A DNA stretch of 64,000 nt from Candidatus Thiodiazotropha sp. (ex Myrtea sp. 'scaly one' KF741663) (lineage in GTDB: Bacteria > Pseudomonadota > Gammaproteobacteria > Chromatiales > Chromatiaceae), in the NCBI GenBank assembly GCA_025655555.1, contig JAHXIQ010000001.1, forward strand, positions 372,001 through 436,000, read 5' to 3'. A program made the translations under genes and the position numbers. Of this stretch, positions 1 to 64,000 are shown piece after piece. Below the pieces are notes generated by a model. It was not told the origin of the DNA, did no database searches, and was given only the letters and a program-made list of their open reading frames with translations. How positions within the stretch are numbered: the stretch's first letter is position 1; each line of letters starts with the position of its first letter.

Positions 1-444
1 TATCGTCATGGCGGCCAATTCACCACCACTTAAAACGTAGTCACCAATGGACCACTCTTCATCGACATACCGTTTAATCACGCGTTCGTCGATGCCTTCG
101 TAGCGGCCGGCAATCATCATCAGAGGCTCGCCTCTGGCGGCAAAGTCTCTGGCAGCCTGCTGATCGAACCGTCGCCCCTGGGGACTCAGGTAGATCACTC
201 TGGCGCCAGGATTCTCCGCCTTGGCCGAGGCAATCGCCTGTTGCAACGGCTCATACTTCATCACCATGCCGGGGCCGCCACCATAGGGCCTATCATCCAC
301 AGTGCGGTGCACATCGTGTGCATAATCTCTGGGATTCCAGAGCTTTAGCTCTGCCAGCCCCTTATCGATGGCCCTGCCTATCACACCCTCGCCCGTTAAG
401 GCGTCGAACATGGACGGCATCAGTGTGATGACATCAAAGCGCAT
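1..444 (-). CDS. trmD: tRNA (guanine-37-N1)-methyltransferase TrmD, N-terminal part
   Basis: The reading frame starts at an ATG on the minus strand and runs off the left edge, leaving 148 codons. The translation begins [13 protein letters not shown] and contains the segments [13 protein letters not shown] and [11 protein letters not shown], which are hallmarks of TrmD, the SPOUT-class enzyme that makes m1G at position 37 of tRNAs read by CNN codons and so prevents +1 frameshifts. The visible part ends in the region leading to the knot ([15 protein letters not shown]). The start is 5 bp after the rimM stop, in the usual rpsP-rimM-trmD-(rplS) order; rplS would be expected beyond the edge. The family assignment is secure; only the C-terminal half is unseen. 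Confidence 0.96.
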
Positions 445-449
445 GGCTG

Positions 450-959
450 TCAGAAATCCGGATCCCAGTCCACGACCATACGCCCAGAGGATAAATCCAC
501 TTCCTGAACCGCTTCACCCATGGTGTATGGAATCAGCCGTTCGCGGTCATCACCCTTGACCACTAATACATCGTTGGCGCCTGTCTCAAGGAGATGGGAA
601 ACCACACCAAAATCGATTCCCTGCATATTCTCGACCCGTAATCCCTCCAGGTCGGTCCAGTAATATTCACCAGGCTTGAGTTTGGGGAGTTGCTCGCGAC
701 TGACCGCGATATCGATCCCCACCAGCTCCGCCGCCTGGTCACGGTCATTGCAACCCTTGAAGTGTGCAACAACGCTTTTGCCTTGTTTCTGTCCCGCGGC
801 CAGTGTGTGTGCTTGCCAGCCCTCAGCCTTCTTGAGGTACCAGGTCTTGTAGTCGAGTATCCCTTCCCTCGGCGAGGTGTGAGAGAAGACCTTGAGCCAA
901 CCCCTGACACCAAATAGGCCAGAAATCCGGCCTATGATGATCATCTCGTTGTTCGACAT
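450..959 (-). CDS. rimM: Ribosome maturation factor RimM
   Basis: This 169-residue protein has the length and two-part layout of RimM, an assembly factor that binds ribosomal protein S19 during maturation of the 30S head. The N-terminal RimM barrel opens with [20 protein letters not shown] (about residues 7-26), the family signature. The C-terminal PRC-barrel contains [11 protein letters not shown] and ends with the typical MVVDWDPDF. The gene lies between rpsP and trmD, with 58 bp to rpsP and 5 bp to trmD, so co-transcription is likely. No anomaly is seen. Confidence 0.97.
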
Positions 960-1017
960 TTCCCTTCAATCCGCCGCTGTAGGCCAAGACCTATAACGGA
1001 GAAGTGGGCAGTTGAAT

Positions 1018-1272
1018 TCAGGCAGCAGCTTGTTTTGCGGCCTGTTTCAGCAGTGTCGAAACACGCTCACTGGGCTGAGCACCCTTGGATATCCAATGCT
1101 CTACCCGGTCCTGATCCACACGCAGTCCCTCTTCTCCGCCCACAGCGATGGGATTGAAAAAGCCCAGACGCTCGATATAGCGGCCGTCGCGCGCATTACG
1201 GCTGTCAGTCACCACAATGTGGTAAAAAGGCCGCTTTTTCGCGCCAGTTCTTGAGAGGCGAATGGTTACCAT
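1018..1272 (-). CDS. rpsP: 30S ribosomal protein S16
   Basis: The 84-residue product starts [20 protein letters not shown], the conserved start of bacterial S16, and continues with [19 protein letters not shown], also diagnostic. S16 is an essential early-binding protein of the 30S subunit body. It is the first gene of the rpsP-rimM-trmD group read on the minus strand. The upstream gap to ffh (1273-1502) probably holds its promoter together with an imperfect inverted repeat. The short alanine-rich C-terminus is normal for gammaproteobacterial S16. Confidence 0.98.
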
Positions 1273-1378
1273 GTCGTATCCTTAAATATTCGTTGACACA
1301 CCAGCGGAAACCCGCCGACGGGAAACCGCGCATTATAGCCAACTTTTTGCCAAAGTGAAGCGTTTAAATAATTTTAAA

Positions 1379-1490
1379 TGTTGAATTTTGAATTGTGAAT
1401 TATTGGGTTCGCTACGCTCACACCTGATTTAAACGGGGCGTGTGCGAAACACACTCATCCAATTCAAAATTCATAATTCATAATTGAATC
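1379..1490. repeat. Imperfect long inverted repeat between ffh and rpsP
   Basis: The left arm (about 1381-1407) is made of GAATT-rich units spaced about 7 bp apart, and the right arm (about 1459-1489) is its near reverse complement; they pair over about 22 positions with about 4 mismatches. The loop carries GGTTCGCTACGCTCAC and its own short GTGTG/CACAC hairpin. A similar arm structure lies at 57206-57294. It may act as an mRNA-processing or terminating structure after ffh, or may be a dispersed palindromic element; the sequence alone does not decide. Confidence 0.6.
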
Positions 1491-1502
1491 AAACGGTTGC
1501 AA

Positions 1503-2888
1503 TTAAAACGGGAGCCCGCCTCCCCCACCCGGCGGCATACCGCCACCTGGAAAATTCCCACCCATGCCGCGCATCATCTTCTTCATGCCGCCGCCTTTCA
1601 TTTTCTTCATCATCTTCTGCATCTGGGTGAATTGCTTGAGCAATTTATTCACATCCTGCACCTGGGTACCCGATCCGTTGGCAATGCGCCGCTTGCGGGA
1701 ACCCTTGATGACTGCGGGAAAGTCCCTCTCGTGGGGGGTCATGGAGTTGATGATGGCAATCAAGCGACCGATTTCCTTGTCGTTGACCTGATTTTTCACA
1801 TGATCCGGCAGGTTGCCCATACCCGGCAGCTTGTCCAGCAGACCACCGATGCCGCCCATATTAGCCATCTGTAGCATCTGCTCCTTGAAATCCTCCAGAT
1901 TGAAGCGCTTGCCTTTCTGTAGCTTTTTCGCCAGTTTGGCGGCCTTGTCCTGATCGACCTTGCGGGTGACTTCCTCAACCAGGCTGAGTACGTCACCCAT
2001 GCCCAGTATCCGGGATGCGATACGATCGGGATGGAAGGCCTCCAGGGCGTCAATCTTCTCGCCGACACCGATGAACTTGATCGGTTTGCCGGTAATCTGC
2101 CGTATCGAGAGTGCTGCACCGCCCCTGGCGTCACCGTCCGCCTTGGTGAGAATCACACCCGTCAACGGCAGTGCCTCATTGAAAGCCTTGGCGGTATTCG
2201 CCGCATCCTGCCCGGTCATGCTATCGACCACAAAGAGGGTTTCCACCGGATCAACAGCCTGATGGAGCTGCTTGATCTCATCCATCATCTGCTCGTCCAC
2301 ATGCAGACGGCCGGCGGTATCGACGATCAGGACCTCGGTAAAACTGCGTTTCGCTTCACTCAATGCGCGACGCGCAATATCCACCGGCCTCTGATCCCCC
2401 GCACTGGGAATGAACTCGGCGTTCACCTCCTTTGCCAGGGTCTGCAGTTGTTCGATGGCGGCTGGACGGTAGACGTCACAACTAACGACGGAGATCTTCT
2501 TTTTGCCCTGCTGTTGTAACCAACGGGAGAGCTTGGCCACACTGGTGGTCTTACCAGAGCCCTGGAGACCTGCCATCAGGATCACGGCGGGAGGTTGTGC
2601 CGCAAGATCGAGCGACTCGTTGGCCTCGCCCATCACCTTGACCAGTTCGTCGTTGACGATCTTGATCAGGGTCTGGCCGGGTGTGAGGCTCTTCATCACG
2701 GCCTCACCCGAAGCCTTCTGTTTCACCTGCTCGACAAAATCGCGTACTACCGGCAGCGCCACATCAGCCTCAAGCAGCGCCATGCGGACTTCCCGCATGG
2801 TATCTTTGATGTTCTCTTCCGAGAGTCGGCCCTGCCCTCTTAGATTGGTGAGAACCTTACCCAGTCGTTCTGTCAGATTGTCAAACAT
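1503..2888 (-). CDS. ffh: Signal recognition particle protein Ffh
   Basis: This 461-residue protein is the SRP54 homologue that binds 4.5S RNA and signal sequences of nascent membrane proteins and docks with FtsY. The N domain begins MFDNLTERLGKVLTNLRG. The G domain shows the P-loop GLQGSGKTT (about 108-116), DTAGRLHVD (G3) and LTKADGDARGG (G4). The C-terminal M domain is methionine-rich, with NGSGTQVQDVNKLLKQF followed by the MMKKMKGGGMKKMM and glycine/proline-rich tail. Length is normal. It lies upstream of rpsP on the same strand with a 230-bp gap and is divergent from the YpjD-like gene. Confidence 0.98.
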   Translation of the reverse strand: MFDNLTERLGKVLTNLRGQGRLSEENIKDTMREVRMALLEADVALPVVRDFVEQVKQKASGEAVMKSLTPGQTLIKIVNDELVKVMGEANESLDLAAQPPAVILMAGLQGSGKTTSVAKLSRWLQQQGKKKISVVSCDVYRPAAIEQLQTLAKEVNAEFIPSAGDQRPVDIARRALSEAKRSFTEVLIVDTAGRLHVDEQMMDEIKQLHQAVDPVETLFVVDSMTGQDAANTAKAFNEALPLTGVILTKADGDARGGAALSIRQITGKPIKFIGVGEKIDALEAFHPDRIASRILGMGDVLSLVEEVTRKVDQDKAAKLAKKLQKGKRFNLEDFKEQMLQMANMGGIGGLLDKLPGMGNLPDHVKNQVNDKEIGRLIAIINSMTPHERDFPAVIKGSRKRRIANGSGTQVQDVNKLLKQFTQMQKMMKKMKGGGMKKMMRGMGGNFPGGGMPPGGGGGLPF

Positions 2889-3089
2889 GGTCTTTTCTGA
2901 ATGTTCCTGGAAACAACAAGTGGGCGATTATATATCACCCGGCGGCAAATCACCGCCGCCTGATGCCATTTAGGAAAAAACTTGTTGATGCACTCGCAGG
3001 CTGTCGTTTAGCCCAATCCCTTTCCCACTTCAGGCCAAATATGCGAATATCGCCGCTGACGCTCATCTGATTCGAGGAATCGTAGGAAC

Positions 3090-3884
3090 TTGACCGCTTT
3101 ATTCGCCATTCTTGCTTATCTCGCTGCCGGCAGCGTTATTGCGCTGAGGCTGTTTCGTAATCCTGCCAGTGCCAGTCCACCACGCTCACTTGCACTGGCA
3201 CTGGGGTTTATCGGTGTAGCACTGCATGCCATTCCGCTCTATCAGAATATGGTTTCAGCCAGCGGGCTCAACATGGGGGTCTTCAACGCCCTCTCTCTGA
3301 TCGCATGGACAATCACCCTGTTGCTACTGATCTCCAGCCTCAGCAAGCCGGTGGAGAATCTTGCCATTGCCATCATGCCGATTGCTGCAATAGCCGTCTA
3401 TCTGGACAGTCGCTATCAAACCGTACACTTTCTCACCGACCAGATCTCTACCGGACTGACGACCCATATTCTGGTTTCCATGTTGGCCTACAGTCTGTTT
3501 ACCCTCGCCAGCGTGCAAGCCGTTTTATTGGCTATTCAGGATCACCACCTGCGTCAGCGCCATCCCGGGGGATTTATCAGGGCCCTCCCCCCCTTGCAGA
3601 CCATGGAGAGCCTGCTGTTCGAGATGATCGGGGTGGGATTCGTATTGTTGAGTCTGGCCCTGTTGTCGGGCTTTGCCTTTCTGGAGAATATGTTTGAGCA
3701 GCACCTGGCGCACAAGACGGTGCTTTCAATCATTGCCTGGCTGGTCTTCGGCGCTCTGCTATGGGGCCGCTACCGCTTCGGCTGGAGAGGTCAGAAAGCG
3801 CTGATCTGGACGCTGACAGGGTTCGTGGTGTTGATGCTGGCCTATTTCGGCAGCAAAGTGGTCATAGAGCTTATTCTGGGCTGA
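3090..3884 (+). CDS. CcsA/HemX-type cytochrome c assembly membrane protein (YpjD-like)
   Basis: The 264-residue protein is almost entirely hydrophobic, with about eight predicted membrane segments, and resembles the YpjD/CcsA family found next to ffh in many gammaproteobacteria. Family members share the haem-handling fold of CcsA, but the exact role of YpjD (possibly magnesium or haem related) is not settled. The frame opens with a TTG codon preceded by AGGAA at good spacing; no ATG lies closer to the first membrane segment. The gene is divergent from ffh and convergent with fliT, whose stop codon is 1 bp away. Histidines in LHAIPLYQ and THILVSMLAYS could be haem ligands, by inference. Confidence 0.85.
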   Translation: MTALFAILAYLAAGSVIALRLFRNPASASPPRSLALALGFIGVALHAIPLYQNMVSASGLNMGVFNALSLIAWTITLLLLISSLSKPVENLAIAIMPIAAIAVYLDSRYQTVHFLTDQISTGLTTHILVSMLAYSLFTLASVQAVLLAIQDHHLRQRHPGGFIRALPPLQTMESLLFEMIGVGFVLLSLALLSGFAFLENMFEQHLAHKTVLSIIAWLVFGALLWGRYRFGWRGQKALIWTLTGFVVLMLAYFGSKVVIELILG

Positions 3885-3892
3885 GTCAGCCC
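3878..3892. terminator. Perfect 7-1-7 palindrome spanning two converging stop codons
   Basis: GGGCTGA-G-TCAGCCC is a perfect palindrome that contains the TGA of the YpjD-like gene on the plus strand and the TGA of fliT on the minus strand. With one base at the centre it could act as a weak bidirectional 3'-end structure, but no T-run follows on either strand, so terminator function is uncertain. Confidence 0.3.
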
Positions 3893-4179
3893 CGGTAAGC
3901 TTTTCCGGCCTTGCGGCCCTGATGGATCTGTCGCAGGTTGCCTGCCAGCTCCTCCTTACCCTCAAGACTCAGGATCTCTATCTCCTTGTCGAGTGCCTGA
4001 ATCTCCTGCAGGATACCGATATTCTGCTGGGCCATATCCGGTTCCGCATTGTTGACCCACTCGTGTAACAGGCGAAGGCGTTCTGCTCCGAGTACGGCCA
4101 CTTCCTCCCAGGCACCCGCTTTGACCAGTTCAAGCATCCGGCGAGTCATCTCCAGACCCTGTTTGAGCTGGCTGTCCAT
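3886..4179 (-). CDS. fliT: Flagellar export chaperone FliT-like
   Basis: The 97-residue, mainly helical, charged protein lies directly downstream of fliS, its ATG overlapping the fliS stop as ATGA, which suggests translational coupling. In enterics FliT is the cytoplasmic chaperone of the cap protein FliD and also binds FlhDC. Sequence identity within the family is low, so the call rests on size, helical heptad character (LLHEWVNNAEPDMAQQNIGILQEIQALDKEIEILSLEG) and the fliD-fliS-fliT order. It ends 1 bp from the convergent YpjD-like gene. Confidence 0.8.
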   Translation of the reverse strand: MDSQLKQGLEMTRRMLELVKAGAWEEVAVLGAERLRLLHEWVNNAEPDMAQQNIGILQEIQALDKEIEILSLEGKEELAGNLRQIHQGRKAGKAYRG

Positions 4180-4610
4180 CAGGCGGCGGAGGGATTTCCT
4201 GTGTTGGAGGCAGGCTGTTTCACCTCATCGGGAATGGCATCCCAGGCAGATTTGATTTCGAGTAGAAGTGAGCTCACTTCATCAAGAATAGCTATTTCGT
4301 TGCTGACATTGGACTCAGCCAACCGGCGCACCATGTAGGCGTAGAGGCTGTCGAGATTGTTTGCCATCTCGCCGCCCTCTTCCAAATTGAGACTACCGCG
4401 CAACCCGTCGATGATGGAGATCGCCCAGTTGATGTGATTCCCCTTGGCCTCGTACTCCTTGCGACTCATATGACCTTTAGCCGTGGCGACTTTCTCCAGC
4501 GCCCCCTCCATCAGCATCTGGACAAGGCGATGTGGGCTGGCGAAGGCGACTTCGGAACCGACAGCAACCTTACCGTACTGCTGTGCGCCACGTTTTTGAT
4601 TCAGGGTCAT
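4179..4610 (-). CDS. fliS: Flagellar export chaperone FliS
   Basis: FliS binds the C-terminus of flagellin in the cytoplasm, preventing early polymerisation and guiding it to FlhA. The protein of 143 residues starts MTLNQKRGAQQYGKVAVGSEV; an upstream in-frame ATG is ignored because the family begins close to this motif. Diagnostic segments are SPHRLVQMLMEGALEKVATAKG and NHINWAISIIDGLRGSLNLEEGGEMANNLDSLYAYM. It sits between fliD and fliT in one transcription unit. The extra C-terminal Pro/Ser-rich tail is ordinary. Confidence 0.95.
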   Translation of the reverse strand: MTLNQKRGAQQYGKVAVGSEVAFASPHRLVQMLMEGALEKVATAKGHMSRKEYEAKGNHINWAISIIDGLRGSLNLEEGGEMANNLDSLYAYMVRRLAESNVSNEIAILDEVSSLLLEIKSAWDAIPDEVKQPASNTGNPSAA

Positions 4611-4685
4611 AGGTAATTCTCGTCTGGTTATTTGACTATAGCGCATCCCTTGTGGATGCCGTCTCACTCATGTCACAGAAAACAT

Positions 4686-6041
4686 TTAATTGTTGTTACG
4701 GTTGCCAGGGGTCAGGTTACTCAACGAGTCCAACTGCCCCGTCAACCACTGACTGGTTGATTGCAACTGGCCCAGCAGGGTATCCAACGCTGTATATTGA
4801 GCCCGGTAACGCCGTTCAGTCAGCTCAAGCCTGTATTGCATTCTCTCGATCTGGTCATTGGCGGAATCAACCCGGCTATTCAGCCCATCCTCGCGGGCAT
4901 CGATCAGACCTGAAGTGCTCAGCATACTCTCCATCAGAGAGTCCAGGCGAGCAGCCAAGCCATTATCCTCGTTAGTAAAAAGATCCACCACTGCTCCTCT
5001 ATCGGTTTCCAGAGCAGCGCTCAACTCAGTACTGTCGAATGAGAGCGTACCATCCTTCTCGAAGGTGATTCCCGCTTGAGAGGCATACTTGAAGGCACCG
5101 TCAACACCAGCGCTACCACCCATGATGGAACGAACCTGGTTCTCGATCAGTCTTAAGGTCGCATCACCATTGAGCTCGCCGTTGCGCAACTCGCTGATTG
5201 ACGACATCAGAGAATTATAACTTTCCACCAGACCGCTAACCGCACCGGAGATAGATTCGGCGTCACGGCTCACTGTCAGCTGGGAAGTGGCCGTTGTCTC
5301 GGCCAGCAGTTGAATGGAAACACCCTCGATGGCGTCATCAATGGTGTTGCTGCTGCGCGAGATGACGTAAGTGTTATCGATGGTGATCTGCGCATCATCA
5401 GCTGCCTGGATTTGCGCCATCCCCAAAGGATCTGCAATCGCGCCACCCAGGTCATCGGTAAAGGCCACAGAGATCTGGTTCTCCAGACCGGTGTTCTCGC
5501 TGGTCAGCACCAGATGGACACTGGTATCACTCTCCTGAACGATACCGGCAGAGACCCCCACATTGTCCGTGGCCTCATTGATCAGATCCTGAATCGAGGA
5601 GAGGCTACGTGCACCGATATCAACGGTAAAGCTCTCGGTACCGATGGTAATGGTCATCTGATCACCGGCGTTACCTACCAGCGTGCTGCTGTTGGCGATC
5701 ACGGTTGTGGAGCCCAGCTTGTGTGCTGCCGCCAGATTATCGACGCTGATGGAATAGCTGCCTACAGCAGCGTCATTGTCTGCCGTGACGCTATAGGCTT
5801 CTTCATCGCCGCTGGCGGCAGTGAAGAAATTGAAACTGTCTGAGGAGCTCAGCGCACTGGCTGAATCCTGAAAAGTGGCGAGGGCACTGCGTAGTGTGCC
5901 GTAAGCGCTGACCTGTGTCAGCAGATCGCCCGCCTTGACCTGGAGGCTCTGCAGAGGGATCTGCTCGACTTCCATCAATGATGTGATGATCGACTCGATT
6001 TCGAGGCCGGAGCCGATACCCGCAGCCGAGATTGTCGCCAT
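4686..6041 (-). CDS. fliD: Flagellar filament cap protein FliD
   Basis: FliD forms the cap at the filament tip and helps flagellin subunits fold into place. The chosen start gives MATISAAGIGSGLEIESIIT, the family's standard beginning, and 451 residues, typical for FliD; a longer frame upstream overlaps the promoter-proximal region and lacks similarity. The FliD N domain covers roughly residues 1-100, the variable middle follows, and the C-terminal coiled coil (QIERMQYRLELTERRYRAQYTALDTLLGQLQSTSQWLTGQL) interacts with other cap subunits and FliT. A sigma-54-type promoter lies at 6166-6181, so fliDST form a unit separate from flaG. Confidence 0.97.
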   Translation of the reverse strand: MATISAAGIGSGLEIESIITSLMEVEQIPLQSLQVKAGDLLTQVSAYGTLRSALATFQDSASALSSSDSFNFFTAASGDEEAYSVTADNDAAVGSYSISVDNLAAAHKLGSTTVIANSSTLVGNAGDQMTITIGTESFTVDIGARSLSSIQDLINEATDNVGVSAGIVQESDTSVHLVLTSENTGLENQISVAFTDDLGGAIADPLGMAQIQAADDAQITIDNTYVISRSSNTIDDAIEGVSIQLLAETTATSQLTVSRDAESISGAVSGLVESYNSLMSSISELRNGELNGDATLRLIENQVRSIMGGSAGVDGAFKYASQAGITFEKDGTLSFDSTELSAALETDRGAVVDLFTNEDNGLAARLDSLMESMLSTSGLIDAREDGLNSRVDSANDQIERMQYRLELTERRYRAQYTALDTLLGQLQSTSQWLTGQLDSLSNLTPGNRNNN

Positions 6042-6165
6042 CGTTCTCTCCAGATCTTTTGGTCCGCCAAGTGGCAAGGACCGGATGGATGTTGCCGGAA
6101 AACAGCAGCCGTTGGGTCAGTCTGTGACCGTTTAGACTACTGTTTCCGACGTTCCATTATCAATA

Positions 6166-6181
6166 TGCAAAACCCGGGCCT
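6166..6181 (-). promoter_or_regulatory. Sigma-54-type promoter of fliDST
   Basis: On the minus strand the sequence AGGCCCGGGTTTTGCA gives GG-N10-GC spacing with TTTTGC at the -12 element, close to TGGCAC-N5-TTGCA. It lies about 125 bp upstream of the fliD start and just past the flaG stop. The match is to the known consensus; transcription from it is inferred. Confidence 0.65.
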
Positions 6182-6191
6182 GAAAATCGTC

Positions 6192-6647
6192 TCAGGCCTG
6201 AGTTTCCATTAACAGACCCACCGGCTGATCCTGCATGCCTTTCCCTGCAACTTTAGCACTCTCTGCTTCCATCAGCTCCTTCATGTGTCTCGCTAGGGAG
6301 AGCACCTCTTCTGAAGGGATCTGACGGATCACATCGCCGGAGTCTTTGTCGAGTACGCGGACAACCGTTTTGCCCGAGTCATCATCGACATCGAATTGCA
6401 GTTGACGACTCATCACCTGAGCAAAATCCTTCATCTGCTCGACTGCCGCTTTCACATCCTCTTTGGAAACCGTGGATGATGACTGGACAGCCTGTGAGGA
6501 GCCGGAGGCATGAGCTGAACGGATCGGCGAGACCTGTGCCACACCCGGCTGGGGAGTGACCGATTGGTTTGCATCGACCCGACGGCTCTCTCTGCCAAGA
6601 TCCTTAGCCGCTTGAGTACTTAATGTGATCGTCATGTCGTTAGTCAT
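6192..6647 (-). CDS. flaG: FlaG family protein
   Basis: FlaG proteins limit or modulate filament length in polar flagellates and are usually encoded between flagellin and fliD, as here. The 151-residue product has a variable, Ser/Gln-rich N-terminal half and a conserved C-terminal FlaG domain: LQFDVDDDSGKTVVRVLDKDSGDVIRQIPSEEVLSLARHM (about residues 90-128), with the diagnostic V(L)D...G(E/D)VIRQIP motif. The first ATG is used; a second in-frame ATG four codons later is equally possible. The biochemical role of FlaG is not known. Confidence 0.93.
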   Translation of the reverse strand: MTNDMTITLSTQAAKDLGRESRRVDANQSVTPQPGVAQVSPIRSAHASGSSQAVQSSSTVSKEDVKAAVEQMKDFAQVMSRQLQFDVDDDSGKTVVRVLDKDSGDVIRQIPSEEVLSLARHMKELMEAESAKVAGKGMQDQPVGLLMETQA

Positions 6648-6670
6648 GGCCGTTCACCTCTCATGTTTTT

Positions 6671-6700
6671 GATAGTGTCCGGGCGAACCCGGACACTATC
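6671..6700 (-). terminator. Strong hairpin after flagellin gene
   Basis: A perfect 13-bp stem with a four-base loop (TTCG on the transcribed strand) lies 14 bp past the flagellin stop. On the minus strand it is followed by an A-run, not a T-run, so it is more likely an mRNA-stabilising or attenuating structure than a standard intrinsic terminator. It would let flagellin mRNA exceed flaG mRNA. Confidence 0.6.
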
Positions 6701-6713
6701 TGGCTAGGACCAA

Positions 6714-8180
6714 TTACTGCAGGAGTGACAGGACCAACTGAGGCTGCGCATTCGCCTGACTCAGCATGGCCACGCCGGCCTGTTGCAGGATCTGCGTACG
6801 TGTCAGGTTGGATGTCTCAGCCGCAAAGTCGGCGTCCTGTACCCGTGAACGGGCCGCGGAGACATTCTCACTGATACTGGACAGATTGGCGATGGTGGAT
6901 TCCAGACGATTCTGGATGGCACCGAGATCGGCACGTGCGTCTGAGATAGACCGCAGGGCCTGATCCAAAACATCCAATGCGTTATTGGAACCACTCTGGG
7001 TACCGATGTCCACGTCTGCCACAGAGCTCAGAGCACTACTGGTGCTGGCCGCACCCATCACGGTCGTACCGGTATCGGTAGCAACCACGAAGGATTTGGA
7101 AGAACTGAAGCTTAATGTACCACCGACAACGATACTGTCTGCCGCACCACCTTCAGTCAAGGTCGTACCGCCTACATCAAGAGTTTCGGTAGCGGTGGAG
7201 TGAGCCAAGTCAACCACGTTGATGTCATGACCCGTGGAATTTTCCAGTGTAATGGATGCACTATCCGCGGCCAGAACAGCCGAGACGCCAGTAGAAGCAG
7301 AGACTGCGTTGATAGCATCTGCTAATGCTGAGTAGTCAGTGGTGGTAATTGCTGCAGAAACAGCGATGGCTGAACCAACAGTACCCGCTGCATTGGAGCT
7401 GGAGAGTGTGAAGCCTACCGTACCAGCAACAGCCAAACCGTCAACAACCACAGAGTTGGAAGCAGTGGCGGTTACGCCAGTGGTACCCGATGCACCATTA
7501 ATCAATGTAGCAATATCGCTGGCGGCATCATCAAGTGAAACAGCCAGTGCTCCAGATGACGCAGTACCGTTAACGGTAAGATTCTGTGCAGCTACATTGT
7601 TACCACCGGCTGCGTCGGCAACAGCAGTCAGAGCGCCACCCACATGGGTGTTGGCAGAGATAGCTTGGTTACCGAGGCTGGTTGCACGAATGCTGGTCAC
7701 GGTGACAGAGATGGTCTCGTTGGCATTGGCGCCCACGTGAAATTTCTGTGCTGAGAAAGAACCATCAAGAATCTTCTTGCCGTTGAAGGTAGAAGTATCG
7801 GCGATACGGTTCAATTCCTGCTGCAGCTGAGAGACCTCTTTCTGCAGATTAGCGCGGTCAGCCGAGCTGTTGGAGTCATTGGCAGACTGAATTGACAGTT
7901 CACGCATACGTTGCAGGATGTTGGTTGCTTCCTGCATGGAGCCTTCAGCAGTCTGCGACAGAGAGATGGCGTCGCCCGCGTTACGGATCGCCTGATTCAG
8001 GCCACGAACCTGAGAGGTCATACGGTCGGTGATACCCAGGCCGGCAGCATCGTCTTTCGCACTGTTGATGCGAAGGCCGGTAGAGAGGCGTTCCATGGAG
8101 GTTGAGAGGGAAGATTGGGTGTTGGTCAAGGAACGTTGTGTCGTCATCGACATTACGTTGGTATTGATTACCATTGCCAT
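6714..8180 (-). CDS. fliC: Flagellin
   Basis: The filament subunit, 488 residues. The conserved N-terminal D0/D1 part ([18 protein letters not shown], then [20 protein letters not shown], to about residue 165) and C-terminal D1/D0 part (about 405-488, ending in LSLLQ) form the filament core. The central 230 residues are rich in Ala, Thr, Ser and Val with few charged residues, as expected for surface-exposed D2/D3 domains that vary between strains. A strong AGGAG ribosome-binding site precedes the ATG and a sigma-28 promoter lies at 8290-8316. It is the only flagellin in this window. Confidence 0.98.
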
Positions 8181-8684
8181 GATTTTTTCTCCTAAATCAC
8201 CCGGCGATGTCTTGCATCTAGCCTGAGTGTAGGTTGATAACTAGCGGATATACTGTCTGAAGTGACTGTATTTACCGCTTCCGCTATGTGTAACGGCCAC
8301 TGCTAAGAGATCTTTAATAAAACCGGGGTGTGGTTCCAGTTTCGCGGAAGTTTATTCCCATAGTTTTCTATCCATTGAAAAACAAAGACTTTTTCAAGTT
8401 AGATGCCACTCATATACGCCCAATTTTGGGCGAACTTCATTCCCAGGTTACACCCGTCGGGACTCTACCTCTGAGATGGGGTCTGGGGAGGGTTGTTGAA
8501 CTGCTATCGGGCTGGGAATGAAAGTGGTTTCTGGTCAAATCAGTGGTGGTACTGGAGGAGATCTTAAACAATGTGGGAGGCGATAAGTGATGAAAGAGAT
8601 AAATCGTGGGATCCGGCCCCACCAGATTGTCGGACAGGAGATAGCGATCTGTAGACGCTACTTTTTTAAGTCAGTGTCTTACAG
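8181..8684. other. Intergenic region between flagellin and flgL
   Basis: About 500 bp without a credible gene. It holds the flagellin 5' untranslated region and sigma-28 promoter, and a 16-bp palindrome (CGCCCAA-TT-TTGGGCG, 8417-8432) about 100 bp upstream of the promoter. The palindrome could be a regulator site or the 3' end of the flgL transcript, but has no T-run. Short open frames here show no similarity or coding character. Confidence 0.6.
8290..8316 (-). promoter_or_regulatory. Sigma-28 (FliA) promoter of flagellin
   Basis: On the minus strand TAAA-N15-GCCGTTAC matches the FliA consensus TAAA-N15-GCCGATAA at both boxes with exact spacing. It lies about 110 bp upstream of the flagellin ATG, giving an untranslated leader of about 100 nt. 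Confidence 0.8.
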
Positions 8685-9590
8685 CTAGAGAAAATTGAAT
8701 AGGGACAACCCCTGCACCATATTATAGGTCTGCTGGGCTGCCTGCAGGGCAACCAACTCCTGTTCAAAGCGGCTTATCGCCTCTGCCAGGTCGAGATCTT
8801 CAGTTTCAGAAAGTGCAGTCTGCATGGTCAGAATGAATTGATCATTGACGCTCTTCTGCTCATCGATGGTGTTGAGCCGGGCACCGCCACGGGTCCTCGC
8901 ATCCGCAATCTGCTCCTGCACCAGATTCATATCATCCAGAAAAACATCATTCGGGGCATCGGCTTCGAGCCCGGCAATAATGCCGTGAACCGTCTCGAAC
9001 AGATTTCGCTTGGTGCCGGTACTGGTGTCGATATCCATGAAGACGTCGAAACCGTTCTCACGATCCTGAATCTGACGGGTGGCGGAGATCTGCAGGGTTC
9101 TTGACCCCGCATCACCCGAGTAGGTGAAGACACCGTCAGCCGGGTTGGCAAATGGGACCCCGTCCGCATCATACCCGGCGAAGATATACTCCCCGTTGCT
9201 GTCCTTGGTGTTGGCCAGGGCCATCATTTCCTCATTGATCTGCCTCAACTCCTGCGCGATAGCACGCCGGTCACCCGGAGAATTGGTGTCGTTCAGACCC
9301 TGCACCGTCAACTCAATGACCCGTGGGACCAAGTCATCCACACCCTTCAGTGTTGCTTCCTGTAACTCCAGACGAGACTGTGCCCGATCCGCATTGGACT
9401 GATACTGCCCGGTCAGGCTGATGGCGGTACGCAAATCCAACGCGTAGGCGGCACCTACCGGATCGTCCTTGGGACTTAGGATGCGTTTACCGCTGGCGAC
9501 CTGCAGCTGAGTCTGACTCAGCTTCGCCTGCTGGGACAGCATACTATTGACACCCCGTTCGAAAAGCATGGCAGTGGAAATTCGACTCAT
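8685..9590 (-). CDS. flgL: Hook-filament junction protein FlgL (HAP3)
   Basis: FlgL joins the hook-associated protein FlgK to the filament. The 301-residue protein starts MSRISTAMLFERGVNSMLSQQ and carries the flagellin-like N-terminal helix with SGKRILSPKDDPVGAAYAL (about 33-51), and a C-terminal helix ending VALQAAQQTYNMVQGLSLFNFL, both typical of HAP3. It is the last gene of the flgFGHIJKL series, 2 bp after flgK, so it is translated from the same message. The 500-bp gap after it separates this unit from flagellin. Confidence 0.96.
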   Translation of the reverse strand: MSRISTAMLFERGVNSMLSQQAKLSQTQLQVASGKRILSPKDDPVGAAYALDLRTAISLTGQYQSNADRAQSRLELQEATLKGVDDLVPRVIELTVQGLNDTNSPGDRRAIAQELRQINEEMMALANTKDSNGEYIFAGYDADGVPFANPADGVFTYSGDAGSRTLQISATRQIQDRENGFDVFMDIDTSTGTKRNLFETVHGIIAGLEADAPNDVFLDDMNLVQEQIADARTRGGARLNTIDEQKSVNDQFILTMQTALSETEDLDLAEAISRFEQELVALQAAQQTYNMVQGLSLFNFL

Positions 9591-9592
9591 GA

Positions 9593-11539
9593 CTACCTCC
9601 TGACCGCGCTGATCAGTGTATCGAACAGGGTATTCGCCGCCGAGATGATCTGCGCAGAGGCCTGATAGGCTTGTTGGAACTGGATCAGCTTGGCAGCCTC
9701 TTCGTCCAGGTTCACACCGGAGACCTCCTGCATTGCCTCCCGCGTACGGTTTAACAGACTCTCCTGAGCCGACAGATTGAGCTCTGCATGATGGGTCTTG
9801 GAACCCACATCCGACACCATCTGGGCATAGGTTTCATCGTAGGTGGCGGTACCGCCACGCAGTCTGTCCATGGTCTGCAGATCCACCAGGCCCAAGGCAT
9901 TGCGATTATCACTGGTACCGCTGGTATTGTTCGCAAAGAGAAAGGTATCACCATCAGCGGGCGCACCGGAGATGGAGAAACTGATGCCGCCAAAAGCGTC
10001 AAATTGTGTCGGATTGGCGGTGGTTGGATAATTTACGCCGATGATTACCGCCGGATCAGTCGCATCATAAGCGATGAAATTATCCGGCGCCCCCGGGCCA
10101 TTGACGATGTCGAAGCCGCCTGCCGCAGCGTTATAGACCAACTGCATATCCGCCGCCAGGGGCAATCCGGTGGTGCTGCTGTTGGCCGGCTGGGTGATCC
10201 TGGCGTCACCGGTGTTCAGCGCATTACCTGCGGCATCCGTCGCCGGTCGAAGCTGTAACGGACTGGCCGCCGCCAGGCGGCGTGAATCACTGACCAGCAG
10301 ATCGAGACTTGCGGCAGCGTTGCGGGTGGGTTGGATCAGGAAGGTGTCGCCGGCAACCGCCCCCAACCCATTAATGTTGATATCGAGCCCGTCAACCGTA
10401 TTCAAGCCTGCCGCAAGCGTCTGGTTCGATCCATCGGAGAGATTCTCCAGGATGAAATCCGTACCGTTATAGAGCAGCTGATAGTCGTTTGCGGTGAGAT
10501 TGCCGATATCGTTGTATGTCACTGTGATCGAACTGCCGTTGCCGGGTGGCTCCAGCACATCGACGGTTCCCGAAGCGAAAAGCGCAGTACCGGCCAACCC
10601 ATCCAGATCGAGTCCCAACTGATGCTGAGCATTGAGGTCGTTGGCAAGTCCCAGGGCCACCAGACCGACTTGGTTCTGTGCCGGATCCAGTATCTCCTCA
10701 CGATACCTGAGCAAGCCGCCAATCTTGCCGCCGCTGATCTGATCGGTGACGATCTGTGTGCCGAAGGAGAAATTAAAGGCAATCTCAAGATGTGTAGGAT
10801 CGAGTGCAGAGGGTTGGGTCGTCATCGTGGCGGCATCATAGGCCATCACCAACGGCTGCCCCTTACCGATAAAGACGTTGTAGGCGCCATCGCTCTGCTG
10901 CAACACCTGAATATCGACTAATTCGGAGAGATCATTGACCAGCTGATCCCGCTTATCCAGCAGATCATTGGGCGCGCTGCCGTAGGCGATCTTGATATCA
11001 TTGTTGATCGTTGCGATATCTTCCGCCAGACGATTGATCTCGGTGATGGAGGCATTGATCTGCTCGTTGAGGGTGCTACGCGCTGACTCGAACTGCCGGT
11101 CGAAATAGTGAAAACGATCGACCATCGATTCACCTTCCGCCAACACCAGCTGGCGTGCTGACACCGAGGCAGGATCATCCGCCAGCGCCTGCAACGCATT
11201 GAAAAAGTTCTGCACGGTAGGCTGGAGGCCCACATCCGGATCAGCCACCAGATCATCCAGCTGGCGGGCACCGTCAAAATAGGCCTGTAATTCCGATGTC
11301 ACCGACTGACTGGCACGGACTTGTGAAGAGATAAATTGATCATACTGTCGCGTGACAGCAGAGGTCTCCACCCCATTTCCCAGATATCCAATACCTGTGA
11401 AGTCAGGTTGTCTTGTGACAAAGTCCACCCGCTGACGGCTGTAACCCTCGGTATTGACGTTGGCGATGTTGTGTCCGGTGGTGTCCAGCGCCTGCCGGTT
11501 GGCAGTGAGGGCTGAGACACCGATGGATAGTATGCTCAC
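9593..11539 (-). CDS. flgK: Hook-filament junction protein FlgK (HAP1)
   Basis: FlgK is the first junction protein placed on the completed hook. At 648 residues it is longer than enteric FlgK (about 550), the extra length lying in the variable middle (about 340-550), where two sections resemble each other in style (LLYNGTDFILEN and LVYNAAAGGFDIVNG with following FLIQP/FLFANN), suggesting duplicated surface domains. The N-terminus MSILSIGVSALTANRQALDTTGHNIANVNTEGYSRQRV and C-terminus VNLDEEAAKLIQFQQAYQASAQIISAANTLFDTLI are canonical. It lies 35 bp downstream of flgJ. Confidence 0.97.
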   Translation of the reverse strand: MSILSIGVSALTANRQALDTTGHNIANVNTEGYSRQRVDFVTRQPDFTGIGYLGNGVETSAVTRQYDQFISSQVRASQSVTSELQAYFDGARQLDDLVADPDVGLQPTVQNFFNALQALADDPASVSARQLVLAEGESMVDRFHYFDRQFESARSTLNEQINASITEINRLAEDIATINNDIKIAYGSAPNDLLDKRDQLVNDLSELVDIQVLQQSDGAYNVFIGKGQPLVMAYDAATMTTQPSALDPTHLEIAFNFSFGTQIVTDQISGGKIGGLLRYREEILDPAQNQVGLVALGLANDLNAQHQLGLDLDGLAGTALFASGTVDVLEPPGNGSSITVTYNDIGNLTANDYQLLYNGTDFILENLSDGSNQTLAAGLNTVDGLDININGLGAVAGDTFLIQPTRNAAASLDLLVSDSRRLAAASPLQLRPATDAAGNALNTGDARITQPANSSTTGLPLAADMQLVYNAAAGGFDIVNGPGAPDNFIAYDATDPAVIIGVNYPTTANPTQFDAFGGISFSISGAPADGDTFLFANNTSGTSDNRNALGLVDLQTMDRLRGGTATYDETYAQMVSDVGSKTHHAELNLSAQESLLNRTREAMQEVSGVNLDEEAAKLIQFQQAYQASAQIISAANTLFDTLISAVRR

Positions 11540-11574
11540 TTGTGTTGCCTCTCGTATCCCTTATTTATCGGCCG

Positions 11575-12513
11575 CTAGGAGGACGCCTTGAATGACGCCA
11601 GCGCCGTCTGCATTTCAGGCCCCTGCATCACTCGCATGATTTTATCCGCATAGGCCGGGTCGGTGGCGTAACCGGCATCCTGCAAAGATCTGAAATAGGT
11701 GCTGGGATCTTCAGCATTCGTCAAAGCCTCTGCATAACGGGGCGTGGCCTTCAGAAACGCCACATAATCCTGAAAGCTCTGTTCGAATGATGCGTAAGTA
11801 CGAAAGCGCTCCCGCTTGCGGACCGCGACACCATCTTCGTACTCCAGCGTCTCTTTTTTCACCTGGCCACCATCCCAACGCTGGTCCGCCTTGATGCCGA
11901 ACAGGTTGTGACTGCTTTGCCCATTACCTGACTGCATGACGGCACTGCCCCAACCGGTTTCCAGGGCTGCCTGGGCCAATAGGGCTTCAGGTGGCAGGCC
12001 GAGCTCCGCTGCCGCATGTTCCGCTGCGGACCAGAGTCCCTGTACAAAGTTCTCAGGAGAATCGAGTGAGACCACTTCTTCCGGTTCAGAAATGGATGGA
12101 TTCGCTACACGCTCGGTAGTTTGCACCGCTGTGCTGTCCTGTGGCTTGATTCCCATCTGCACAACAGGATGACGCCAGTAAGGATCGAGACCGGATAGCG
12201 TTTTATCCATCACCTCGTCACTACCGCCGATCTGTCGACGCAATACCCCACCAATACCCATGCCACCCTGTTCCGACAGGTGCAGGGAGAGCTGTTGGTC
12301 ATACATGTCCTGATAGAAGCGGGTACGATCGCTATCGAAGATACCGCCGCCGAAGCTGGCCTGACGCATCTGCTTGACCATCATCTGCACGAACAGAGAC
12401 TCAAACTGTTTGGCTACCTTTTCCGTAGCACCGGATTGATCCTCCCGTGCCTGATGCTTGAGCGCGGCGAGGCCGGAAAAATCGTGATAGAGGGAAGGAG
12501 AGCCGTTGACCAT
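11575..12513 (-). CDS. flgJ: Peptidoglycan hydrolase / rod assembly protein FlgJ
   Basis: FlgJ is the rod cap and locally opens peptidoglycan for the growing rod. The 312-residue protein keeps both domains. The N-terminal rod-binding part has AKQFESLFVQMMVKQMRQASFGGG (about 34-57). The C-terminal glucosaminidase domain (about 150-312) has AEHAAAELGLPPEALLAQAALETGWG, with the catalytic Glu in ALETGWG, then SHNLFGIKADQRWDG and DYVAFLKATPRYAEAL. It directly abuts flgI with no intergenic base and precedes flgK. Confidence 0.96.
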   Translation of the reverse strand: MVNGSPSLYHDFSGLAALKHQAREDQSGATEKVAKQFESLFVQMMVKQMRQASFGGGIFDSDRTRFYQDMYDQQLSLHLSEQGGMGIGGVLRRQIGGSDEVMDKTLSGLDPYWRHPVVQMGIKPQDSTAVQTTERVANPSISEPEEVVSLDSPENFVQGLWSAAEHAAAELGLPPEALLAQAALETGWGSAVMQSGNGQSSHNLFGIKADQRWDGGQVKKETLEYEDGVAVRKRERFRTYASFEQSFQDYVAFLKATPRYAEALTNAEDPSTYFRSLQDAGYATDPAYADKIMRVMQGPEMQTALASFKASS

Positions 12514-13638
12514 TCAGATCACCAACAGTTCGGCACGCAGGGCGCCCGCCTCTTTCAAGGCTTCCAGAATGGCGACCAGATCACTGGGGGCCGCACCGAC
12601 TTCATTCACGGCACGCACCACTTCATCAAGGGAAACACCGGGATTGAACAGAAACATTCTGTCCTTGCCCTCTTCCGTGATGGCCACATCACTCTGTGGG
12701 ACGACGGCAGTCTGCCCGCCACGGGCGAATGGACCGGGCTGGGAGACAGCAGTCTGCTCACTGATGCTGACCACCAGGCTGCCATGGGAGACAGCAGCGG
12801 GATAAACCCGCACCTGACTGTTGATCACCACGGTGCCGGTACGTGAGTTGATGATGATCTTGGCGGAGCTGGCCGCCGGCTTCACATCCAACTCTTCCAG
12901 CATGGAGATAAAGGTCACCTTCTGTCCCGGATCTTTCGGGGCATTGACACGGATCGAAGTGGAATCCATTGCTTTGGCGGTACCGGGACCAATAGTCAGG
13001 TTGATCGATTCTGCTACCCGCATGGCGGTAGTGAAATCGCCGTCGTGCAGATTAAGCGTAATCAGTGGCGCCTTGTTGAAGCTGTTAGGCACTTCCCGCT
13101 CCACCGAGGCGCCATTAGGGATACGACCGGCACTGGGAATGTTGACTGTAATTTTGGAGCCGTCCTGTCCCTCACCACTCAGTCCACCCACCACCAGATT
13201 ACCCTGGGCCAGGGCATAGTTGTTGCCGTCGGCACCTTTCAGCGGTGTCATTAGGAGTGTGCCACCACGCAGGCTCTTGGCATTGCCCAAGGAAGAGACC
13301 GTGATATCGAACTGCTGGCCCACCTTACTGAAGGGGGGCAGATCACCATGCACGATCACCGCGGCGGCATTCTTCGGTTTGATATTCACCCCTTCGGGGA
13401 TCTGCACACCCAACTGGGAGAGCATGTTTTTCAGACTATTGATGGTATAGGGCGAATCGGTGTCCTTGTCGCCGGTCCCATTCAGACCCACGATCAAGCC
13501 ATAACCGATCAACTGATTGCTGCGCACCCCTTGGATAGATGCCAGGTCTTTAATCCGCTCAGCCAGTACCGGTTGCGAGATCAATGTCATGGCAACTGCC
13601 AGTGCGAGGAGGATGTTTGAGATTGGTGTGCGTTTCAT
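12514..13638 (-). CDS. flgI: Flagellar P-ring protein FlgI
   Basis: FlgI polymerises around the rod in the peptidoglycan layer. The 374-residue precursor starts with a Sec signal peptide ([20 protein letters not shown], cleavage probably after VLA at about residue 26), followed by [30 protein letters not shown], the family's most conserved segment. Length and C-terminus ([22 protein letters not shown]) are normal. It lies 11 bp downstream of flgH and is directly followed by flgJ. Confidence 0.98.
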
Positions 13639-13649
13639 CTCGATTTACC

Positions 13650-14363
13650 TTAGAAGGGAAACAGTGCGCTATTGAAAAAGCGGGTCAACCAGCCCTGGGA
13701 GTTGGCGTCTGCAAGCGCGCCCTCGCCTACATAACTGATTGTGGGATCGGCAATACGGGTCGACTGCACCGTGTTCTGAGGCGTGATGTCCTGCGGCCGT
13801 ACGATGCCGGCAAGACGAACATACTCGTATCCCTGATTGATACCGATACGTTTCTCACCCCGCACATAGAGATTGCGGTTGGGCAATACTTCGACCACGG
13901 TGACCGTGATATTACCGCTCAGGGCGTTACTCTGGCTGGCGCTGCCGTCACCACTGAAATCGTTGGAAGATGACAGATCGAAGGCCAGATTGTTATCAGT
14001 GTTACTGACCAAAGGAATAATACCTGGGACATTGAACTGCGGTGTGGAGCCGAACAGAGTCGGGTTGGTGACGCTCACCTCGCCTGTTTTGGCGGTGGTG
14101 GTGGATGCTGATTTGTTAGCCTGTGTATTCTCCACCAACGTAACTGTCAGTAGATCACCCACACGACGGGCCACAATATCCTCGAACCAGATCATCTCGT
14201 AACCGGCCTGATAGATGGAACCGTTCCCGCTGGGTGCGGGTGGTGGCATCACCGGCCGCATGGGGGCGTACTCGGCATCCCGCTTTGGACCCGTGCTCTG
14301 ACAGCCACTGAGTACAACAACCGCAACCAGTGCGAGAAGGATGAGGATGATCTGGCGCTTCAT
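13650..14363 (-). CDS. flgH: Flagellar L-ring lipoprotein FlgH
   Basis: FlgH forms the outer-membrane bushing of the flagellum. The start giving MKRQIILILLALVAVVVLSGC is chosen over one six codons upstream, because it leaves a compact lipoprotein signal with lipobox VLSGC (Cys about 21). The mature protein has MIWFEDIVARRVGDLLTVTLVENTQANKSA and RGEKRIGINQGYEYVRLAGIVRPQDI, conserved in FlgH. The 237-residue length fits the family. The 14-bp gap to flgG and 11-bp gap to flgI indicate one operon. Confidence 0.97.
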   Translation of the reverse strand: MKRQIILILLALVAVVVLSGCQSTGPKRDAEYAPMRPVMPPPAPSGNGSIYQAGYEMIWFEDIVARRVGDLLTVTLVENTQANKSASTTTAKTGEVSVTNPTLFGSTPQFNVPGIIPLVSNTDNNLAFDLSSSNDFSGDGSASQSNALSGNITVTVVEVLPNRNLYVRGEKRIGINQGYEYVRLAGIVRPQDITPQNTVQSTRIADPTISYVGEGALADANSQGWLTRFFNSALFPF

Positions 14364-14377
14364 CAGTCTATCTCCGA

Positions 14378-15163
14378 TCAAAGCTGTTGGTTCACGTAGG
14401 AGAGCATCTCATCCGTGGTGGAGATGGCCTTGGAGTTCATCTCATAGGCCCGCTGTGTCTCGATCATATTGACCAGCTCTTCGACCACATTCACATTCGA
14501 GCTCTCGAGTGCACCCTGGATCAGGGTACCGGTGCTATCGCTGCCGGGAATCGCCGTATTCACCCCGCCGCTGGCGTTGGTCTCGCGGAACAGGTTGTCA
14601 CCGATCGGCTCCAGTCCCTGGGGATTCACAAAGTAGGCAAGTTCGACCTGACCGACCTGCGTCGGCGTCGTGTTGCCGGATTGCAATACGGAGACCACAC
14701 CGTCCGAACCGATCGTCATACTGGTGGAGTCGGAGGGAACCGTCATGGCCGGCTGCAGTTCGTAACCGTTGGGCGTCACAATGATGCCGTCGGCCGTCAG
14801 GCTGAAGGTGCCGTCCCGGCTATAGACGATGTTGCCGTCCGGGTGCAGAACCTGGAAATAGCCCTTACCCTGAATCGCCACATCCAGCGAATTACCGGTC
14901 TGTACGATATTGCCTTGGCTGTGTTCTTTCTGCGTCGCCACAACTTTGACGCCGGTACCGAGCATCAGGCCTGAAGGCAGCTCGGTGTTCTCCGAAGACT
15001 GGGCGCCCACCTGTCGCAGGTTTTGATAGATGAGATCATTGAACACAGGGCGGTCCCGTTTGAAACCGGTGGTGTTCACATTGGCGAGGTTATTCGCGAT
15101 CACGGACATATTGGTTTGCTGGGCATCCAATCCGGTTTTTGCGATCCAGAGTGCGGGGTACAT
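14378..15163 (-). CDS. flgG: Distal rod protein FlgG
   Basis: FlgG makes up the distal rod. The 261-residue protein is of standard length and starts [38 protein letters not shown], the rod/hook N-terminal helix signature. The C-terminus [41 protein letters not shown] is diagnostic of FlgG. It lies downstream of flgF with 62 bp between them and upstream of flgH. The interior [24 protein letters not shown] segment matches the FlgEFG domain. Confidence 0.98.
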
Positions 15164-15225
15164 ACGCGCTTCCTCTTCTTTTCTGTTGTCTGTTTAAATC
15201 AAGTTCTGCAAATAGCCTGCCAACA

Positions 15226-15966
15226 TCAGCTCATGCGCATGAGCGAGGCAGAGGCGCTATCGAGTTCTTCGGAGGTCTTCATCATCTTGACCTGCATCTC
15301 GAATTTACGTGAAAGCTCGATCATATTGACCAGGGCGTCGGCCACATTCACGTTACTGCTCTCCAACGAGCCGGATGCCAGCAAGACAAGGGCGTCAGCA
15401 CCGGCCTCTTCCCCGCTGTTCATGTGCATCAGGCCGTCATTGCCCTTGGTCATCTGATCGATAGCCGGGTTGACCATCTTGATGCGGTCGATAATAGCCA
15501 GGGCATCAGGAGTTGAGCCCTCGGGCAGGATGGTGATGGTACCGTCCGGTGCGATCTCGATCTTCTCGAAAGGCGGCAAGGCAATCGGCCCACTGTTGCC
15601 GATCAGCGGCAAACCTTCGCCGTTGGTGACCAGGCCGTTGGCATCGATCTTCAGATCGCCCCTGCGGGTATAGGCCTCAGACCCATCCGATGCCTGTACG
15701 GCAAAAAAACCCTTACCCTTGACCGCTACATCGAGCGGGTTACCGGTGGCCTGCTCCGAGCCCTTCTCAAAGTTGATGTCAGGCCGCTCATCCAGGGCGT
15801 AAACCCGAGTGGGAAAACCCTGCCCAAACACAGGCATACTGCGGAATTGGTTCAAATCCTCCATAAAACCCGGCGTGTTCACATTGGCCAGATTATTGGA
15901 GTTGTTAGCCTGTGCGATCAGGGTCTCTTTGGCACCGCTCATGGCGACAAAAATCATGCGATCCAT
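15226..15966 (-). CDS. flgF: Proximal rod protein FlgF
   Basis: FlgF is one of the proximal rod subunits. The start giving MDRMIFVAMSGAKETLIAQ (246 residues) is chosen because rod proteins start at this motif; a longer frame upstream would run through the promoter. Conserved parts are [41 protein letters not shown], and the C-terminal SSNVNVADALVNMIELSRKFEMQVKMMKT. It is the first gene of the flgFGHIJKL unit, with a sigma-54-type promoter at 16060-16075. Unusually, flgE is 8.9 kb away, separated by unrelated genes. Confidence 0.97.
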   Translation of the reverse strand: MDRMIFVAMSGAKETLIAQANNSNNLANVNTPGFMEDLNQFRSMPVFGQGFPTRVYALDERPDINFEKGSEQATGNPLDVAVKGKGFFAVQASDGSEAYTRRGDLKIDANGLVTNGEGLPLIGNSGPIALPPFEKIEIAPDGTITILPEGSTPDALAIIDRIKMVNPAIDQMTKGNDGLMHMNSGEEAGADALVLLASGSLESSNVNVADALVNMIELSRKFEMQVKMMKTSEELDSASASLMRMS

Positions 15967-16059
15967 GGATTGGCTCCCGTCTCTTGCTTTATGATTCAGC
16001 TTTCCGGCCTGCTCGAGGGAGTTGTCACTGACTCGAGAAACCGATCTTATTAGCCAAAC

Positions 16060-16075
16060 TGCAATATCCGGGCCG
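16060..16075 (-). promoter_or_regulatory. Sigma-54-type promoter of flgF operon
   Basis: The minus strand reads CGGCCCGGATATTGCA, with GG-N10-GC spacing and a TTGCA -12 element. It lies about 95 bp upstream of the flgF ATG. Its -24 half (GGCCCGG) is shared with the fliD promoter at 6166-6181. Confidence 0.65.
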
Positions 16076-16114
16076 CTTTTTTTCACAGCTTGCTACAACA
16101 CAAGAGATAAGCCC

Positions 16115-16468
16115 ATGGCGAGAAACAACAGACAGGACAAGCCATCGGAAGAAACCGTGGCAGAAGCGATGCGGATCGCCAAGGCGAACCAGAGGCCCGG
16201 ACAGGCCAAAGAGCAGACCAAACTGATCGCCCAGGGCATCCAAAAAGGCATCGATCAGTACAAGAAACAGCAGAAGATCAAAGCACGGGAGATGGACAAG
16301 CGGCGCAAGAAGAATGTGCCTTCTGATATCGATCTGACTTCTCAGCAGAATCCCAAGGAAAAGACAACATCCCCTGACGACACCCAAAAGCACAATAAAT
16401 TACCTTGGGTACTACTCTTGGCCTCTTGGCTTGGGTTCGCCCTCTACCTTTTTCCCTTCGGTCACTAG
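16115..16468 (+). CDS. DUF2956 family protein
   Basis: The 117-residue protein is very basic in its first 75 residues (Lys/Arg/Gln-rich helices: AEAMRIAKANQRPGQAKEQTKLIAQGIQKGIDQYKKQQKIKAREMDKRRKK) and ends in one membrane segment (LPWVLLLASWLGFALYLFPFG). This layout, with a cytoplasmic charged helix and C-terminal anchor, matches the DUF2956 family of gammaproteobacteria, whose function is unknown. The ATG has an AGAGA site 7 bp upstream. It is divergent from flgF. A small GGGCA/TGCCC hairpin follows the stop. Confidence 0.75.
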   Translation: MARNNRQDKPSEETVAEAMRIAKANQRPGQAKEQTKLIAQGIQKGIDQYKKQQKIKAREMDKRRKKNVPSDIDLTSQQNPKEKTTSPDDTQKHNKLPWVLLLASWLGFALYLFPFGH

Positions 16469-16609
16469 CGGGCATGTTGCCCATATTTACAATCTGCTCA
16501 CCCAATTATAAGCCTGACACTATAACTATCAGTACGCTGTTAATTCTTTACACATAACGACCAAGCTGTGTAGTGAAAACGAAACAACGTCTGTGTCTGA
16601 AAAAACTTA

Positions 16610-17023
16610 TTATTTTGTATTTTTATTGCTGTCTTCTTGCAATATCGCAGGTTTGATATCTAACAAGTGAGTTCCAGTAAGACAATCAAGCCCTTTTACT
16701 GAAACCACCCCATGATCGATTGTTTCAATAGGCAGAACAGCAGCCCCGATAGGATTTGGTCTATGAGGTGACCTTAATGCAAAGGTGCCTATCAACTCTT
16801 CACCATTATTAGATTCTTGTTTTGTTGCATTCCTATCGGTATTTTCAAACCAGTATAGAATGAGTATTTTCTGCCCCGGCAGAAGCCCAGATAAGCCGTT
16901 TATAAATTCTTCATGAACTACCAGTTGGCAAAGAGGGCCATTTAAGTCGACATTATTTGGGCAGTCCTCTATAGCTGTATATGGGGTATCGATATGCCCA
17001 ATAAATTGAAGTGTTGCTTTCAA
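16610..17023 (-). CDS. TrmO (TsaA/YaeB)-like SAM-dependent methyltransferase
   Basis: The 137-residue protein belongs to the UPF0066/TrmO beta-barrel family, whose best studied member N6-methylates t6A37 of some tRNAs. The family signature LRSPHRPNPIGAAVLPI is present (about 90-106), as is LPGQKILILYWF near residue 48. It is only the N-terminal barrel; the C-terminal domain of enteric TrmO (about 235 residues) is absent, as in archaeal and many bacterial short homologues. Therefore tRNA specificity is not assured. The gene stands alone on the minus strand and has no recognisable operon partner. Confidence 0.8.
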   Translation of the reverse strand: MKATLQFIGHIDTPYTAIEDCPNNVDLNGPLCQLVVHEEFINGLSGLLPGQKILILYWFENTDRNATKQESNNGEELIGTFALRSPHRPNPIGAAVLPIETIDHGVVSVKGLDCLTGTHLLDIKPAILQEDSNKNTK

Positions 17024-17203
17024 AAGATTTTTCTCCTAGACACATAACAGTTGTCTATACAGCTGTCATCAATACTGGAATATATAGCCTCATCAATCAC
17101 AGACAGGGTCCTACAACCCCGTAAAAGTAATGTTTGAGATGACATCCCCAGAGATTGGAGTCAATTTTGCAAGGCCTCCACAACTTCCAACATTTGAAGA
17201 ATA

Positions 17204-17854
17204 TCAATAGGTGCCAGGCGCTCTGGTATCGTTGTTGAGAGCCTTGATTCCGGAACGAGTGGCAGTAGTCAGGTTCATGCGGGTACGCTTGTATACCCAC
17301 ACGTTTGCAGGTGGCAGATTCCAGAAAACCCGTTCGATCCGTTCACCTTCCACGCCAAGCGCATAGGCGAGTCTCACAGGGACCGGAGGCCTTGGCGAGT
17401 AAGTAAATTGTACCAGCTTACCTTCTGGATGCAGGATGGCGAATATCTGGGCAAGCACACGTATCCGTGTGTGGGTCCGCATACTCAACAGTGGCAGGCT
17501 CGATACAACATTATCTGCGAGACCCAATGCCGAGCGTCTGAGTAGTTTTCGCAGGCGAGCAGCATCACCCTCTAACACCCGCAATGCCGGAAAATGTCTG
17601 GCCAATTCTGCCGCCAGAATCTGGTCTTTTTCCACCACGATCAGGCGGTCGGGTGTGAGCCCCCGAGTCAGTAAGGCTGATGTCACAGCACCCGTACCTG
17701 CACCAAGTTCAACGGTAAGTCCTGTTCCCCTGTCTACCTGTGCTGCCATGGATTGAGTCAGCCCATCGCTGCTTGGAAGCACTGCCCCAACCTGCCTTGG
17801 ATTACGTAACCAGGCTGACAGAAAACGTGGGCGGACTTTTAATCTTTGAGACAT
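17204..17854 (-). CDS. PmtA-like class I methyltransferase
   Basis: The 216-residue protein has the Rossmann methyltransferase motif I VELGAGTGAVTSALL (about 48-62), preceded by FLSAWLRNPRQVGAVLPSSDGLTQSMA, a pattern shared by bacterial phospholipid N-methyltransferases (PmtA type) and rRNA adenine dimethylase-like proteins. Motif IV-like NVVSSLPLLSM follows. By family resemblance it could methylate phosphatidylethanolamine, but that substrate is inference. No membrane segment is visible. It is isolated on the minus strand, between the TrmO-like and alkyltransferase-like genes. Confidence 0.7.
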   Translation of the reverse strand: MSQRLKVRPRFLSAWLRNPRQVGAVLPSSDGLTQSMAAQVDRGTGLTVELGAGTGAVTSALLTRGLTPDRLIVVEKDQILAAELARHFPALRVLEGDAARLRKLLRRSALGLADNVVSSLPLLSMRTHTRIRVLAQIFAILHPEGKLVQFTYSPRPPVPVRLAYALGVEGERIERVFWNLPPANVWVYKRTRMNLTTATRSGIKALNNDTRAPGTY

Positions 17855-18093
17855 TGTACTTATGGCGAGTCTTTTACTATGAGTGAGTACCTTCTCTGGT
17901 ATACGCGGGTATCTAACCTTAGTGATGGACCGATGAACCCTCTGATCACACTGCCAGAATCCATTTTTTTTGGCAACAATCTGGCATTATCACAAAGCCC
18001 CGGTGAGAGGCACTTTGCATACTGACAAAGTTTAATAGAAAGTTGGGAATTCATTTTGCCCATCCCTGTCCAATCGACGTAAAATTTTTTTCG

Positions 18094-18393
18094 CTACTGA
18101 TCCGGCCATCTAAGATGACTTGGAAATTGGCCATTGGCCTCAGGTAGCAGTCCTTCATCTGCCAGTAGCTGAAACTGTTTGTGGTTGCCGGGATACTCTG
18201 CGATCCGTCTTTGCCCTGTCATCAGCCGGTACCAGGGCAGATTGCTATCTCTGGGTAATGTGCGCAACCACGCCAGCACCTGTCGAACATGAACACCACA
18301 TAGTTTGGCAATATCCCCGTAGCTACAATAGCGTCCAGGCGGGATAGCCGCCAAAGTCGTGTAGAAAACCGTACGCATCTCATCGCTGGCCAT
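18094..18393 (-). CDS. Alkyltransferase-like protein (ATL, YbaZ-type)
   Basis: The 99-residue protein matches the C-terminal DNA-binding domain of O6-alkylguanine-DNA alkyltransferases (AIPPGRYCSYGDIAKLCGVHVRQVLAWL). ATL proteins lack the acceptor cysteine and flag bulky O6-alkylguanine for nucleotide excision repair. Here the active-site PCHR is LPWYR (about residues 58-62): Trp replaces Cys, as in known ATLs, and Tyr replaces the usual His, which is less common. The ATG is preferred over an upstream TTG. The gene stands alone. Confidence 0.85.
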   Translation of the reverse strand: MASDEMRTVFYTTLAAIPPGRYCSYGDIAKLCGVHVRQVLAWLRTLPRDSNLPWYRLMTGQRRIAEYPGNHKQFQLLADEGLLPEANGQFPSHLRWPDQ

Positions 18394-18920
18394 GGATTTA
18401 TCCCGAGTACTCAATAGTGAAACAAGATCCCCATCATCTTATACACACACCACAGAAAGCATGTAATGTAGCTGCAAGCCCTGGTACAAAAATAATAACC
18501 AGATACTGCAGGGCAACAACACAGGAAATCTTATTCAAGGTTAACCATTAACCCGGCAACTAAGTATGTCGCGTTAATAATGATGTTGCATACATGAATT
18601 TCTGCCAGCACATACGAGTTGAATCCAACTCCACCAATAAGCCGTATTTATTAAAAATAAAAAATGTGGTTACTTCCACACTCACGATTAAAACCGAAAC
18701 CTTTTAAAAGAGATCGAGCATGACTGCAAACAGTTATCGGCCGAAGATACCGCCATGCCTTCAACTGCCTGGCAGACAGGGTTATACAAACCAAACGAGA
18801 CCTAGGGCAATAAGGCATTGCAAGCCTTAGTTAGATGGGACCGAGTATGAACTGCATACATGGTCTAACCTAGTTCAAATAGCCTTATCAACAACTAACA
18901 ACTAACGACAGGGTCATTCA
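18394..18920. other. Long leader region upstream of the Rieske operon
   Basis: About 520 bp without a plausible gene between the divergent ATL gene and the Rieske-FMN gene. A 10-mer TGCATACATG occurs twice in the same orientation (18587-18596 and 18853-18862). The second lies inside an interrupted inverted repeat GTTAGA...TCTAAC (about 18831-18869). This layout suggests a regulator-controlled promoter. No known riboswitch fold is recognised. Confidence 0.4.
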
Positions 18921-20540
18921 ATGAAACAAACAGCAATCGCCTCTCTGGCAGACATAGAGCCACTCACACCCGCCTATGCATTGGTCGCTGATGTGGACCT
19001 TGTCATCATCCGTTGGCAGGAGGGTGAACAGGTATCTGTGCTCTATGGCCGATGTGCACATCGTGGTGCCCTGATGTCGGATGGACGTGTCGAGGGTGAT
19101 AATATTATCTGTGGCGTACATGATTGGGATTACGACTATAAGTCAGGTATCAGTGCCTACAACTCCGCAGAGAAACTACATCGCTTCAACGCATGGGTGG
19201 AAAATGGCAAGATCTGGGTCGATGAGGACGAGATCAAGGCCTGGGCTGAGAAAAACCCCCAACCCTACGACCGGGAGAGTTATCAGGGATTGTACAAAGA
19301 CCATCACGGCGGAAAGGAAGAGCCCCACTATAAATATATACAGCACCTGGCGGAACATGGCCTGTCAGAAGTCGGTCATCATGGCCGTGTCAGCGCCATG
19401 GGTGTACCCCGTGATGAGTTGCCCAAGTGGGAACAGATCCAGCTTCTGACGGCACAACTGCATAAGGTCCCACTGCTGGACGAACAACCGGTCGGCACCG
19501 AAGTGGTGATCGGTCCCAATGCCAACAAACCGCTGATTCTGGATCGTCCCCTGTTCGTCTCCGATATGAGTTTTGGTGCCCTCTCCGAAGAAGCCAAGGT
19601 AGCCCTGGCGATGGGGGCCGAGATGGCTGGTACCGGTATCTGCTCAGGTGAGGGCGGTATGTTACCGGACGAGCAGGCGGCAAATAAGCACTACTTCTAC
19701 GAGCTTGCTTCAGCCCGCTTTGGTTACTCCATGGACAAGGTACAGCAGTGTCAGGCGTTCCATTTCAAGGGAGGACAAGGCGCTAAAACCGGCACTGGCG
19801 GCCATCTGCCTGGCGCAAAGGTGAAAGGCAGGATTGCTGAGGTGCGTGGACTCAATGAAGGCGAAGCAGCCATCTCCCCCTCCCGCTTTCCCGAGTGGGC
19901 ATATGTCGATGACTACCGTCGCTTTGCCGCCGAAGTGCGAGAGGCGACAGATGGCATCCCCATCGGCGTGAAACTCTCTGCACAACATATAGAAAGGGAT
20001 ATCGAAGCCGCCCTGCAGATCGGTGTCGACTATATCATCCTGGATGGCCGTGGCGGTGGCACAGGGGCGGCGCCGTTGATCTTCCGTGACAATATCTCGG
20101 TCCCCACCATCCCGGCACTTGCGCGAGCCCGCCGTTATCTGGATAAGAAAGGTCGCAGCGATATCTCTCTGGTGATCACTGGCGGCCTGCGACTGCCGGC
20201 TGATTTTATCAAGGCGATGGCCTTGGGTGCGGATGCGATTGCCGTCTCCAATTCAGCACTGCAGGCCATCGGTTGTCTGGGTATGCGCGCCTGTCATACC
20301 AACAACTGCCCGGTAGGTATCGCCACCCAGAGACCGGATCTGCGCCGGCGACTGAAAATTGAAAAGGGTGCCAACCAGCTGAATAACTTCTTTCGCGCCT
20401 CCACCGAACTCATGCAGGTGATGGCCCGTGCCTGTGGTCATGATCATCTCAGTAAATTCTGTGTCGATGATTTGACCACCTTTGACCGTGAAATGGCCCA
20501 CCTGACCGGCATCGCCTATGCAGGCGTGTCTCTGGACTGA
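18921..20540 (+). CDS. Rieske [2Fe-2S] domain fused to FMN-binding glutamate-synthase-like domain
   Basis: The protein has 539 residues. Residues 1-105 form a Rieske ferredoxin with cluster ligands C45, H47, C64 and H67 (C-x-H-x16-C-x2-H). Residues about 170-539 form the FMN/[3Fe-4S] domain of glutamate synthase large subunit. It shows SDMSFGALS, KGGQGAKTGTGGHLPG, ILDGRGGGTGAAP and the cysteine set C452-x5-C458-x4-C463 in CLGMRACHTNNCPVGIATQ for [3Fe-4S]. It lacks the N-terminal glutamine amidotransferase and C-terminal GXGXG domains, so it cannot be a normal GOGAT. The Rieske domain presumably delivers electrons to FMN. It starts an operon with the Rieske-TPP gene 32 bp downstream. The substrate is unknown. 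Confidence 0.88.
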   Translation: MKQTAIASLADIEPLTPAYALVADVDLVIIRWQEGEQVSVLYGRCAHRGALMSDGRVEGDNIICGVHDWDYDYKSGISAYNSAEKLHRFNAWVENGKIWVDEDEIKAWAEKNPQPYDRESYQGLYKDHHGGKEEPHYKYIQHLAEHGLSEVGHHGRVSAMGVPRDELPKWEQIQLLTAQLHKVPLLDEQPVGTEVVIGPNANKPLILDRPLFVSDMSFGALSEEAKVALAMGAEMAGTGICSGEGGMLPDEQAANKHYFYELASARFGYSMDKVQQCQAFHFKGGQGAKTGTGGHLPGAKVKGRIAEVRGLNEGEAAISPSRFPEWAYVDDYRRFAAEVREATDGIPIGVKLSAQHIERDIEAALQIGVDYIILDGRGGGTGAAPLIFRDNISVPTIPALARARRYLDKKGRSDISLVITGGLRLPADFIKAMALGADAIAVSNSALQAIGCLGMRACHTNNCPVGIATQRPDLRRRLKIEKGANQLNNFFRASTELMQVMARACGHDHLSKFCVDDLTTFDREMAHLTGIAYAGVSLD

Positions 20541-20572
20541 GACAAACCGAACAAACTCTCGAGGAAACCACA

Positions 20573-22543
20573 ATGAATGAAAATAACAAGACCTTGGTCT
20601 GGCACAAGGTGCTGTCCAAAGATGAAGTACCCGAAGGACGAGTGACTTCGGTAACCTGCAAAAAACAGACACTCTGTATGAGCCATCATGAAGGAGAGTA
20701 CGGTGCCCTGGATAACAAGTGCCCCCATCAGGGTGGCCCCCTCGGGGAGGGTTCCATCGAGAACGGTTTACTGCGTTGTCCCTGGCACGGTTGGGACTAT
20801 GATCCGATCACTGGAAAGGCACCGGGTTTCGACGATGGGGTGCAGACCTTCCCGGTGGAGATCCGGGATGACGGCATCTATGTAGGTCTGACTGAGGAAC
20901 AGACACATGTTACCACCGTAGGTGACGTGATGATGGAGACCCTGACTAACTGGGGCGTGAAACAGGTCTTCGGTATGGTGGGACATTCGAACCTGGGGGT
21001 TGCAGACGCCCTGCGTATTCAGGAACAGGCCGGACGCCTGACCTACTACGGCATTCGCCATGAAGGTGCTGCTGCCTTCGCCTGTTCCGCTTATGGAAAG
21101 CTGACCGGACGGCCCGCAGCCTGCCTGGCCATTGCCGGTCCGGGCGCCACGAACCTGCTCACGGGGCTGTGGGATGCCAACGTGGACCGCGCCCCGGTGA
21201 TTGCACTCACGGGGCAGGTGGATACCCAGGTATTGGGGCCCGGCGCCTTCCAGGAGATCGATCAGGTTGGCGCTTTCGGCAAGGTCGCCCAATGGTCACA
21301 AACGGTGATGCATGACAGCCGCCACACAGAATTGATGAATCTGGCCTGTAAAAGCGCCATTCTTACGCGAAGCGTGTCGCATCTGATCTTCCCTGACGAG
21401 GTACCCAAGCGGGAGCTGAGCGACCCGCCTCCAGCGGGGACACCGGAAGGCCGTCTGCCCTCACGAAACATCGCACCAGCCAATGAAGCACTACAGGCTG
21501 CAATCGACCTGCTGCACGCCAAAAAACGACCCGTTATCGTCGTTGGCCATGGGGCCCGCTTTCAGATGGAAGGTGTGATCGCACTGGCAGAGCATCTGAA
21601 TGCACCGGTGATCACCACCTTCAAAGCCAAAGGGCAAATTGCAGACAGCCACCCACTGGCTGGCGGGGTATTGGGTCGTAGCGGCACGCCGATTGCCAGC
21701 TGGCTGATGAATGAGTCCGACTGCTTGTTGGTATTCGGTGCCAGTTTCAGCAACCACACCGGTATCACACCCAAGCGACCGACGATTCAGGTGGACTACG
21801 ATCTCATGACTCTGTCCAAATTCCATGCCATTGATGTGCCTGTTTGGGGTGAAATCGGTGTCACAGCACAGGCTTTGTCGGATGCGCTGGCGGACTATAC
21901 GGGTACAGAGAATCAACGGGATGAAGTGGCGGAGCGTTGGGCTATCTGGCGAGAGGAAAAACAACGTCGCAGCCAGGATGACCGGGGCAAGGGTATCAAT
22001 GCGGCGATCCTGTTTGAGAGATTGGGTCAGACGGTCGATCCGGATGCCATTATCGCCGTGGATGTGGGTAACAACACCTACTCCTTCGGACGCTACTTTG
22101 AATGCCAAAGTCATTCTGTATTGATGTCCGGTTACCTTGGCTCCATTGGCTTCTCCTTCCCCGCTGCCATGGGGGCCTGGGCCGCTACCCAAGAAGAGGA
22201 TCCATATTTCAAGGGCCGGCAGGTTGTCTCTGTCTCAGGAGACGGCGGTTTTGGGCAATACCTGGCCGAAATCAACACAGCAGTGAAATACGGTATGAAT
22301 ATCACCCATGTTCTGATGAACAATGGTGAACTGGGCAAGATCAGCAAGGAGCAGCGAGCAGGCAACTGGGAGGTGTGGCAAACCAGCCTGCATAACCCCA
22401 ACTTTGCCGAATACGCTGAGTTGTGTGGCGCCATGGGCATCCGTGTGACCGATCCGGCAGACCTGGGCAGCGCCTTGGAGAAAGCCCTGCAACATCCTGG
22501 GCCGGCATTGGTTGAAGTCATGACCGACGTCGAGTTGGTCTAG
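20573..22543 (+). CDS. Rieske [2Fe-2S] domain fused to thiamine-diphosphate enzyme
   Basis: The protein has 656 residues. An N-terminal Rieske domain (ligands C50, H52, C69, H72) is fused to a full ThDP enzyme of the acetolactate synthase/pyruvate oxidase type. The PYR domain holds the cofactor-activating Glu164 in GIRHEGAAAFACSAYGK. A central domain covers about 300-440. The PP domain has GDG (556-558) followed by MNNGELGKI for Mg-ThDP. The spacing of a Rieske module on a ThDP enzyme suggests that electrons are taken from or given to the enamine intermediate, as in pyruvate oxidases or oxidoreductases; this is inference. GAGG at good spacing precedes the ATG. Its partner upstream carries an analogous Rieske domain. 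Confidence 0.88.
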   Translation: MNENNKTLVWHKVLSKDEVPEGRVTSVTCKKQTLCMSHHEGEYGALDNKCPHQGGPLGEGSIENGLLRCPWHGWDYDPITGKAPGFDDGVQTFPVEIRDDGIYVGLTEEQTHVTTVGDVMMETLTNWGVKQVFGMVGHSNLGVADALRIQEQAGRLTYYGIRHEGAAAFACSAYGKLTGRPAACLAIAGPGATNLLTGLWDANVDRAPVIALTGQVDTQVLGPGAFQEIDQVGAFGKVAQWSQTVMHDSRHTELMNLACKSAILTRSVSHLIFPDEVPKRELSDPPPAGTPEGRLPSRNIAPANEALQAAIDLLHAKKRPVIVVGHGARFQMEGVIALAEHLNAPVITTFKAKGQIADSHPLAGGVLGRSGTPIASWLMNESDCLLVFGASFSNHTGITPKRPTIQVDYDLMTLSKFHAIDVPVWGEIGVTAQALSDALADYTGTENQRDEVAERWAIWREEKQRRSQDDRGKGINAAILFERLGQTVDPDAIIAVDVGNNTYSFGRYFECQSHSVLMSGYLGSIGFSFPAAMGAWAATQEEDPYFKGRQVVSVSGDGGFGQYLAEINTAVKYGMNITHVLMNNGELGKISKEQRAGNWEVWQTSLHNPNFAEYAELCGAMGIRVTDPADLGSALEKALQHPGPALVEVMTDVELV

Positions 22544-22560
22544 ACAAAACGAGCCCGATC

Positions 22561-23862
22561 ATGAGCGAAGCCAACCTGCTTTTAATCCTCCTGGGTATCG
22601 CAATATTCTCCCTCTTTTCAGGCCCCATCAGCCGCGGCAGCCTGACACCCCCCATGGTCTTTGCCGCCTTGGGTCTGGTGATGAGTCCAGTGGGTTTTGG
22701 CTGGATTGACCTGGCGCTGGATAACCAGGTCATACACATCGTCGCCGAGGTCACGCTGATCCTGGTGTTGTTTACCGATGCTGCACGCATCGACCTCAGA
22801 CATCTCAGATCAGACCACGATCTACCCTTGCGTATGCTGCTGATGGGCATGCCACTGACTATTCTGGTGGGGATGCTGACTGCCCTGGTCATATTGCCAG
22901 AGTTGTTCCTGATCGAGGCACTGGTGCTGGCCGTCATCCTGGCGCCAACGGATGCCGCGCTGGGTCAGGCAGTGGTGAGCAGCCCAAAAGTACCGGAGCG
23001 CATCCGCCAGACCCTCAATGTCGAGAGCGGACTGAATGACGGCATCGCTTTGCCTGCACTGCTGTTCGTCATCTCCTTTGCCGCCGGTGCGCACGGCAAC
23101 GAACAGGAGACCGCGTGGTTCTCTTTTGTGGCACAACAACTCATCCTGGGACCCTTGGTCGGCGCCCTGATCGGATGGGCCGGGGCCAGTGCCATCAATC
23201 AAGCGATCGAGCGAGGCTTTCTCACCCACGAGTTTTGCAATATCTATCTGCTCAGTCTCGCCTTTATCGCCTATCTGGCAGCCGATCAGATCGGCGGCAA
23301 CGGATTCATTGCCGCTTTTATTGCCGGGGTGGCCACAGGCAATACGCTCAAACATGTCAATGAGGAAATCTATGAGTTTGCCGAATCTGAAGGCCAACTG
23401 CTCAACCTGATTATCTTTTACCTTTTCGGCGTAGCGTTATTACCTCAGGTCTGGAATCACCTGAACTGGGAGATGTTTATCTATGCCCTATTGAGTCTGA
23501 CCCTGGTGCGCATGTTGCCAGTGTTCGTCTCACTCATTGGCAAGCATTTGCGATGGGAGACGAACCTCTTTCTCGGCTGGTTTGGTCCGCGGGGACTGGC
23601 ATCCATTCTTTTCGTACTGCTGGTGCTCGATCATGCGCAGCTCACGCATGCCTCGCTGGTTTTCGATACGGTTATCCTTACCGTAACAATGAGTATTATA
23701 TTGCACGGTCTGACGGCGCTACCTGGCGTCAGTGCCTACGCGGCTGTTCTAAAAATCTGCGAACGAAGGGGAGACGATCTATCATCTGAACAGAAACCGG
23801 TATCGATAATGCCACTTCGATTCTCCCCGACAAAGGGACAGGGAAGACCCACTGCAGAGTGA
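22561..23862 (+). CDS. Na+(K+)/H+ antiporter, CPA1 family
   Basis: The 433-residue protein has about 12 membrane segments and the CPA1 features LAPTDAALGQAVV (about 127-139) and VESGLNDGIALPALLFV (about 155-171), with the ion-binding Asp in LNDG, as in NhaP-type exchangers. It starts 17 bp after the ThDP gene and overlaps the next frame. A proton- or cation-coupled role beside two redox enzymes suggests that the pathway exports an ion or acid or responds to pH, which is inference. The C-terminal tail is short and cytoplasmic, without RCK or USP domains. Confidence 0.9.
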   Translation: MSEANLLLILLGIAIFSLFSGPISRGSLTPPMVFAALGLVMSPVGFGWIDLALDNQVIHIVAEVTLILVLFTDAARIDLRHLRSDHDLPLRMLLMGMPLTILVGMLTALVILPELFLIEALVLAVILAPTDAALGQAVVSSPKVPERIRQTLNVESGLNDGIALPALLFVISFAAGAHGNEQETAWFSFVAQQLILGPLVGALIGWAGASAINQAIERGFLTHEFCNIYLLSLAFIAYLAADQIGGNGFIAAFIAGVATGNTLKHVNEEIYEFAESEGQLLNLIIFYLFGVALLPQVWNHLNWEMFIYALLSLTLVRMLPVFVSLIGKHLRWETNLFLGWFGPRGLASILFVLLVLDHAQLTHASLVFDTVILTVTMSIILHGLTALPGVSAYAAVLKICERRGDDLSSEQKPVSIMPLRFSPTKGQGRPTAE

Positions 23863-23879
23863 ATCTGCACCACCTAACC

Positions 23880-24719
23880 ATGGACACATCTATGTCAACA
23901 AAACTACCCAAGTTAACACTGGCTGACTGGCACATGACACGCGATACGCTGCACCTTTATGCCAGAATAATTGGAAAGATCCGCAGCCACTACATGCCAA
24001 AATCAAAACATTGGTGGCACATCACCTTATATGTAACATCTCGGGGACTGACCACATCGCCCTTTCCCATTGCTGGACAGAATCTGGAACTCTCCCTTGA
24101 TTTGAATAACCACCAACTCAGAATCGACAGCAGTGAAGGCTGGAGTACGGGACTGACACTGATCGATCAAAGCAGCACTGAGTTCTGCAACCGGATTAAT
24201 AGCCACTTGACCGCCAGACAAATAAATCTGCCGCCGGCGCTTTTCACCGACTTTCAGAGTGAGGTTCAACTGGCATATGACACACTTGCTGTAGATCGCT
24301 TTCGTAAAGCCATCAACTGGGTGGATGTCACTTTTAAAACATTTAAAGGCAGGCTTCGAGAAGAGACAGCCCCGGTGCAGCTTTTTCCCCACCACATGGA
24401 TCTCTCCATGAACTGGTTCTCCGGTCGACTGGTACCGGATAGCGATCCGGCAGATGAGGAGAGTGCTGACGAACAGATGAATTTTGGCTTTGTCACCGGC
24501 GATGCTTCGATCCCGGATGCCTATTTCTATGTCACCACTTACCCAACCCCAGACCACTGGGCCGACCTGACACTTCCGCAAGGCGCCTACTGGTACACAG
24601 AAGCTTGGACCGGTGCAATATTGCCCTACGCAGCACTGGTTGCATCAGACCAACCGCAAGAGATATTACTCAACTACTTTCAACAATTACAACATCACGG
24701 CAAGAAGCTGATGTCATGA
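23880..24719 (+). CDS. DUF5996 family protein
   Basis: The 279-residue protein resembles the DUF5996 family: LTLADWHMTRDTLHLYARIIGKIR at the start, then HWWHITLYVTSRGLTT and, near the end, PQGAYWYTEAWTGAILPYAAL. The family function is unknown; members are soluble, about 300 residues long, and scattered in bacteria. The frame is open from a GTG overlapping the antiporter stop. ATG codons at 23880 and 23892 are more likely starts, but neither has a clear ribosome-binding site. It is the last gene of the four-gene plus-strand operon. Confidence 0.75.
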   Translation: MDTSMSTKLPKLTLADWHMTRDTLHLYARIIGKIRSHYMPKSKHWWHITLYVTSRGLTTSPFPIAGQNLELSLDLNNHQLRIDSSEGWSTGLTLIDQSSTEFCNRINSHLTARQINLPPALFTDFQSEVQLAYDTLAVDRFRKAINWVDVTFKTFKGRLREETAPVQLFPHHMDLSMNWFSGRLVPDSDPADEESADEQMNFGFVTGDASIPDAYFYVTTYPTPDHWADLTLPQGAYWYTEAWTGAILPYAALVASDQPQEILLNYFQQLQHHGKKLMS

Positions 24720-24807
24720 CTGAAACCGGAAGTGTAATTCTTATGACAGATCCATCGGATCTACGTTACTTCAGGTAAGTGATACGCCATTAATAGAATC
24801 ACCAGAA

Positions 24808-24859
24808 CAAAAAAAGCCGCCAGCCTCCTCCCCAGCACACTTGGGGAGGAACCAGCGGA
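24808..24859 (-). terminator. Rho-independent terminator after flgBCDE
   Basis: Read on the minus strand, the flgE stop is followed after about 25 bp by a GC-rich hairpin (TTCCTCCCCA / TGGGGAGGAGG, extended by CCGC/GCGG) and then seven T residues. This is a standard intrinsic terminator and separates the flgBCDE message from the genes beyond it. Confidence 0.9.
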
Positions 24860-24883
24860 CTACGTACTCGAACAAACTGTCTA

Positions 24884-26158
24884 TTAACGAATATTGATTA
24901 CTGACTGAGTAATGGCATCCGCCGTGGTAATCACCTGGGCATTGGCCTGGAAGTTACGTTGCGCAGTAATCAGGTTGACCAGTTGCTGAGCCAGATCCAC
25001 GTTTGAATTCTCTAACGCACCGGACTGAATCAGACCATAACTGGAGGTACCCGCCTCACCCAGCTGCACATCGCCGGAGGAGAAGGATTCCGCCCAACTG
25101 GTATCACCGATCTGACGCAACCCCTGAGTATTATTGAATCGCGCCAGTGCGATCTTACCGAGCGGCTCGGACTGACCGTTTGTAAAACGGGCAAAGACAA
25201 CACCGGAACCGTCCACGTCGACTCCACTAAGACGACCGGATGTAAATCCATCCTGAGTCAACTCATTGACTGCAAACTCAGAACCGAATTGCGTGGTTGA
25301 GCTGTAGTCGAATGTCATGCCGACGATATCTGCTGCGCCACCACCCGGATTGAAGGTATCAATCGAAATGTTGCCCAGGGCATCTACATCACCCACACCG
25401 GTCGCCAACGCACCCGAAGTACTGAACTGAACATCAGCAAAGGCGTTACCACCCACAGTGACATTCTGACCATCTACAAAGGTAAAGGCGTTCCACTGAT
25501 TATCTGCAACTTTTCGATAGAACATGGTCGCAGTATGGGCAGTACCTTGAGAATCGTAGATCGTGGTTGCCGTGGAGTGGTTATAGCTCTGTGGATCTGG
25601 TGGAAAAGTGAACGTCGGATCGGTCGGATCAAGCGCCACTGTCGGTACCGTCTCTGCAGAACTCAGATTCAATGTGGTATCGATATTGGTGGTCGCCTGG
25701 GGCGTACCGGAAACTACTGGCAGGTTCAGGTCAGTGGTCGTACCCGTATTGAAGAGACTGCCTGTGGTACCGATGCGGGGAAAGACCTGCAGGCGGGCGC
25801 CGGTCTGATTCACCACAAAACCATCACGGTCGACCGAAAAGGCACCTGCCCTGGTATAGGCCTGGTCACCACCAGGATCTCGCATGACATAAAAACCCTC
25901 GCCATTGATCGCCAGGTCGAGATTGTTGGAAGTAAATTCCGTACTGCCCTGGCCGAACTGCTGCGCCACGCGGGTTACCCGCACACCGCGTCCAGGTACC
26001 GAGCTACTGACATCATTGATAGAGTTGGCGTAGATGTCGGCAAACTCCGCTCGAGACTCCTTGAAGCCCACCGTACTGGCGTTGGCAATATTGTGACCGG
26101 TGACCTCCAGATCGGTGGAGGCTGCATCCAGACCACTCAGTGCGATACGAAATGCCAT
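24884..26158 (-). CDS. flgE: Flagellar hook protein FlgE
   Basis: FlgE builds the hook. The 424-residue protein starts MAFRIALSGLDAASTDLEVTGHNIANASTVGFKESRAEF, the classic hook/rod helix with the ANASTVGFK motif. The C-terminus ENSNVDLAQQLVNLITAQRNFQANAQVITTADAITQSVINI is also canonical. The middle contains the FlgE D2 beta domain with GEGFYVMRDPGGDQAYTRAGAFSVDRDGFV. Length matches Pseudomonas/Vibrio-type hooks. It is last in flgBCDE, 21 bp after flgD, and followed by an intrinsic terminator; flgF is not adjacent. Confidence 0.98.
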   Translation of the reverse strand: MAFRIALSGLDAASTDLEVTGHNIANASTVGFKESRAEFADIYANSINDVSSSVPGRGVRVTRVAQQFGQGSTEFTSNNLDLAINGEGFYVMRDPGGDQAYTRAGAFSVDRDGFVVNQTGARLQVFPRIGTTGSLFNTGTTTDLNLPVVSGTPQATTNIDTTLNLSSAETVPTVALDPTDPTFTFPPDPQSYNHSTATTIYDSQGTAHTATMFYRKVADNQWNAFTFVDGQNVTVGGNAFADVQFSTSGALATGVGDVDALGNISIDTFNPGGGAADIVGMTFDYSSTTQFGSEFAVNELTQDGFTSGRLSGVDVDGSGVVFARFTNGQSEPLGKIALARFNNTQGLRQIGDTSWAESFSSGDVQLGEAGTSSYGLIQSGALENSNVDLAQQLVNLITAQRNFQANAQVITTADAITQSVINIR

Positions 26159-26179
26159 TTTATTTCCCCTCTAGATAAC

Positions 26180-26851
26180 TCAGTGGATTTCAAGAACGTC
26201 GTCGATTGAAACAAGGCCGAGGCCCTCGAGATTGACCAGCACGCCGTTGTTACCGCCGATACTCACGCTATCGACATTGGCAAACACCATGGTGGACAGC
26301 CCCTGGTCCGCATCTTCGATAGTCGCTGAGGCGGTGATGTTGTACTGTCCCGGATCCGCATACTCTCCGGTATCGGTAAAACCGTCCCAGCTAAACTGGA
26401 CCAGTCCCTTGTCCTGCTGGCCGAGCGTCAGCTCACGCACCAATGCGCCCGTTTTATCATTAACCTGTATCTTCACGTTTGAGCCCGACGCAGGCATGTA
26501 GACTGCTCCCGACAGGCTGCCGCCATTGGGCAACACACCCATATAGCTTTCGATCATGACTTCGTGCCCGACCAGGTTTGCCGCCTGTATCGACTGCTCG
26601 GCAATCATATTGCCGGCAAAATCATTAAAAGATGTATTCAGATCATCAATGCCGCTGACGGTGGCAAACTGAGAGATCTGTGTCGCCATCTCACTGTTTT
26701 CCATCGGCTTGAAAGGATCCTGATGGGTCAGCTCTGTGACCAGCAGGTTCATGAAGTCCTCCATACCGAGATCACCACTTTTCTGCTTCTCTTCGGCGGC
26801 AGTTAATCCCAGATCACTATAGAGATCGTAATTGCTGCTGATTGCGCTCAT
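26180..26851 (-). CDS. flgD: Hook-capping protein FlgD
   Basis: FlgD caps the growing hook and is absent from the mature flagellum. The start MSAISSNYDLYSDLGL gives 223 residues; an open extension upstream overlaps flgC and is not conserved. The signature DFMNLLVTELTHQDPFKPMENSEMATQISQFATVSGIDDLN (about 30-70) is diagnostic, and the C-terminal half carries the Fn3-like/Tudor region with VQFSWDGFTDTGEYADPGQYNI. It lies 10 bp downstream of flgC and 21 bp upstream of flgE. Confidence 0.97.
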   Translation of the reverse strand: MSAISSNYDLYSDLGLTAAEEKQKSGDLGMEDFMNLLVTELTHQDPFKPMENSEMATQISQFATVSGIDDLNTSFNDFAGNMIAEQSIQAANLVGHEVMIESYMGVLPNGGSLSGAVYMPASGSNVKIQVNDKTGALVRELTLGQQDKGLVQFSWDGFTDTGEYADPGQYNITASATIEDADQGLSTMVFANVDSVSIGGNNGVLVNLEGLGLVSIDDVLEIH

Positions 26852-26861
26852 GAATGACTCC

Positions 26862-27275
26862 TTACTGACCCATCTGGATCGTGGCGATGAGCAGCTGTTT
26901 GGCCGCATTGGCGACCTCTACATTGCTCTGATAAGAACGTGTGGCGGACATCATATTGGCCATCTCCTCCACCATATTGACGTTAGGACGGAAGATATAA
27001 CCCTCCTCATTGGCCATGGGATGATCCGGTGCATACTCCTGCACCAAGGGCGACTGACTCTCTACCACGCCTGCCATCTGCACACCGGTGGCTGCCGCAT
27101 CGGGATTGGCTTGATCGAGAAGGGTCTTGAACACCGGCTGACGAGAACGATAGGTCTGGTCGATACTGCTGCTGACCGCATCGGCATTGGCCATGTTACT
27201 GGCCACCAGATTGAGACGCAGGCTCTGGGCGCTCATGCCCGAGGCTGCTGTGTCAAAGATCTTAAACATGGACAT
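26862..27275 (-). CDS. flgC: Proximal rod protein FlgC
   Basis: The 137-residue protein begins MSMFKIFDTAASGMSAQSLRLNLVASNMANADAVSSS and ends PNVNMVEEMANMMSATRSYQSNVEVANAAKQLLIATIQMGQ, both diagnostic of FlgC, a rod subunit next to the MS ring. It starts 2 bp after the flgB stop and precedes flgD by 10 bp. Length is normal. No anomaly is seen. Confidence 0.98.
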   Translation of the reverse strand: MSMFKIFDTAASGMSAQSLRLNLVASNMANADAVSSSIDQTYRSRQPVFKTLLDQANPDAAATGVQMAGVVESQSPLVQEYAPDHPMANEEGYIFRPNVNMVEEMANMMSATRSYQSNVEVANAAKQLLIATIQMGQ

Positions 27276-27277
27276 GC

Positions 27278-27667
27278 TTAGTCACCCCTCAGTGCTTTAC
27301 GGATACCGCTTATTTTGCTGTTGATGAAAGTCAGCGTGGCCTGATATTCGATGGCGTTGGCACTAAAGGCAGTATGCTCCTGCTCGGTATCCACGGTGTT
27401 GCCATCCAACGATGGCTGCATGGGCGTACGGTAGAGCATTTGTGCTGCGGGCACGGTACCCTGATCGGGTTGTATATGCTGGCCGTGCGTGGTTCTTACC
27501 CGCGAAGAAGCATTCACCTCATTGGCGAGCATCGATTTAAAATCGAAATCCCGCGCTTTGTAGCCAGGGGTATCCGCATTCGCCAGATTGGCGGCAAGCA
27601 CTTCGGCGCGCTGGGAACGGAGCAGTAGCGCCCGTTCATGTATGCCGAATGTGTCGTCGAAATTCAT
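27278..27667 (-). CDS. flgB: Proximal rod protein FlgB
   Basis: FlgB is the rod subunit closest to the basal body. The ATG giving MNFDDTFGIHERALLLRSQRAEVLAANLANADTPGYKARDF has GGAG 6 bp upstream and gives 129 residues, the standard size; the longer open frame upstream runs through the promoter. The C-terminal AFSANAIEYQATLTFINSKISGIRKAL matches the family. It is first in flgBCDE and is preceded by a sigma-54 promoter at 27703-27718. cheR lies 150 bp upstream on the same strand. Confidence 0.97.
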   Translation of the reverse strand: MNFDDTFGIHERALLLRSQRAEVLAANLANADTPGYKARDFDFKSMLANEVNASSRVRTTHGQHIQPDQGTVPAAQMLYRTPMQPSLDGNTVDTEQEHTAFSANAIEYQATLTFINSKISGIRKALRGD

Positions 27668-27702
27668 CGGTGACTCCAAAACCATTGATTCACCGAGATG
27701 AT

Positions 27703-27718
27703 TGCAGGGATCGTGCCA
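27703..27718 (-). promoter_or_regulatory. Sigma-54 promoter of flgBCDE
   Basis: The minus strand reads TGGCACGATCCCTGCA, a near-perfect TGGCAC-N5-TTGCA with exact GG-N10-GC spacing. The expected transcript starts about 25 bp before the flgB ATG. Confidence 0.85.
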
Positions 27719-27820
27719 GACCCTCTCTATTGCGTTTCTCGCGGATACTTCAGGGAAATACAGACCGACTGATCGGAAAAATGCGGCAAGCAACTGCCGC
27801 TTTTCGGCAAGGATTGCCGC

Positions 27821-28666
27821 TCAGGACTTGAGTCGATAGGAAATGCCGCCGTGACCCACCTTCATATCGAAGCGATTACTCAGCTGGTTAATCGACTCAG
27901 TAGATCCGAGGAACAGATAGCCACCGGGATTCAGGGCATTGGCCAGTCGATCGACAATATCCTTCTTCAATTCATTGGAGAAGTAGATCAACACATTGCG
28001 GCAGAAGATGATGTCGAATTTCCCCATGGCCTGATAACTACCGGCCAGATTCAGGGAACGGAAATTGACGCGCCGTTTGATCTCCGGACGCACCTCCAGA
28101 CAGTGCTCTTTGTTAGGTGTAAAAAAGCGCTTCTGCTGATCCAGGGTCAAACCACGTTCGACAGTCAGGCCACAATAGATGCCGGCCTTTGCCTCTGCAA
28201 GCACCTTGCTTGAGATATCAGTGGCCTCAATGCTGACTGGTCGACCACGTCCGCTCTTCGTCTCGTATTCCTCAACCGTCATGCTGATATTATAGGGTTC
28301 CTGCCCGCTGGAGCATGCCGCAGACCAGATGCGGATACTACCGCCACGGGTCTGATTGAGATCGGACAGAATCGTCTCTTTCATCAAGATATAGTGCCCG
28401 ATGTCACGAAACCAGAAGGTTTCGTTGGTGGTCATCGCATCGATGACTTTAACCTTGAGCTGGGACTGTACCGGGGACCTGAGTTTTTGCAGGAGTTCAC
28501 CGACAGATTCAACTTGGATCTCCTTCATCAGACTACCCAGTCGGCTGGACACCAGATACTCTTTCCCCATACCCAGCTGGATACCGCAAGCGTCCTGCAG
28601 AAACTGCTGGAAGGCCTGATAGTCAGTCGGCTTGATAGGTTGAATGGAACTCGACCTTTGGTACAT
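27821..28666 (-). CDS. cheR: Chemotaxis protein methyltransferase CheR
   Basis: CheR transfers methyl groups from SAM to glutamates of chemoreceptors. The 281-residue protein has the small helical N-terminal CheR domain (DYQAFQQFLQDACGIQLGMGKEYLVSSRL) and the methyltransferase domain with IRIWSAACSSGQEPYNISM (SAM loop, about 109-127), FDIIFCRNVLIYF (about 214-226) and the GGYLFLGSTESI segment. No C-terminal pentapeptide-binding TPR follows. It lies 35 bp downstream of cheV and upstream of flgB, the common cheV-cheR-flgB order of polar flagellates. Confidence 0.97.
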   Translation of the reverse strand: MYQRSSSIQPIKPTDYQAFQQFLQDACGIQLGMGKEYLVSSRLGSLMKEIQVESVGELLQKLRSPVQSQLKVKVIDAMTTNETFWFRDIGHYILMKETILSDLNQTRGGSIRIWSAACSSGQEPYNISMTVEEYETKSGRGRPVSIEATDISSKVLAEAKAGIYCGLTVERGLTLDQQKRFFTPNKEHCLEVRPEIKRRVNFRSLNLAGSYQAMGKFDIIFCRNVLIYFSNELKKDIVDRLANALNPGGYLFLGSTESINQLSNRFDMKVGHGGISYRLKS

Positions 28667-28701
28667 GACGCTACTATTCTACTGTTACGTGAATCCAGTG
28701 A

Positions 28702-29619
28702 TCAGGCAAGTTGTTTGAGTCGCTCCGTCACTCTTCCCACCAACTCATCAGGCATAAATTTGGCGAGAAAGTGATCTGCCCCCACTTTTTTCACCATATT
28801 TTCATTGAAGACGCCACTCAAAGAGGAGTGGAGAATGACATAGAGATCCGCCAATTTAGCATCCTCACGGATAGCAGTTACCAGAGAGTAACCATCCATC
28901 TTGGGCATCTCGATATCTGAAACCACCATGGCCAGCCAATCGCTGACTTTACCTTCCTTAGACCATTCCCGGAGCAGATCCAGCGCCTCTTTACCATCCT
29001 TTGCCAGAATGGTTTCTATGCCGATTTCATCCATGACCTTTTTCATCTGGTGGCGTGCCACCATGGAGTCATCTACCAATAAAATCTTAAGCTGATCGAG
29101 GTCCGCACCGGTCTCCTCTATGGGATTATTGAGTTCTTCATCGATCCCTAAAACCTCACTCAATACCTTCTCTACATCAATAATTTCAACCAATCCATCG
29201 TCTATCTCCGTCACTGCAGTCATGTAACTGCTGCGTCCCAATCCCATCGGTGGCGGCAGGATATCTTCCCAATGGGTATTGACGATACGTTCCACATTAC
29301 CCACCAAGAATGCGAGCATGCGTCGATTGTACTCAGTAATAATAATGAAATAGTCAGTCGGGGCGCCCATTTGCGGTCCCCCGATGGCATGACAGAGATC
29401 CATCACCGGAATGTTATTGCCACGAAGACTGGCAATCCCACGTATCACTTTATGGGCACCTGGTGTTTGGGTCAGCGGCGGGCACTGCACCACTTCCTTC
29501 ACTTTGAAGACGTTGATGCCAAATACCTGACGACCCTGGAGACGAAAAAGCAGCAGTTCAAGTCGATTCTGACCCGCCAGCATGGTTCGCTGATTGATAC
29601 CATCCAGCATGCCCGCCAT
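28702..29619 (-). CDS. cheV: Chemotaxis coupling protein CheV
   Basis: CheV couples chemoreceptors to CheA and buffers the signal through a receiver domain. The start MAGMLDGINQRTMLAGQNRLELLLF is chosen because GGAGG lies 6 bp upstream; total 305 residues. The CheW-like domain covers about 15-160 (RQVFGINVFKVKEVVQCPPL, VIRGIASLRGNNIPVMDL). The receiver domain covers about 180-300, with DDSMVARHQMKKVM, phospho-acceptor Asp in VVSDIEMPKMDGYSL and a conserved Lys in FLAKFMPDEL. A sigma-28 promoter lies at 29668-29694. It precedes cheR. Confidence 0.97.
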   Translation of the reverse strand: MAGMLDGINQRTMLAGQNRLELLLFRLQGRQVFGINVFKVKEVVQCPPLTQTPGAHKVIRGIASLRGNNIPVMDLCHAIGGPQMGAPTDYFIIITEYNRRMLAFLVGNVERIVNTHWEDILPPPMGLGRSSYMTAVTEIDDGLVEIIDVEKVLSEVLGIDEELNNPIEETGADLDQLKILLVDDSMVARHQMKKVMDEIGIETILAKDGKEALDLLREWSKEGKVSDWLAMVVSDIEMPKMDGYSLVTAIREDAKLADLYVILHSSLSGVFNENMVKKVGADHFLAKFMPDELVGRVTERLKQLA

Positions 29620-29667
29620 AATTTGCCTCCTCACCAGTTGATACAGTTTTCATTCACTGCATGCCCT

Positions 29668-29694
29668 ATGGCGGCTTAGAAGCCCTATTCTTTA
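29668..29694 (-). promoter_or_regulatory. Sigma-28 promoter of cheV-cheR
   Basis: The minus strand reads TAAA-N15-GCCGCCAT; the -35 box is perfect and the -10 box matches GCCGATAA at five of eight positions with exact spacing. It lies about 50 bp upstream of the cheV ATG. Confidence 0.6.
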
Positions 29695-29767
29695 ACGATA
29701 ATCACCCGCCTAAGCCCGATTCAAGACCTGCCCAAACAACCTATTTTCCAGGCATTTTTTAATTTAG

Positions 29768-29783
29768 CGGCACAATGATTGCT
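29768..29783 (+). promoter_or_regulatory. Sigma-54 promoter of flgA
   Basis: CGGCACAATGATTGCT has GG-N10-GC spacing (GG 29769-29770, GC 29781-29782) and a perfect TTGCT -12 element. The predicted transcript start is near 29794, so only the ATG codons at 29813 or 29822 can be the flgA start. Confidence 0.8.
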
Positions 29784-29812
29784 TGTTTCTTTTAGTGAAT
29801 AAACCCAAACGG

Positions 29813-30532
29813 ATGCGCAAGATGAGCTGTTACTCAGTAAAAAACATACTTCTGGCCATACTCCTGCTATTTTCCGCAGGCGCTCTCCAGGCATCGGACA
29901 GTGAGCACCAACCCCATGAGTCGATCATCTCAGCGGTCGAGAACCGTCTTGCCGCCGAATTCACCCAAGCAGGTGAAAAGCTTGTCATAGCCATTACCCC
30001 ACTCGACCACCGGCTAAAACTCGCCCGGTGCGAGACTTCCCTTGAAACCTTTGATCCCCCAGGCGGCATCAGTCTGGGAAGGACCACTGTCGGTGTCAGC
30101 TGCCAGTTACCAAAGCCTTGGACACTCTACGTCTCTGCCAATGTTGGGCGCGAAATGCCGGTAGCAGTCGCCCAGCGTGATCTGAGCCGGGGCACTCCCA
30201 TCGGACCGGACGATCTTTCACTGGAGATCATGAACACCTCCCACCTGCTGCGAGGCCATTTTTCATCGGTCGAAGAAATTAATGGCCGTACCCTGAAGCG
30301 TACGCTACGCCGGGGTCAGGTCGTGACACCCAGCATGCTGGTGGTACAGAAAACTGTCCGCCGTGGTGAGCAGATCACCATACTGGCGGGGGCCGGTCCC
30401 ATCGAGGTGCGCAGTCGGGGCAAGGCCCTGCGGGATGGAAATCCGGGAGATCTGATCCCGGTACTGAACCTGGCATCCAAGAAAAAGCTGGAGGCTCGTG
30501 TCGTCACCTCGGGATTGGTATCAACGCAGTGA
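29813..30532 (+). CDS. flgA: Flagellar P-ring assembly chaperone FlgA
   Basis: FlgA is a periplasmic chaperone needed to assemble FlgI into the P ring. The 239-residue precursor has a signal peptide (NILLAILLLFSAGALQAS). The C-terminal SAF domain includes VAQRDLSRGTPIGPDDLSLE and LRRGQVVTPSMLVVQKTVRRGEQI (about 125-190), ending with the conserved GNPGDLIPVLNLASKKKLEARV. An ATG nine bases further on (MSCYSVKN) is an alternative start. It is divergent from cheV, and flgM and flgN follow on the same strand. Confidence 0.95.
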   Translation: MRKMSCYSVKNILLAILLLFSAGALQASDSEHQPHESIISAVENRLAAEFTQAGEKLVIAITPLDHRLKLARCETSLETFDPPGGISLGRTTVGVSCQLPKPWTLYVSANVGREMPVAVAQRDLSRGTPIGPDDLSLEIMNTSHLLRGHFSSVEEINGRTLKRTLRRGQVVTPSMLVVQKTVRRGEQITILAGAGPIEVRSRGKALRDGNPGDLIPVLNLASKKKLEARVVTSGLVSTQ

Positions 30533-30572
30533 AAACAGGGGAATCAAACGCCTTCAAAATCGCCATAGCTGT

Positions 30573-30599
30573 TAAAGTAATAGGTATGAATGTCGATAG
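30573..30599 (+). promoter_or_regulatory. Sigma-28 promoter of flgM-flgN
   Basis: TAAA-N15-GTCGATAG matches the FliA consensus TAAA-N15-GCCGATAA, with only two changes in the -10 box and exact spacing. It lies 37 bp upstream of the flgM ATG, so the anti-sigma factor would be under control of its own target, as in enterics. Confidence 0.8.
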
Positions 30600-30635
30600 A
30601 ATGACATATCAACAGCAGCGCAGCAGAGGATAGCC

Positions 30636-30950
30636 ATGGCCATCGAAATCAACAGTCTTACCAGCAGAAATCTGCAGAACGTCGGGGACAACAGTAACGT
30701 CCAGCGTTCCCAGGGCAATCCTGCGGTTAGCCGGGTTGCAGCGGGCAAGGTAGGCGGTAAAAATGACTCATTCGACAAAACAGGTTCCGCTGCCATGCTG
30801 CAGGAGCTCGAGGGACGAATTGCGCAGATGCCCGTGGTGGATGCACAACAGGTGGAAGCCGTGCAACGCGCATTGGCCACCGGCAGTTTCACCATCGATC
30901 CACAGAGCGCCGCAGGCAAGATGCTCTTCATGGAAATTTCCCTTCCCTGA
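30636..30950 (+). CDS. flgM: Anti-sigma-28 factor FlgM
   Basis: FlgM binds FliA (sigma-28) until the hook is complete and is then exported. The 104-residue protein starts MAIEINSLTSRNLQNVGD and has a Ser/Gly-rich disordered N-terminal half. The C-terminal sigma-binding helices are MLQELEGRIAQMPVVDAQQVEAVQRALATGSFTIDPQSAAGKMLFMEISL (about 52-103), a clear FlgM domain (V(D)..(R/K)(V).....(I)..G.Y.ID...(A).(K)(L)(L)). AGAGGATAGCC precedes the ATG. flgN follows 5 bp after its stop. Confidence 0.95.
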   Translation: MAIEINSLTSRNLQNVGDNSNVQRSQGNPAVSRVAAGKVGGKNDSFDKTGSAAMLQELEGRIAQMPVVDAQQVEAVQRALATGSFTIDPQSAAGKMLFMEISLP

Positions 30951-30955
30951 CCCTG

Positions 30956-31432
30956 ATGGACGCTAACCCGGAAGCACAATCTGCATTCATCGACTTACTG
31001 AGACTCGAGATCGAGCAGACACAGCGTCTGCTCGATCTGCTTCAACAAGAGTATCAGCTACTCCAAGCCGCCCCTTCAGAGGCTTTGAAAAAACTACAGA
31101 CAGAAAAGAAAATTCAACTGGAGGCAGTTGAAAAAAGCGCCACCAAACACCGTCAGTTTCTTCTCAAGCAGGGTTTAACCACTGATAGACAGGGCACTGA
31201 GACGTTTATCGACGACAATACGGAACTGTTAGGGGCATGGAAACAGTATCTGACCCTGCTGGAGAAATGCCAAAAGCAGAATGACATCAATGGTGGTGCT
31301 GTCGAACTCAATCAACGGCAGGTCAACCAGGCATTGAGTATTCTGCTGGGCATGGGTAACGCCAATAAAACCTATGGACCTTCCGGCGAGTCTCGCCCGA
31401 CCAACCCTTCCAAATCTCTGGGCAAGGCCTGA
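30956..31432 (+). CDS. flgN: Flagellar export chaperone FlgN
   Basis: FlgN is the cytoplasmic chaperone of FlgK and FlgL. The 158-residue protein is largely alpha-helical, beginning LLRLEIEQTQRLLDLLQQEYQLLQAAPSEALKKLQTEKKIQLEAVEKSA, typical of FlgN, and ends with a Ser/Pro-rich tail containing the common (N)KTYGPSGES motif. It follows flgM by 5 bp in the usual flgAMN arrangement. No terminator is obvious; a 105-bp gap separates it from the convergent arsenosugar genes. Confidence 0.93.
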   Translation: MDANPEAQSAFIDLLRLEIEQTQRLLDLLQQEYQLLQAAPSEALKKLQTEKKIQLEAVEKSATKHRQFLLKQGLTTDRQGTETFIDDNTELLGAWKQYLTLLEKCQKQNDINGGAVELNQRQVNQALSILLGMGNANKTYGPSGESRPTNPSKSLGKA

Positions 31433-31537
31433 TCGTAGTTTTCATTCATCACTCATGAATATCACCTAGGGCCTGTTAGTCTATATAGGACATTTCTCTG
31501 TTGGTCTGTTTCTCTTATACCTACGATGGCGAGGTAA

Positions 31538-32173
31538 TCAGAGAATACCGTAGACAGGCACGGCAATATTCAATGATTTGAGCTGTTGCAAGTCACTCGG
31601 ACGATCAAGATCCCACAGGGTGGGCAACTCGCGCCAACGCCAGCCGATTTTGCTCAAGGCTTGTCGTGTGGTTTCTGCAACTGTCTCTTTGCCCCATTCG
31701 TGCCCATGAAAAAGACTGTCATCCCAAGCATTCAAGCCCAATAGTACATAGCCGCCATCCTCTGCCGGCCCAATGACAGCGTCTTCCCCTGCGGTGAGCC
31801 AATCAAATGTCTGCTGCAGATGATTGGCTGTCAGTGCGGGACAATCCACCCCCAGTAGCACGATACGACGATAGCGTTTCAACGACTGCCTGACTGCGTA
31901 TCCCATGCGCTCACCGAGATCTTCGCCCTGCTGCACAAAGAGGGAAAGCGAGTGACGTTTCGCCAGTGATTGGAGCAGTGGGTGTGTGGTATCCGGTGAC
32001 ACCCACAGTTCAATGTCATAGGGCGTCTCATTGGCGATCCACGCAATCTCGCGTTCTAGCAGTTGACTATAGAGTTTGGTAGCAGCACGCTCACCGATGG
32101 CAGGTACCAATCTGGTCTTCACCTGCCCTGCATAAGGCGCTTTGGCAAATATCAGGACGGCGTTGTCTTGCAT
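31538..32173 (-). CDS. Arsenosugar biosynthesis glycosyltransferase-like protein (TIGR04282 type)
   Basis: The 211-residue protein (start MQDNAVLIFAKAPYAGQVKTRL) is a nucleotide-binding GT-A fold protein of the DUF2064/TIGR04282 family. KTRLVPAIGERAATKLYSQLLER is the conserved nucleotide-sugar loop, and LLGVDCPALTANHLQ and VIGPAEDGGYVLLGL are family motifs. Together with the next two genes it forms the widespread but biochemically little-explored arsenosugar cluster. Its start overlaps the end of the upstream glycosyltransferase gene by 22 bp, so translation is probably coupled. It lies convergent to flgN. Confidence 0.88.
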   Translation of the reverse strand: MQDNAVLIFAKAPYAGQVKTRLVPAIGERAATKLYSQLLEREIAWIANETPYDIELWVSPDTTHPLLQSLAKRHSLSLFVQQGEDLGERMGYAVRQSLKRYRRIVLLGVDCPALTANHLQQTFDWLTAGEDAVIGPAEDGGYVLLGLNAWDDSLFHGHEWGKETVAETTRQALSKIGWRWRELPTLWDLDRPSDLQQLKSLNIAVPVYGIL

Positions 32174-32844
32174 GGCCTGTAGAAACCGGCAAGTCGCGCA
32201 GGACTGACACCCAGCCAATAGGCCAGTCTCAGACCCCACATCAAAACAATGGTGCGTAGAATACCCTGCTGCTCCCAACGACGGCTTGAGGTCAATAGTT
32301 TCTCTCTGAGACAGACTGGCAGCATGTGTCGTTTTAATCGTCGGCTGATCTCAATATCTTCCATCAGCGCTTGTTCTGGATACCCTTCGACCCGTGCGAA
32401 AAGCGAACGGTGGATAAAAATACCCTGATCTCCAGTGGCGATGCCGCTCCGGCGGGAGCGCCAGTTCATCATGCGCTCCACCAGGCGTAAAAGTGACTGA
32501 CTCCCACTCAGGCGGATATCGAATCGTCCCCACCCTGCCCCATTGGAAACGGCATCAAAAATAGCACGGTCCACGCTGGGTTCGACAAGGCTGTCCACAT
32601 GTAGAAACCAGAAGACGTCACCTGTCGCCACGTTGGCTCCCAGGTTCATCTGAGTGGCGCGTCCTGGGGGCGAGGTGAGCAAGTGATCCACATGAGGCTT
32701 GAGTGTGTCTGACGGTAGGTTCTCACTGCCGCCATCGACCACGATAAGCTCATGACCGGCAGCCCTGAAGCTGGCCAGACGTTTCACACTCTCTACCGCA
32801 AGCTCACCCTCGTTTAGAATCGGTACGATGATACTCAGACGCAT
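32152..32844 (-). CDS. Arsenosugar biosynthesis glycosyltransferase (TIGR04283 type)
   Basis: A family 2 glycosyltransferase of 230 residues, start MRLSIIVPILNEGELAVESVKRL. It has VVDGGSENL (donor binding) and WFLHVDSLVEP (DXD equivalent), and a C-terminal EDIEISRRLKRH catalytic segment with a hydrophobic end (LRTIVLMWGLRLAYWLGVSP). TIGR04283 proteins occur with ArsS and are thought to attach sugars during arsenosugar synthesis; direct biochemistry is scarce. A CATCRFL-type C-terminal cysteine run is seen only in a different frame, so it is not part of this protein. Confidence 0.88.
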   Translation of the reverse strand: MRLSIIVPILNEGELAVESVKRLASFRAAGHELIVVDGGSENLPSDTLKPHVDHLLTSPPGRATQMNLGANVATGDVFWFLHVDSLVEPSVDRAIFDAVSNGAGWGRFDIRLSGSQSLLRLVERMMNWRSRRSGIATGDQGIFIHRSLFARVEGYPEQALMEDIEISRRLKRHMLPVCLREKLLTSSRRWEQQGILRTIVLMWGLRLAYWLGVSPARLAGFYRPCKTTPS

Positions 32845-32866
32845 TTCTATTGGTTGCCGGATAATA

Positions 32867-33832
32867 CTACTCGTCCAGTGCGCCACCACAGCTGCTGCCC
32901 TGTCCCGCAGTACAGCCAAAGCAGTGTTCAGCCACCCGAATCGGTGCTGCCGATAAATCGCTGTCGAGAAGGTCTCTCAGGTGCGGGTGGACTTTGTTCT
33001 CATGACCCAGCGGTATTTTCAACATCTGATTGAAGTCGCAATCATAGACATAACCCTGCCAATCCACACTCAACAACTGCCGGCACATCACACCATCCAG
33101 GTTTTCGGGTCTATAAGAATCGCGCAGAAGCTGAAGATAATCCTGGAACTTCCCCTTAGATTGCAACAGGCTGCCAAAACGTTGAATTGGCATATTGGTG
33201 ATTGTGAACAGCTGGTTGAATTGAATGCCGAACCGCTCATCAAGCTGCTTTCTGTAGTCTGCCTCAAGTGGACCCTGGGGCGGTGGTAGACTGGGTCCGG
33301 TAGGGTTATAGACCAGATTGAGTTGCAGAGGTGACTCAAGTGAACCGTACCCAAGCTGGTTGAGTCGCTTCAGGCCCTCAATGCTGTCATGGTAGGTCCC
33401 CTTACCACGCTGGCTGTCAACATTCTCTTCCAGATAGCATGGCAGGGAGGCAACAACTTCCACCTCATGTGCTGCCAGAAACTCCGCCAAATCCTCCTGT
33501 CCCGGCTCCAGCAGGATAGTCAGATTACAGCGGTCGATAACATGCACACCCATCCCCGCTGCAGCTTCTACCAGATAACGGAAATCCCGATTCAATTCAG
33601 GCGCCCCACCGGTCAGGTCCAGCGTTTTTAACTGATGATTCCTTAGAAAACGCAGCACCACATCGATTGTCTCCCGGCTCATCTCTTCCGAACGCTTGGG
33701 ACCGGCATTGACGTGACAGTGGACACAAGAGAGGTTACAGCGATAACCGAGATTCACTTGTAGCGTTTCAAGCTTTCCTCGATGAATGGCGGGAAAGCTG
33801 GTTGGCTGTAAGAGATGAGCGGTATCGATCAT
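32867..33832 (-). CDS. arsS: Arsenosugar biosynthesis radical SAM protein ArsS
   Basis: The 321-residue protein has the radical-SAM cluster motif CNLSCVHC (about 33-40) after LETLQVNLGYR, and GGAPEL as the SAM-binding GGE-equivalent. The ArsS C-terminal domain has several further cysteines (GVMCRQLLSVDWQGYVYDCDF and CFGCTAGQGSSCGGAL), probably for auxiliary clusters. ArsS is proposed to link dimethylarsenic to the 5'-deoxyadenosyl/ribose moiety. The arsenic methyltransferase ArsM, which normally makes the substrate, is not present in this window. Confidence 0.93.
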   Translation of the reverse strand: MIDTAHLLQPTSFPAIHRGKLETLQVNLGYRCNLSCVHCHVNAGPKRSEEMSRETIDVVLRFLRNHQLKTLDLTGGAPELNRDFRYLVEAAAGMGVHVIDRCNLTILLEPGQEDLAEFLAAHEVEVVASLPCYLEENVDSQRGKGTYHDSIEGLKRLNQLGYGSLESPLQLNLVYNPTGPSLPPPQGPLEADYRKQLDERFGIQFNQLFTITNMPIQRFGSLLQSKGKFQDYLQLLRDSYRPENLDGVMCRQLLSVDWQGYVYDCDFNQMLKIPLGHENKVHPHLRDLLDSDLSAAPIRVAEHCFGCTAGQGSSCGGALDE

Positions 33833-34130
33833 GGTCGTGTTTTTCTCAGTGTTCGGCAGTCCGGGTATAGCACTATTTGCACCTTTCTATTCAGAGGATA
33901 CGAAACAGAGTGTTAATCAGATGCATTTTCCCCATGCATCGTCTCAGTCGATACCCAGCGTGTCGTGAGCACATGTAATCCAGTGAGATAAAGTTCAATC
34001 AACTTATTGAAAGAATTGTATTTATGTAAAAAATCATGAAGTTGGTCATAGATATGAATGGTAGTGCATTGCATTTTTATAATTAATTCCTAATATACTT
34101 AATTATAATCTTTGATATATGGAGAAACCC
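33833..34130. other. AT-rich intergenic region with dyad
   Basis: Nearly 300 bp without a gene, becoming strongly AT-rich towards the small membrane gene. A perfect 10-bp inverted repeat TTATAATTAA-N12-TTAATTATAA (34077-34108) overlaps a TATAAT box at 34104-34109. This suggests an operator over the promoter of the 34131 gene. Confidence 0.5.
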
Positions 34131-34376
34131 ATGCTACCAATTTTGTCAGGCCTAATCCTCGCGATGCTGTTCGGCCTGATGTCCTTCGCAGTCTATGGGC
34201 TGGAGGGACTGACTGAATATGCCTGGATCGATACTGTCTTCTGGGCGCTCATCCTGACTGGCACCGCCATTACACTGATTAATGAAGTGGGCCAGTGCAT
34301 TCTATGCAGAGTTCGGCACTGGTTCAAAATCGCCAGACTTGAAAAGTTCTGCACCCAATTGTCCTGCGCGAAGTAA
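34131..34376 (+). CDS. Small two-helix membrane protein, unknown function
   Basis: I do not recognise this gene. The 81-residue product has two membrane segments (ILSGLILAMLFGLMSFAVYGL and WIDTVFWALILTGTAITLI) followed by a short basic tail with three cysteines (QCILCRVRHWFKIARLEKFCTQLSCAK has four). An ATG 12 bases earlier is open, but GGAG sits 6 bp before the chosen ATG. It lies between the arsenosugar cluster and the tRNA-Arg att site, and a palindromic promoter region precedes it. Size and neighbourhood do not allow a functional call. Confidence 0.55.
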   Translation: MLPILSGLILAMLFGLMSFAVYGLEGLTEYAWIDTVFWALILTGTAITLINEVGQCILCRVRHWFKIARLEKFCTQLSCAK

Positions 34377-34426
34377 TTTATCGACAATCTACCCATCGCT
34401 ACACTGGTAGCATATGCCGCGACTGT

Positions 34427-34432
34427 TATAAT
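34427..34432 (+). promoter_or_regulatory. -10 box of the original tRNA-Arg promoter
   Basis: A perfect TATAAT followed by a GC-rich discriminator (CGCCGGCC) ends 11 bp before the tRNA 5' fragment. This is typical of stable-RNA promoters under stringent control. The -35 box is weak. It now drives the tRNA fragment and possibly the integrase. Confidence 0.6.
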
Positions 34433-34443
34433 CGCCGGCCAAT

Positions 34444-34496
34444 GCCCTCGTAGCTCAGCAGGATAGAGCAATCGCCTCCTAAGCGATAGGTCACAG
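34444..34496 (+). repeat. attL: Left attachment site: 53-bp 5' fragment of tRNA-Arg(CCT)
   Basis: These 53 bp are identical to the first 53 bases of the intact tRNA-Arg at 41145-41197, covering the acceptor 5' strand, D arm, anticodon arm and variable loop, and then diverge. The T arm and 3' acceptor strand are missing. Together with the right copy it brackets an AT-rich segment with an integrase at its left end, so it is read as the left att site. Confidence 0.92.
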
Positions 34497-34543
34497 AGTA
34501 TTTATACCTATCAATCAGATGGTTATGTAGTGGATCTCGTACT

Positions 34544-34563
34544 TTGGGACAATACGGGGACAA
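34544..34563 (+). repeat. Left end repeat, possible integrase arm site
   Basis: TTGGGACAATACGGGGACAA matches 41026-41045 near the right end at 17 of 20 positions, in the same orientation. Each copy consists of two GGGACAA half-units spaced about 13 bp. It lies just before the integrase ATG. Confidence 0.55.
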
Positions 34564-34569
34564 TTCACT

Positions 34570-35559
34570 ATGGCCACCATCACCTCTCGCACACCGGGAA
34601 AGTACCAGGTCAAGGTACGCAGACAAGGCTATCCGACTCAGTCAAAGACTTTCTCCAGCAAGAAATTAGCTCAACAGTGGGCTAGAAAAATCGAATCTGA
34701 AATGGAACAGGGAGTGTTCCTTGACTTGAAACTTGCACGAAACACTACACTCAGCCAACTAATGTTGAGATATGAAGCGGAAATTCTTCCTGATAAGCGT
34801 TCTCAACAGCCCATTAGATCTCTCATTTGCACACTTAACGCAGAGATTGGCCACTACAATCTAGTCAACCTTACACCTCGCCTGCTTTCAGAACACAGAG
34901 ATAAGAGATTACAATCTGTCAGCCCGGAGACAGCAAGAAAAGACCTACTCTTCCTGCAGTGCTTATTCAACACAGCGTCTAAAGAATGGGGCATTAATCT
35001 TCCTCTCGGTAATCCTGTAAGTAAAGTTACCCTACCAAGAAGACCTAGAAGCAGGAATCGAAGGGCGACTGTCAGTGAAATTAGGTTGCTTTGTTCGGAT
35101 CAAACTGTGGGTGATCTTGTGACCTTCGCTATAGAGACGGGCATGAGACGAGGAGAAATATCGAGCATGGAGTGGCAGCATATCAACTGGGCCTCTCAGA
35201 CACTATCTATTCCTATTACTAAGACAAATATGCCCAGGACTATTCCAATATCAAACAGAGCATTAGAGACGCTCAGAGGGCTTCCTAGGCGGTTAGATGG
35301 AAGGGTTTGGGGAATAAGACCAGACAGCATCACGCAGGCATTTCAGCGGGCCTGCAAAAGGACTGGGATAGAGAATCTTAGATTCCATGACTTAAGGCAT
35401 GAGGCCACTTCCAGATTCTTCGAGATGGGATTGTCAATCATGGAGGTGAGTGCCATTACAGGGCATCAGGATCTTAGGATGTTGAAGCGATATACACACA
35501 TAAGGCCTGAAACACTTGTGAATAAACTTCAGAATTACCATAAGGAAGAATTAGCGTAA
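34570..35559 (+). CDS. Tyrosine recombinase / phage-type integrase
   Basis: The 329-residue protein catalyses insertion and excision of the element. The N-terminal arm and core-binding domains come first (VKVRRQGYPTQSKTFSSKKLAQQWARKIESEMEQG). The catalytic domain has the first Arg in ETGMRRGEISSMEW (about 194-207), the H-x-x-R box as HDLRHEATSRFFEMGL (about 272-287), and GHQDLRMLKRYTHI with the nucleophile Tyr in KRYTH (about 308). All four residues are present, so it appears active. It begins 73 bp past the attL repeat. It could be transcribed from the tRNA promoter at 34427. Confidence 0.95.
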   Translation: MATITSRTPGKYQVKVRRQGYPTQSKTFSSKKLAQQWARKIESEMEQGVFLDLKLARNTTLSQLMLRYEAEILPDKRSQQPIRSLICTLNAEIGHYNLVNLTPRLLSEHRDKRLQSVSPETARKDLLFLQCLFNTASKEWGINLPLGNPVSKVTLPRRPRSRNRRATVSEIRLLCSDQTVGDLVTFAIETGMRRGEISSMEWQHINWASQTLSIPITKTNMPRTIPISNRALETLRGLPRRLDGRVWGIRPDSITQAFQRACKRTGIENLRFHDLRHEATSRFFEMGLSIMEVSAITGHQDLRMLKRYTHIRPETLVNKLQNYHKEELA

Positions 35560-35705
35560 TTTTATGTATATGATTTTATATATATATCTGAATAACAATG
35601 ACTTATCCCCCTAGGCAGGGACCATGGGGGACATATGCATGAGGGTATATTGATAGCTAATAATTTTGTGTACTATTTACTTGTCCCACTTCGTACTAGC
35701 AAACA

Positions 35706-36134
35706 TCAAAAGCCGATTATTTCTTGTCGATCCTTTTCGGCATCTTCAAATGTTCGGAGACGAAATAACTCATCAAGGTCATCTCCGACTATGTCTGTGC
35801 ATTTACCAAGAGACATTGGGTAGCCGCTATCCATTCTAAACAAAGACTCTCCACCTTTTCGGTTTATGTAATACATGACCTGCATTCCTGACACATAAAT
35901 CGGCACAACATACCATTCATTGTTATGCTTGACATTCTCACGTGGCATTACTTCACCAGCCTGTCTGGACAGTACTGGAGGGTTGAATGGGTCAACCTCT
36001 TGAATTCTATCAAGATCGAATTTCCAGTAACTATCCACACCTTTCTTACAGTGATAGTATTCGATCTCGCCATATGCATTAATTGCGTAAAACATCAATA
36101 CAAATAATGGAAACAGTTTATTTAAACGGATCAT
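35706..36134 (-). CDS. Small exported protein of unknown function (element cargo)
   Basis: I do not recognise this 142-residue protein. It has a signal peptide (LNKLFPLFVLMFYAINAYG, cleavage probably after AYG at about 22) and a mature part of about 120 residues with two cysteines (HCKKG and GKCTDIV), which could form a disulfide. YWKFDLDRIQEVDPF and YYINRKGGESLFRMDSGYPMSLGKC suggest a small beta-rich periplasmic domain, similar in style to DUF4124-like or lysozyme-inhibitor-like secreted proteins, but this is only an impression. It is divergent from the polymerase-like gene and AT-rich. Confidence 0.6.
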   Translation of the reverse strand: MIRLNKLFPLFVLMFYAINAYGEIEYYHCKKGVDSYWKFDLDRIQEVDPFNPPVLSRQAGEVMPRENVKHNNEWYVVPIYVSGMQVMYYINRKGGESLFRMDSGYPMSLGKCTDIVGDDLDELFRLRTFEDAEKDRQEIIGF

Positions 36135-36199
36135 CCTAATAAAACAGTCCTATAGTTTTTTATCTTAGTAATAGAGAAGGTATATTAAGGATATATATT

Positions 36200-37600
36200 A
36201 TGCCAGGATTAAAGCTTACTCCAGGTAGTGCCTATGATTTTCTTTCCGTTTCTGTAGATGAATGGATAAACAATTCAGTTCCAATAGACATATCGTTGTT
36301 TTCTTACAGTACCAGAGTTATTCAGCTTGTAGATCAATTATACAAAGATTTCTGGTATGAAGATTACGTAGAAAGTGAGTTAGAAGATAAAATATTTGGG
36401 TTGCCAAAATCAAAGAAACGTCAAATTATTCACAAAGACACAATTATTATGGTTCTAATGAACCTATATCACAAATATTGCATATCAGGTCATAGCGGTT
36501 CTATTGCAATAAGTAGAAATAACAATAACTGGAAAAAGAATAGATACAATCCAACAGGGACAACAATATCTCAAATTAAAAGAGTCCTAGATTGTCTTAT
36601 GTGGAATAACCTTATGTTACAGCACATGGGAAAAGTTGGCGATATCGGTGGTAAAGTTACAAGAATTTGTGCTTCACCTGAATTAATCGAACTATTTAGC
36701 ACTCATGACATTACCGAAGATGTGATTCATTTACATCAAGAAAATGAAGTTATTGAATTATCTACAAAAGTCCCAATGGAAGATAACCACTGGAGAACCA
36801 GAAACAAAAAAAGAATACTTCTAGAGTACAACGACAATGGTTTCACCACACAAGCAAGAGAACAAGTAATTAGGCATATAAATCACTTAAAACAATTTGA
36901 TATCCAATGTAGCTCATACAGCATATTTACAAAAGTAGACACTTACAGAGTTAAAAGAGTTTTTAATACAAGAAATGATTTCTCTTTAGGTGGCAGAATA
37001 TATGCAGGATTTTGGCAGAATATACCAAGTGATCACAGAAATAACATTACTATCAACGGCGCTTCAGTAGTAGAGCTCGATTTTATAAATTGCCAGTTAA
37101 AAATCACATACGCCCTAGAAGGTATTTTCTACAAGGAGGACGGATATATCTTAGAGGGATATGAAGATCCAGTTGGTAGAAGCATATTAAAGAAGATATT
37201 GCTCATGTGCCTCAATACCCCATCCAAGAATAGCGCAAGACAAGCAGCTCAAAGCTGGATCAATGAATGCAAAAAGAAAGATGAAGAAATCTATAATTAC
37301 TACAAAGCCAACAAGATACGCATAGGCAAACTAATAGATCAATTTGCAGAAAAGCACGCTGACATATCAGGTTACTTCTTTAAGGAGCATGGCTTAAAAA
37401 TCATGCGTATTGACTCAGACATATGCATGTCGATTGTACAAATGTTTATAGACGCGAATAAACCAATTCTGACTGTACACGATTCGTTCATTGTTAAAGA
37501 AGAGGATGAAGATTTACTTAAAGAATCCATGAAATCTGAATTTGAGAAAGCAACTTCTATCAAAATCGATGACATACATATGCTTGTAAAGAAAGAATAA
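36200..37600 (+). CDS. Polymerase-like protein with family A-type motifs (element-encoded)
   Basis: The 466-residue protein has three ordered motifs that resemble family A DNA polymerases and T7-type RNA polymerases. They are VVELDFINCQLKI (290-302, Asp294, like motif A DYSQIEL), GRSILKKILLMCLNTP (326-341, Arg327/Lys331-332, like the O-helix motif B), and ILTVHDSFIVKEED (423-436, His427-Asp428, like motif C VHDE/HDSF). GGRIYAGFWQNIP (264-276) precedes motif A. No exonuclease domain is seen. The N-terminal 200 residues are helical and unknown. It could replicate the element or be a defence polymerase; both are inference. It is strongly AT-rich. Confidence 0.6.
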   Translation: MPGLKLTPGSAYDFLSVSVDEWINNSVPIDISLFSYSTRVIQLVDQLYKDFWYEDYVESELEDKIFGLPKSKKRQIIHKDTIIMVLMNLYHKYCISGHSGSIAISRNNNNWKKNRYNPTGTTISQIKRVLDCLMWNNLMLQHMGKVGDIGGKVTRICASPELIELFSTHDITEDVIHLHQENEVIELSTKVPMEDNHWRTRNKKRILLEYNDNGFTTQAREQVIRHINHLKQFDIQCSSYSIFTKVDTYRVKRVFNTRNDFSLGGRIYAGFWQNIPSDHRNNITINGASVVELDFINCQLKITYALEGIFYKEDGYILEGYEDPVGRSILKKILLMCLNTPSKNSARQAAQSWINECKKKDEEIYNYYKANKIRIGKLIDQFAEKHADISGYFFKEHGLKIMRIDSDICMSIVQMFIDANKPILTVHDSFIVKEEDEDLLKESMKSEFEKATSIKIDDIHMLVKKE

Positions 37601-37641
37601 CCCTCTTACGAAGCGCTTAGAATCCTTTCACCAGCCCAAAG

Positions 37642-38481
37642 TCAAGATCTTACTTGTACTTGCTCTCCTTGATTATTCAAGTAGTTTGAGATCAACAGCT
37701 CTGTAGTTTCTTTTCTGCAGTTAGAATCTGAAGCTATAACACTATTCCTGTTAACGACTACCCTTCTCCATATCCTCCTACTATATAACTTATGTATACT
37801 AGGATGATCGGCGTTCGATATTAAGACCCTAGCACCTGCACAAGCCGCTTCATATGCGCAATCAGCCAATCTTTCTTGATCCCTCCAAGAGAATATTGTT
37901 TCATTGTATTTCACAAAGTTATTCATATTGTGTTTTACAGTATATGGTGGATCAATAAAAACAAAGTCTTTTGCCCCAGCCTTTCTCAAGGAAGCTGAGA
38001 AGTCCTGGTATTCAATAGTGGCCTTTTGAAGATACGCAGACATTCTAATAAAATCATCAGATTCCATTATTACTGAGTTTTTCGTTCCCTTTGGCACATT
38101 GAATTTACCATTCAAGTTAACGCGGTAAAGCCCATTGAAACAAGTTCTATTTAAATATATAAACCTCGACGCTTTACTAGCAGACGTTCTTGGTGATTGA
38201 TCTCGAATCTTATAGTAGTAATTATTTTCTGAATTGTGTTTCCTCTGATGGGATTTCAATTGCTGTATAACTTTTTCCGGCTGATCTCTTATCACTAAAT
38301 ACGCATTTATCAATTCTTCATTTAAATCGGCTATGATGGCTTTTTTTGGATCAAGAGAAAAAAATACCGCGCCACCCCCTAAAAACGGTTCAATATATCT
38401 TTCAGCCTCTGTATAGATACAATCCTTATAATTTGATACAAGCCATCTCTTACCACCAGCCCACTTCAAAAACGGTTGCAT
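37642..38481 (-). CDS. D12-class adenine-specific DNA methyltransferase (Dam-like)
   Basis: The 279-residue protein starts MQPFLKWAGGKRWL, with motif I (AGGKRWL) and the catalytic motif IV as DPPYTVKHNMNN (about 178-189). IEPFLGGGAVFF and FIYLNRTCFNGLYRVN are typical of alpha-class N6-adenine methylases such as Dam and M.DpnII, which act on GATC-like sites. The ATG chosen has AGGGA 8 bp upstream; a start at 38499 overlapping the upstream gene is possible. It follows the PD-(D/E)XK-DGQHR gene by about 10 bp, so the two are probably co-translated as a modification/nuclease pair. Confidence 0.92.
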   Translation of the reverse strand: MQPFLKWAGGKRWLVSNYKDCIYTEAERYIEPFLGGGAVFFSLDPKKAIIADLNEELINAYLVIRDQPEKVIQQLKSHQRKHNSENNYYYKIRDQSPRTSASKASRFIYLNRTCFNGLYRVNLNGKFNVPKGTKNSVIMESDDFIRMSAYLQKATIEYQDFSASLRKAGAKDFVFIDPPYTVKHNMNNFVKYNETIFSWRDQERLADCAYEAACAGARVLISNADHPSIHKLYSRRIWRRVVVNRNSVIASDSNCRKETTELLISNYLNNQGEQVQVRS

Positions 38482-38491
38482 TTCAAATTCC

Positions 38492-40807
38492 CTAGACATC
38501 TTTATTACTATCCATTTGATCAACGCGTCGCATGAATTCATCGTATATGTAATCTATAAAATCATAATCTGATGATTTGTAGTGCCTTTTTTCCGTTGAA
38601 TGTGCTGGGATCCTCCTCAGCTCATTAACTCTCTCCATCCACATTACGTTCTTTGAGTAACCTTTATCTCCAGGCATTGGAATGTCAAATATTGGTTTAA
38701 ACAACTGCCAATGAGCCTTATTCTCAACTATTTTTTTATACTCGATAAAATCCAAATAGTTATCTAAAGATAGGCGATCCTCATCATCATCTTCTAGTGA
38801 TTTTTCGTATGCCCTTGTTTTAATTTTTTTATCTATTACTCCTTTATTCCAGTACGCATCTCCTTCCACTCCATATTCTCTCTTAAATGTATCAAATATT
38901 GCCTTTTGTACATTTATGTTTAATTCCTTTAATTTTTTGTCTGCTTCTGTGACTCTTTCTTCTGATTGCTCTGACAACCACTCTTCAAATCCCTCTGGCG
39001 AGAAATCTGAAAACTCGCTATGAAGCATTTTGCATAGTCTAAAGTAATACTCAGGCGGCCCCCCTGAACCAAACTGCACTTTAAATCGTTTTTCAATTTC
39101 AATATTAGATGCAGTTGCTAACCAACTTATTATTGGATCAAGGTATTCTTCAATCTCTGCAATTAGCTCATTCGATTCAAGCTCTCTCGCATCCAGTCCC
39201 TTATTTGATTCCATATAGCTAATAACAGAAGCTAACAATTGCAAATAGGCTTGAAGAGACACATTGGTACATAAATGCCCCTTTCTTCCAAATTCCCACT
39301 GATCTATATTCGAACTTACCAACAGCTGCAAATAACTGTTTATCGTCGCCCTGGCTCTTTCAAGAGTTTCCATATCGGATACACCGCACAGCGGTCCTGG
39401 CGAATACTCTTTCTTATTTAGTATTGCCTTTCCAACAATACCTGACTTTCGAATACCATCTTTGAGTGCTGGGACAGTAAGGCATGTCTTTTCATTTGGA
39501 GTTATGCCTTGCTGAGTAACTCTCCCATAAAGAGGCTCTCCTAAGTCATTATTCAATAGCCCAATAAGACGCGCGCTAATAGCGCCCACTCTTTCAGTAG
39601 GTTTATCTGATCCCCACTTAAGTTCACCTTCTAGATCGTCTAAAAGCGTTTTGGGAACAGATTTTTGTTCATGATTTATCGTAACAAAAAGATTCGCTTC
39701 CTCTTCTTTTTTAAGTCCTTCAAAAGCTATGACCATAATATTTTGATTAAGGTACTCTTCGTCTAGTGGCGCATAACCATATAGCCGATGTTGTCCATCA
39801 ATTATCCATGCAGATCTATAGCTTGACGGAAGGTATAAATTCCCAAACTGAACTTTCGTATCTGGGTCTTTAGTTATAGGGTCAAAACGTCTTTTCGTAG
39901 TAAAATTAACCAAAATATTTGTTGGAAAAAAACCGCCATTATAAATAAAGCGGGATATCTGCCTTAGCCTAGTTCTACTGACTAATCGTTGATATGAAGG
40001 AGCACCCGCAGGGTCATTAAGAGATCGATGATTAACAAATGATATCTTCAACATTTGCTTAGGTGTTGAAACAAATGAATAGTATGTTTTACCACCCAAC
40101 TTACCTTTTACGGCAGGAACATAGACATTCTCTAATTCTGGTATTTTTTGATTACACAAGAACTCCGCAAGAAACTGAAACCTCGCAGCACCCCTCAAAT
40201 GATCAGCGATTTGAATATAGTACCTAAGTTCCTTCTCAGTGATTATTCTTATATTTGAACCGGCCGCTCTTTGCTTATCTGTTCCTGACCAAACTATGTT
40301 GTTAGTAACAAAAAGCCAGATAATCTTTGGCTTAAATTCCTTGCCATAATATTTTTTTATCGAATTAGATATTGGGCCCTTTAGGCTCGAAAATTCTTCA
40401 ATATCCTTTTGAAGACTACGTCGCGAGGGTTTTGAGGCTGACTTACATTCGGCTACGACAACTGTTTCATCATCTTTAGCAAAAACATCAATTTGTTTCT
40501 CAAATGGATCTGCGCCTTTCCGGTGAATGGCGATTTTAAAATTTCGACCTGAGCTTATATCTGGATAGCCAAGAAGATAGAAAAGATACCAAACTGTGTT
40601 TTCTAGTTTTTGATCATGCGACCACTCCTTTCGCATACGCGTTTTTATTTTTAATTCCTTATCAACTTGCCATCCCTCACTAAGATAATCCTGAGCTAGC
40701 GCTTTAGATACTGATACATATTGAAATGGTTTTTTTCTTGATACTGCCTCTCGTTGTTTTTTCTTTAATTCATTCGTAATTGGACCCAACCATTCCGTAG
40801 TCGACAT
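38492..40807 (-). CDS. PD-(D/E)XK nuclease-like and DGQHR-domain fusion protein
   Basis: The 771-residue protein has an N-terminal restriction-endonuclease-like part. LENTVWYLFYLLGYPDI (68-84) is followed by QIDVFAKDDETVVVAECKSA, giving D107 and E120-x-K122 as the PD-(D/E)XK triad. A DGQHR domain follows, with WIIDGQHRLYGYAP (337-341 for DGQHR) and NHEQKSVPKTLL, as in DndB-type proteins of DNA modification systems. The C-terminal 400 residues are helical and not recognised. The combination of nuclease fold and DGQHR with an adjoining adenine methylase suggests a restriction or methylation-sensing defence system. It is AT-rich, unlike the host. Confidence 0.8.
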   Translation of the reverse strand: MSTTEWLGPITNELKKKQREAVSRKKPFQYVSVSKALAQDYLSEGWQVDKELKIKTRMRKEWSHDQKLENTVWYLFYLLGYPDISSGRNFKIAIHRKGADPFEKQIDVFAKDDETVVVAECKSASKPSRRSLQKDIEEFSSLKGPISNSIKKYYGKEFKPKIIWLFVTNNIVWSGTDKQRAAGSNIRIITEKELRYYIQIADHLRGAARFQFLAEFLCNQKIPELENVYVPAVKGKLGGKTYYSFVSTPKQMLKISFVNHRSLNDPAGAPSYQRLVSRTRLRQISRFIYNGGFFPTNILVNFTTKRRFDPITKDPDTKVQFGNLYLPSSYRSAWIIDGQHRLYGYAPLDEEYLNQNIMVIAFEGLKKEEEANLFVTINHEQKSVPKTLLDDLEGELKWGSDKPTERVGAISARLIGLLNNDLGEPLYGRVTQQGITPNEKTCLTVPALKDGIRKSGIVGKAILNKKEYSPGPLCGVSDMETLERARATINSYLQLLVSSNIDQWEFGRKGHLCTNVSLQAYLQLLASVISYMESNKGLDARELESNELIAEIEEYLDPIISWLATASNIEIEKRFKVQFGSGGPPEYYFRLCKMLHSEFSDFSPEGFEEWLSEQSEERVTEADKKLKELNINVQKAIFDTFKREYGVEGDAYWNKGVIDKKIKTRAYEKSLEDDDEDRLSLDNYLDFIEYKKIVENKAHWQLFKPIFDIPMPGDKGYSKNVMWMERVNELRRIPAHSTEKRHYKSSDYDFIDYIYDEFMRRVDQMDSNKDV

Positions 40808-41025
40808 GAAGCATTGCTCCCTGATTGATAGTATCTACTAAGTCAAATATTACTCAATCATATTCACTGCTGGCTCTAAATATATAAGCAAATAATGAAA
40901 AACTGCGTGAATTACTGATATAGTAAAATTCAATTCATATCTTATCTCATTGATACTGATCAGTTAACTACCTAAATCTACTCGTATCGTCACTTATCTT
41001 AAACACATACTATTATCAATGACCC

Positions 41026-41045
41026 TTGGGACAAATCAGGGACAA
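41026..41045 (+). repeat. Right end repeat, possible integrase arm site
   Basis: TTGGGACAAATCAGGGACAA, 17 of 20 identical to 34544-34563 at the left end and in the same orientation. The two probably bind the recombinase or an accessory protein. Confidence 0.55.
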
Positions 41046-41051
41046 GTCTAC

Positions 41052-41073
41052 CGCCCTCGACAGGAGTCGAACC
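41052..41073 (-). repeat. Inverted 22-bp copy of the tRNA-Arg 3' end
   Basis: On the minus strand this segment equals bases 41197-41218 of tRNA-Arg (T loop, T stem 3' side, acceptor 3' strand and discriminator). A further 9-bp match (GCGATAGGT, 41107-41099) lies upstream, separated by 25 bp in place of the 4 bp found in the tRNA. It forms a long inverted repeat with the functional tRNA. Confidence 0.8.
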
Positions 41074-41144
41074 GTCGTTATCTCGGGCTTGCCCGATTAC
41101 CTATCGCCCGATAAACTACTGTTTTTATTCGAGAACTACTACTA

Positions 41145-41221
41145 GCCCTCGTAGCTCAGCAGGATAGAGCAATCGCCTCCTAAGCGATAGGTCACAGGTT
41201 CGACTCCTGTCGAGGGCGCCA
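41145..41221 (+). tRNA. tRNA-Arg (anticodon CCT)
   Basis: A complete 77-nt cloverleaf can be folded: acceptor GCCCTCG/CGAGGGC, D arm GCTC..GAGC, anticodon stem ATCGC/GCGAT with loop CTCCTAA (anticodon CCT), T arm ACAGG-TTCGACT-CCTGT, discriminator G and encoded CCA. It reads the rare AGG arginine codon. Its first 53 bases come from the element side of the integration, and its last 24 from the host. The original promoter is at the other end of the element. Confidence 0.97.
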
Positions 41222-41241
41222 TCCTATCTCGGAATGACGTT

Positions 41242-41730
41242 ATGGTGCAGATCTTTTTAGCTGGGCTGAATAGCAAAAAGAGGATCCCTTATCTAGTCCT
41301 CCTCGTTGCTGTGCTGGTGATACCCGAGAACCTATTTGCCTCCGGCCTATCAGGTCAGGTAGTGGGTGTACCAAATGGAACCGAGATTATCCTACTGGCG
41401 AATAATGAGCGCCGCCTGCGCGTCACACTGGCTGGCATCCAGGTACCCCGGCTTGCAGGACGACGTGCGGCCAACACCAAACGACATCTACACACCCTGC
41501 TGGCCGGTCGTTTCGTTACAGTCGAGCCCATCATGCATTCACCCGCAGGTGTTATACTCGGAAGAGTTCTATACGGGGGCAGTGATATCGGATTACGGCT
41601 GGTTCAGTCCGGCTTGGCGCAGCTCACTGATGCGCCCACGCACATTGGCCCTGAACTGCTAACCCGGTATCGTCGGGCCGAGCAGGAAGCACGCATCCGT
41701 AAAATGGGATACTGGCAGGATATCCGCTAA
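41242..41730 (+). CDS. SNase-fold (thermonuclease-like) exported protein
   Basis: The 162-residue protein has a signal sequence or N-terminal anchor (IPYLVLLVAVLVIPENLFA) followed by a staphylococcal nuclease-like OB fold: GLSGQVVGVPNGTEIILLANNERRLRVTLAGIQVP, LLAGRFVTVEP, GRVLYGGSDIGLRLVQSGLA and RRAEQEARIRKMGYW. The SNase catalytic Arg-Glu-Arg set is not fully kept (no clear ER after the IQVP segment), so nuclease activity is doubtful. It starts 20 bp after the tRNA-Arg CCA end, on host DNA. No operon partner is certain. Confidence 0.75.
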   Translation: MVQIFLAGLNSKKRIPYLVLLVAVLVIPENLFASGLSGQVVGVPNGTEIILLANNERRLRVTLAGIQVPRLAGRRAANTKRHLHTLLAGRFVTVEPIMHSPAGVILGRVLYGGSDIGLRLVQSGLAQLTDAPTHIGPELLTRYRRAEQEARIRKMGYWQDIR

Positions 41731-41788
41731 TGACTTGTCGGTGTATTCTCTGACAGCCTTATAACAATAGCCCGGGGGAGGAGTTGTC

Positions 41789-42025
41789 ATGGGGAAGAAA
41801 TCAGACAAAAAACTCGACAAGAAAAAAAAAGAGAAGCTGAATAAAGCTGAGAAAAAAATAAAAAAGGCGAAGAAAGCGCGTATCTCACCCGAGCAACGCC
41901 TGGATATGATTACCACCGCAGCGTATTACATTGCGGAGCACCATGGGTTTACCTCAGGAAGATCCGATGAAGATTGGCAAGAGGCCGAACGTCAGATAGA
42001 TGAAATGCTGAAAAACAGAAGTTAG
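41789..42025 (+). CDS. DUF2934 family small protein
   Basis: The 78-residue protein has a lysine-dense N-terminal third (DKKLDKKKKEKLNKAEKKIKKAKKARI) and a C-terminal DUF2934 domain: RLDMITTAAYYIAEHHGFTSGRSDEDWQEAERQIDEML (about 37-74), with the family pattern AYYIAE..GF..G....DW..AE. Function is unknown. GGGGGAGGAG precedes the ATG. It follows the SNase-like gene by 58 bp. Confidence 0.85.
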   Translation: MGKKSDKKLDKKKKEKLNKAEKKIKKAKKARISPEQRLDMITTAAYYIAEHHGFTSGRSDEDWQEAERQIDEMLKNRS

Positions 42026-42043
42026 AGCCTGATGGAAAAAGCC

Positions 42044-42244
42044 TCAGGCGTCTTTCTTTTTAAGGCGCTTCAGATTGTCGCAGAGTGCCGCCTCAAGTGC
42101 CTTATAGACCTTTAACTGAGCTGCCTGATAGCGGGTCTGGGGTTCACCGACCAGTTCCAGACGAGCACCAAAGTACGCCACGTCCGCTTCCAGCGATATG
42201 GTGTTCAGATTGACTCTTAACCGACTGCTTTCTTGACCCGACAA
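42044..42244 (-). CDS. Small hypothetical protein
   Basis: A 66-residue frame from a TTG start, with a helical second half (YQAAQLKVYKALEAALCDNLKRLKKKDA). No family is recognised, and a longer frame has no better start. It is convergent with the DUF2934 gene, leaving only 18 bp between the stops. Codon use looks coding, but evidence is limited. Confidence 0.4.
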   Translation of the reverse strand: MSGQESSRLRVNLNTISLEADVAYFGARLELVGEPQTRYQAAQLKVYKALEAALCDNLKRLKKKDA

Positions 42245-42587
42245 AATTTCCGACCTATCCGACCATCCTTTGTGGTGGCCCAGTATCTGTGATCATACTA
42301 ATAAAGTTAATTAGCATGCAGTGAGACACGGAGCATATCACTGGCTCAGTTCCGATACTTGACAGCTTAAAAACCCTAGTTTAACAAGGGTGTATTTGAT
42401 TATTATATCAAAGTTCATACCTTACATTCGCGCTCTGTGACATCTAGAGTTTAACAAAATAGTGTCTAATTATTGTGTAGGTCTTCTGTACGCTGGAGGA
42501 CAAGATCCAAAGGTTGCGAATATTTTGTTGATGCCTGCACAAAAATAAGTTATACATCAGTCCCCTCGTCACGGGTTATCAGAGAAA
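42245..42587. promoter_or_regulatory. Upstream region of sucAB with 70-bp-spaced direct repeats
   Basis: The region holds two related copies of about 30 bp starting with AGTTTAACAA (42378 and 42448) exactly 70 bp apart, each followed by a (G)TGT-T-ATTATT element. They look like regulator sites ahead of the suc genes. No gene or RNA is seen. Confidence 0.5.
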
Positions 42588-45443
42588 ATGACTAACATTC
42601 TGGATGCGCTGAGATCCTCTACCGCCTTCTCCGGCGGCAATGCCACCTTTGTTGAAGATCTCTACGAAAGCTACCTCAAGGATCCCGAAAGCGTACCGAT
42701 CGATTGGCGCAGACAATTCGAACAACTCCCGGAAGCTGAGCGAGCTGATACGCCACACGAACCTATCCGTCAGAGATTCCTCCATCTGGTCAAGGAGCGC
42801 ACTACCGCCGCCCTCCCCCAGGAGAGCCTCTCCCCCGCAGCGGCAGAGCAACAGGCATCGGTACTGCGTTTCATCAACGGCTATCGCATGCGAGGCCATC
42901 AGAACGCTGATCTTGACCCACTCAATCTACGAGAACAAGTTCACGTCGACGATCTCGACCTGGCTTATCACAACCTGGATCATATCGGTCTCGACGCCAT
43001 CTTCAATACCGGCTCCCTCTTCTCGCCTGAGCGGATGGAACTGCGCGACATCATTGAGCTGTTGAAGAAGAGCTACTGCGAGAGTATCGGCACCGAGTAT
43101 GGACATATCACAGATACGCGTCAAAAACGCTGGATACAGGAGCGCATCGAACAACGCCATCTTTTCCAAAGCTTCAGCGGTGAAGAGAAAAAATGGCTGC
43201 TGACACTGCTGACAGCTGCCGAAGGTATTGAGAAGTACCTGCATACCAAGTATGTCGGCCAGAAGCGTTTCTCCCTGGAAGGCGGCGAAACTGTGATTCC
43301 CCTACTGGATGAACTGATTCAGTACGGTGGCGGCAACGGCATCAGTGAGGTTGTCATTGGCATGGCTCACCGTGGGCGCATCAACGTTCTTACCAACATT
43401 CTGGGTAAACCGCCCCAGGAGATCTTCGACGAGTTCGAGGGCCGCGTAGAGGTAGATCCTCAACGACTCTCCGGAGATGTGAAGTATCACATGGGATTCT
43501 CCACCGACATCGACACCCCCGGTGGCGTGGTACATATTGCACTGGGTTTTAATCCCTCGCACCTGGAGATCATCAATCCCGTCATTGAAGGTTCGGTGCG
43601 AGCCCGGCAGCGTCGCCGGGGTGACCACGACGGTTCCAAGGTGATGCCGATCCTGATTCATGGTGATGCTGCATTCGCTGGCCAGGGTGTGGTGATGGAG
43701 ACACTCAACCTGTCACAGACCCGTGGATACGCCACCGGCGGCACGGTACATATCATCATCAACAATCAGATTGGCTTCACCACCAGTAATCCCCTCGACA
43801 CCCGCTCAACCTACTACTGCACCGATATTGCGAAGATGGTCCAGGCACCCATCTTTCACGTCAACGGAGATGACCCGGAAGCGGTTATCTATGTCACTCG
43901 GCTGGCGCTGGAGTTCCGCATGCGCTTCCGTAAGGATGTGATCATCGACATGATCTGCTACCGTCGCCACGGCCACAACGAGGCGGATGAGCCGTCGGTC
44001 ACTCAACCGCAGATGTATCGCAAGATCCGCAACCACCCGACAGTGCGTACGCGTTATGCGGAAAAACTGATTCAGGAGGGCGTCATCAACCCACAGATGG
44101 CGCGGGACCTGGTGGACAACTACCGCAACTCACTGGAGAGCGGCGTGCTGGAAGCTCGGCCGGTAGCCTGTGCTCTGCGCCACCCCTATGCCGTGAGATG
44201 GCATACCTATCGGGGTGTCGAGTGGGATCACCCCTGTGACACCCGCGTGGAGCATGATGAGTTCGACCGGCTCACACAGCAACTGCTGCATGTACCAACC
44301 GGTTTCGAGCTGCATCCACGTGTGGAGAAGATCTGGAAAGAGCGCAGACGCATGGCGGGTGGAGACCAGTTGATAGACTGGGGTTTTGCCGAGAACATGG
44401 CCTACGCCTCGTTACTGACAAAAGGCGTCCCGATTAGACTTTCGGGACAGGATTCCGGACGCGGCACCTTCTTTCATCGACACGCTGTACTGCATGACCA
44501 ACAGACGGGTGATGCGCTTATCCCGTTGCAACACCTGACCAATGAGCAGGCCGATTTCCTGGTTATCGATTCACTGCTCTCGGAAGAAGCCGTTCTCGGT
44601 TATGAATATGGTTACGCCACTGCAGAGCCAGAATCCCTGACGATCTGGGAAGCCCAGTTCGGCGATTTCGCCAACGGCGCCCAAGTTGTCATCGATCAAT
44701 TTATCAGCTCAGGGGGTGAGAAATGGGGCCTGTTGTGCGGACTGGTCATGCTATTGCCTCACGGTTACGAAGGTCAGGGTGCCGAACACTCATCAGCGCG
44801 TCCTGAGCGCTTCCTGCGCCTCTGTGCCAACCATAATATCCAGGTCTGCAATCCCACGACACCGGCACAGATTTTTCATCTGTTACGCCGGCAGATGATC
44901 AGGCCCTATCGCCATCCTCTTGTCATCATGTCGCCGAAAAGCCTGCTCCGCCATCGATTGGCCACCTCAACCAAACAGGCACTGGTAGATGGTGAGTTTC
45001 AGACGGTTATCGATGAGATAGATGAGATAGATCCAAAGAAGGTCAAACACATTGTGATGTGTTCCGGCAAAGTCTATTACGATTTGTTGGAGACCCGCCG
45101 TTCGCGCAGTATCGATGATGTTGCCATCATCCGCATCGAACAACTCTACCCCTTTCCCCAGAAGGCCTTCGATAAAGTTATCAAGCGTTATAAGAACGCA
45201 AAAATGTATGTCTGGTGCCAGGAAGAGCCACAGAATCAAGGCGCCTGGGATCAGATAAAACATCGTTTCTATCATCTGACCGCAAAAGGTAAGCCGTTGC
45301 ATTATGTTGGTCGTGCGTCAGCGGCCGCGCCAGCCGTCGGCTATCGTACAGTCCACGTCTCTCAGCAGGAGCAGCTGGTTGATGAGGCACTTACCGGACG
45401 TTTCAACCCAAGCATGAACTATAGGAATCAGGCAAATCAATGA
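42588..45443 (+). CDS. sucA: 2-oxoglutarate dehydrogenase E1 component
   Basis: SucA decarboxylates 2-oxoglutarate with thiamine diphosphate. The 951-residue protein begins with the E2-binding segment ([27 protein letters not shown]) and has TGRQ-type family motifs: [64 protein letters not shown] and [11 protein letters not shown] (Mg-ThDP site GDAAF...NNQ). The C-terminal half has [20 protein letters not shown] and [14 protein letters not shown]. It overlaps sucB by 4 bp. The promoter region contains direct repeats. Confidence 0.98.
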
Positions 45444-46645
45444 GTATCGAACTACGCGTTCCTCAACTTCCGGAATCCGTCTCTGACGCTACCATCCTGA
45501 ATTGGCATAAACAGCCGGGGGAGTCGGTGCAACAGGATGAGTCCTTAGTCGACCTGGAAACCGACAAGGTTGTGCTTGAGGTTCCAGCGCCACAAACAGG
45601 CGTACTCAAAGAGATCCGTTTTAACGATGGAGACACCGTACAAGCCGAGGATGTACTGGGCATTATTGAGGCGGGTGCAGTGGCACAAGCGGCACCGGAA
45701 TCGACTGATTCAAGTCAGGACGATGTCTCAGCGCTCTCACCATCAGTCCGACGCCTGATCAATGAAACCGGCGTCGACCCCAGCACAATTCAGGGCAGCG
45801 GGAAAAATGGACGCATTCTCAAAGCGGATGTTGAGGCCGTTCTGACCGGGGGCAAAGAGACCCAGCAGAGCAGTCGTTCAACAGCACAGTCTGCTGCTGA
45901 GAAAACACCGAATACTCCGGCACCTGTTTCTTCAAATGTCGACGGCAGGCCGGAGGAGCGCGTACCCATGACCCGCCTGCGCAAGCGGGTGGCTGAACGA
46001 CTGGTGGAAGCGCAACGCACCGCTGCCATTCTCACCACATTCAACGAGGTCGACCTACAGGCAGTTTCCGATCTGCGTGTTCGTTACCGTGACATCTTCG
46101 AAAAGCAGCATGATGTCCGGCTTGGCTTCATGTCCTTTTTCGTCAAGGCCGCTGTCGAATCACTGAAGCAGTACCCGATCATCAATGCCACCGTGGATGG
46201 GGAGGATATTCTCTATCACGGGTACTTTGATATCGGCATTGCGGTCTCTTCTCCACGGGGACTGGTGGTACCGATACTGCGCGATGCCGACCAGCTCGGT
46301 TTTGCCGCTATCGAAAAACGCATCAAGGAGTATGGCCTCAAGGCCAAAGAAGGCTCACTCAGTTACGAAGACCTGACCGGCGGCACCTTCTCCATCACCA
46401 ATGGCGGCGTTTTCGGCTCCATGCTTTCAACCCCGATCCTTAACCCACCACAAAGTGCAATTCTGGGCATGCACTCAATCCAGCAGCGCCCAATGGTGGT
46501 CAATGGTGAGGTGGTGGTCCGCCCGATGATGTATCTCGCACTCTCCTATGACCATAGAATCATCGATGGTCGTGATGCAGTGCAGTTTCTCGTTACCATC
46601 AAGCAGCTGCTGGAAGACCCCAGCCGGTTGTTACTCGAGATCTAA
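45440..46645 (+). CDS. sucB: Dihydrolipoyllysine-residue succinyltransferase (E2)
   Basis: SucB moves the succinyl group to CoA in the 2-oxoglutarate dehydrogenase complex. The 401-residue protein has one lipoyl domain (residues 1-75) with the lipoylated Lys in [13 protein letters not shown] (about 43), an Ala/Ser/Pro-rich linker, the E1/E3-binding domain ([32 protein letters not shown], about 97-128), and the catalytic domain. Catalytic His is in [13 protein letters not shown] (about 372). It overlaps the end of sucA. The E3 gene lpd does not follow and must lie elsewhere. Confidence 0.98.
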
Positions 46646-46661
46646 CATCAGATAGTGCGGG

Positions 46662-46697
46662 CACATGCCGTATCGCTTTTCTATGCCACGGCATGTG
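46662..46697 (+). terminator. Hairpin after sucB
   Basis: CACATGCCGT and ACGGCATGTG form a perfect 10-bp stem with a 16-bp loop 17 bp after the sucB stop. No T-run follows on the plus strand, so it may stabilise the 3' end rather than terminate. Confidence 0.45.
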
Positions 46698-46866
46698 TCA
46701 TTCACCTTGAGCCAGCCAACACCAAACATATCCATATGACAGTGCTAAACTACTGTTAATTGTACAATCAGACAGCAACCACGATACTGACAGTCACAAA
46801 AACCAAGAATAGCCGAATCGCATAAACCCATGCATTCTTCTTAGACCTCATGCGATACCGCAGGAA

Positions 46867-48396
46867 TTGACCATGACGCAGATTCACCAGGATGACCTCA
46901 TCCAGAGTATTGCCGACGCCTTGCAATACATCTCCTACTACCACCCTGTCGACTTCCTACAAGCGATGGGAGAGGCGTGGGAGAAAGAGGAGAATCCTGC
47001 CGCCAAGGATGCCATGGCACAGATACTGGTCAATTCCCGCATGTGTGCCGAGGGCAGACGCCCGGTCTGTCAGGATACGGGCATGGTGGTGGTATTTCTC
47101 AAGATCGGCATGCAGGTCCAGTGGCAAGGTGAGATGACTGTCAGCGAGATGGTCAACGAAGGCGTACGCCGGGGCTATGCTCACCCTGACAATCTGTTGC
47201 GTTTCTCGATGGTCAGCGACCCACTGGGCAAGCGGACAAACACACTCGACAACACACCGGCCATTGTCCACACCCAACTGGTCAAGGGTGACAAAGTAGA
47301 GATCAAGATTGCCGCCAAAGGTGGCGGGTCAGAGAACAAGGCACGCTTCAAGGTACTCAACCCCTCAGACTCGCTGGTCGACTGGGTATTGGATGAGGTG
47401 CCCAAGATGGGTGCCGGCTGGTGTCCCCCGGGTATGCTCGGCATCGGTGTCGGCGGTAGCGCCGAGCAGGCCATGCTGTTGGCGAAAGAGTCACTCATGG
47501 AGCCTATTACTATCCATGAACTCATGGAGCGCGGCCCAAGCAACCGAAAGGAGGAGCTGCGTCTGGAACTCTTTGAGAAGGTCAATGCACTGGGAATCGG
47601 CGCACAGGGCCTCGGCGGCCTGACCACGGTGCTGGATGTCAAGATCAGCGATTTTCCCACCCACGCTGCCTCCTTGCCGGTAGGCATGATCCCCAATTGT
47701 GCTGCCACACGTCATGTGGAATTCGACCTCGACGGAAGCGGCCCTGCGGTTTTCACCCCCCCGCAAGCCGAAGACTGGCCGGATGTCACCTGGGAGGCCT
47801 CACCCCAGGCCCGCAGGGTCAATCTCGACAATATCACACGGGAGGAGATTGCCGACTGGCAGCCCGGTGATCTGATCCTACTCAGCGGCAAACTGCTGAC
47901 AGGGCGGGATGCCGCACACAAACGCATCGCCGATCTCTACAGTCGGGGCGAGCCCCTGCCGGAGGGTATCAATTTCCACAACCGCTTCATCTACTATGTC
48001 GGCCCGGTCGATCCGGTGCGTGATGAAGTGGTGGGACCGGCCGGCCCAACAACCGCCACCCGTATGGACAAGTTCAGTGAACTGATGCTGGGTGAAGCCG
48101 GTCTGCTCGGTATGGTGGGCAAGGCAGAGCGTGGTCCGGTGGCACTGGAAGCGATCAAGCAACACAAGGCCGTCTATCTGATGGCAGTGGGCGGTGCGGC
48201 TTATCTGGTCTCAAAGGCAATCCGCAGTTCCCAGGTTTTGGCATTTGAGGACCTGGGCATGGAGGCAATCCGCGAATTCGAAGTTGTCGATTTCCCCGTC
48301 ACCGTCGCGGTCGACAGCCGGGGAACCTCAATCCATAAAACAGGCCCGGCCGAATGGCGGGCAAAAATCGGAAAAATACCAGTCGTAACGGAGTAG
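46867..48396 (+). CDS. Fumarate hydratase, class I ([4Fe-4S])
   Basis: The 509-residue protein is the fused alpha+beta type of the oxygen-sensitive class I fumarases (FumA/FumB). The alpha part carries cluster cysteines in RRPVCQDTG (about 66) and PNCAATRH (about 279). The beta part has PVDPVRDEVVGPAGPTTATRMDK (about 375-397), the swivel-domain signature. It interconverts fumarate and L-malate in the TCA cycle. It lies 220 bp after sucB and may have its own promoter; an AcuI-like gene starts 6 bp after its stop. Confidence 0.95.
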   Translation: MTMTQIHQDDLIQSIADALQYISYYHPVDFLQAMGEAWEKEENPAAKDAMAQILVNSRMCAEGRRPVCQDTGMVVVFLKIGMQVQWQGEMTVSEMVNEGVRRGYAHPDNLLRFSMVSDPLGKRTNTLDNTPAIVHTQLVKGDKVEIKIAAKGGGSENKARFKVLNPSDSLVDWVLDEVPKMGAGWCPPGMLGIGVGGSAEQAMLLAKESLMEPITIHELMERGPSNRKEELRLELFEKVNALGIGAQGLGGLTTVLDVKISDFPTHAASLPVGMIPNCAATRHVEFDLDGSGPAVFTPPQAEDWPDVTWEASPQARRVNLDNITREEIADWQPGDLILLSGKLLTGRDAAHKRIADLYSRGEPLPEGINFHNRFIYYVGPVDPVRDEVVGPAGPTTATRMDKFSELMLGEAGLLGMVGKAERGPVALEAIKQHKAVYLMAVGGAAYLVSKAIRSSQVLAFEDLGMEAIREFEVVDFPVTVAVDSRGTSIHKTGPAEWRAKIGKIPVVTE

Positions 48397-48402
48397 TGTG
48401 TC

Positions 48403-49392
48403 ATGTCCCTTTACAAAGCATTCCGCATTCGTAAAGACGAAGGAAAGCATTCTGCAGGTATCGAATCGCTGGATCTCATACCACCCGAAGAGGGAGAGGT
48501 TCTGATTCGCGTCAGTCACTCCAGCATCAACTATAAAGATGCCCTGGCCGGCACCGGCAAGGGCCAGATCCTGAGACACTTTCCTCTCACCGGCGGCATC
48601 GATGCAGCCGGCGAGATCGCAGAAAGCAGTGACCGGCGATTCAAGGCAGGCGATCCTGTCATCGTCACCGGCTACGAACTTTCAGCCACTCACGATGGCG
48701 GCTATGCGGAGTATTTAAAGGTCAAGGCAGACTGGGTGGTACCCCTGCCCGACGGACTGACACTGGAAGAATCGATGTCTCTCGGCACAGCCGGCTTTAC
48801 TGCGGCTCTCGCACTCTATCGCATGGAAATCAACGGACAACGCCCCGAGATGGGACCAATCCTGGTCACCGGTGCAAGCGGTGGCGTCGGCAGTCTCGCA
48901 GTCAATATTTTTGATGGCGAAGGTTATGAAGTGACAGCGGTGACGGGTAAAACCGAGCAACATGCCTACCTGGAACATCTAGGCGCACAAGAAGTGTTGC
49001 ACAGAGATAAGATCAAACCTGGACGCCATGCACTGGAGAGAGGGCACTGGGGCGGTGCCGTGGATAACGTCGGCGGTGAAATGCTTTCCGGTATTACCCG
49101 GACAGTCAGACCCTGGGGCAACATCGCTTCCATTGGGCTCGCTGGTGGTCATGAACTCAACACCACGGTGATGCCTTTCATTCTGCGCGGCGTTAGTCTG
49201 CTCGGTATCAACTCATCCGGTTGTCCCTATGAAATCCGCCATGAGATCTGGCAACGCCTGGCAACGGATCTCAAGCCAAGACACCTGGATGATATCGTGA
49301 CACGCACCATTTCCCTGGATGAACTGCCGGAGGTCTTTGACGAGTTACTATCCGGGCAGATTCTCGGACGAACGTTGGTCAAGACCGGATAA
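48403..49392 (+). CDS. YhdH/AcuI-type NADPH-dependent acryloyl-CoA reductase-like protein
   Basis: The 329-residue protein is a medium-chain dehydrogenase without the catalytic zinc ligands. SINYKDALAGTGKGQILRHFPLTGGIDAAGEI (about 40-71) and the Rossmann stretch ILVTGASGGVGSLAVNIF (about 148-165) are as in YhdH/AcuI. Known family members reduce acryloyl-CoA to propionyl-CoA with NADPH, which removes a toxic product of DMSP degradation. It starts 6 bp after the fumarase stop and is probably co-transcribed. A bidirectional terminator follows at 49457-49491. Confidence 0.9.
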   Translation: MSLYKAFRIRKDEGKHSAGIESLDLIPPEEGEVLIRVSHSSINYKDALAGTGKGQILRHFPLTGGIDAAGEIAESSDRRFKAGDPVIVTGYELSATHDGGYAEYLKVKADWVVPLPDGLTLEESMSLGTAGFTAALALYRMEINGQRPEMGPILVTGASGGVGSLAVNIFDGEGYEVTAVTGKTEQHAYLEHLGAQEVLHRDKIKPGRHALERGHWGGAVDNVGGEMLSGITRTVRPWGNIASIGLAGGHELNTTVMPFILRGVSLLGINSSGCPYEIRHEIWQRLATDLKPRHLDDIVTRTISLDELPEVFDELLSGQILGRTLVKTG

Positions 49393-49456
49393 GCTTTTGT
49401 GTTTGAGTTTAGATATGCACGCCATCGTTTTCCTTTATCTATGGCGAAGTCATAAA

Positions 49457-49491
49457 AAAACCGGTGGCTGTCTGTTCAGTCCACCGGTTTT
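49457..49491. terminator. Bidirectional intrinsic terminator
   Basis: An 11-bp stem (AAAACCGGTGG / CCACCGGTTTT) with a 13-bp loop, flanked by A and T runs on both sides, sits between the AcuI-like gene (plus) and a convergent small gene (minus). Confidence 0.85.
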
Positions 49492-49518
49492 AGGGCCTAT
49501 AAATACGACGGCAAAAAT

Positions 49519-49728
49519 CTAATGTTGTTTGTACTGAGGGTCGAGCCAGCATTTTGGTAAGACTTCACCGGAAGGGAATTTCATATCATCCTTGGCGAAA
49601 GATTCCGCATCCTGCATCTCTTCTCCCGCATGGAACCGACCAACGATTTGTCCATGGTTGGGATTGAAAAGATCCGTCAGGCTCAAAACCTCGACCAGTT
49701 TTTCACTATTTCTCTGCATTAAAAACAT
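49519..49728 (-). CDS. Small conserved protein, unknown function
   Basis: The 69-residue product (start MFLMQRNSEKLVEVLSL) is preceded by a strong AGGAGG site. It has SLTDLFNPNHGQIVGRFHAGEEMQDAESFAKDDMKFPSGEVLPKCW, a pattern I recognise from a small conserved gammaproteobacterial family that is sometimes labelled acetyltransferase without evidence. No catalytic domain can fit in 69 residues. The function is unknown. The longer open frame of 80 codons is rejected, because the ribosome-binding site fixes the start. Confidence 0.75.
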   Translation of the reverse strand: MFLMQRNSEKLVEVLSLTDLFNPNHGQIVGRFHAGEEMQDAESFAKDDMKFPSGEVLPKCWLDPQYKQH

Positions 49729-49889
49729 TGACAACCTCCTTCCCAAACGGTCAGAGGACATGATCTGCCTCTTACTTAAATTATGGTTGAGGCCGAGGGA
49801 TTTTCAATACACAGCCCGCTTCAAATAGGCCATTTGAGATGTGAGGGATCTTCCCCAAGAGCTGGTGAAAATCATCGATATTGTGGTCA

Positions 49890-51470
49890 TCAGAGCTCCC
49901 GTGTGGCCAAAAACTGCACATCAGGCCAACGCTCGACCGCCAGATCCAGATTAATCCGGGTTGGCGCCAGATAGACCAGCTGATCATCACCGTCGAGGGC
50001 AAGATTATCGTGGGCCTTCTCCCTGAAACGCTCAAGCATCTTGTCGTCATCGCACTCGATCCATCGGGTGGTGGCAACATTGATCGGCTCCACGATCGCC
50101 TCGACCTTATACTCATGTTTCAGGCGCTCTACCGCCACATCGAACTGCAGCACACCCACAGCACCGAGAATCAGATCGTTATTCTTCATCGGACGGAAGA
50201 CCTGGGTAGCGCCCTCCTCGCAAAGCTGTAACACACCTTTCAGCAGCGCCTTCTGCTTGAGTGGATCTTTCAATACCACACGACGAAAAAGCTCCGGTGC
50301 AAAATAAGGGATGCCGATATACTTCAGCACCTCCCCATCAGTAAAGGTATCTCCAATCTGGATGGTGCCGTGATTGTGCAGACCGATGATGTCGCCCGGC
50401 CAGGCCTCCTCCACATGTCGTCGCTCATCGGCCTGGAAGGTCAGCGCATTACTGATCTGTACCGTCTTGCCGAGGCGTACGTGGTTCATCTTCATGCCCT
50501 TGCGGTAACTACCGGAACAGACACGCAGGAAGGCGATGCGGTCCCGGTGTTGGGGATCCATATTGGCCTGGATCTTAAACACGAAACCGCTGAACTTTGA
50601 TTCAGACGGTTCGACCAGGCGTTGTTGAGTCGAGCGGGAAAGCGGAGCCGGTGCATACTCGACGAAGGCATCGAGCAACTCTTTGACACCAAAATTATTG
50701 ATTGCCGAACCGAAAAAGACCGGTGTCTGCTCACCCTTGGCATAAGCCTCGAGATCGAGTGGATTGCTGGCACCACGCACCAGCTCGATCTCTTCGCGCA
50801 GTTCATCAGCCTGACCGCCGATCTCTTCATCGAGCTTGGGGTTGTCGATACCTTGGATGATCTCACCCACCTGGATCTTGCCCCCATGGGTGGCGCTGAA
50901 CAGATGCGTGGCATCCGTGCGCAGATCGTAGACCCCTTTCAATCGCTTACCCATGCCGATGGGCCAGGTGACCGGCGCACAGGCGATCTTCAGTACTGAT
51001 TCGATCTCGTCGAGAATCTCCAGGGGATCGCGTCCCTCCCGGTCGAGCTTGTTGACGAAAGTAAGGATGGGTGTGTCGCGTAGACGGCAGACTTCCATCA
51101 GCTTGATGGTTCGGGTCTCTACACCCTTGGCCACGTCGATCACCATCAGCGCGGAATCCACGGCAGTCAATGTGCGATAGGTGTCTTCCGAGAAATCCTC
51201 ATGCCCGGGGGTATCGAGCAGGTTGACCGTCTCGTCCCGATAGGGGAACTGCATGACCGATGAGGTCACGGAGATACCGCGTTCCTTCTCCATCTCCATC
51301 CAGTCGGAGGTGGCATGACGTGCCGCCTTACGCCCTTTGACGGAACCCGCCATCTGGATCGCGCCGCCGTAGAGCAGCAGCTTTTCCGTCAGGGTCGTCT
51401 TTCCGGCGTCCGGGTGGGAAATGATGGCGAAGGTACGCCGGCGGCTGAGTTGTTCGAGCAGTTCAGACAT
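49890..51470 (-). CDS. prfC: Peptide chain release factor 3
   Basis: RF3 is the GTPase that recycles RF1/RF2 from the ribosome after termination. The 526-residue protein has G1 [21 protein letters not shown] (about 19-39), G3 DTPGHEDF (about 86-93) and G4 NKLD (about 140-143), then domains II and III with the RF3-type insert ([23 protein letters not shown]). Length and order match E. coli RF3. The gene stands alone on the minus strand. Confidence 0.98.
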
Positions 51471-51678
51471 CGAGATCGGTCGGTTGAGTCAAAGGGGTGC
51501 GGATTATACCCCATTCAGCCCTGCGATATGAGTCATGCGGCACGACGAATTATCCCGCTGATCCCGAGTCCAATGGGAAATTCATTCAGTATTTATCGGA
51601 TATGTTGGACATAAGACTTTATTTTTCGCTTAATCTCTTATAATTATGATCAGGTAAGTGCAATTTGACGGGATTCAA

Positions 51679-52371
51679 ATGGACCTTTCCATCGCATCGG
51701 TAAAAGCATTCAACCATGGCATGTCGGCCCAAGGCCGGACATCGGGCCAGGCCGATCCGGAAAAAGCCGCTGCTCAGGCCGCAGGTTCCGCAGCCAATGA
51801 CACCGACACGTCCTCCACAGAAACCGTCACGGAACGCCCTGTCAGGGAGGCTCAGCAAACCAGCCGCCTCACACCCGAAGAACAGCAGCAACTGGCAGAC
51901 CTGCAACAAAGAGACAGAGAGGTCAAAGCCCACGAGCTGGCCCATAAGTCAGCAGGTGGTCAATATGTCACCGGCGGCAGCTTTACCTACCAAACCGGCC
52001 CCGATGGTCGTCGTTATGCCATCGGCGGTGAAGTCTCTATCGATTCCTCATCAGGCAGTACACCGGAAGAGACCCTGCGCAAGGCAGAGGTGATCCGGCG
52101 TGCCGCATTGGCACCGGCAGATCCCTCCGCCCAGGACTACAGAGTCGCCTCACAGGCAAGTATGGTAGCTGCAGAGGCCCGTAGCGAAATCGGTGCGGAA
52201 AGGCGTGAGGAACTCCAGCAACAACGTGAGGCCGCGCAAGAACAGGAAGGAGAGGAAGCCAACGCCGAGCAAGCTGTCTTTCCTATTAACCAACGCGCCA
52301 TCACCTCATTCGAGACCATTGCCGGCAGCAGCCTGCAGAGCAATCCTGATCCCATTGATGAAATTGTTTGA
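51679..52371 (+). CDS. SprA-like (CJM1_0395 family) putative metalloprotease
   Basis: The 230-residue protein has an HExxH zinc motif in EVKAHELAHKSAGGQYVTGG (HELAH), followed by FTYQTGPDGRRYAIGGEVSIDSS and TLRKAEVIRRAALAPADPSAQDYRVASQASMMAAEAR-like segments, which define the SprA-related family. The N-terminal 75 residues and C-terminal 50 are low-complexity and Gln/Glu/Ala-rich. No signal peptide is visible. The substrate is unknown. The ATG at 51679 has GGGA upstream; a GTG seven codons earlier is less likely. The gene stands alone. Confidence 0.82.
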   Translation: MDLSIASVKAFNHGMSAQGRTSGQADPEKAAAQAAGSAANDTDTSSTETVTERPVREAQQTSRLTPEEQQQLADLQQRDREVKAHELAHKSAGGQYVTGGSFTYQTGPDGRRYAIGGEVSIDSSSGSTPEETLRKAEVIRRAALAPADPSAQDYRVASQASMVAAEARSEIGAERREELQQQREAAQEQEGEEANAEQAVFPINQRAITSFETIAGSSLQSNPDPIDEIV

Positions 52372-52491
52372 TTGTTTGTGACACTGCCTACTGGGAGCAA
52401 AACCGGGACCGGTTAATTTGTTTCCTAATACATCGGCATTTATTCTTAAGTAAGTGCCATACCTCTATTACATAGCTTTTTACATTAGAAG

Positions 52492-52510
52492 AAATTGCTC
52501 TCTGACCCTG
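52492..52510 (+). repeat. Left copy of an AAATT-CTCTGACC motif
   Basis: AAATTGCTCTCTGACC resembles AAATTTACTCTGACC at 53356-53370. The two copies have the same orientation and bracket the AT-rich membrane gene and the Rhs relic. They may mark the ends of an inserted cassette. Confidence 0.35.
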
Positions 52511-52596
52511 TTTTTTTTAATTGAAAAAACATTTAATAATATTAAAAACGATCAATCATAATAGAATCTTATTTCAATTAGATTGGGTAGTAACAA

Positions 52597-53205
52597 ATGG
52601 AATTTATTGAACAAAATTGGCTTTCTCTAATATCTCTTTTAATTGCTTTATTAGGTGGTATACCAGGCATTATTGCCGCCATTACACACTTTAAAGATAA
52701 ACCGGATTTTTACTTTTCTTTTGATGCAATTAATACAGGAGAATTGATAAATGAGGAAACCGGACAAAAGATGTCCGATGTACTGATATCTGGAACGCTG
52801 TCAAATAGTGGAACTCAACCTCTTTCTCCTGGTTATTTTACATTGTCATTAGATATTAATGGGCAATGGCGTACTTTAGATCGATTGTTAATTCCTGAAA
52901 ATTTAGTTCTTCATAGTCATGAGCAAGAAATCAGTATAGGAGAACCATGGAAGCATGACCTACAAAGATATACCGGCACTATTTCTAAAGGGATTCCTTT
53001 GCATGGATTCTTGATGTTTGTACATAAAGACATCCCTATTGAAACAATAAGAGAGTCGTTAGAGAAAGGACGACTTATTAGAATTGTATGTGTAGATATT
53101 TTTGGGAAGAAGCATGTTAGAGATATTACTTCTACTTCAGAAAGAATAACAACAGATACAACATATCCAAAGCATGGGATTGAAGTTTCTCCAAAAAAAA
53201 AGTAA
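52597..53205 (+). CDS. AT-rich membrane-anchored protein, unknown function
   Basis: I do not recognise this 202-residue protein. It has one N-terminal membrane segment (WLSLISLLIALLGGIPGIIAAI) and a soluble part of about 170 residues with beta-sandwich character (LISGTLSNSGTQPLSPGYFTLSLDINGQWRTLDRLLIPENL). Composition is strongly AT-rich, unlike both flanks, which suggests recent transfer. Its last codon is followed at once by an Rhs/YD-repeat relic on the opposite strand. It is not in the orientation expected of an Rhs immunity gene. Confidence 0.65.
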   Translation: MEFIEQNWLSLISLLIALLGGIPGIIAAITHFKDKPDFYFSFDAINTGELINEETGQKMSDVLISGTLSNSGTQPLSPGYFTLSLDINGQWRTLDRLLIPENLVLHSHEQEISIGEPWKHDLQRYTGTISKGIPLHGFLMFVHKDIPIETIRESLEKGRLIRIVCVDIFGKKHVRDITSTSERITTDTTYPKHGIEVSPKKK

Positions 53206-53519
53206 TTTCTGGCGTCGTAGCCGTAGTTCTCGGTCGTGAGGCCCGGATAGGTCAGCGTCGTGAGCAGGTTGTTGTCGTAAGCGTAGCTGGTTTCGTTGTT
53301 GTTCGCATCGGTCTGGCTCAGGCGGTTGTCGTTCTTGTCGTAGGTGTAGCTTGGTAAATTTACTCTGACCGACCCCACCCCGTTTCGTTCGGAGGTGAGC
53401 CTCGACCTCTTCTACAAAGCGCTCATTTCACAACACTTGGTTGCGGTTTGCACTCTCCCGTATTTCCTGGAGCAGAGTTGATAAACAATTAACTTCGTGT
53501 GACGGATGAACTATCAGGA
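53206..53519. other. Intergenic region with Rhs relic
   Basis: The first 145 bp are the Rhs relic. An AAATTTACTCTGACC motif follows at 53356-53370, then about 150 bp without coding potential before the rimI stop. The sequence past the motif shows a partial GGAGGTGAGCCTCGACC palindrome. No functional gene is supported. Confidence 0.5.
53207..53350 (-). pseudogene. Rhs/YD-repeat gene relic
   Basis: The minus strand translates to YTYDKNDNRLSQTDANNNET, then SYAYDNNLLTTLTYPGL and ENYGYDARN, which are three successive YD repeats of an Rhs-type polymorphic toxin core. The similarity begins near 53350 and stops at about 53207, at the end of the neighbouring gene. No start, no toxin tip and no flanking Rhs sequence remain, so it is a 48-codon fragment. 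Confidence 0.85.
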
Positions 53520-53987
53520 CTAAAGCTCAAGCGACATCACCACCGCATCCTCACGGGCTCGATCTGCCGCCGGATAGTAGCTTTCACGCTGGCCGATCTC
53601 CACAAACCCGAGATCCTCATATAGTTTCAGTGCTGCCAGATTACTTGACCTGACCTCCAGGTACGCAGTCTCCGCCCCGTGCTGGCGGGCTATTTTCAGC
53701 AGGCGTTGGATCAGCTTGTTGCCGAGCCCTTTACGCTGCCACTTGGGATGGATGCAAAGGTTAAGTATGTGGGACTCATCGATCACCACCGACATGACAC
53801 CATAACCGATCACCACTTCATCAAGCAGTATTACCCAGCAGCAGTAACCGACCCGCAGGCAATCCTGAAAAATGCCCAGGGTCCAGGGAAAGGGATAGAC
53901 TGCCTCTTCGATGGCTATCACCTGTGCCAGATCCTCCTGCTGCATTGGACGCAGACTCAGGAGCGGATCGCGCAACAGGGCGCTCAC
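53520..53987 (-). CDS. rimI: Ribosomal protein S18 alanine N-acetyltransferase RimI
   Basis: The 155-residue GNAT enzyme acetylates the N-terminal Ala of ribosomal protein S18. EEAVYPFPWTLGIFQDCLRVGY (about 28-49) and the acetyl-CoA loop LCIHPKWQRKGLGNKLIQRLL (about 82-102) are typical RimI features, and YLEVRSSNLAALKLYEDLGF follows. The ATG overlaps the upstream uracil-DNA glycosylase stop by 4 bp, so translation is coupled. The udg-rimI pairing is common in gammaproteobacteria. Confidence 0.95.
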   Translation of the reverse strand: MSALLRDPLLSLRPMQQEDLAQVIAIEEAVYPFPWTLGIFQDCLRVGYCCWVILLDEVVIGYGVMSVVIDESHILNLCIHPKWQRKGLGNKLIQRLLKIARQHGAETAYLEVRSSNLAALKLYEDLGFVEIGQRESYYPAADRAREDAVVMSLEL

Positions 53988-54751
53988 GCAGATGCTCCTC
54001 GCAGACTGGAAAGTGCCAGTTGTAGATCCTGCCAGGATTTGGCTTTCTGTTCGGGTGAGCGTAATAAGTAGGCTGGATGATAGGTAACCACCAAGGGAAT
54101 ATTCTGCTCCCCAAACCGATGTACACGACCCCGCAGCTTGCCTACGGTGATATCGGTCTTGAGCAGATTCTGTGCCGCGATCCGGCCCACTGCGAGTATC
54201 AAACCAGGTTGGATCAGCTCAATCTGGCGCGCCAGATAAGGCTCACAGCTCAGAGTCTCTTCCGCTTTCGGATCCCGGTTGTTGGGCGGGCGACATTTGA
54301 CGATGTTGGCGATAAAGACCGATTCTCTCTGGTAGCCCATGGCCAGCAGCATGGCATTGAGCAGCTGCCCCGCACGCCCGACAAAAGGCTCCCCCTGACG
54401 ATCCTCGTCGGCGCCGGGTGCCTCACCGATGACCAGTAGATCAGCCTGGGTATTGCCCACTCCAAAAACCGTTTGGGTGCAGCCAGCGCGTAATTCACAA
54501 GCACGGCAGTCCCTCACGCAATCGCGTAACGCCTGCCAATCCATTTGATCGACAGCGTGGTTTCGGGATGTGGTGGAAGATTGAGCAGGTGGTTCAATAG
54601 CGGGTTGCTGAGAAACCTGATTTACCACCGCCTCAGCAACCGTTTCCTCTGCCTGCTCTGGCACAAGATCCCGGCGTTGCCACACCGAGATACCCATGGC
54701 TTTTAAATACTGTCTGCGGTTCAGCTCATCCATCGCCGGCAAATCACTCAC
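53984..54751 (-). CDS. Family 4 [4Fe-4S] uracil-DNA glycosylase
   Basis: The 255-residue protein removes uracil from DNA. The C-terminal domain (about 80-255) has the cluster cysteines [10 protein letters not shown] (about 87-96) and two more, in [18 protein letters not shown]. The active-site [23 protein letters not shown] (about 114-136) is diagnostic of family 4 (TTUDGA-type). The N-terminal 75 residues are a Gln/Ala-rich extension that starts [16 protein letters not shown], also seen in gammaproteobacterial homologues. It overlaps leuA by 4 bp upstream and rimI by 4 bp downstream. Confidence 0.95.
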
Positions 54752-56298
54752 ACATTGCCGTTCTGCGGATGAGCTTTTGTAGGCGGTTCAAGAATCTTGT
54801 TCACCGCATTAATGTAGGCTTTGGCCGAAGCGATGACGATATCGGTATCGGCACCCTGCCCGTTGACGATCCTGCCCCCTTTTTCCAGGCGGACAGTCAC
54901 CTCGCCCTGGGCATCTGTACCGCTGGTGATGTTGTTGACCGAGTAGAGCTGCAACTGGGTACCACTGTTGACGATGCTTTCAATCGATTTAAAAGCCGCG
55001 TCAACGGGACCGCCGCCAACCGCCTCACCCGGCTCCTCCTCTCCATCGAGGCTGATAACCAGATGTGCCCTTGGCGTCTCGCCAGTCTCTGAACAGACCT
55101 TCAGGGAGATCAGTTTGACCCGCTCATTGACTGATTCAGTTCTGGTGTCGGTCACCAGGGCCTGCAGATCCTCATCGAAGATCTCATGCTTCTTGTCCGC
55201 CAGATCCTTGAACCGGGAGAAGGCGGCATTCAGTTCCTCTTCCGAATCGAAGCTGATGCCGAGACCCTCCAGACGGGTGCGAAACGCATTGCGCCCCGAG
55301 TGCTTACCCAACACCATGCGGTTCTGGCTCCAACCTACATCTTCCGCACGCATGATCTCGTAGGTTTCGCGGGACTTAAGCACGCCATCCTGATGAATGC
55401 CCGACTCGTGTGCGAAGGCATTGGCGCCCACGATGGCCTTGTTGGGTTGCACCGGAAAGCCGGTGATGTTGGAGACCAGCTTGGAGCAAGTAACGATCTG
55501 CGTGGTGTCCAGTTCTGTATGGCAGGAAAAGATATCGGGCCGGGTGCGCACCGCCATCACGATCTCTTCCAGGGAGGCGTTACCTGCCCGCTCGCCCAAT
55601 CCGTTGATGGTGCACTCTACCTGACGAGCGCCGTTGCCGACGGCTGACAGAGAATTTGCCACAGCCAGTCCCAGATCATTGTGACAATGCACCGAGAAAA
55701 CCGCTTTGTCGGCGTTCGGAATGCGTTCTCGCAAGGTCCTGATCATATCGCCGAACTGATGGGGCATGGCATAACCCACTGTATCGGGAACATTCAAGGT
55801 CGTGGCGCCGGCATCGATCACCGCCTCGAAGATTCGGCACAGAAAATCGATCTCGGAGCGACCCGCATCCTCAGCGGAAAACTCCACGTTGTCAGTAAAC
55901 TGCCGGGCACGCTTGACCGCGTGAACGGCCTGGGCAACGACTTCGTCCGGTTGCATGCGCAGTTTTTGCTGCATATGGATCGGTGAGGTAGCAATGAAGG
56001 TGTGGATGCGACCCGAGTTTGCTTCGCGCAAAGCTTCACCCGCCCGGTCGATATCCTTATCCAGTGCACGAGCCAAACCACAAACCGTAGAATCTTTGAC
56101 TGCCTTGGCAACCGCAGCAACGGCCTCGAAATCGCCGGGACTGGCGATGGGAAATCCTGCCTCAATCACATCCACCTGTAGCTTTTCCAGGGCCTTGCCG
56201 ATACGCACCTTCTCATCCTTGGTCATGGAGGCGCCTGGGCTCTGCTCCCCATCACGCAGGGTGGTATCAAAAACAATCAACTGATCTGAATGGCTCAT
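54748..56298 (-). CDS. leuA: 2-isopropylmalate synthase
   Basis: LeuA condenses 2-oxoisovalerate with acetyl-CoA in the first step of leucine synthesis. The 516-residue protein starts with [15 protein letters not shown] (catalytic/metal motif), has [16 protein letters not shown] (metal-binding HxH), [12 protein letters not shown], and a full C-terminal regulatory domain for leucine feedback. It lies 78 bp downstream of pssA, an order frequent in gammaproteobacteria, and overlaps the udg gene. No leader peptide with Leu codons is visible upstream. Confidence 0.98.
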
Positions 56299-56376
56299 TT
56301 ACTGACTCTCCGGCCGTTTTGAATCGACTGCCGCGTTATATTTTGTATCACATTGACAGCAATCGAGTTGTCACGA

Positions 56377-57156
56377 TTATTCCTCTGATTCCGTCTCATC
56401 GGGATGATCCGTACCTGTTCGATGTTCACGATGCTTACGTAACAAGAACAGTGTCAGTACCGGACCTGAAACAGCATAGGTGAGAGCCATCAGGAACAAT
56501 ACGGTGGGCGGATGGGTCTGGATAATGGCCAGGACCACCATGACCACCACCAATACGATGAATGGCACCTTACCGTGAAAATCGATATCTTTGAAACTAT
56601 GGTAGCGAAAATTACTCACCATCAGCAGGCCAGCCAAGGTAGTCAGAATGGCAGCAGGCCAGGCGATCGTCTCTCCCGCGATACCATAATCCACACCGAG
56701 CCAGACACCACCAGCGACAATGGCCGCCGCCGGGGGACTGGGCAGCCCCTGAAAATATTTTTTGTCGGCGGTATCGACCTGGGTATTGAACCGGGCCAGG
56801 CGAAGCGCACCACTGGCAGTAAAGATAAAAGCCGCGAGCCAGCCCAGCTTACCCAAATCACTCAGCGCCCAGATATAGACCACAAGCGCCGGTGCAAGAC
56901 CGAAGGAGACCATATCGGAAAGACTGTCGTATTCGGCGCCGAAAGTGCTCTGGGTTTTGGTCAACCTGGCAATCCGGCCATCCATCCCATCCAGCAACAT
57001 AGCCACAAAAATGGCCACGGCAGCCGTCTCAAACTTTCCGTTGACTGCGGCGAGGATGGCATAGAATCCGGCAAACAGCGCCGCCGTGGTAAGCAGATTC
57101 GGCAGTAGATAGATGCCCCGCCTGGGCTTTTTTGCCGTGTTCTGTGCCTTATCCAT
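56377..57156 (-). CDS. pssA: CDP-diacylglycerol-serine O-phosphatidyltransferase
   Basis: PssA makes phosphatidylserine, the precursor of phosphatidylethanolamine. The 259-residue membrane protein has the CDP-alcohol phosphotransferase motif DGMDGRIARLTKTQSTFGAEYDSLSD (about 56-81), with the D-G-x2-A-R-x8-G-x3-D-x3-D pattern, and about seven to eight membrane segments. It is the membrane-bound type, not the soluble E. coli type. It lies upstream of leuA. Confidence 0.96.
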   Translation of the reverse strand: MDKAQNTAKKPRRGIYLLPNLLTTAALFAGFYAILAAVNGKFETAAVAIFVAMLLDGMDGRIARLTKTQSTFGAEYDSLSDMVSFGLAPALVVYIWALSDLGKLGWLAAFIFTASGALRLARFNTQVDTADKKYFQGLPSPPAAAIVAGGVWLGVDYGIAGETIAWPAAILTTLAGLLMVSNFRYHSFKDIDFHGKVPFIVLVVVMVVLAIIQTHPPTVLFLMALTYAVSGPVLTLFLLRKHREHRTGTDHPDETESEE

Positions 57157-57205
57157 AATATTTTTTCACCTGAAACAAAGTCGCCCGCATTATAGCAGGG
57201 GGGTG

Positions 57206-57294
57206 GAGAGTTTTGAGTGATGAGTTTTTAGTGGTGAATTTCTCTATCTGATACATGTGCTGCATCATATTCCCTCACTCAAGACTCAAAACTT
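57206..57294. repeat. Inverted repeat of GAGTTTTGAGT type
   Basis: The arms GAGTTTTGAGTGATGAG (from 57208) and the reverse complement ending at 57294 (CTCACTCAAGACTCAAAACT) pair over about 17 positions with three mismatches. The heptad-like direct units are like those at 1379-1490. It lies between the DUF58 stop and the pssA start. Confidence 0.5.
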
Positions 57295-58598
57295 CAGAGC
57301 CTGCCCGAAGCCTTGACATCAAGATAGGCATTCACCAGCTTGACCGGCAGCTGACGTGGTTCACTGTCGATGATCAGCGCTCCCTGATGCCTCAGTGACT
57401 CATGGGACTGACGCCGGGTAGACAGATAGTCGACAACACCCTGAAACAACAAGGCAGATGAGAGATCATGCACCGGCTGATCGACTGCCCTGTCCAGCGA
57501 TTGCTCCCGCAGATCGGCTATCACCACCAGATGGCGCCGGGAGAGCAGTGCAGCTGCCTTTAGCAGATCCCCACTCTCTTCATTTCGGCTATTGGTTAGG
57601 ATGACAACCAGCGAACGGCGCCGTTGTAGCGGCATCAGCTTGTGAGCGGCGGCCAGATAATCGGCAGCCTGCAGACTGGAATCGAGATCATAGGTACGGT
57701 CCAACAGACGACGCACCACATGCCCACCCTTCATCGGCGGCTGCCATCGAGACATACCGCCAAAGCTGAGAAAACCCACCGCATCACCCTGGCGATCAGC
57801 CACATAGCTCAACAACAACATGGCATTCAGTGCATGATCCAGATGGGCCCCATCTGCGTCCTGATGGCGCATATGCCGACCGCAGTCGAGCATGAATACC
57901 AGCTGTTGGTCCCGCTCGTCCTGATACTCCTTGGAGATCAAACGACGATAGCGGGAGCTCGCCTTCCAATCGATCTGGCGTAACGCATCTCCGGTGCGGT
58001 ACTCCCTCAATTGGTGGAAGTCACTGCCCTCCCCCCGGCGTTGGCGTCGTCTGACACCAATCTGACTCAGATGGTTGTCGGTGGCCAACAGTGCATAGTG
58101 TGCAATCTCCCGAAAATTGGGGAAGACGCGAACGCTGGCGGGCAACTCGATAAACCGCTTCTGGCGCCACAACGCCAGCGGTGATTGCAGCAGCAGATCA
58201 ACGCCCTTAAACAGACCGTCTCCGCGGCGGGTCGGCAAAAGCCGATAACGCACCGTTGCCTGCCTGTCGGCAGGCAGTACAAGGCTGCTCGGCATACCCT
58301 CCGCCTTGAAATCGCCTGGGTGATGATCATGCAGTTGCAGGTCCTGCACAGTGTCAGAATCATTGACCAGCTTCAGACTCACCTCAGACCAGACACCCAC
58401 CGGAATACTGGTGCGCAGATCGCGTTCCACACCCGGGGTCGACTGACCGCGTAGTCTAAAGAGATCCAACAACCCCATGCCCAACAACAAAGCCGCCGCC
58501 AACTTCCAGACACCCGCAAGCGGCGGCAGCCAGATTGCGGCCAGCGCCAGCAACGAGAGCAGCGCCAGTGCTAAAAGTAGTCGGGGCGCGGGGCTCAC
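57294..58598 (-). CDS. DUF58 domain protein of the MoxR cluster
   Basis: The 434-residue protein has two N-terminal membrane segments (LLLALALLSLLALAAIWL, LAGVWKLAAALLLGMGLLDLF) and a DUF58 domain: RGEGSDFHQLREYRTGDALRQIDWKASSRYRRLISKEYQDERDQQLVFMLDCGRHM (about 190-245), which leads into a von Willebrand-like fold. Such proteins act with MoxR ATPases in the assembly of membrane or periplasmic complexes. It overlaps the MoxR gene by 4 bp and is the last gene of the operon. Confidence 0.93.
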   Translation of the reverse strand: MSPAPRLLLALALLSLLALAAIWLPPLAGVWKLAAALLLGMGLLDLFRLRGQSTPGVERDLRTSIPVGVWSEVSLKLVNDSDTVQDLQLHDHHPGDFKAEGMPSSLVLPADRQATVRYRLLPTRRGDGLFKGVDLLLQSPLALWRQKRFIELPASVRVFPNFREIAHYALLATDNHLSQIGVRRRQRRGEGSDFHQLREYRTGDALRQIDWKASSRYRRLISKEYQDERDQQLVFMLDCGRHMRHQDADGAHLDHALNAMLLLSYVADRQGDAVGFLSFGGMSRWQPPMKGGHVVRRLLDRTYDLDSSLQAADYLAAAHKLMPLQRRRSLVVILTNSRNEESGDLLKAAALLSRRHLVVIADLREQSLDRAVDQPVHDLSSALLFQGVVDYLSTRRQSHESLRHQGALIIDSEPRQLPVKLVNAYLDVKASGRL

Positions 58599-59572
58599 TG
58601 TCGGGGCGCGGGAATGTTGTCGAGAAGATCGCGCAGCACATCGTCAGGCTGATAGCCCTCGATCTCCAGATCCGTCGAGAGTCGAATCCTGTGGCGCAGC
58701 ACCGGCAGGGCAGCCGCCTTGATATCATCCGGCGTAACAAATTCACGCTGCTGTAGAAAGGCCTCGGCCCTGGCCGCCCGCAGCAGAGAGATACTCCCGC
58801 GAGGTCCCGGCCCGGCATCGATCCCATTCCAATCCCGTGCCGCCCTGACCAGACGAACCGCGTAATTGACCACCGCCTCATCCATCTGCAGACCGGCGAT
58901 ATGTGCTTGCACCTGTGGAATTTCATCAGCCTTCAACAGCGGTCGGACCGCCGTTGTGTCGAGCTGGTCAGCAACAGATCCCAGGGTGACCTGTTTGACC
59001 ATCTTCTGCTCTTCATCCTCACCGGGATAGTCGATCATGACCTTGAGCAGGAAACGATCGAGTTGCGCCTGGGGCAGCGGATAGGTCCCTTCCTGCTCGA
59101 TGGGATTCTGCGTCGCCAGCACCAGGAAAGGGGGTGCCAGGGGAAACGTCCGTCCCTCGATGGTCACCTGTTGCTCCTGCATGGCTTCCAACAGGGCCGA
59201 TTGTGTCTTGGCCGGGGAGCGGTTGATCTCATCCGCCAGCAACAGGTTGCAGAACACCGGCCCCTTGCGCACACGGAAATTGTCACTCTTCATGTCGAAC
59301 ATGATGTGCCCGGAGATATCGCTCGGCATCATATCCGGGGTGAATTGGATACGGCTGAATTCGCCCTGTACGGCAGCCGCGAGACTGCGCACCAGCAGTG
59401 TCTTGCCAAGACCCGGCACGCCCTCCACCAGCACATGCCCCGCTGAAAGCAGCGCCAGCATCACCTCGTGGATCACCCGTGTCTGTCCGACGACCGCCTT
59501 TGCGATCTCCGTCTCCAGCGCCCGCACCCTTTTCAGCAGGGCCTCGTCGATGCTGTTGTTCTGTTCGTCCAT
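58595..59572 (-). CDS. MoxR-type AAA+ ATPase
   Basis: The 325-residue ATPase has Walker A VEGVPGLGKTLLVRSLA (about 53-69), Walker B LLADEINRSPAKTQSALLEAMQEQQVTIEG (about 112-141), sensor 1 LATQNPIEQEGTYPLPQAQLDRF, and the MoxR sensor-2 region. MoxR proteins act as chaperones for metal insertion or complex maturation, together with DUF58/VWA partners. It overlaps the DUF58 gene and starts 2 bp after the DUF4350 stop. Confidence 0.95.
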   Translation of the reverse strand: MDEQNNSIDEALLKRVRALETEIAKAVVGQTRVIHEVMLALLSAGHVLVEGVPGLGKTLLVRSLAAAVQGEFSRIQFTPDMMPSDISGHIMFDMKSDNFRVRKGPVFCNLLLADEINRSPAKTQSALLEAMQEQQVTIEGRTFPLAPPFLVLATQNPIEQEGTYPLPQAQLDRFLLKVMIDYPGEDEEQKMVKQVTLGSVADQLDTTAVRPLLKADEIPQVQAHIAGLQMDEAVVNYAVRLVRAARDWNGIDAGPGPRGSISLLRAARAEAFLQQREFVTPDDIKAAALPVLRHRIRLSTDLEIEGYQPDDVLRDLLDNIPAPRQ

Positions 59573-59574
59573 TG

Positions 59575-60726
59575 CTATCTCTTCTTGGTTTGTGGGTGCA
59601 ACGCCGATAACAGACGTTGCAGATTTACCGTGGTCTTGATCAATTGTCCGCTCTCACCCTCACGCCCATAGAGCGCCTGCTCTATCGACTGCGGAGTCAG
59701 GCCTGTACGTTCTGCCAGCCACTGGCAGCGGGCCTGAGGTTCCAGTCGTAGCAACAGGGGGTGGCTTGCCAGCCAGCTTTTTTCGACCTGTCTGCGGGCA
59801 CCTTCCAGCAGTCCTGTGGCTGGATCGGTGCGCCAGGCATATTCCGATGCCGCTTTCAGGTGCTCCAGCAGATTTCTGCGTTGTGAATAGGCTAAAAAAC
59901 GGCGCGGGCCGATTCGCTCTGTCATTCTCCACAGCATGAGGATAATCAGCAGCGTCAGACTCGCGATAAGATAGGGTGCCCACTGCCACAGAAGCCGCAG
60001 CAGGGAAGGCATCTGTGTGCTGTATAGCAGCCATGCTTTGTCGTAATCGGCAGTCAGCCTGGCCAGCAGGAGCGCGTTGTCCGAGTCACCTATACGGCTA
60101 TTGTCCCAGTATCGGTTGTCAGTGAGGAAGGTTATCCAACCCTCTCCCCAGGAAAAGATCAGCAGGTTGGGGAAGTCGTCTGCTGGCGCTTCCCAGTATT
60201 CATAGTCAGATTCCACCAGAAACCAACGGTCGGGGTCGAATTCGACAGCCAGCTCCTCATCGTTACCGGGTAGTGCGATGACCCTGGCATCCTCTTCGTC
60301 ATCGCTTTCAATATCTGTCGAACTCAGCTCGATACCAAAGTATTCCAGTAGCGGATGGTTCGTCTCATCATCTATCAAACGCCCGGGACTCACTACCAGA
60401 TGACCGCCACTTTCGACCCATTTCAGCAAGTCTGTCTGGCGCGCCTGGGGCAAAGGGGCACCCAGGTCCTTAACGAAGAGCACGCCGATCTCATCCGGTG
60501 GCGTCGTCAGATAGTGCCGACCCGAACGGCTCTCCACCTGCATGCCCAGACGGTCGAGCAGGCGTTCTGCGGCAAGCCAGGGATTGCGTCGTGCTTCCAC
60601 TGACATATCGCTCCTGACCTCCTTGATCTCTTGCTCGAAATTGGCCCAAAACCAGTAGCCAACACTACCAAATATAAACAGCAACAGGATTAATACAGCA
60701 GCCACTGCGACCCGGTTAGACGTCAT
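59575..60726 (-). CDS. DUF4350 domain protein
   Basis: The 383-residue protein has an N-terminal membrane anchor (VAAVLILLLFIFGSVGYWFW), a DUF4350-type extracytoplasmic domain (about 45-225, with HYLTTPPDEIGVLFVKDLGAPLPQARQTDLLKWVESGGHLVVSPG), a second membrane segment (YLIASLTLLIILMLWRM, about 260) and a cytoplasmic tail ending near SQRRNLLEHLKAAS. The domain looks like a GATase-like fold without catalytic residues. It lies in the MoxR operon, overlapping DUF4129 by 4 bp. Confidence 0.88.
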   Translation of the reverse strand: MTSNRVAVAAVLILLLFIFGSVGYWFWANFEQEIKEVRSDMSVEARRNPWLAAERLLDRLGMQVESRSGRHYLTTPPDEIGVLFVKDLGAPLPQARQTDLLKWVESGGHLVVSPGRLIDDETNHPLLEYFGIELSSTDIESDDEEDARVIALPGNDEELAVEFDPDRWFLVESDYEYWEAPADDFPNLLIFSWGEGWITFLTDNRYWDNSRIGDSDNALLLARLTADYDKAWLLYSTQMPSLLRLLWQWAPYLIASLTLLIILMLWRMTERIGPRRFLAYSQRRNLLEHLKAASEYAWRTDPATGLLEGARRQVEKSWLASHPLLLRLEPQARCQWLAERTGLTPQSIEQALYGREGESGQLIKTTVNLQRLLSALHPQTKKR

Positions 60727-62198
60727 GACTCACCACCGAAGCAAGCCTGCCACTGTTGGCACAAGTCCAGCGCCTGCGTCTTCTCAGGCAGATGGTGACC
60801 ATAGGCCAGCATCAACCAGACCACCGTCAGCCGTGAGAAAAACTCATTCAGCTGATCGCTCAACTGCTCGTCTGCCAGATGGCTACATTCACCTTCGGTA
60901 GCACCGTCAGGTATCTCCATGGCATGTCGGTGCACAAGGGCGGAGAGTGCACCCCGGTAGAGCAGGCTGAATGCCTCTCGATATTCACCGGACTCTATCA
61001 ATTGGGCAGCCAGGGTGGCGGGATCCTCCGGCAGGCTTTCTGGACGCAGGTCAAGACCGGCAATATGTGTCGGCAGGTTGCGATGACCGTTTTCCCCAGC
61101 TTTACCTAATGGCCTCAGATACCCACTGTTCTGTAGAAACCAGTAGATCAAATAGGCCAGCACACCCCCCGCCAGAAGCCACAGGAGAAGTTCGGAAACA
61201 GCAGCAATATTACTGCTGAAACCCTCAAACAGGCTTCTCAGCCACTCCACTAGCCCACTGTTGTCTTCTTCTTCGATCTCACCGATAAACTTCCAGCTTG
61301 TGCGCTCCTCATAGCGACCGAAGTCCTCCTCCGCCAACACCTCATCAATGGTTTCACGCACCAGCTCACGGTCAGACTCCCCTGCCCAAACAAACTCCGC
61401 AGACATCATCGATAACGAGAGGCAGAGCAGCAACACCACTGTCAAACCGCTACCTGAACGGCTCTGCCGATAGCGTTGAGCCATTCGCTTGAGCCCCAGC
61501 TCCAGATCCCAGGCCTCGAGTTCACTGCGCCGGGTGAGATAGAGGGCAAACCCGCCAGCCACATAAAACGGCGCTACCAGGGACATGGCAAACAGTGCAC
61601 AGATCTGGTGAATCCACTCACTGACCACATCGGGCTCCAGCAGATAACTCTGCCAATCGACCCAGAGCAGTTCTTCCGGTATCAGGATCATCAACAGAAA
61701 GATAAAACTGAACTCCAATGCCACCTCGAAGTGGATGCCAATAATCGTCAGCCAGGTACCGGCTTGCCCATTCCGGCCAAGGACACGTATCCGTTGCGTG
61801 CGTGGCTTACCCTTCAGCTTTTCCAGCACAGCCACCGGCATGACAAAGGAACGGGAGGGACTAAAACGTCGCCAGGTCAGATTGGCAAACAAATGCGGCA
61901 GCACGATATGTCGCCAGTGTTTTCGCATCTCCTGCCAGGAAGGCCGCTCATCAAACAACCTGTGTCCCAACCAGTAGAGCAACGGGGGCTCGTACAAGGG
62001 TTTAAACCACCAGAGCAGCACACCCGTGACGATAGGGGTTAAAGGCAGCAAGGTCAGTATCACCATCAGGGGAACCGCACTCACCAGCCAGAGCAGCCAG
62101 AGCGGCACAAACCACTGTCGGGCCAGCATAAATCCGAGATCTATCCCCTCCCAGGCTGAGCGGGGTCGCAGTTTGACGGCAATTCTAGTGAGATCCAC
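60723..62198 (-). CDS. DUF4129 domain membrane protein
   Basis: The 491-residue protein has several N-terminal membrane segments (WFVPLWLLWLVSAVPLMVILTLL, FIFLLMILIPEELLW, SLVAPFYVAGGFALYL), a charged periplasmic loop (about 265-335), a further membrane segment (LLLWLLAGGVLAYLIYWF), and a C-terminal cytoplasmic DUF4129 domain: REAFSLLYRGALSALVHRHAMEIPDGATEGECSHLADEQ (about 408-446). It belongs to the MoxR-DUF58 system. It overlaps the SpoIIM-like gene by 14 bp. Confidence 0.9.
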   Translation of the reverse strand: MDLTRIAVKLRPRSAWEGIDLGFMLARQWFVPLWLLWLVSAVPLMVILTLLPLTPIVTGVLLWWFKPLYEPPLLYWLGHRLFDERPSWQEMRKHWRHIVLPHLFANLTWRRFSPSRSFVMPVAVLEKLKGKPRTQRIRVLGRNGQAGTWLTIIGIHFEVALEFSFIFLLMILIPEELLWVDWQSYLLEPDVVSEWIHQICALFAMSLVAPFYVAGGFALYLTRRSELEAWDLELGLKRMAQRYRQSRSGSGLTVVLLLCLSLSMMSAEFVWAGESDRELVRETIDEVLAEEDFGRYEERTSWKFIGEIEEEDNSGLVEWLRSLFEGFSSNIAAVSELLLWLLAGGVLAYLIYWFLQNSGYLRPLGKAGENGHRNLPTHIAGLDLRPESLPEDPATLAAQLIESGEYREAFSLLYRGALSALVHRHAMEIPDGATEGECSHLADEQLSDQLNEFFSRLTVVWLMLAYGHHLPEKTQALDLCQQWQACFGGES

Positions 62199-63174
62199 CC
62201 TGCCCCCTTCCCATGAAGACGAGATAGAGAATCACCCATAGCCAGAGAATTACCGCGACGCCATATTTGACCTCGGGGGTGAAACCGCTGGATGACCAGA
62301 AGGCTTCGATAAACGCTGCCACCAGCAGCATCAGGGCGGCGCCCATGACCAGCTGCAGCGCCTCTTGGGCATGGTGCTTGAGCGTCTCAAGACGTCCCAT
62401 GGGACCAGGCGCCACGACAGCCTTACCCAGCAGAAGACCCGCAGCGCCGCAGATCACAATGGCGGTCAACTCAAAGGAACCGTGTCCGGAAACGAAGGGC
62501 CAGAAGGTCTCCTGGTAACCGAGTCGGGTCAGATGTCCCGCTACACCGCCAATCACCACACCATTGAAGAGCAGCAAAAAGAGTGTCCCCACCCCCAGCA
62601 AAATGCCCAATGCAAAAGTACGGAAACCGATACCGATGTTGTTCAGAATATAGAAACCGAACATGGTGAAGTCAGTCTCCGAACCCCGCTCGGGTGAACG
62701 TCCCGGATGATCATTCGCCGGGTCGTACGAACTCTCCATCTGCGCCACACTCTGTTCATCCAATACCGTATAGATCAGATCTTCCTGCAGATAACAGCCG
62801 GCCCCCATCAGCAGGGCGGGCAGAAGAAAGGTGAGCAACGAAATATAAAAATAGAAGCGGTTTCTTCTCAGGGCCCGGGGAAATCCGCGAAACAGGAAAT
62901 TGAACAGCCGCCACTGCCAACCTGCTTGTTTGCGATAGAGCAGTGGATGCCCGCGCAGTACCAGACCATGCAGATAAGCCACCAGCGCCGGACTGAAACG
63001 CCGACTACGCGCCAGCGCGTAGTCGCTGCACAAGCGCCGGTAGTGTTGTGGAAATCGCAACTGTTCGCCCAAGTCTTTGCGGCGCTTGCGCTTGGGTCGA
63101 TGCAGATCCTCGATCAGCTCGCCGATCTCCTCCCACAGTGTCTGATTCTCGGCCTCGAAGGCTTCCTGTCGCAT
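62185..63174 (-). CDS. Stage II sporulation protein M-like membrane protein
   Basis: The 329-residue protein has a soluble N-terminal third, with the conserved (W)(E)(E)L..L.(E) region and DYALARSRRFSPALVAYLHGLVLRGHPLLY. It is followed by a SpoIIM/DUF95 membrane domain of about six segments, including ILLGVGTLFLLLFNGVVIGGVAGHL and VSGHGSFELTAIVICGAAGLLLG (the G-H-G-x-x-E motif typical of the family). The organism is not a sporeformer; the family is general and often sits with RDD and MoxR genes. The start directly overlaps the RDD stop. Confidence 0.9.
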   Translation of the reverse strand: MRQEAFEAENQTLWEEIGELIEDLHRPKRKRRKDLGEQLRFPQHYRRLCSDYALARSRRFSPALVAYLHGLVLRGHPLLYRKQAGWQWRLFNFLFRGFPRALRRNRFYFYISLLTFLLPALLMGAGCYLQEDLIYTVLDEQSVAQMESSYDPANDHPGRSPERGSETDFTMFGFYILNNIGIGFRTFALGILLGVGTLFLLLFNGVVIGGVAGHLTRLGYQETFWPFVSGHGSFELTAIVICGAAGLLLGKAVVAPGPMGRLETLKHHAQEALQLVMGAALMLLVAAFIEAFWSSSGFTPEVKYGVAVILWLWVILYLVFMGRGQGGSH

Positions 63175-63887
63175 CAGCGTCCCTTGATTATCCAGTTGGC
63201 GTAGCCGTAGAGGGTCTCGACGCCCTCACCTCCCTGCCGACCGGTGACTTCCGACAGGAAATCCGCCAGCTCTTCTTTGCGGTCTTGAGTCAGGTGCTCG
63301 GCCCTCTCACTGAATGCCAGCAGTGTCAGTTGTTCATCCTCGGAGAGATCCAGAGGGGGTTTCTCCACCACATCCGTTGGCGTCTTTGTACGTCCCCGGC
63401 TCTCATCCCGATAGACCACTAAGGTCCCTGCCGCCAGATCACCCAGTCGCTTGAACTCCCGATTGATCAGCATGGTAACCAGCCCGGTCGCATAGAGAAA
63501 CGGCAGAAAATCAGCAGTTCTGAGCAAGTTGCGAATAACGGAGGCCGCTGGCGTTACCGGGGTGCCATTGTCCTGGATGACTAGAATACCCATCATCCGC
63601 TTACCCGGTGTGGCGCCGTTCTGCAGTTCGAAAATCACCGGGTAGAACCACTCGATGAGAAAGAAGCCGATCAGCAGAATTGCCATACCCACGCCACCGA
63701 AGAGTGCGAGTATCACAGACAGGACCAGATAGAGCAGACTCCGGATGAGGGCATCGATGGCCCAGGCAGAGGCGCGGACAATCGGACCTGCAAGGCGGAA
63801 TTCCAGCCTGACACCCTCGGGAATCTCGTAGAACCCGAGCGTATCGATTGGCGCGGTAGCGCCCCCTTCGCTGATGTGTTCTTCCAT
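63174..63887 (-). CDS. RDD family membrane protein
   Basis: The 237-residue protein has an RDD domain: GPIVRASAWAIDALIRSLLYLVLSVILAL (the R.(A).(A)(I)D..(I) pattern, about 34-62), IEWFYPVIFELQNGATPGKRMMGILVIQDNG (about 85-115, with the GATPGKR motif) and a C-terminal cytoplasmic tail. RDD proteins are thought to be transporters in some bacteria. It overlaps the SpoIIM-like gene by 1 bp and starts 18 bp after the stop of the partial gene at the right edge. Confidence 0.92.
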   Translation of the reverse strand: MEEHISEGGATAPIDTLGFYEIPEGVRLEFRLAGPIVRASAWAIDALIRSLLYLVLSVILALFGGVGMAILLIGFFLIEWFYPVIFELQNGATPGKRMMGILVIQDNGTPVTPAASVIRNLLRTADFLPFLYATGLVTMLINREFKRLGDLAAGTLVVYRDESRGRTKTPTDVVEKPPLDLSEDEQLTLLAFSERAEHLTQDRKEELADFLSEVTGRQGGEGVETLYGYANWIIKGR

Positions 63888-63905
63888 GCCTTACAGGCTA
63901 GTCCA

Positions 63906-64000
63906 TCAGCTGTAGTAGATATCCCGGTAGGCGCTATAGACAGATGCAGTCAGTACCGGCATGACTACCAGCAAACCCAACCCGAAAGGTATAGATCCGA
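63906..64000 (-). CDS. Membrane protein, C-terminal 30 residues only
   Basis: The minus strand reads GSIPFGLGLLVVMPVLTASV followed by YSAYRDIYYS and a TGA. This end, a hydrophobic segment followed by (S/A)YRDI(F/Y), is typical of BPSS1780-like integral membrane proteins and similar glycerophosphoryl-type membrane domains. The rest lies beyond the window. It would be the first visible gene of the RDD-SpoIIM-DUF4129-MoxR operon. Confidence 0.5.
   Translation of the reverse strand, partial: GSIPFGLGLLVVMPVLTASVYSAYRDIYYS

Follow-up and report, generated by a model that had tools for sequence, protein, structure and literature searches.

A Dam-family adenine methylase and a 771-residue, three-domain protein, encoded side by side on a small integrative element of Candidatus Thiodiazotropha, may form a restriction-type antiviral system that, it appears, has not been described. 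The proposal is built on profile matches, predicted folds and gene neighbourhoods, and most of the relatives found keep the pairing. All coordinates are positions within the window, i.e. the whole 64,000-nt stretch of DNA analysed (Table 1).

Table 1. The integrative element, its genes and the domains of the effector (window positions)
Feature	Position	Strand	Evidence
attL, 53-bp exact copy of the tRNA-Arg(CCT) 5' part	34444..34496	+	direct repeat D1, 100% over 53 nt
Tyrosine integrase of the element, 329 aa	34570..35559	+	PF00589 E=2.8e-25; phrog_1 integrase E=1.9e-59
Hypothetical protein, 142 aa	35706..36134	-	ORF; no Pfam match at E<=1
466-aa protein of phage family phrog_4756, function unknown	36200..37600	+	phrog_4756 E=6.8e-57
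Dam-family D12 N6-adenine DNA methylase, 299 aa (longest ORF)	37642..38541	-	TIGR00571 dam E=4e-74; PF02086 E=7.5e-55
Effector, 771 aa, PD-(D/E)XK - DGQHR - probable HEPN	38492..40807	-	ORF, profile matches, predicted fold, Foldseek
Effector: HEPN-like C-terminal region, residues 592-771 (R731-x4-H736 at 38600-38617)	38495..39034	-	HEPN_Swt1 in relatives; R/H conservation
Effector: DGQHR (ParB/Srx-like) domain, residues 232-528 (DGQHR at 39785-39799)	39224..40114	-	TIGR03187; conserved motifs
Effector: PD-(D/E)XK domain, residues ~64-190 (D107 at 40487-40489, E120 at 40448-40450, K122 at 40442-40444)	40238..40618	-	predicted fold, Foldseek, Pfam in relatives
tRNA-Arg(CCT), integration target; first 53 nt (41145-41197) = attR	41145..41221	+	ARAGORN + repeat

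The original prediction placed the two genes in an AT-rich integrative element. This is borne out, and the element can now be delimited as a 6.7-kb unit seated in tRNA-Arg(CCT), with an exact 53-bp repeat at both ends, a tyrosine integrase and a GC content of 0.379 against 0.537 elsewhere in the window. The same tRNA gene adjoins the neighbouring SNase gene in all nine same-genus loci compared (drawn from 12 same-genus genomes with the SNase gene). Neither the integrase nor the DGQHR protein was matched in any of these nine, and in six of them the gene on the window's left flank (32867-33832) lies across the tRNA from the SNase gene, the layout of an empty site. A homologue of the phrog_4756 protein stands before the pair in locus L052 as well. 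GATC sites number 35 in the element where about 23 would be expected from base composition, a count that alone says nothing.

A fusion of a nuclease triad (D107, E120-x-K122) to a DGQHR motif at residues 337-341 had been claimed for the larger protein; the residues are all present, the triad being D107, E120-C-K122. In the AlphaFold2 model a helix-strands-helix-strand core at residues 64-189 bears the triad (mean pLDDT 88.7), and it spans the segment, 68-125, for which a check of the nuclease fold had been set beforehand. The best Foldseek matches of this part are Cdn1 (E=9.5e-4), VC1899 (E=1.5e-3) and Card1 (0.033); the Cdn1 and VC1899 chains have the PD-(D/E)XK fold. Among 62 family members, Pfam detects Card1_endonuc 13 times and Hjc 15 times at E<=0.1, and K122 is kept in 61/80 alignment rows. 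The N-terminal domain holds as a predicted PD-(D/E)XK nuclease. The central domain belongs by score and motifs to the DGQHR/DndB family: it matches TIGR03187 (E=5e-40, 138 bits against a cut-off of 58.85) and PF14072 (DndB; E=4e-11, 43 bits against 29.1), and of the QR, DGQHR and FxxxN motifs, as defined in the available part of PMC4619093, R274, DGQHR, F374 and N378 occur in 80/80 rows and Q273 in 79/80. Its Foldseek matches to ParB folds are weak (BrxU E=0.47, PadC E=0.65). Against solved structures, the effector sequence gave one chance-like match (E=0.77) and a 62-row profile none at 0.1.

The C-terminal 400 residues had been said to match nothing; relatives now indicate that the protein probably ends in a HEPN RNase. 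The R and H of a C-terminal N-x2-R-x4-H motif are kept as a pair in 79/80 rows. HEPN_Swt1 is found in 26/80 C-terminal fragments (best 8.9e-7), which do not include the one from the window, and Abi_2 in 11/80 (best 0.009), both at E<=0.1; the HEPN matches are mostly weak, and at this limit unrelated families also match one to three members. The window's effector gave no HEPN match in the Pfam search, either as whole protein or as C-terminal fragment. The model of this region is almost all-helical (pLDDT 92.9), with a Foldseek match to AbiF that is not significant (TM 0.44, E=4.6). Two solved structures matched a C-terminal profile at E<=1, a synthase (0.3) and HepS (0.62), the latter, presumably a HEPN toxin, aligned over R-x4-H. 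The motif and the weak-to-moderate Pfam matches in relatives lead us to read the effector as PD-(D/E)XK - DGQHR (ParB/Srx NTPase-like) - probable HEPN.

The smaller gene had been called a D12-class methylase from AGGKRWL and DPPY, an assignment that the profiles uphold (TIGR00571, 249.6 bits against a cut-off of 114.85; PF02086, 186.8 against 22) together with the motifs FLGGG, AGGKRWL and DPPYT, the last at residues 197-201. Its closest solved structure is DpnM (2dpm, E=7e-51). Loop residues N136, R140, N142, N148, V149 and P150 are invariant in 59/59 D12 sequences and the same in DpnM; from this recognition loop, and from the EcoDam contact residues, the target is predicted to be probably GATC or a closely related site. 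A second Dam-family methylase was not found in the host genome. An orphan Dam was considered and rejected: the gene is the genome's sole Dam-family match, yet its link to the effector is conserved. Both minus-strand ORFs of the original prediction stand, and the spacing of about 10 bp given there depends on the methylase start, since ATG 38541 makes a 50-nt overlap, 38499 an 8-nt overlap and 38478 a 13-nt gap. One of the latter two is the likely start; with longest-ORF starts, the commonest spacings among relatives are 4- and 8-nt overlaps, the 4-nt one most frequent.

An N6-adenine methylase lies within 1 kb of the effector in 74 of 89 distinct loci; a radical-SAM cluster stands there instead in 12, and three are cut off or unclear. 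Counting only D12 or MT-A70 enzymes the figure is 76/92 loci (73/89 distinct), L076 adding a divergent D12 enzyme; one of the 76, L082, is doubtful, with a truncated effector frame and, on the opposite strand, a D12 fragment at a distance of ~0.9 kb. The distinct set omits L061, L085 and L093, whose effectors repeat those of L015, L017 and L018, and one genome split over two contigs (G533; L044/L051) is outside the 92. The N6_N4-type methylase of L126 is not counted as a partner among the 74, because it is 1.2 kb off, on the opposite strand and at a contig end. Of 318 homologues the survey kept the 80 most similar to the window, a choice that favours D12-linked relatives; genome sampling put a D12 methylase beside 6/6 non-self full-length matches. 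As a control, such a methylase lies beside short DGQHR proteins in only 2/34 loci (of 36, two being without a DGQHR frame; near-copies occur among the 34, and in several the flank is no longer than ~1 kb). It had been set beforehand to check whether homologues mostly lack a methylase, and the opposite was found; the partner is not always D12, however, with MT-A70 standing in for it in six loci besides the 12 radical-SAM clusters.

On the tree (proteins <700 aa omitted) the MT-A70 label changes at least four times. Distances among effectors correlate with those among their D12 enzymes (n=59, r=0.59; 0/2000 permutations as high); alignment A3 omits proteins <720 aa, and 17 of its 79 rows are left out of A4, most for size. 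Where the D12 gene shares the effector's strand and lies no more than 600 nt off, it is downstream of the effector in 54 loci and upstream in 11; a change of order thus leaves the link in place. The prevailing effector-first order would fit an effector that is harmless alone, as in an SspE-like scheme where methylation of self DNA switches on the NTPase and nuclease and the pair needs its own methylation to act. SspE, ParB-like and mark-activated, is described as non-toxic without PT in excerpts of PMC11662687; we give this scheme a small probability.

Judged by record titles, the effector family occurs in archaea as well as in many bacterial phyla, and a tyrosine integrase was seen near 1/89 loci, in a search from single-query seeds too weak for this to count as absence; together these suggest a family that is not bound to a single type of element. 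They speak against an addiction module, in which the methylase would be the antidote that marks DNA and the triple-domain protein would kill cells losing the 6.7-kb element, phage defence being incidental. The tight, overlapping genes, the mobile element with att repeats and the standing of HEPN domains as classic toxins (PMC3710099, available part) agree with such a module, which we consider rather improbable and which is compatible with a defence system that marks self DNA.

The triad is intact in 60/68 methylase-linked rows (59/67 without L126, which is included) and in 1/11 radical-SAM rows. A Fisher test on these counts (60/8 vs 1/10) serves for description alone, since the nine radical-SAM+ATPase rows form a single clade; on the tree there are three pairs, on average 1.9 going the same way and none the opposite, which is not significant. 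In 8/68 methylase-linked rows the triad is altered while the methylase and the HEPN motif are kept, which makes it unlikely that the effector acts by DNA cutting alone. The radical-SAM assignment draws also on record annotation; the three proteins scanned score 20.8, 17 and 21.6 bits, below Pfam's cut-off of 29.5.

In at least 4/12 radical-SAM loci (L002, L003, L122, L130) a second, shorter DGQHR protein lies beside the long one, leaving the long one free for another role. This weighs against a role of the effector as helper to the modification enzyme or as its regulator, with nuclease and HEPN parts that nick DNA or act on expression; moreover, D12 and MT-A70 methylases are not known to need a DGQHR-type helper. 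We regard such a role as very improbable. Its models would be DndB, a regulator, and DpdB, described in the available part of PMC12839542 as a ParB-like ATPase for base (dPreQ0) insertion; the DGQHR domain does score against DpdB in PADLOC (E=1.9e-19).

Our preferred account, towards which we lean modestly, is a two-gene, restriction-modification-like defence system in which self DNA carries a methylation mark, DNA without it is attacked by an NTP-gated effector and RNA cleavage forms a second arm. The methylase would form N6-methyladenine in the host's DNA, with GATC or a close relative as the probable site, and the 771-aa protein would survey DNA, its DGQHR domain binding and hydrolysing NTP and using the methyl mark to recognise and release self DNA. 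Unmarked DNA would be cut or nicked by the PD-(D/E)XK domain, and the HEPN domain would degrade RNA, perhaps tRNA, as a possibly suicidal arm. The conserved pairing, the order swaps, the MT-A70 changes, the correlated distances, the triad pattern and the invariant D12 loop support this account. DndI gives it a mechanistic precedent, as a ParB-like NTPase-nuclease that nicks PT-lacking DNA, comes off self DNA when PT stimulates its ATP hydrolysis and does harm if the mark is missing (PMC11662687, excerpts). Support comes also from the host genome (98.7% complete), in which neither DndC nor another Dam-family enzyme was matched. The account is weakened by the altered triads, by a triad-partner link that is not independent of the tree, by the D12-favouring survey, by the lack of a HEPN match in the window's own effector and the mostly weak ones in relatives, and by the weak ParB-fold matches. 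Effector-first order, which is unusual for a self-toxic restriction enzyme, weakens it too. Because the nuclease fold is predicted and the methylase pairing was found, we still infer a candidate new modification-based defence pair, as the original prediction did; as to the C-terminus, the range of partners and the activities of the effector, that prediction was wrong or too narrow.

A broader reading, which we advance tentatively, is that one PD-(D/E)XK - DGQHR - HEPN reader-effector defines a widespread, undescribed self/non-self class with interchangeable modification modules. These would be D12 or MT-A70 methylases, or radical-SAM enzymes accompanied by Hsp90-like ATPases and in some cases by another DGQHR protein, perhaps installing a novel DNA mark; DGQHR would be a general mark reader, and most radical-SAM versions, their DNA nuclease lost, would rely on RNA cleavage by HEPN. 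In phosphorothioate and deazaguanine systems, where DGQHR proteins are most familiar, they act as helpers or regulators (PMC12839542, among other sources). In the present family, which spans bacteria and archaea, the domain has a predicted DNA nuclease on one side and a probable RNase on the other, and is linked with adenine methylation of the ordinary kind. If the system works as proposed, it would unite DNA cutting and an RNA-cutting arm in one polypeptide; m6A, an easy mark, offers a way to test what DGQHR does, and the radical-SAM branch could lead to a new DNA modification.

No earlier description of the methylase/triple-domain pair was found in the literature, a 2013 survey listing, in its available part, a ParB-HEPN fusion. 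Several known systems were rejected: Dnd, with the DndB equivalog at 19 of 328 bits and no match to DndC, as above; Dpd, with the DpdB equivalog at 62.5 of 300 bits and no TGT-like DpdA among the five element genes; PD-Lambda-5, whose PD-Lambda-5_B model matches the methylase (1.2e-12) while the effector matches none of its models; and the Type IV-like GmrSD/SspE/DndI family (DUF262 + DUF1524 HNH), with PF03235 in 1/62 members (E=0.016) and HNH in none of the matches listed. With DndB and DpdB the effector shares the DGQHR domain, above the TIGR03187 cut-off, and it differs in its two fused nuclease-type domains (HEPN only probable) and methylase partner. An orthodox Type II system of the Dam family (DpnII type) likewise has an adjacent D12 methylase, here most DpnM-like among solved structures, and a PD-(D/E)XK domain; ours adds NTPase-like and probable HEPN domains to the effector, whose gene usually comes first, and admits MT-A70 substitutes. 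The DUF499 BREX-related/Hma systems also combine an adenine methylase with a HEPN-fused ATPase and a PD-(D/E)XK nuclease (PMC12839542, available part), but their AAA+ ATPase and helicase were not seen among the element's genes. Table 1 of PMC3710099 lists a ParB-HEPN fusion (Saro_3948), probably the pNL1 homologue L002, and MAE_28990, a HEPN protein in an operon with a ParB nuclease and a DNA methylase. They combine a Swt1-class HEPN with a ParB-fold domain, as the effector probably does; in the MAE_28990 loci ParB, methylase and HEPN are separate genes. The available part of that paper mentions neither the N-terminal PD-(D/E)XK domain of the present fusion nor its D12/MT-A70 or radical-SAM partners. 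Closest in design are DndI, SspE and GmrSD/BrxU (DUF262 NTPase + HNH), in which, according to the available parts of PMC4619093 and PMC11662687, a ParB/Srx-type NTPase with DGQ(H/Q)R is fused to a nuclease and tied to DNA modification. The effector described here differs from them in belonging to the DGQHR/DndB rather than the DUF262 family, in carrying an N-terminal PD-(D/E)XK instead of a C-terminal HNH nuclease and an additional probable HEPN domain, and in having an adenine methylase as its partner in place of PT machinery.

The pair is real and conserved; it is probably a new form of restriction tied to DNA modification, and its effector is unusual. ORF reading placed both genes as originally predicted, and the larger product indeed carries D107, E120-C-K122 and DGQHR at 337-341. 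Its TIGR03187 score is 138 bits, above the cut-off of 58.85, whereas the DpdB model gives it 62.5 bits for a cut-off of 300. The smaller product, called a D12 methylase from its motifs, falls in the Dam family by profile search, with DpnM as its nearest PDB relative. Searches of the host genome found a single Dam-family gene and a single DGQHR protein, those of the pair, and no match to DndC.

The AT-rich integrative element also proposed in the original prediction is evident from its GC content (0.379 inside vs 0.537 around) and from a 53-bp exact repeat that bounds it at 6.7 kb and duplicates the 5' end of a tRNA-Arg(CCT). Besides the methylase and effector pair, it carries an integrase gene, an ORF of 142 aa and the gene for a phrog_4756 protein. 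The SNase gene neighbouring the element was found in 12 same-genus genomes; among nine same-genus loci examined, the tRNA adjoins the SNase gene in all nine, the window's left-flank gene sits across the tRNA from it in six, and neither the integrase nor the DGQHR protein has a match in any. The phrog_4756 protein may, judged by eye, resemble a polymerase-type palm protein; in L052, the closest relative locus, the pair likewise has a homologue of it upstream, so that this gene and the pair may travel together.

Coordinates of the pair, its element and features of homologous loci (L-numbers)
Sequence	Feature	Position	Strand
Window	Effector gene, 771 aa	38492-40807	-
Window	Methylase gene, 299 aa	37642-38541	-
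Window	phrog_4756 protein, 466 aa	36200-37600	
Window	53-bp repeat, first copy	34444-34496	
Window	53-bp repeat, second copy	41145-41197	
L016	D12 methylase	7044-7820	
L016	Second, unlike D12 methylase	10288-11196	
L002	Radical-SAM/HATPase cluster	10215-18079	
L003	Radical-SAM/HATPase cluster	4188-14576	
L021	HSDR_N_2 nuclease-type protein	6131-6898	

An AlphaFold2 model of the effector, built from a 62-row alignment (mean pLDDT 88.7), upholds the predicted nuclease fold around residues 68-125: a helix, strands, a further helix and a strand follow one another in residues 64-189, where D107 lies in an inter-strand turn and E120 and K122 on a long strand (115-129). The top Foldseek matches are Cdn1 (9.5e-4), VC1899 (1.5e-3), AF1548 (0.027) and Card1 (0.033); McrC and Hjc come lower down and are not significant. 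Pfam at E<=0.1, which also yields unrelated families in 1-2 rows apiece, gives DndB in 60 of the 62 rows, Hjc in 15 (best 4e-4), Card1_endonuc in 13 (best 3.2e-6) and HEPN_Swt1 in 11 (best 1.6e-5). The middle domain has the QR, DGQHR and FxxxN motifs, all given for DGQHR domains in PMC4619093, which links these domains with the ParB/Srx fold of NTPases and nucleases.

The C-terminal region, once held to match nothing known, is a probable HEPN domain. Among 80 C-terminal fragments, 26 match HEPN_Swt1 (best 8.9e-7), 11 Abi_2 and 4 HEPN_Apea, in a scan that also returned unrelated families in 1-3 fragments apiece, and an R-x4-H motif is kept in 79/80 rows (written RNIAAH in ten). The window effector's own fragment had no match in this Pfam scan; its residues 592-771, modelled separately, are nearly all-helical (pLDDT 92.9), with AbiF as top, though not significant, Foldseek match (E=4.6).

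Homologues were drawn from plasmids, viral contigs and genome samples, and from genome contigs with the best 80 of 318 matches kept; the locus set comprises 92 loci, 89 of them distinct. Within this set, including the best 80 of 318, a D12 or MT-A70 methylase lies <=1 kb away on either strand in 76/92 loci (73/89 distinct; the count includes the doubtful L082), and a radical-SAM gene of the same cluster, sometimes not the immediate neighbour, is present in place of the methylase in 12/92 (L002, L003, L021, L115, L116, L118, L119, L120, L122, L123, L125, L130); in L055, L126 and L127 the partner region is cut off or ambiguous. At L076 the partner is a divergent D12 enzyme. Short DGQHR proteins, taken as control, have such a methylase nearby in 2/34 loci, both near-copies, in a set with two further loci lacking a DGQHR frame and several flanks of ~1 kb or shorter. 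A constant pairing with D12 methylases, raised as a question in the original prediction, holds for all six non-self full-length matches in the genome samples (G201, G398, G521, G533, which spans two contigs, G884 and G1021), but not for the loci with MT-A70 or radical-SAM partners. Same-strand D12 genes <=600 nt from the effector are downstream in 54 cases vs upstream in 11.

L036 and L037 have a short 392-aa DGQHR frame with a D12 methylase <0.5 kb away, possibly a split or minimal form of the system, and at L016 two unlike D12 methylases lie either side of one effector gene. A D12 methylase still adjoins the effector frame without the usual C-terminal motif at L098 and the effector with an in-frame TAG at L146, both apparently decayed copies.

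The partner label requires 10 changes on the 80-row effector tree, a quick ML tree with SH-aLRT support only, 23/77 forks open and some long branches; the MT-A70 label requires four, the same count as from well-supported forks alone. Radical SAM + HATPase rows form a single clade of nine, and B12-type radical SAM occurs twice, its B12-binding matches being under the cut-off. Because the tree is unrooted, it does not give the direction of exchange. The MT-A70 assignment is clear (PF05063, E 1e-26 to 4e-31, 6 proteins), and the L080 methylase has a PADLOC Type II methylase match (1e-83). Wherever a D12 partner is retained its recognition loop is near-invariant, and D12 and effector distances are correlated (r=0.59, n=59; 0/2000 permutations). 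Going by family names, the methylase branches would have an adenine methyl mark in common.

The full D-E-K triad is present in 55/61 D12 rows, 3/5 MT-A70 rows, 1/2 B12-type radical SAM rows and 0/9 radical SAM + HATPase rows, an association with few independent events on the tree behind it. Alterations in D12-linked rows are K to R only in L043 and at two positions in L059, L066, L072, L077 and L106; the two altered MT-A70 rows (L078, L080) each have K to R only. DGQHR is retained in every one of the 80 rows and the HEPN R/H pair in all but one. The constant core of the effector appears to consist of its switch and HEPN parts, and some lineages can apparently do without its DNA nuclease.

Clusters with a radical-SAM protein and an Hsp90-like HATPase occur at L002, L003, L115, L116, L118, L119, L120, L123, L125 and L130. 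Three of them (L002, L003 and L130) also encode a second HATPase, a short DGQHR protein and a protein of PIN_8 type. Where the alignment covers it, the nuclease lysine of the long DGQHR protein in these clusters is changed to T, M or R. PADLOC matches of five L002 proteins included no system corresponding to the cluster, which possibly makes a novel DNA modification. At L021, where the partner of the long DGQHR gene is a B12-type radical-SAM protein, an HSDR_N_2 protein (PF13588, 2.4e-11) is encoded ~1 kb upstream of that gene.

In the open-access main texts covered, including the available parts of PMC10853773, PMC12839542, PMC3710099, PMC4619093, PMC11662687 and PMC12707154, no description of the pair was found; nor was the triple fusion, its pairing with a methylase or the exchange of partners found there. 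The HEPN-ParB theme is already known from entries in Table 1 of PMC3710099: Saro_3948, a Swt1-like HEPN fused to ParB and 'mostly active', and MAE_28990, a HEPN sharing an operon with a ParB nuclease and a DNA methylase. The pair is proposed to follow a DndI-type scheme in which m6A would serve as the mark, the PD-(D/E)XK domain would act on DNA as DNA effector and the HEPN domain on RNA as RNA effector; we infer all catalytic steps. DndI, the nearest worked-out precedent, is described in PMC11662687 as a ParB-like NTPase-nuclease that nicks DNA without the mark and leaves marked self DNA through ATP hydrolysis that the mark stimulates; SspE, in the same source, is the reverse case, silent without the mark.
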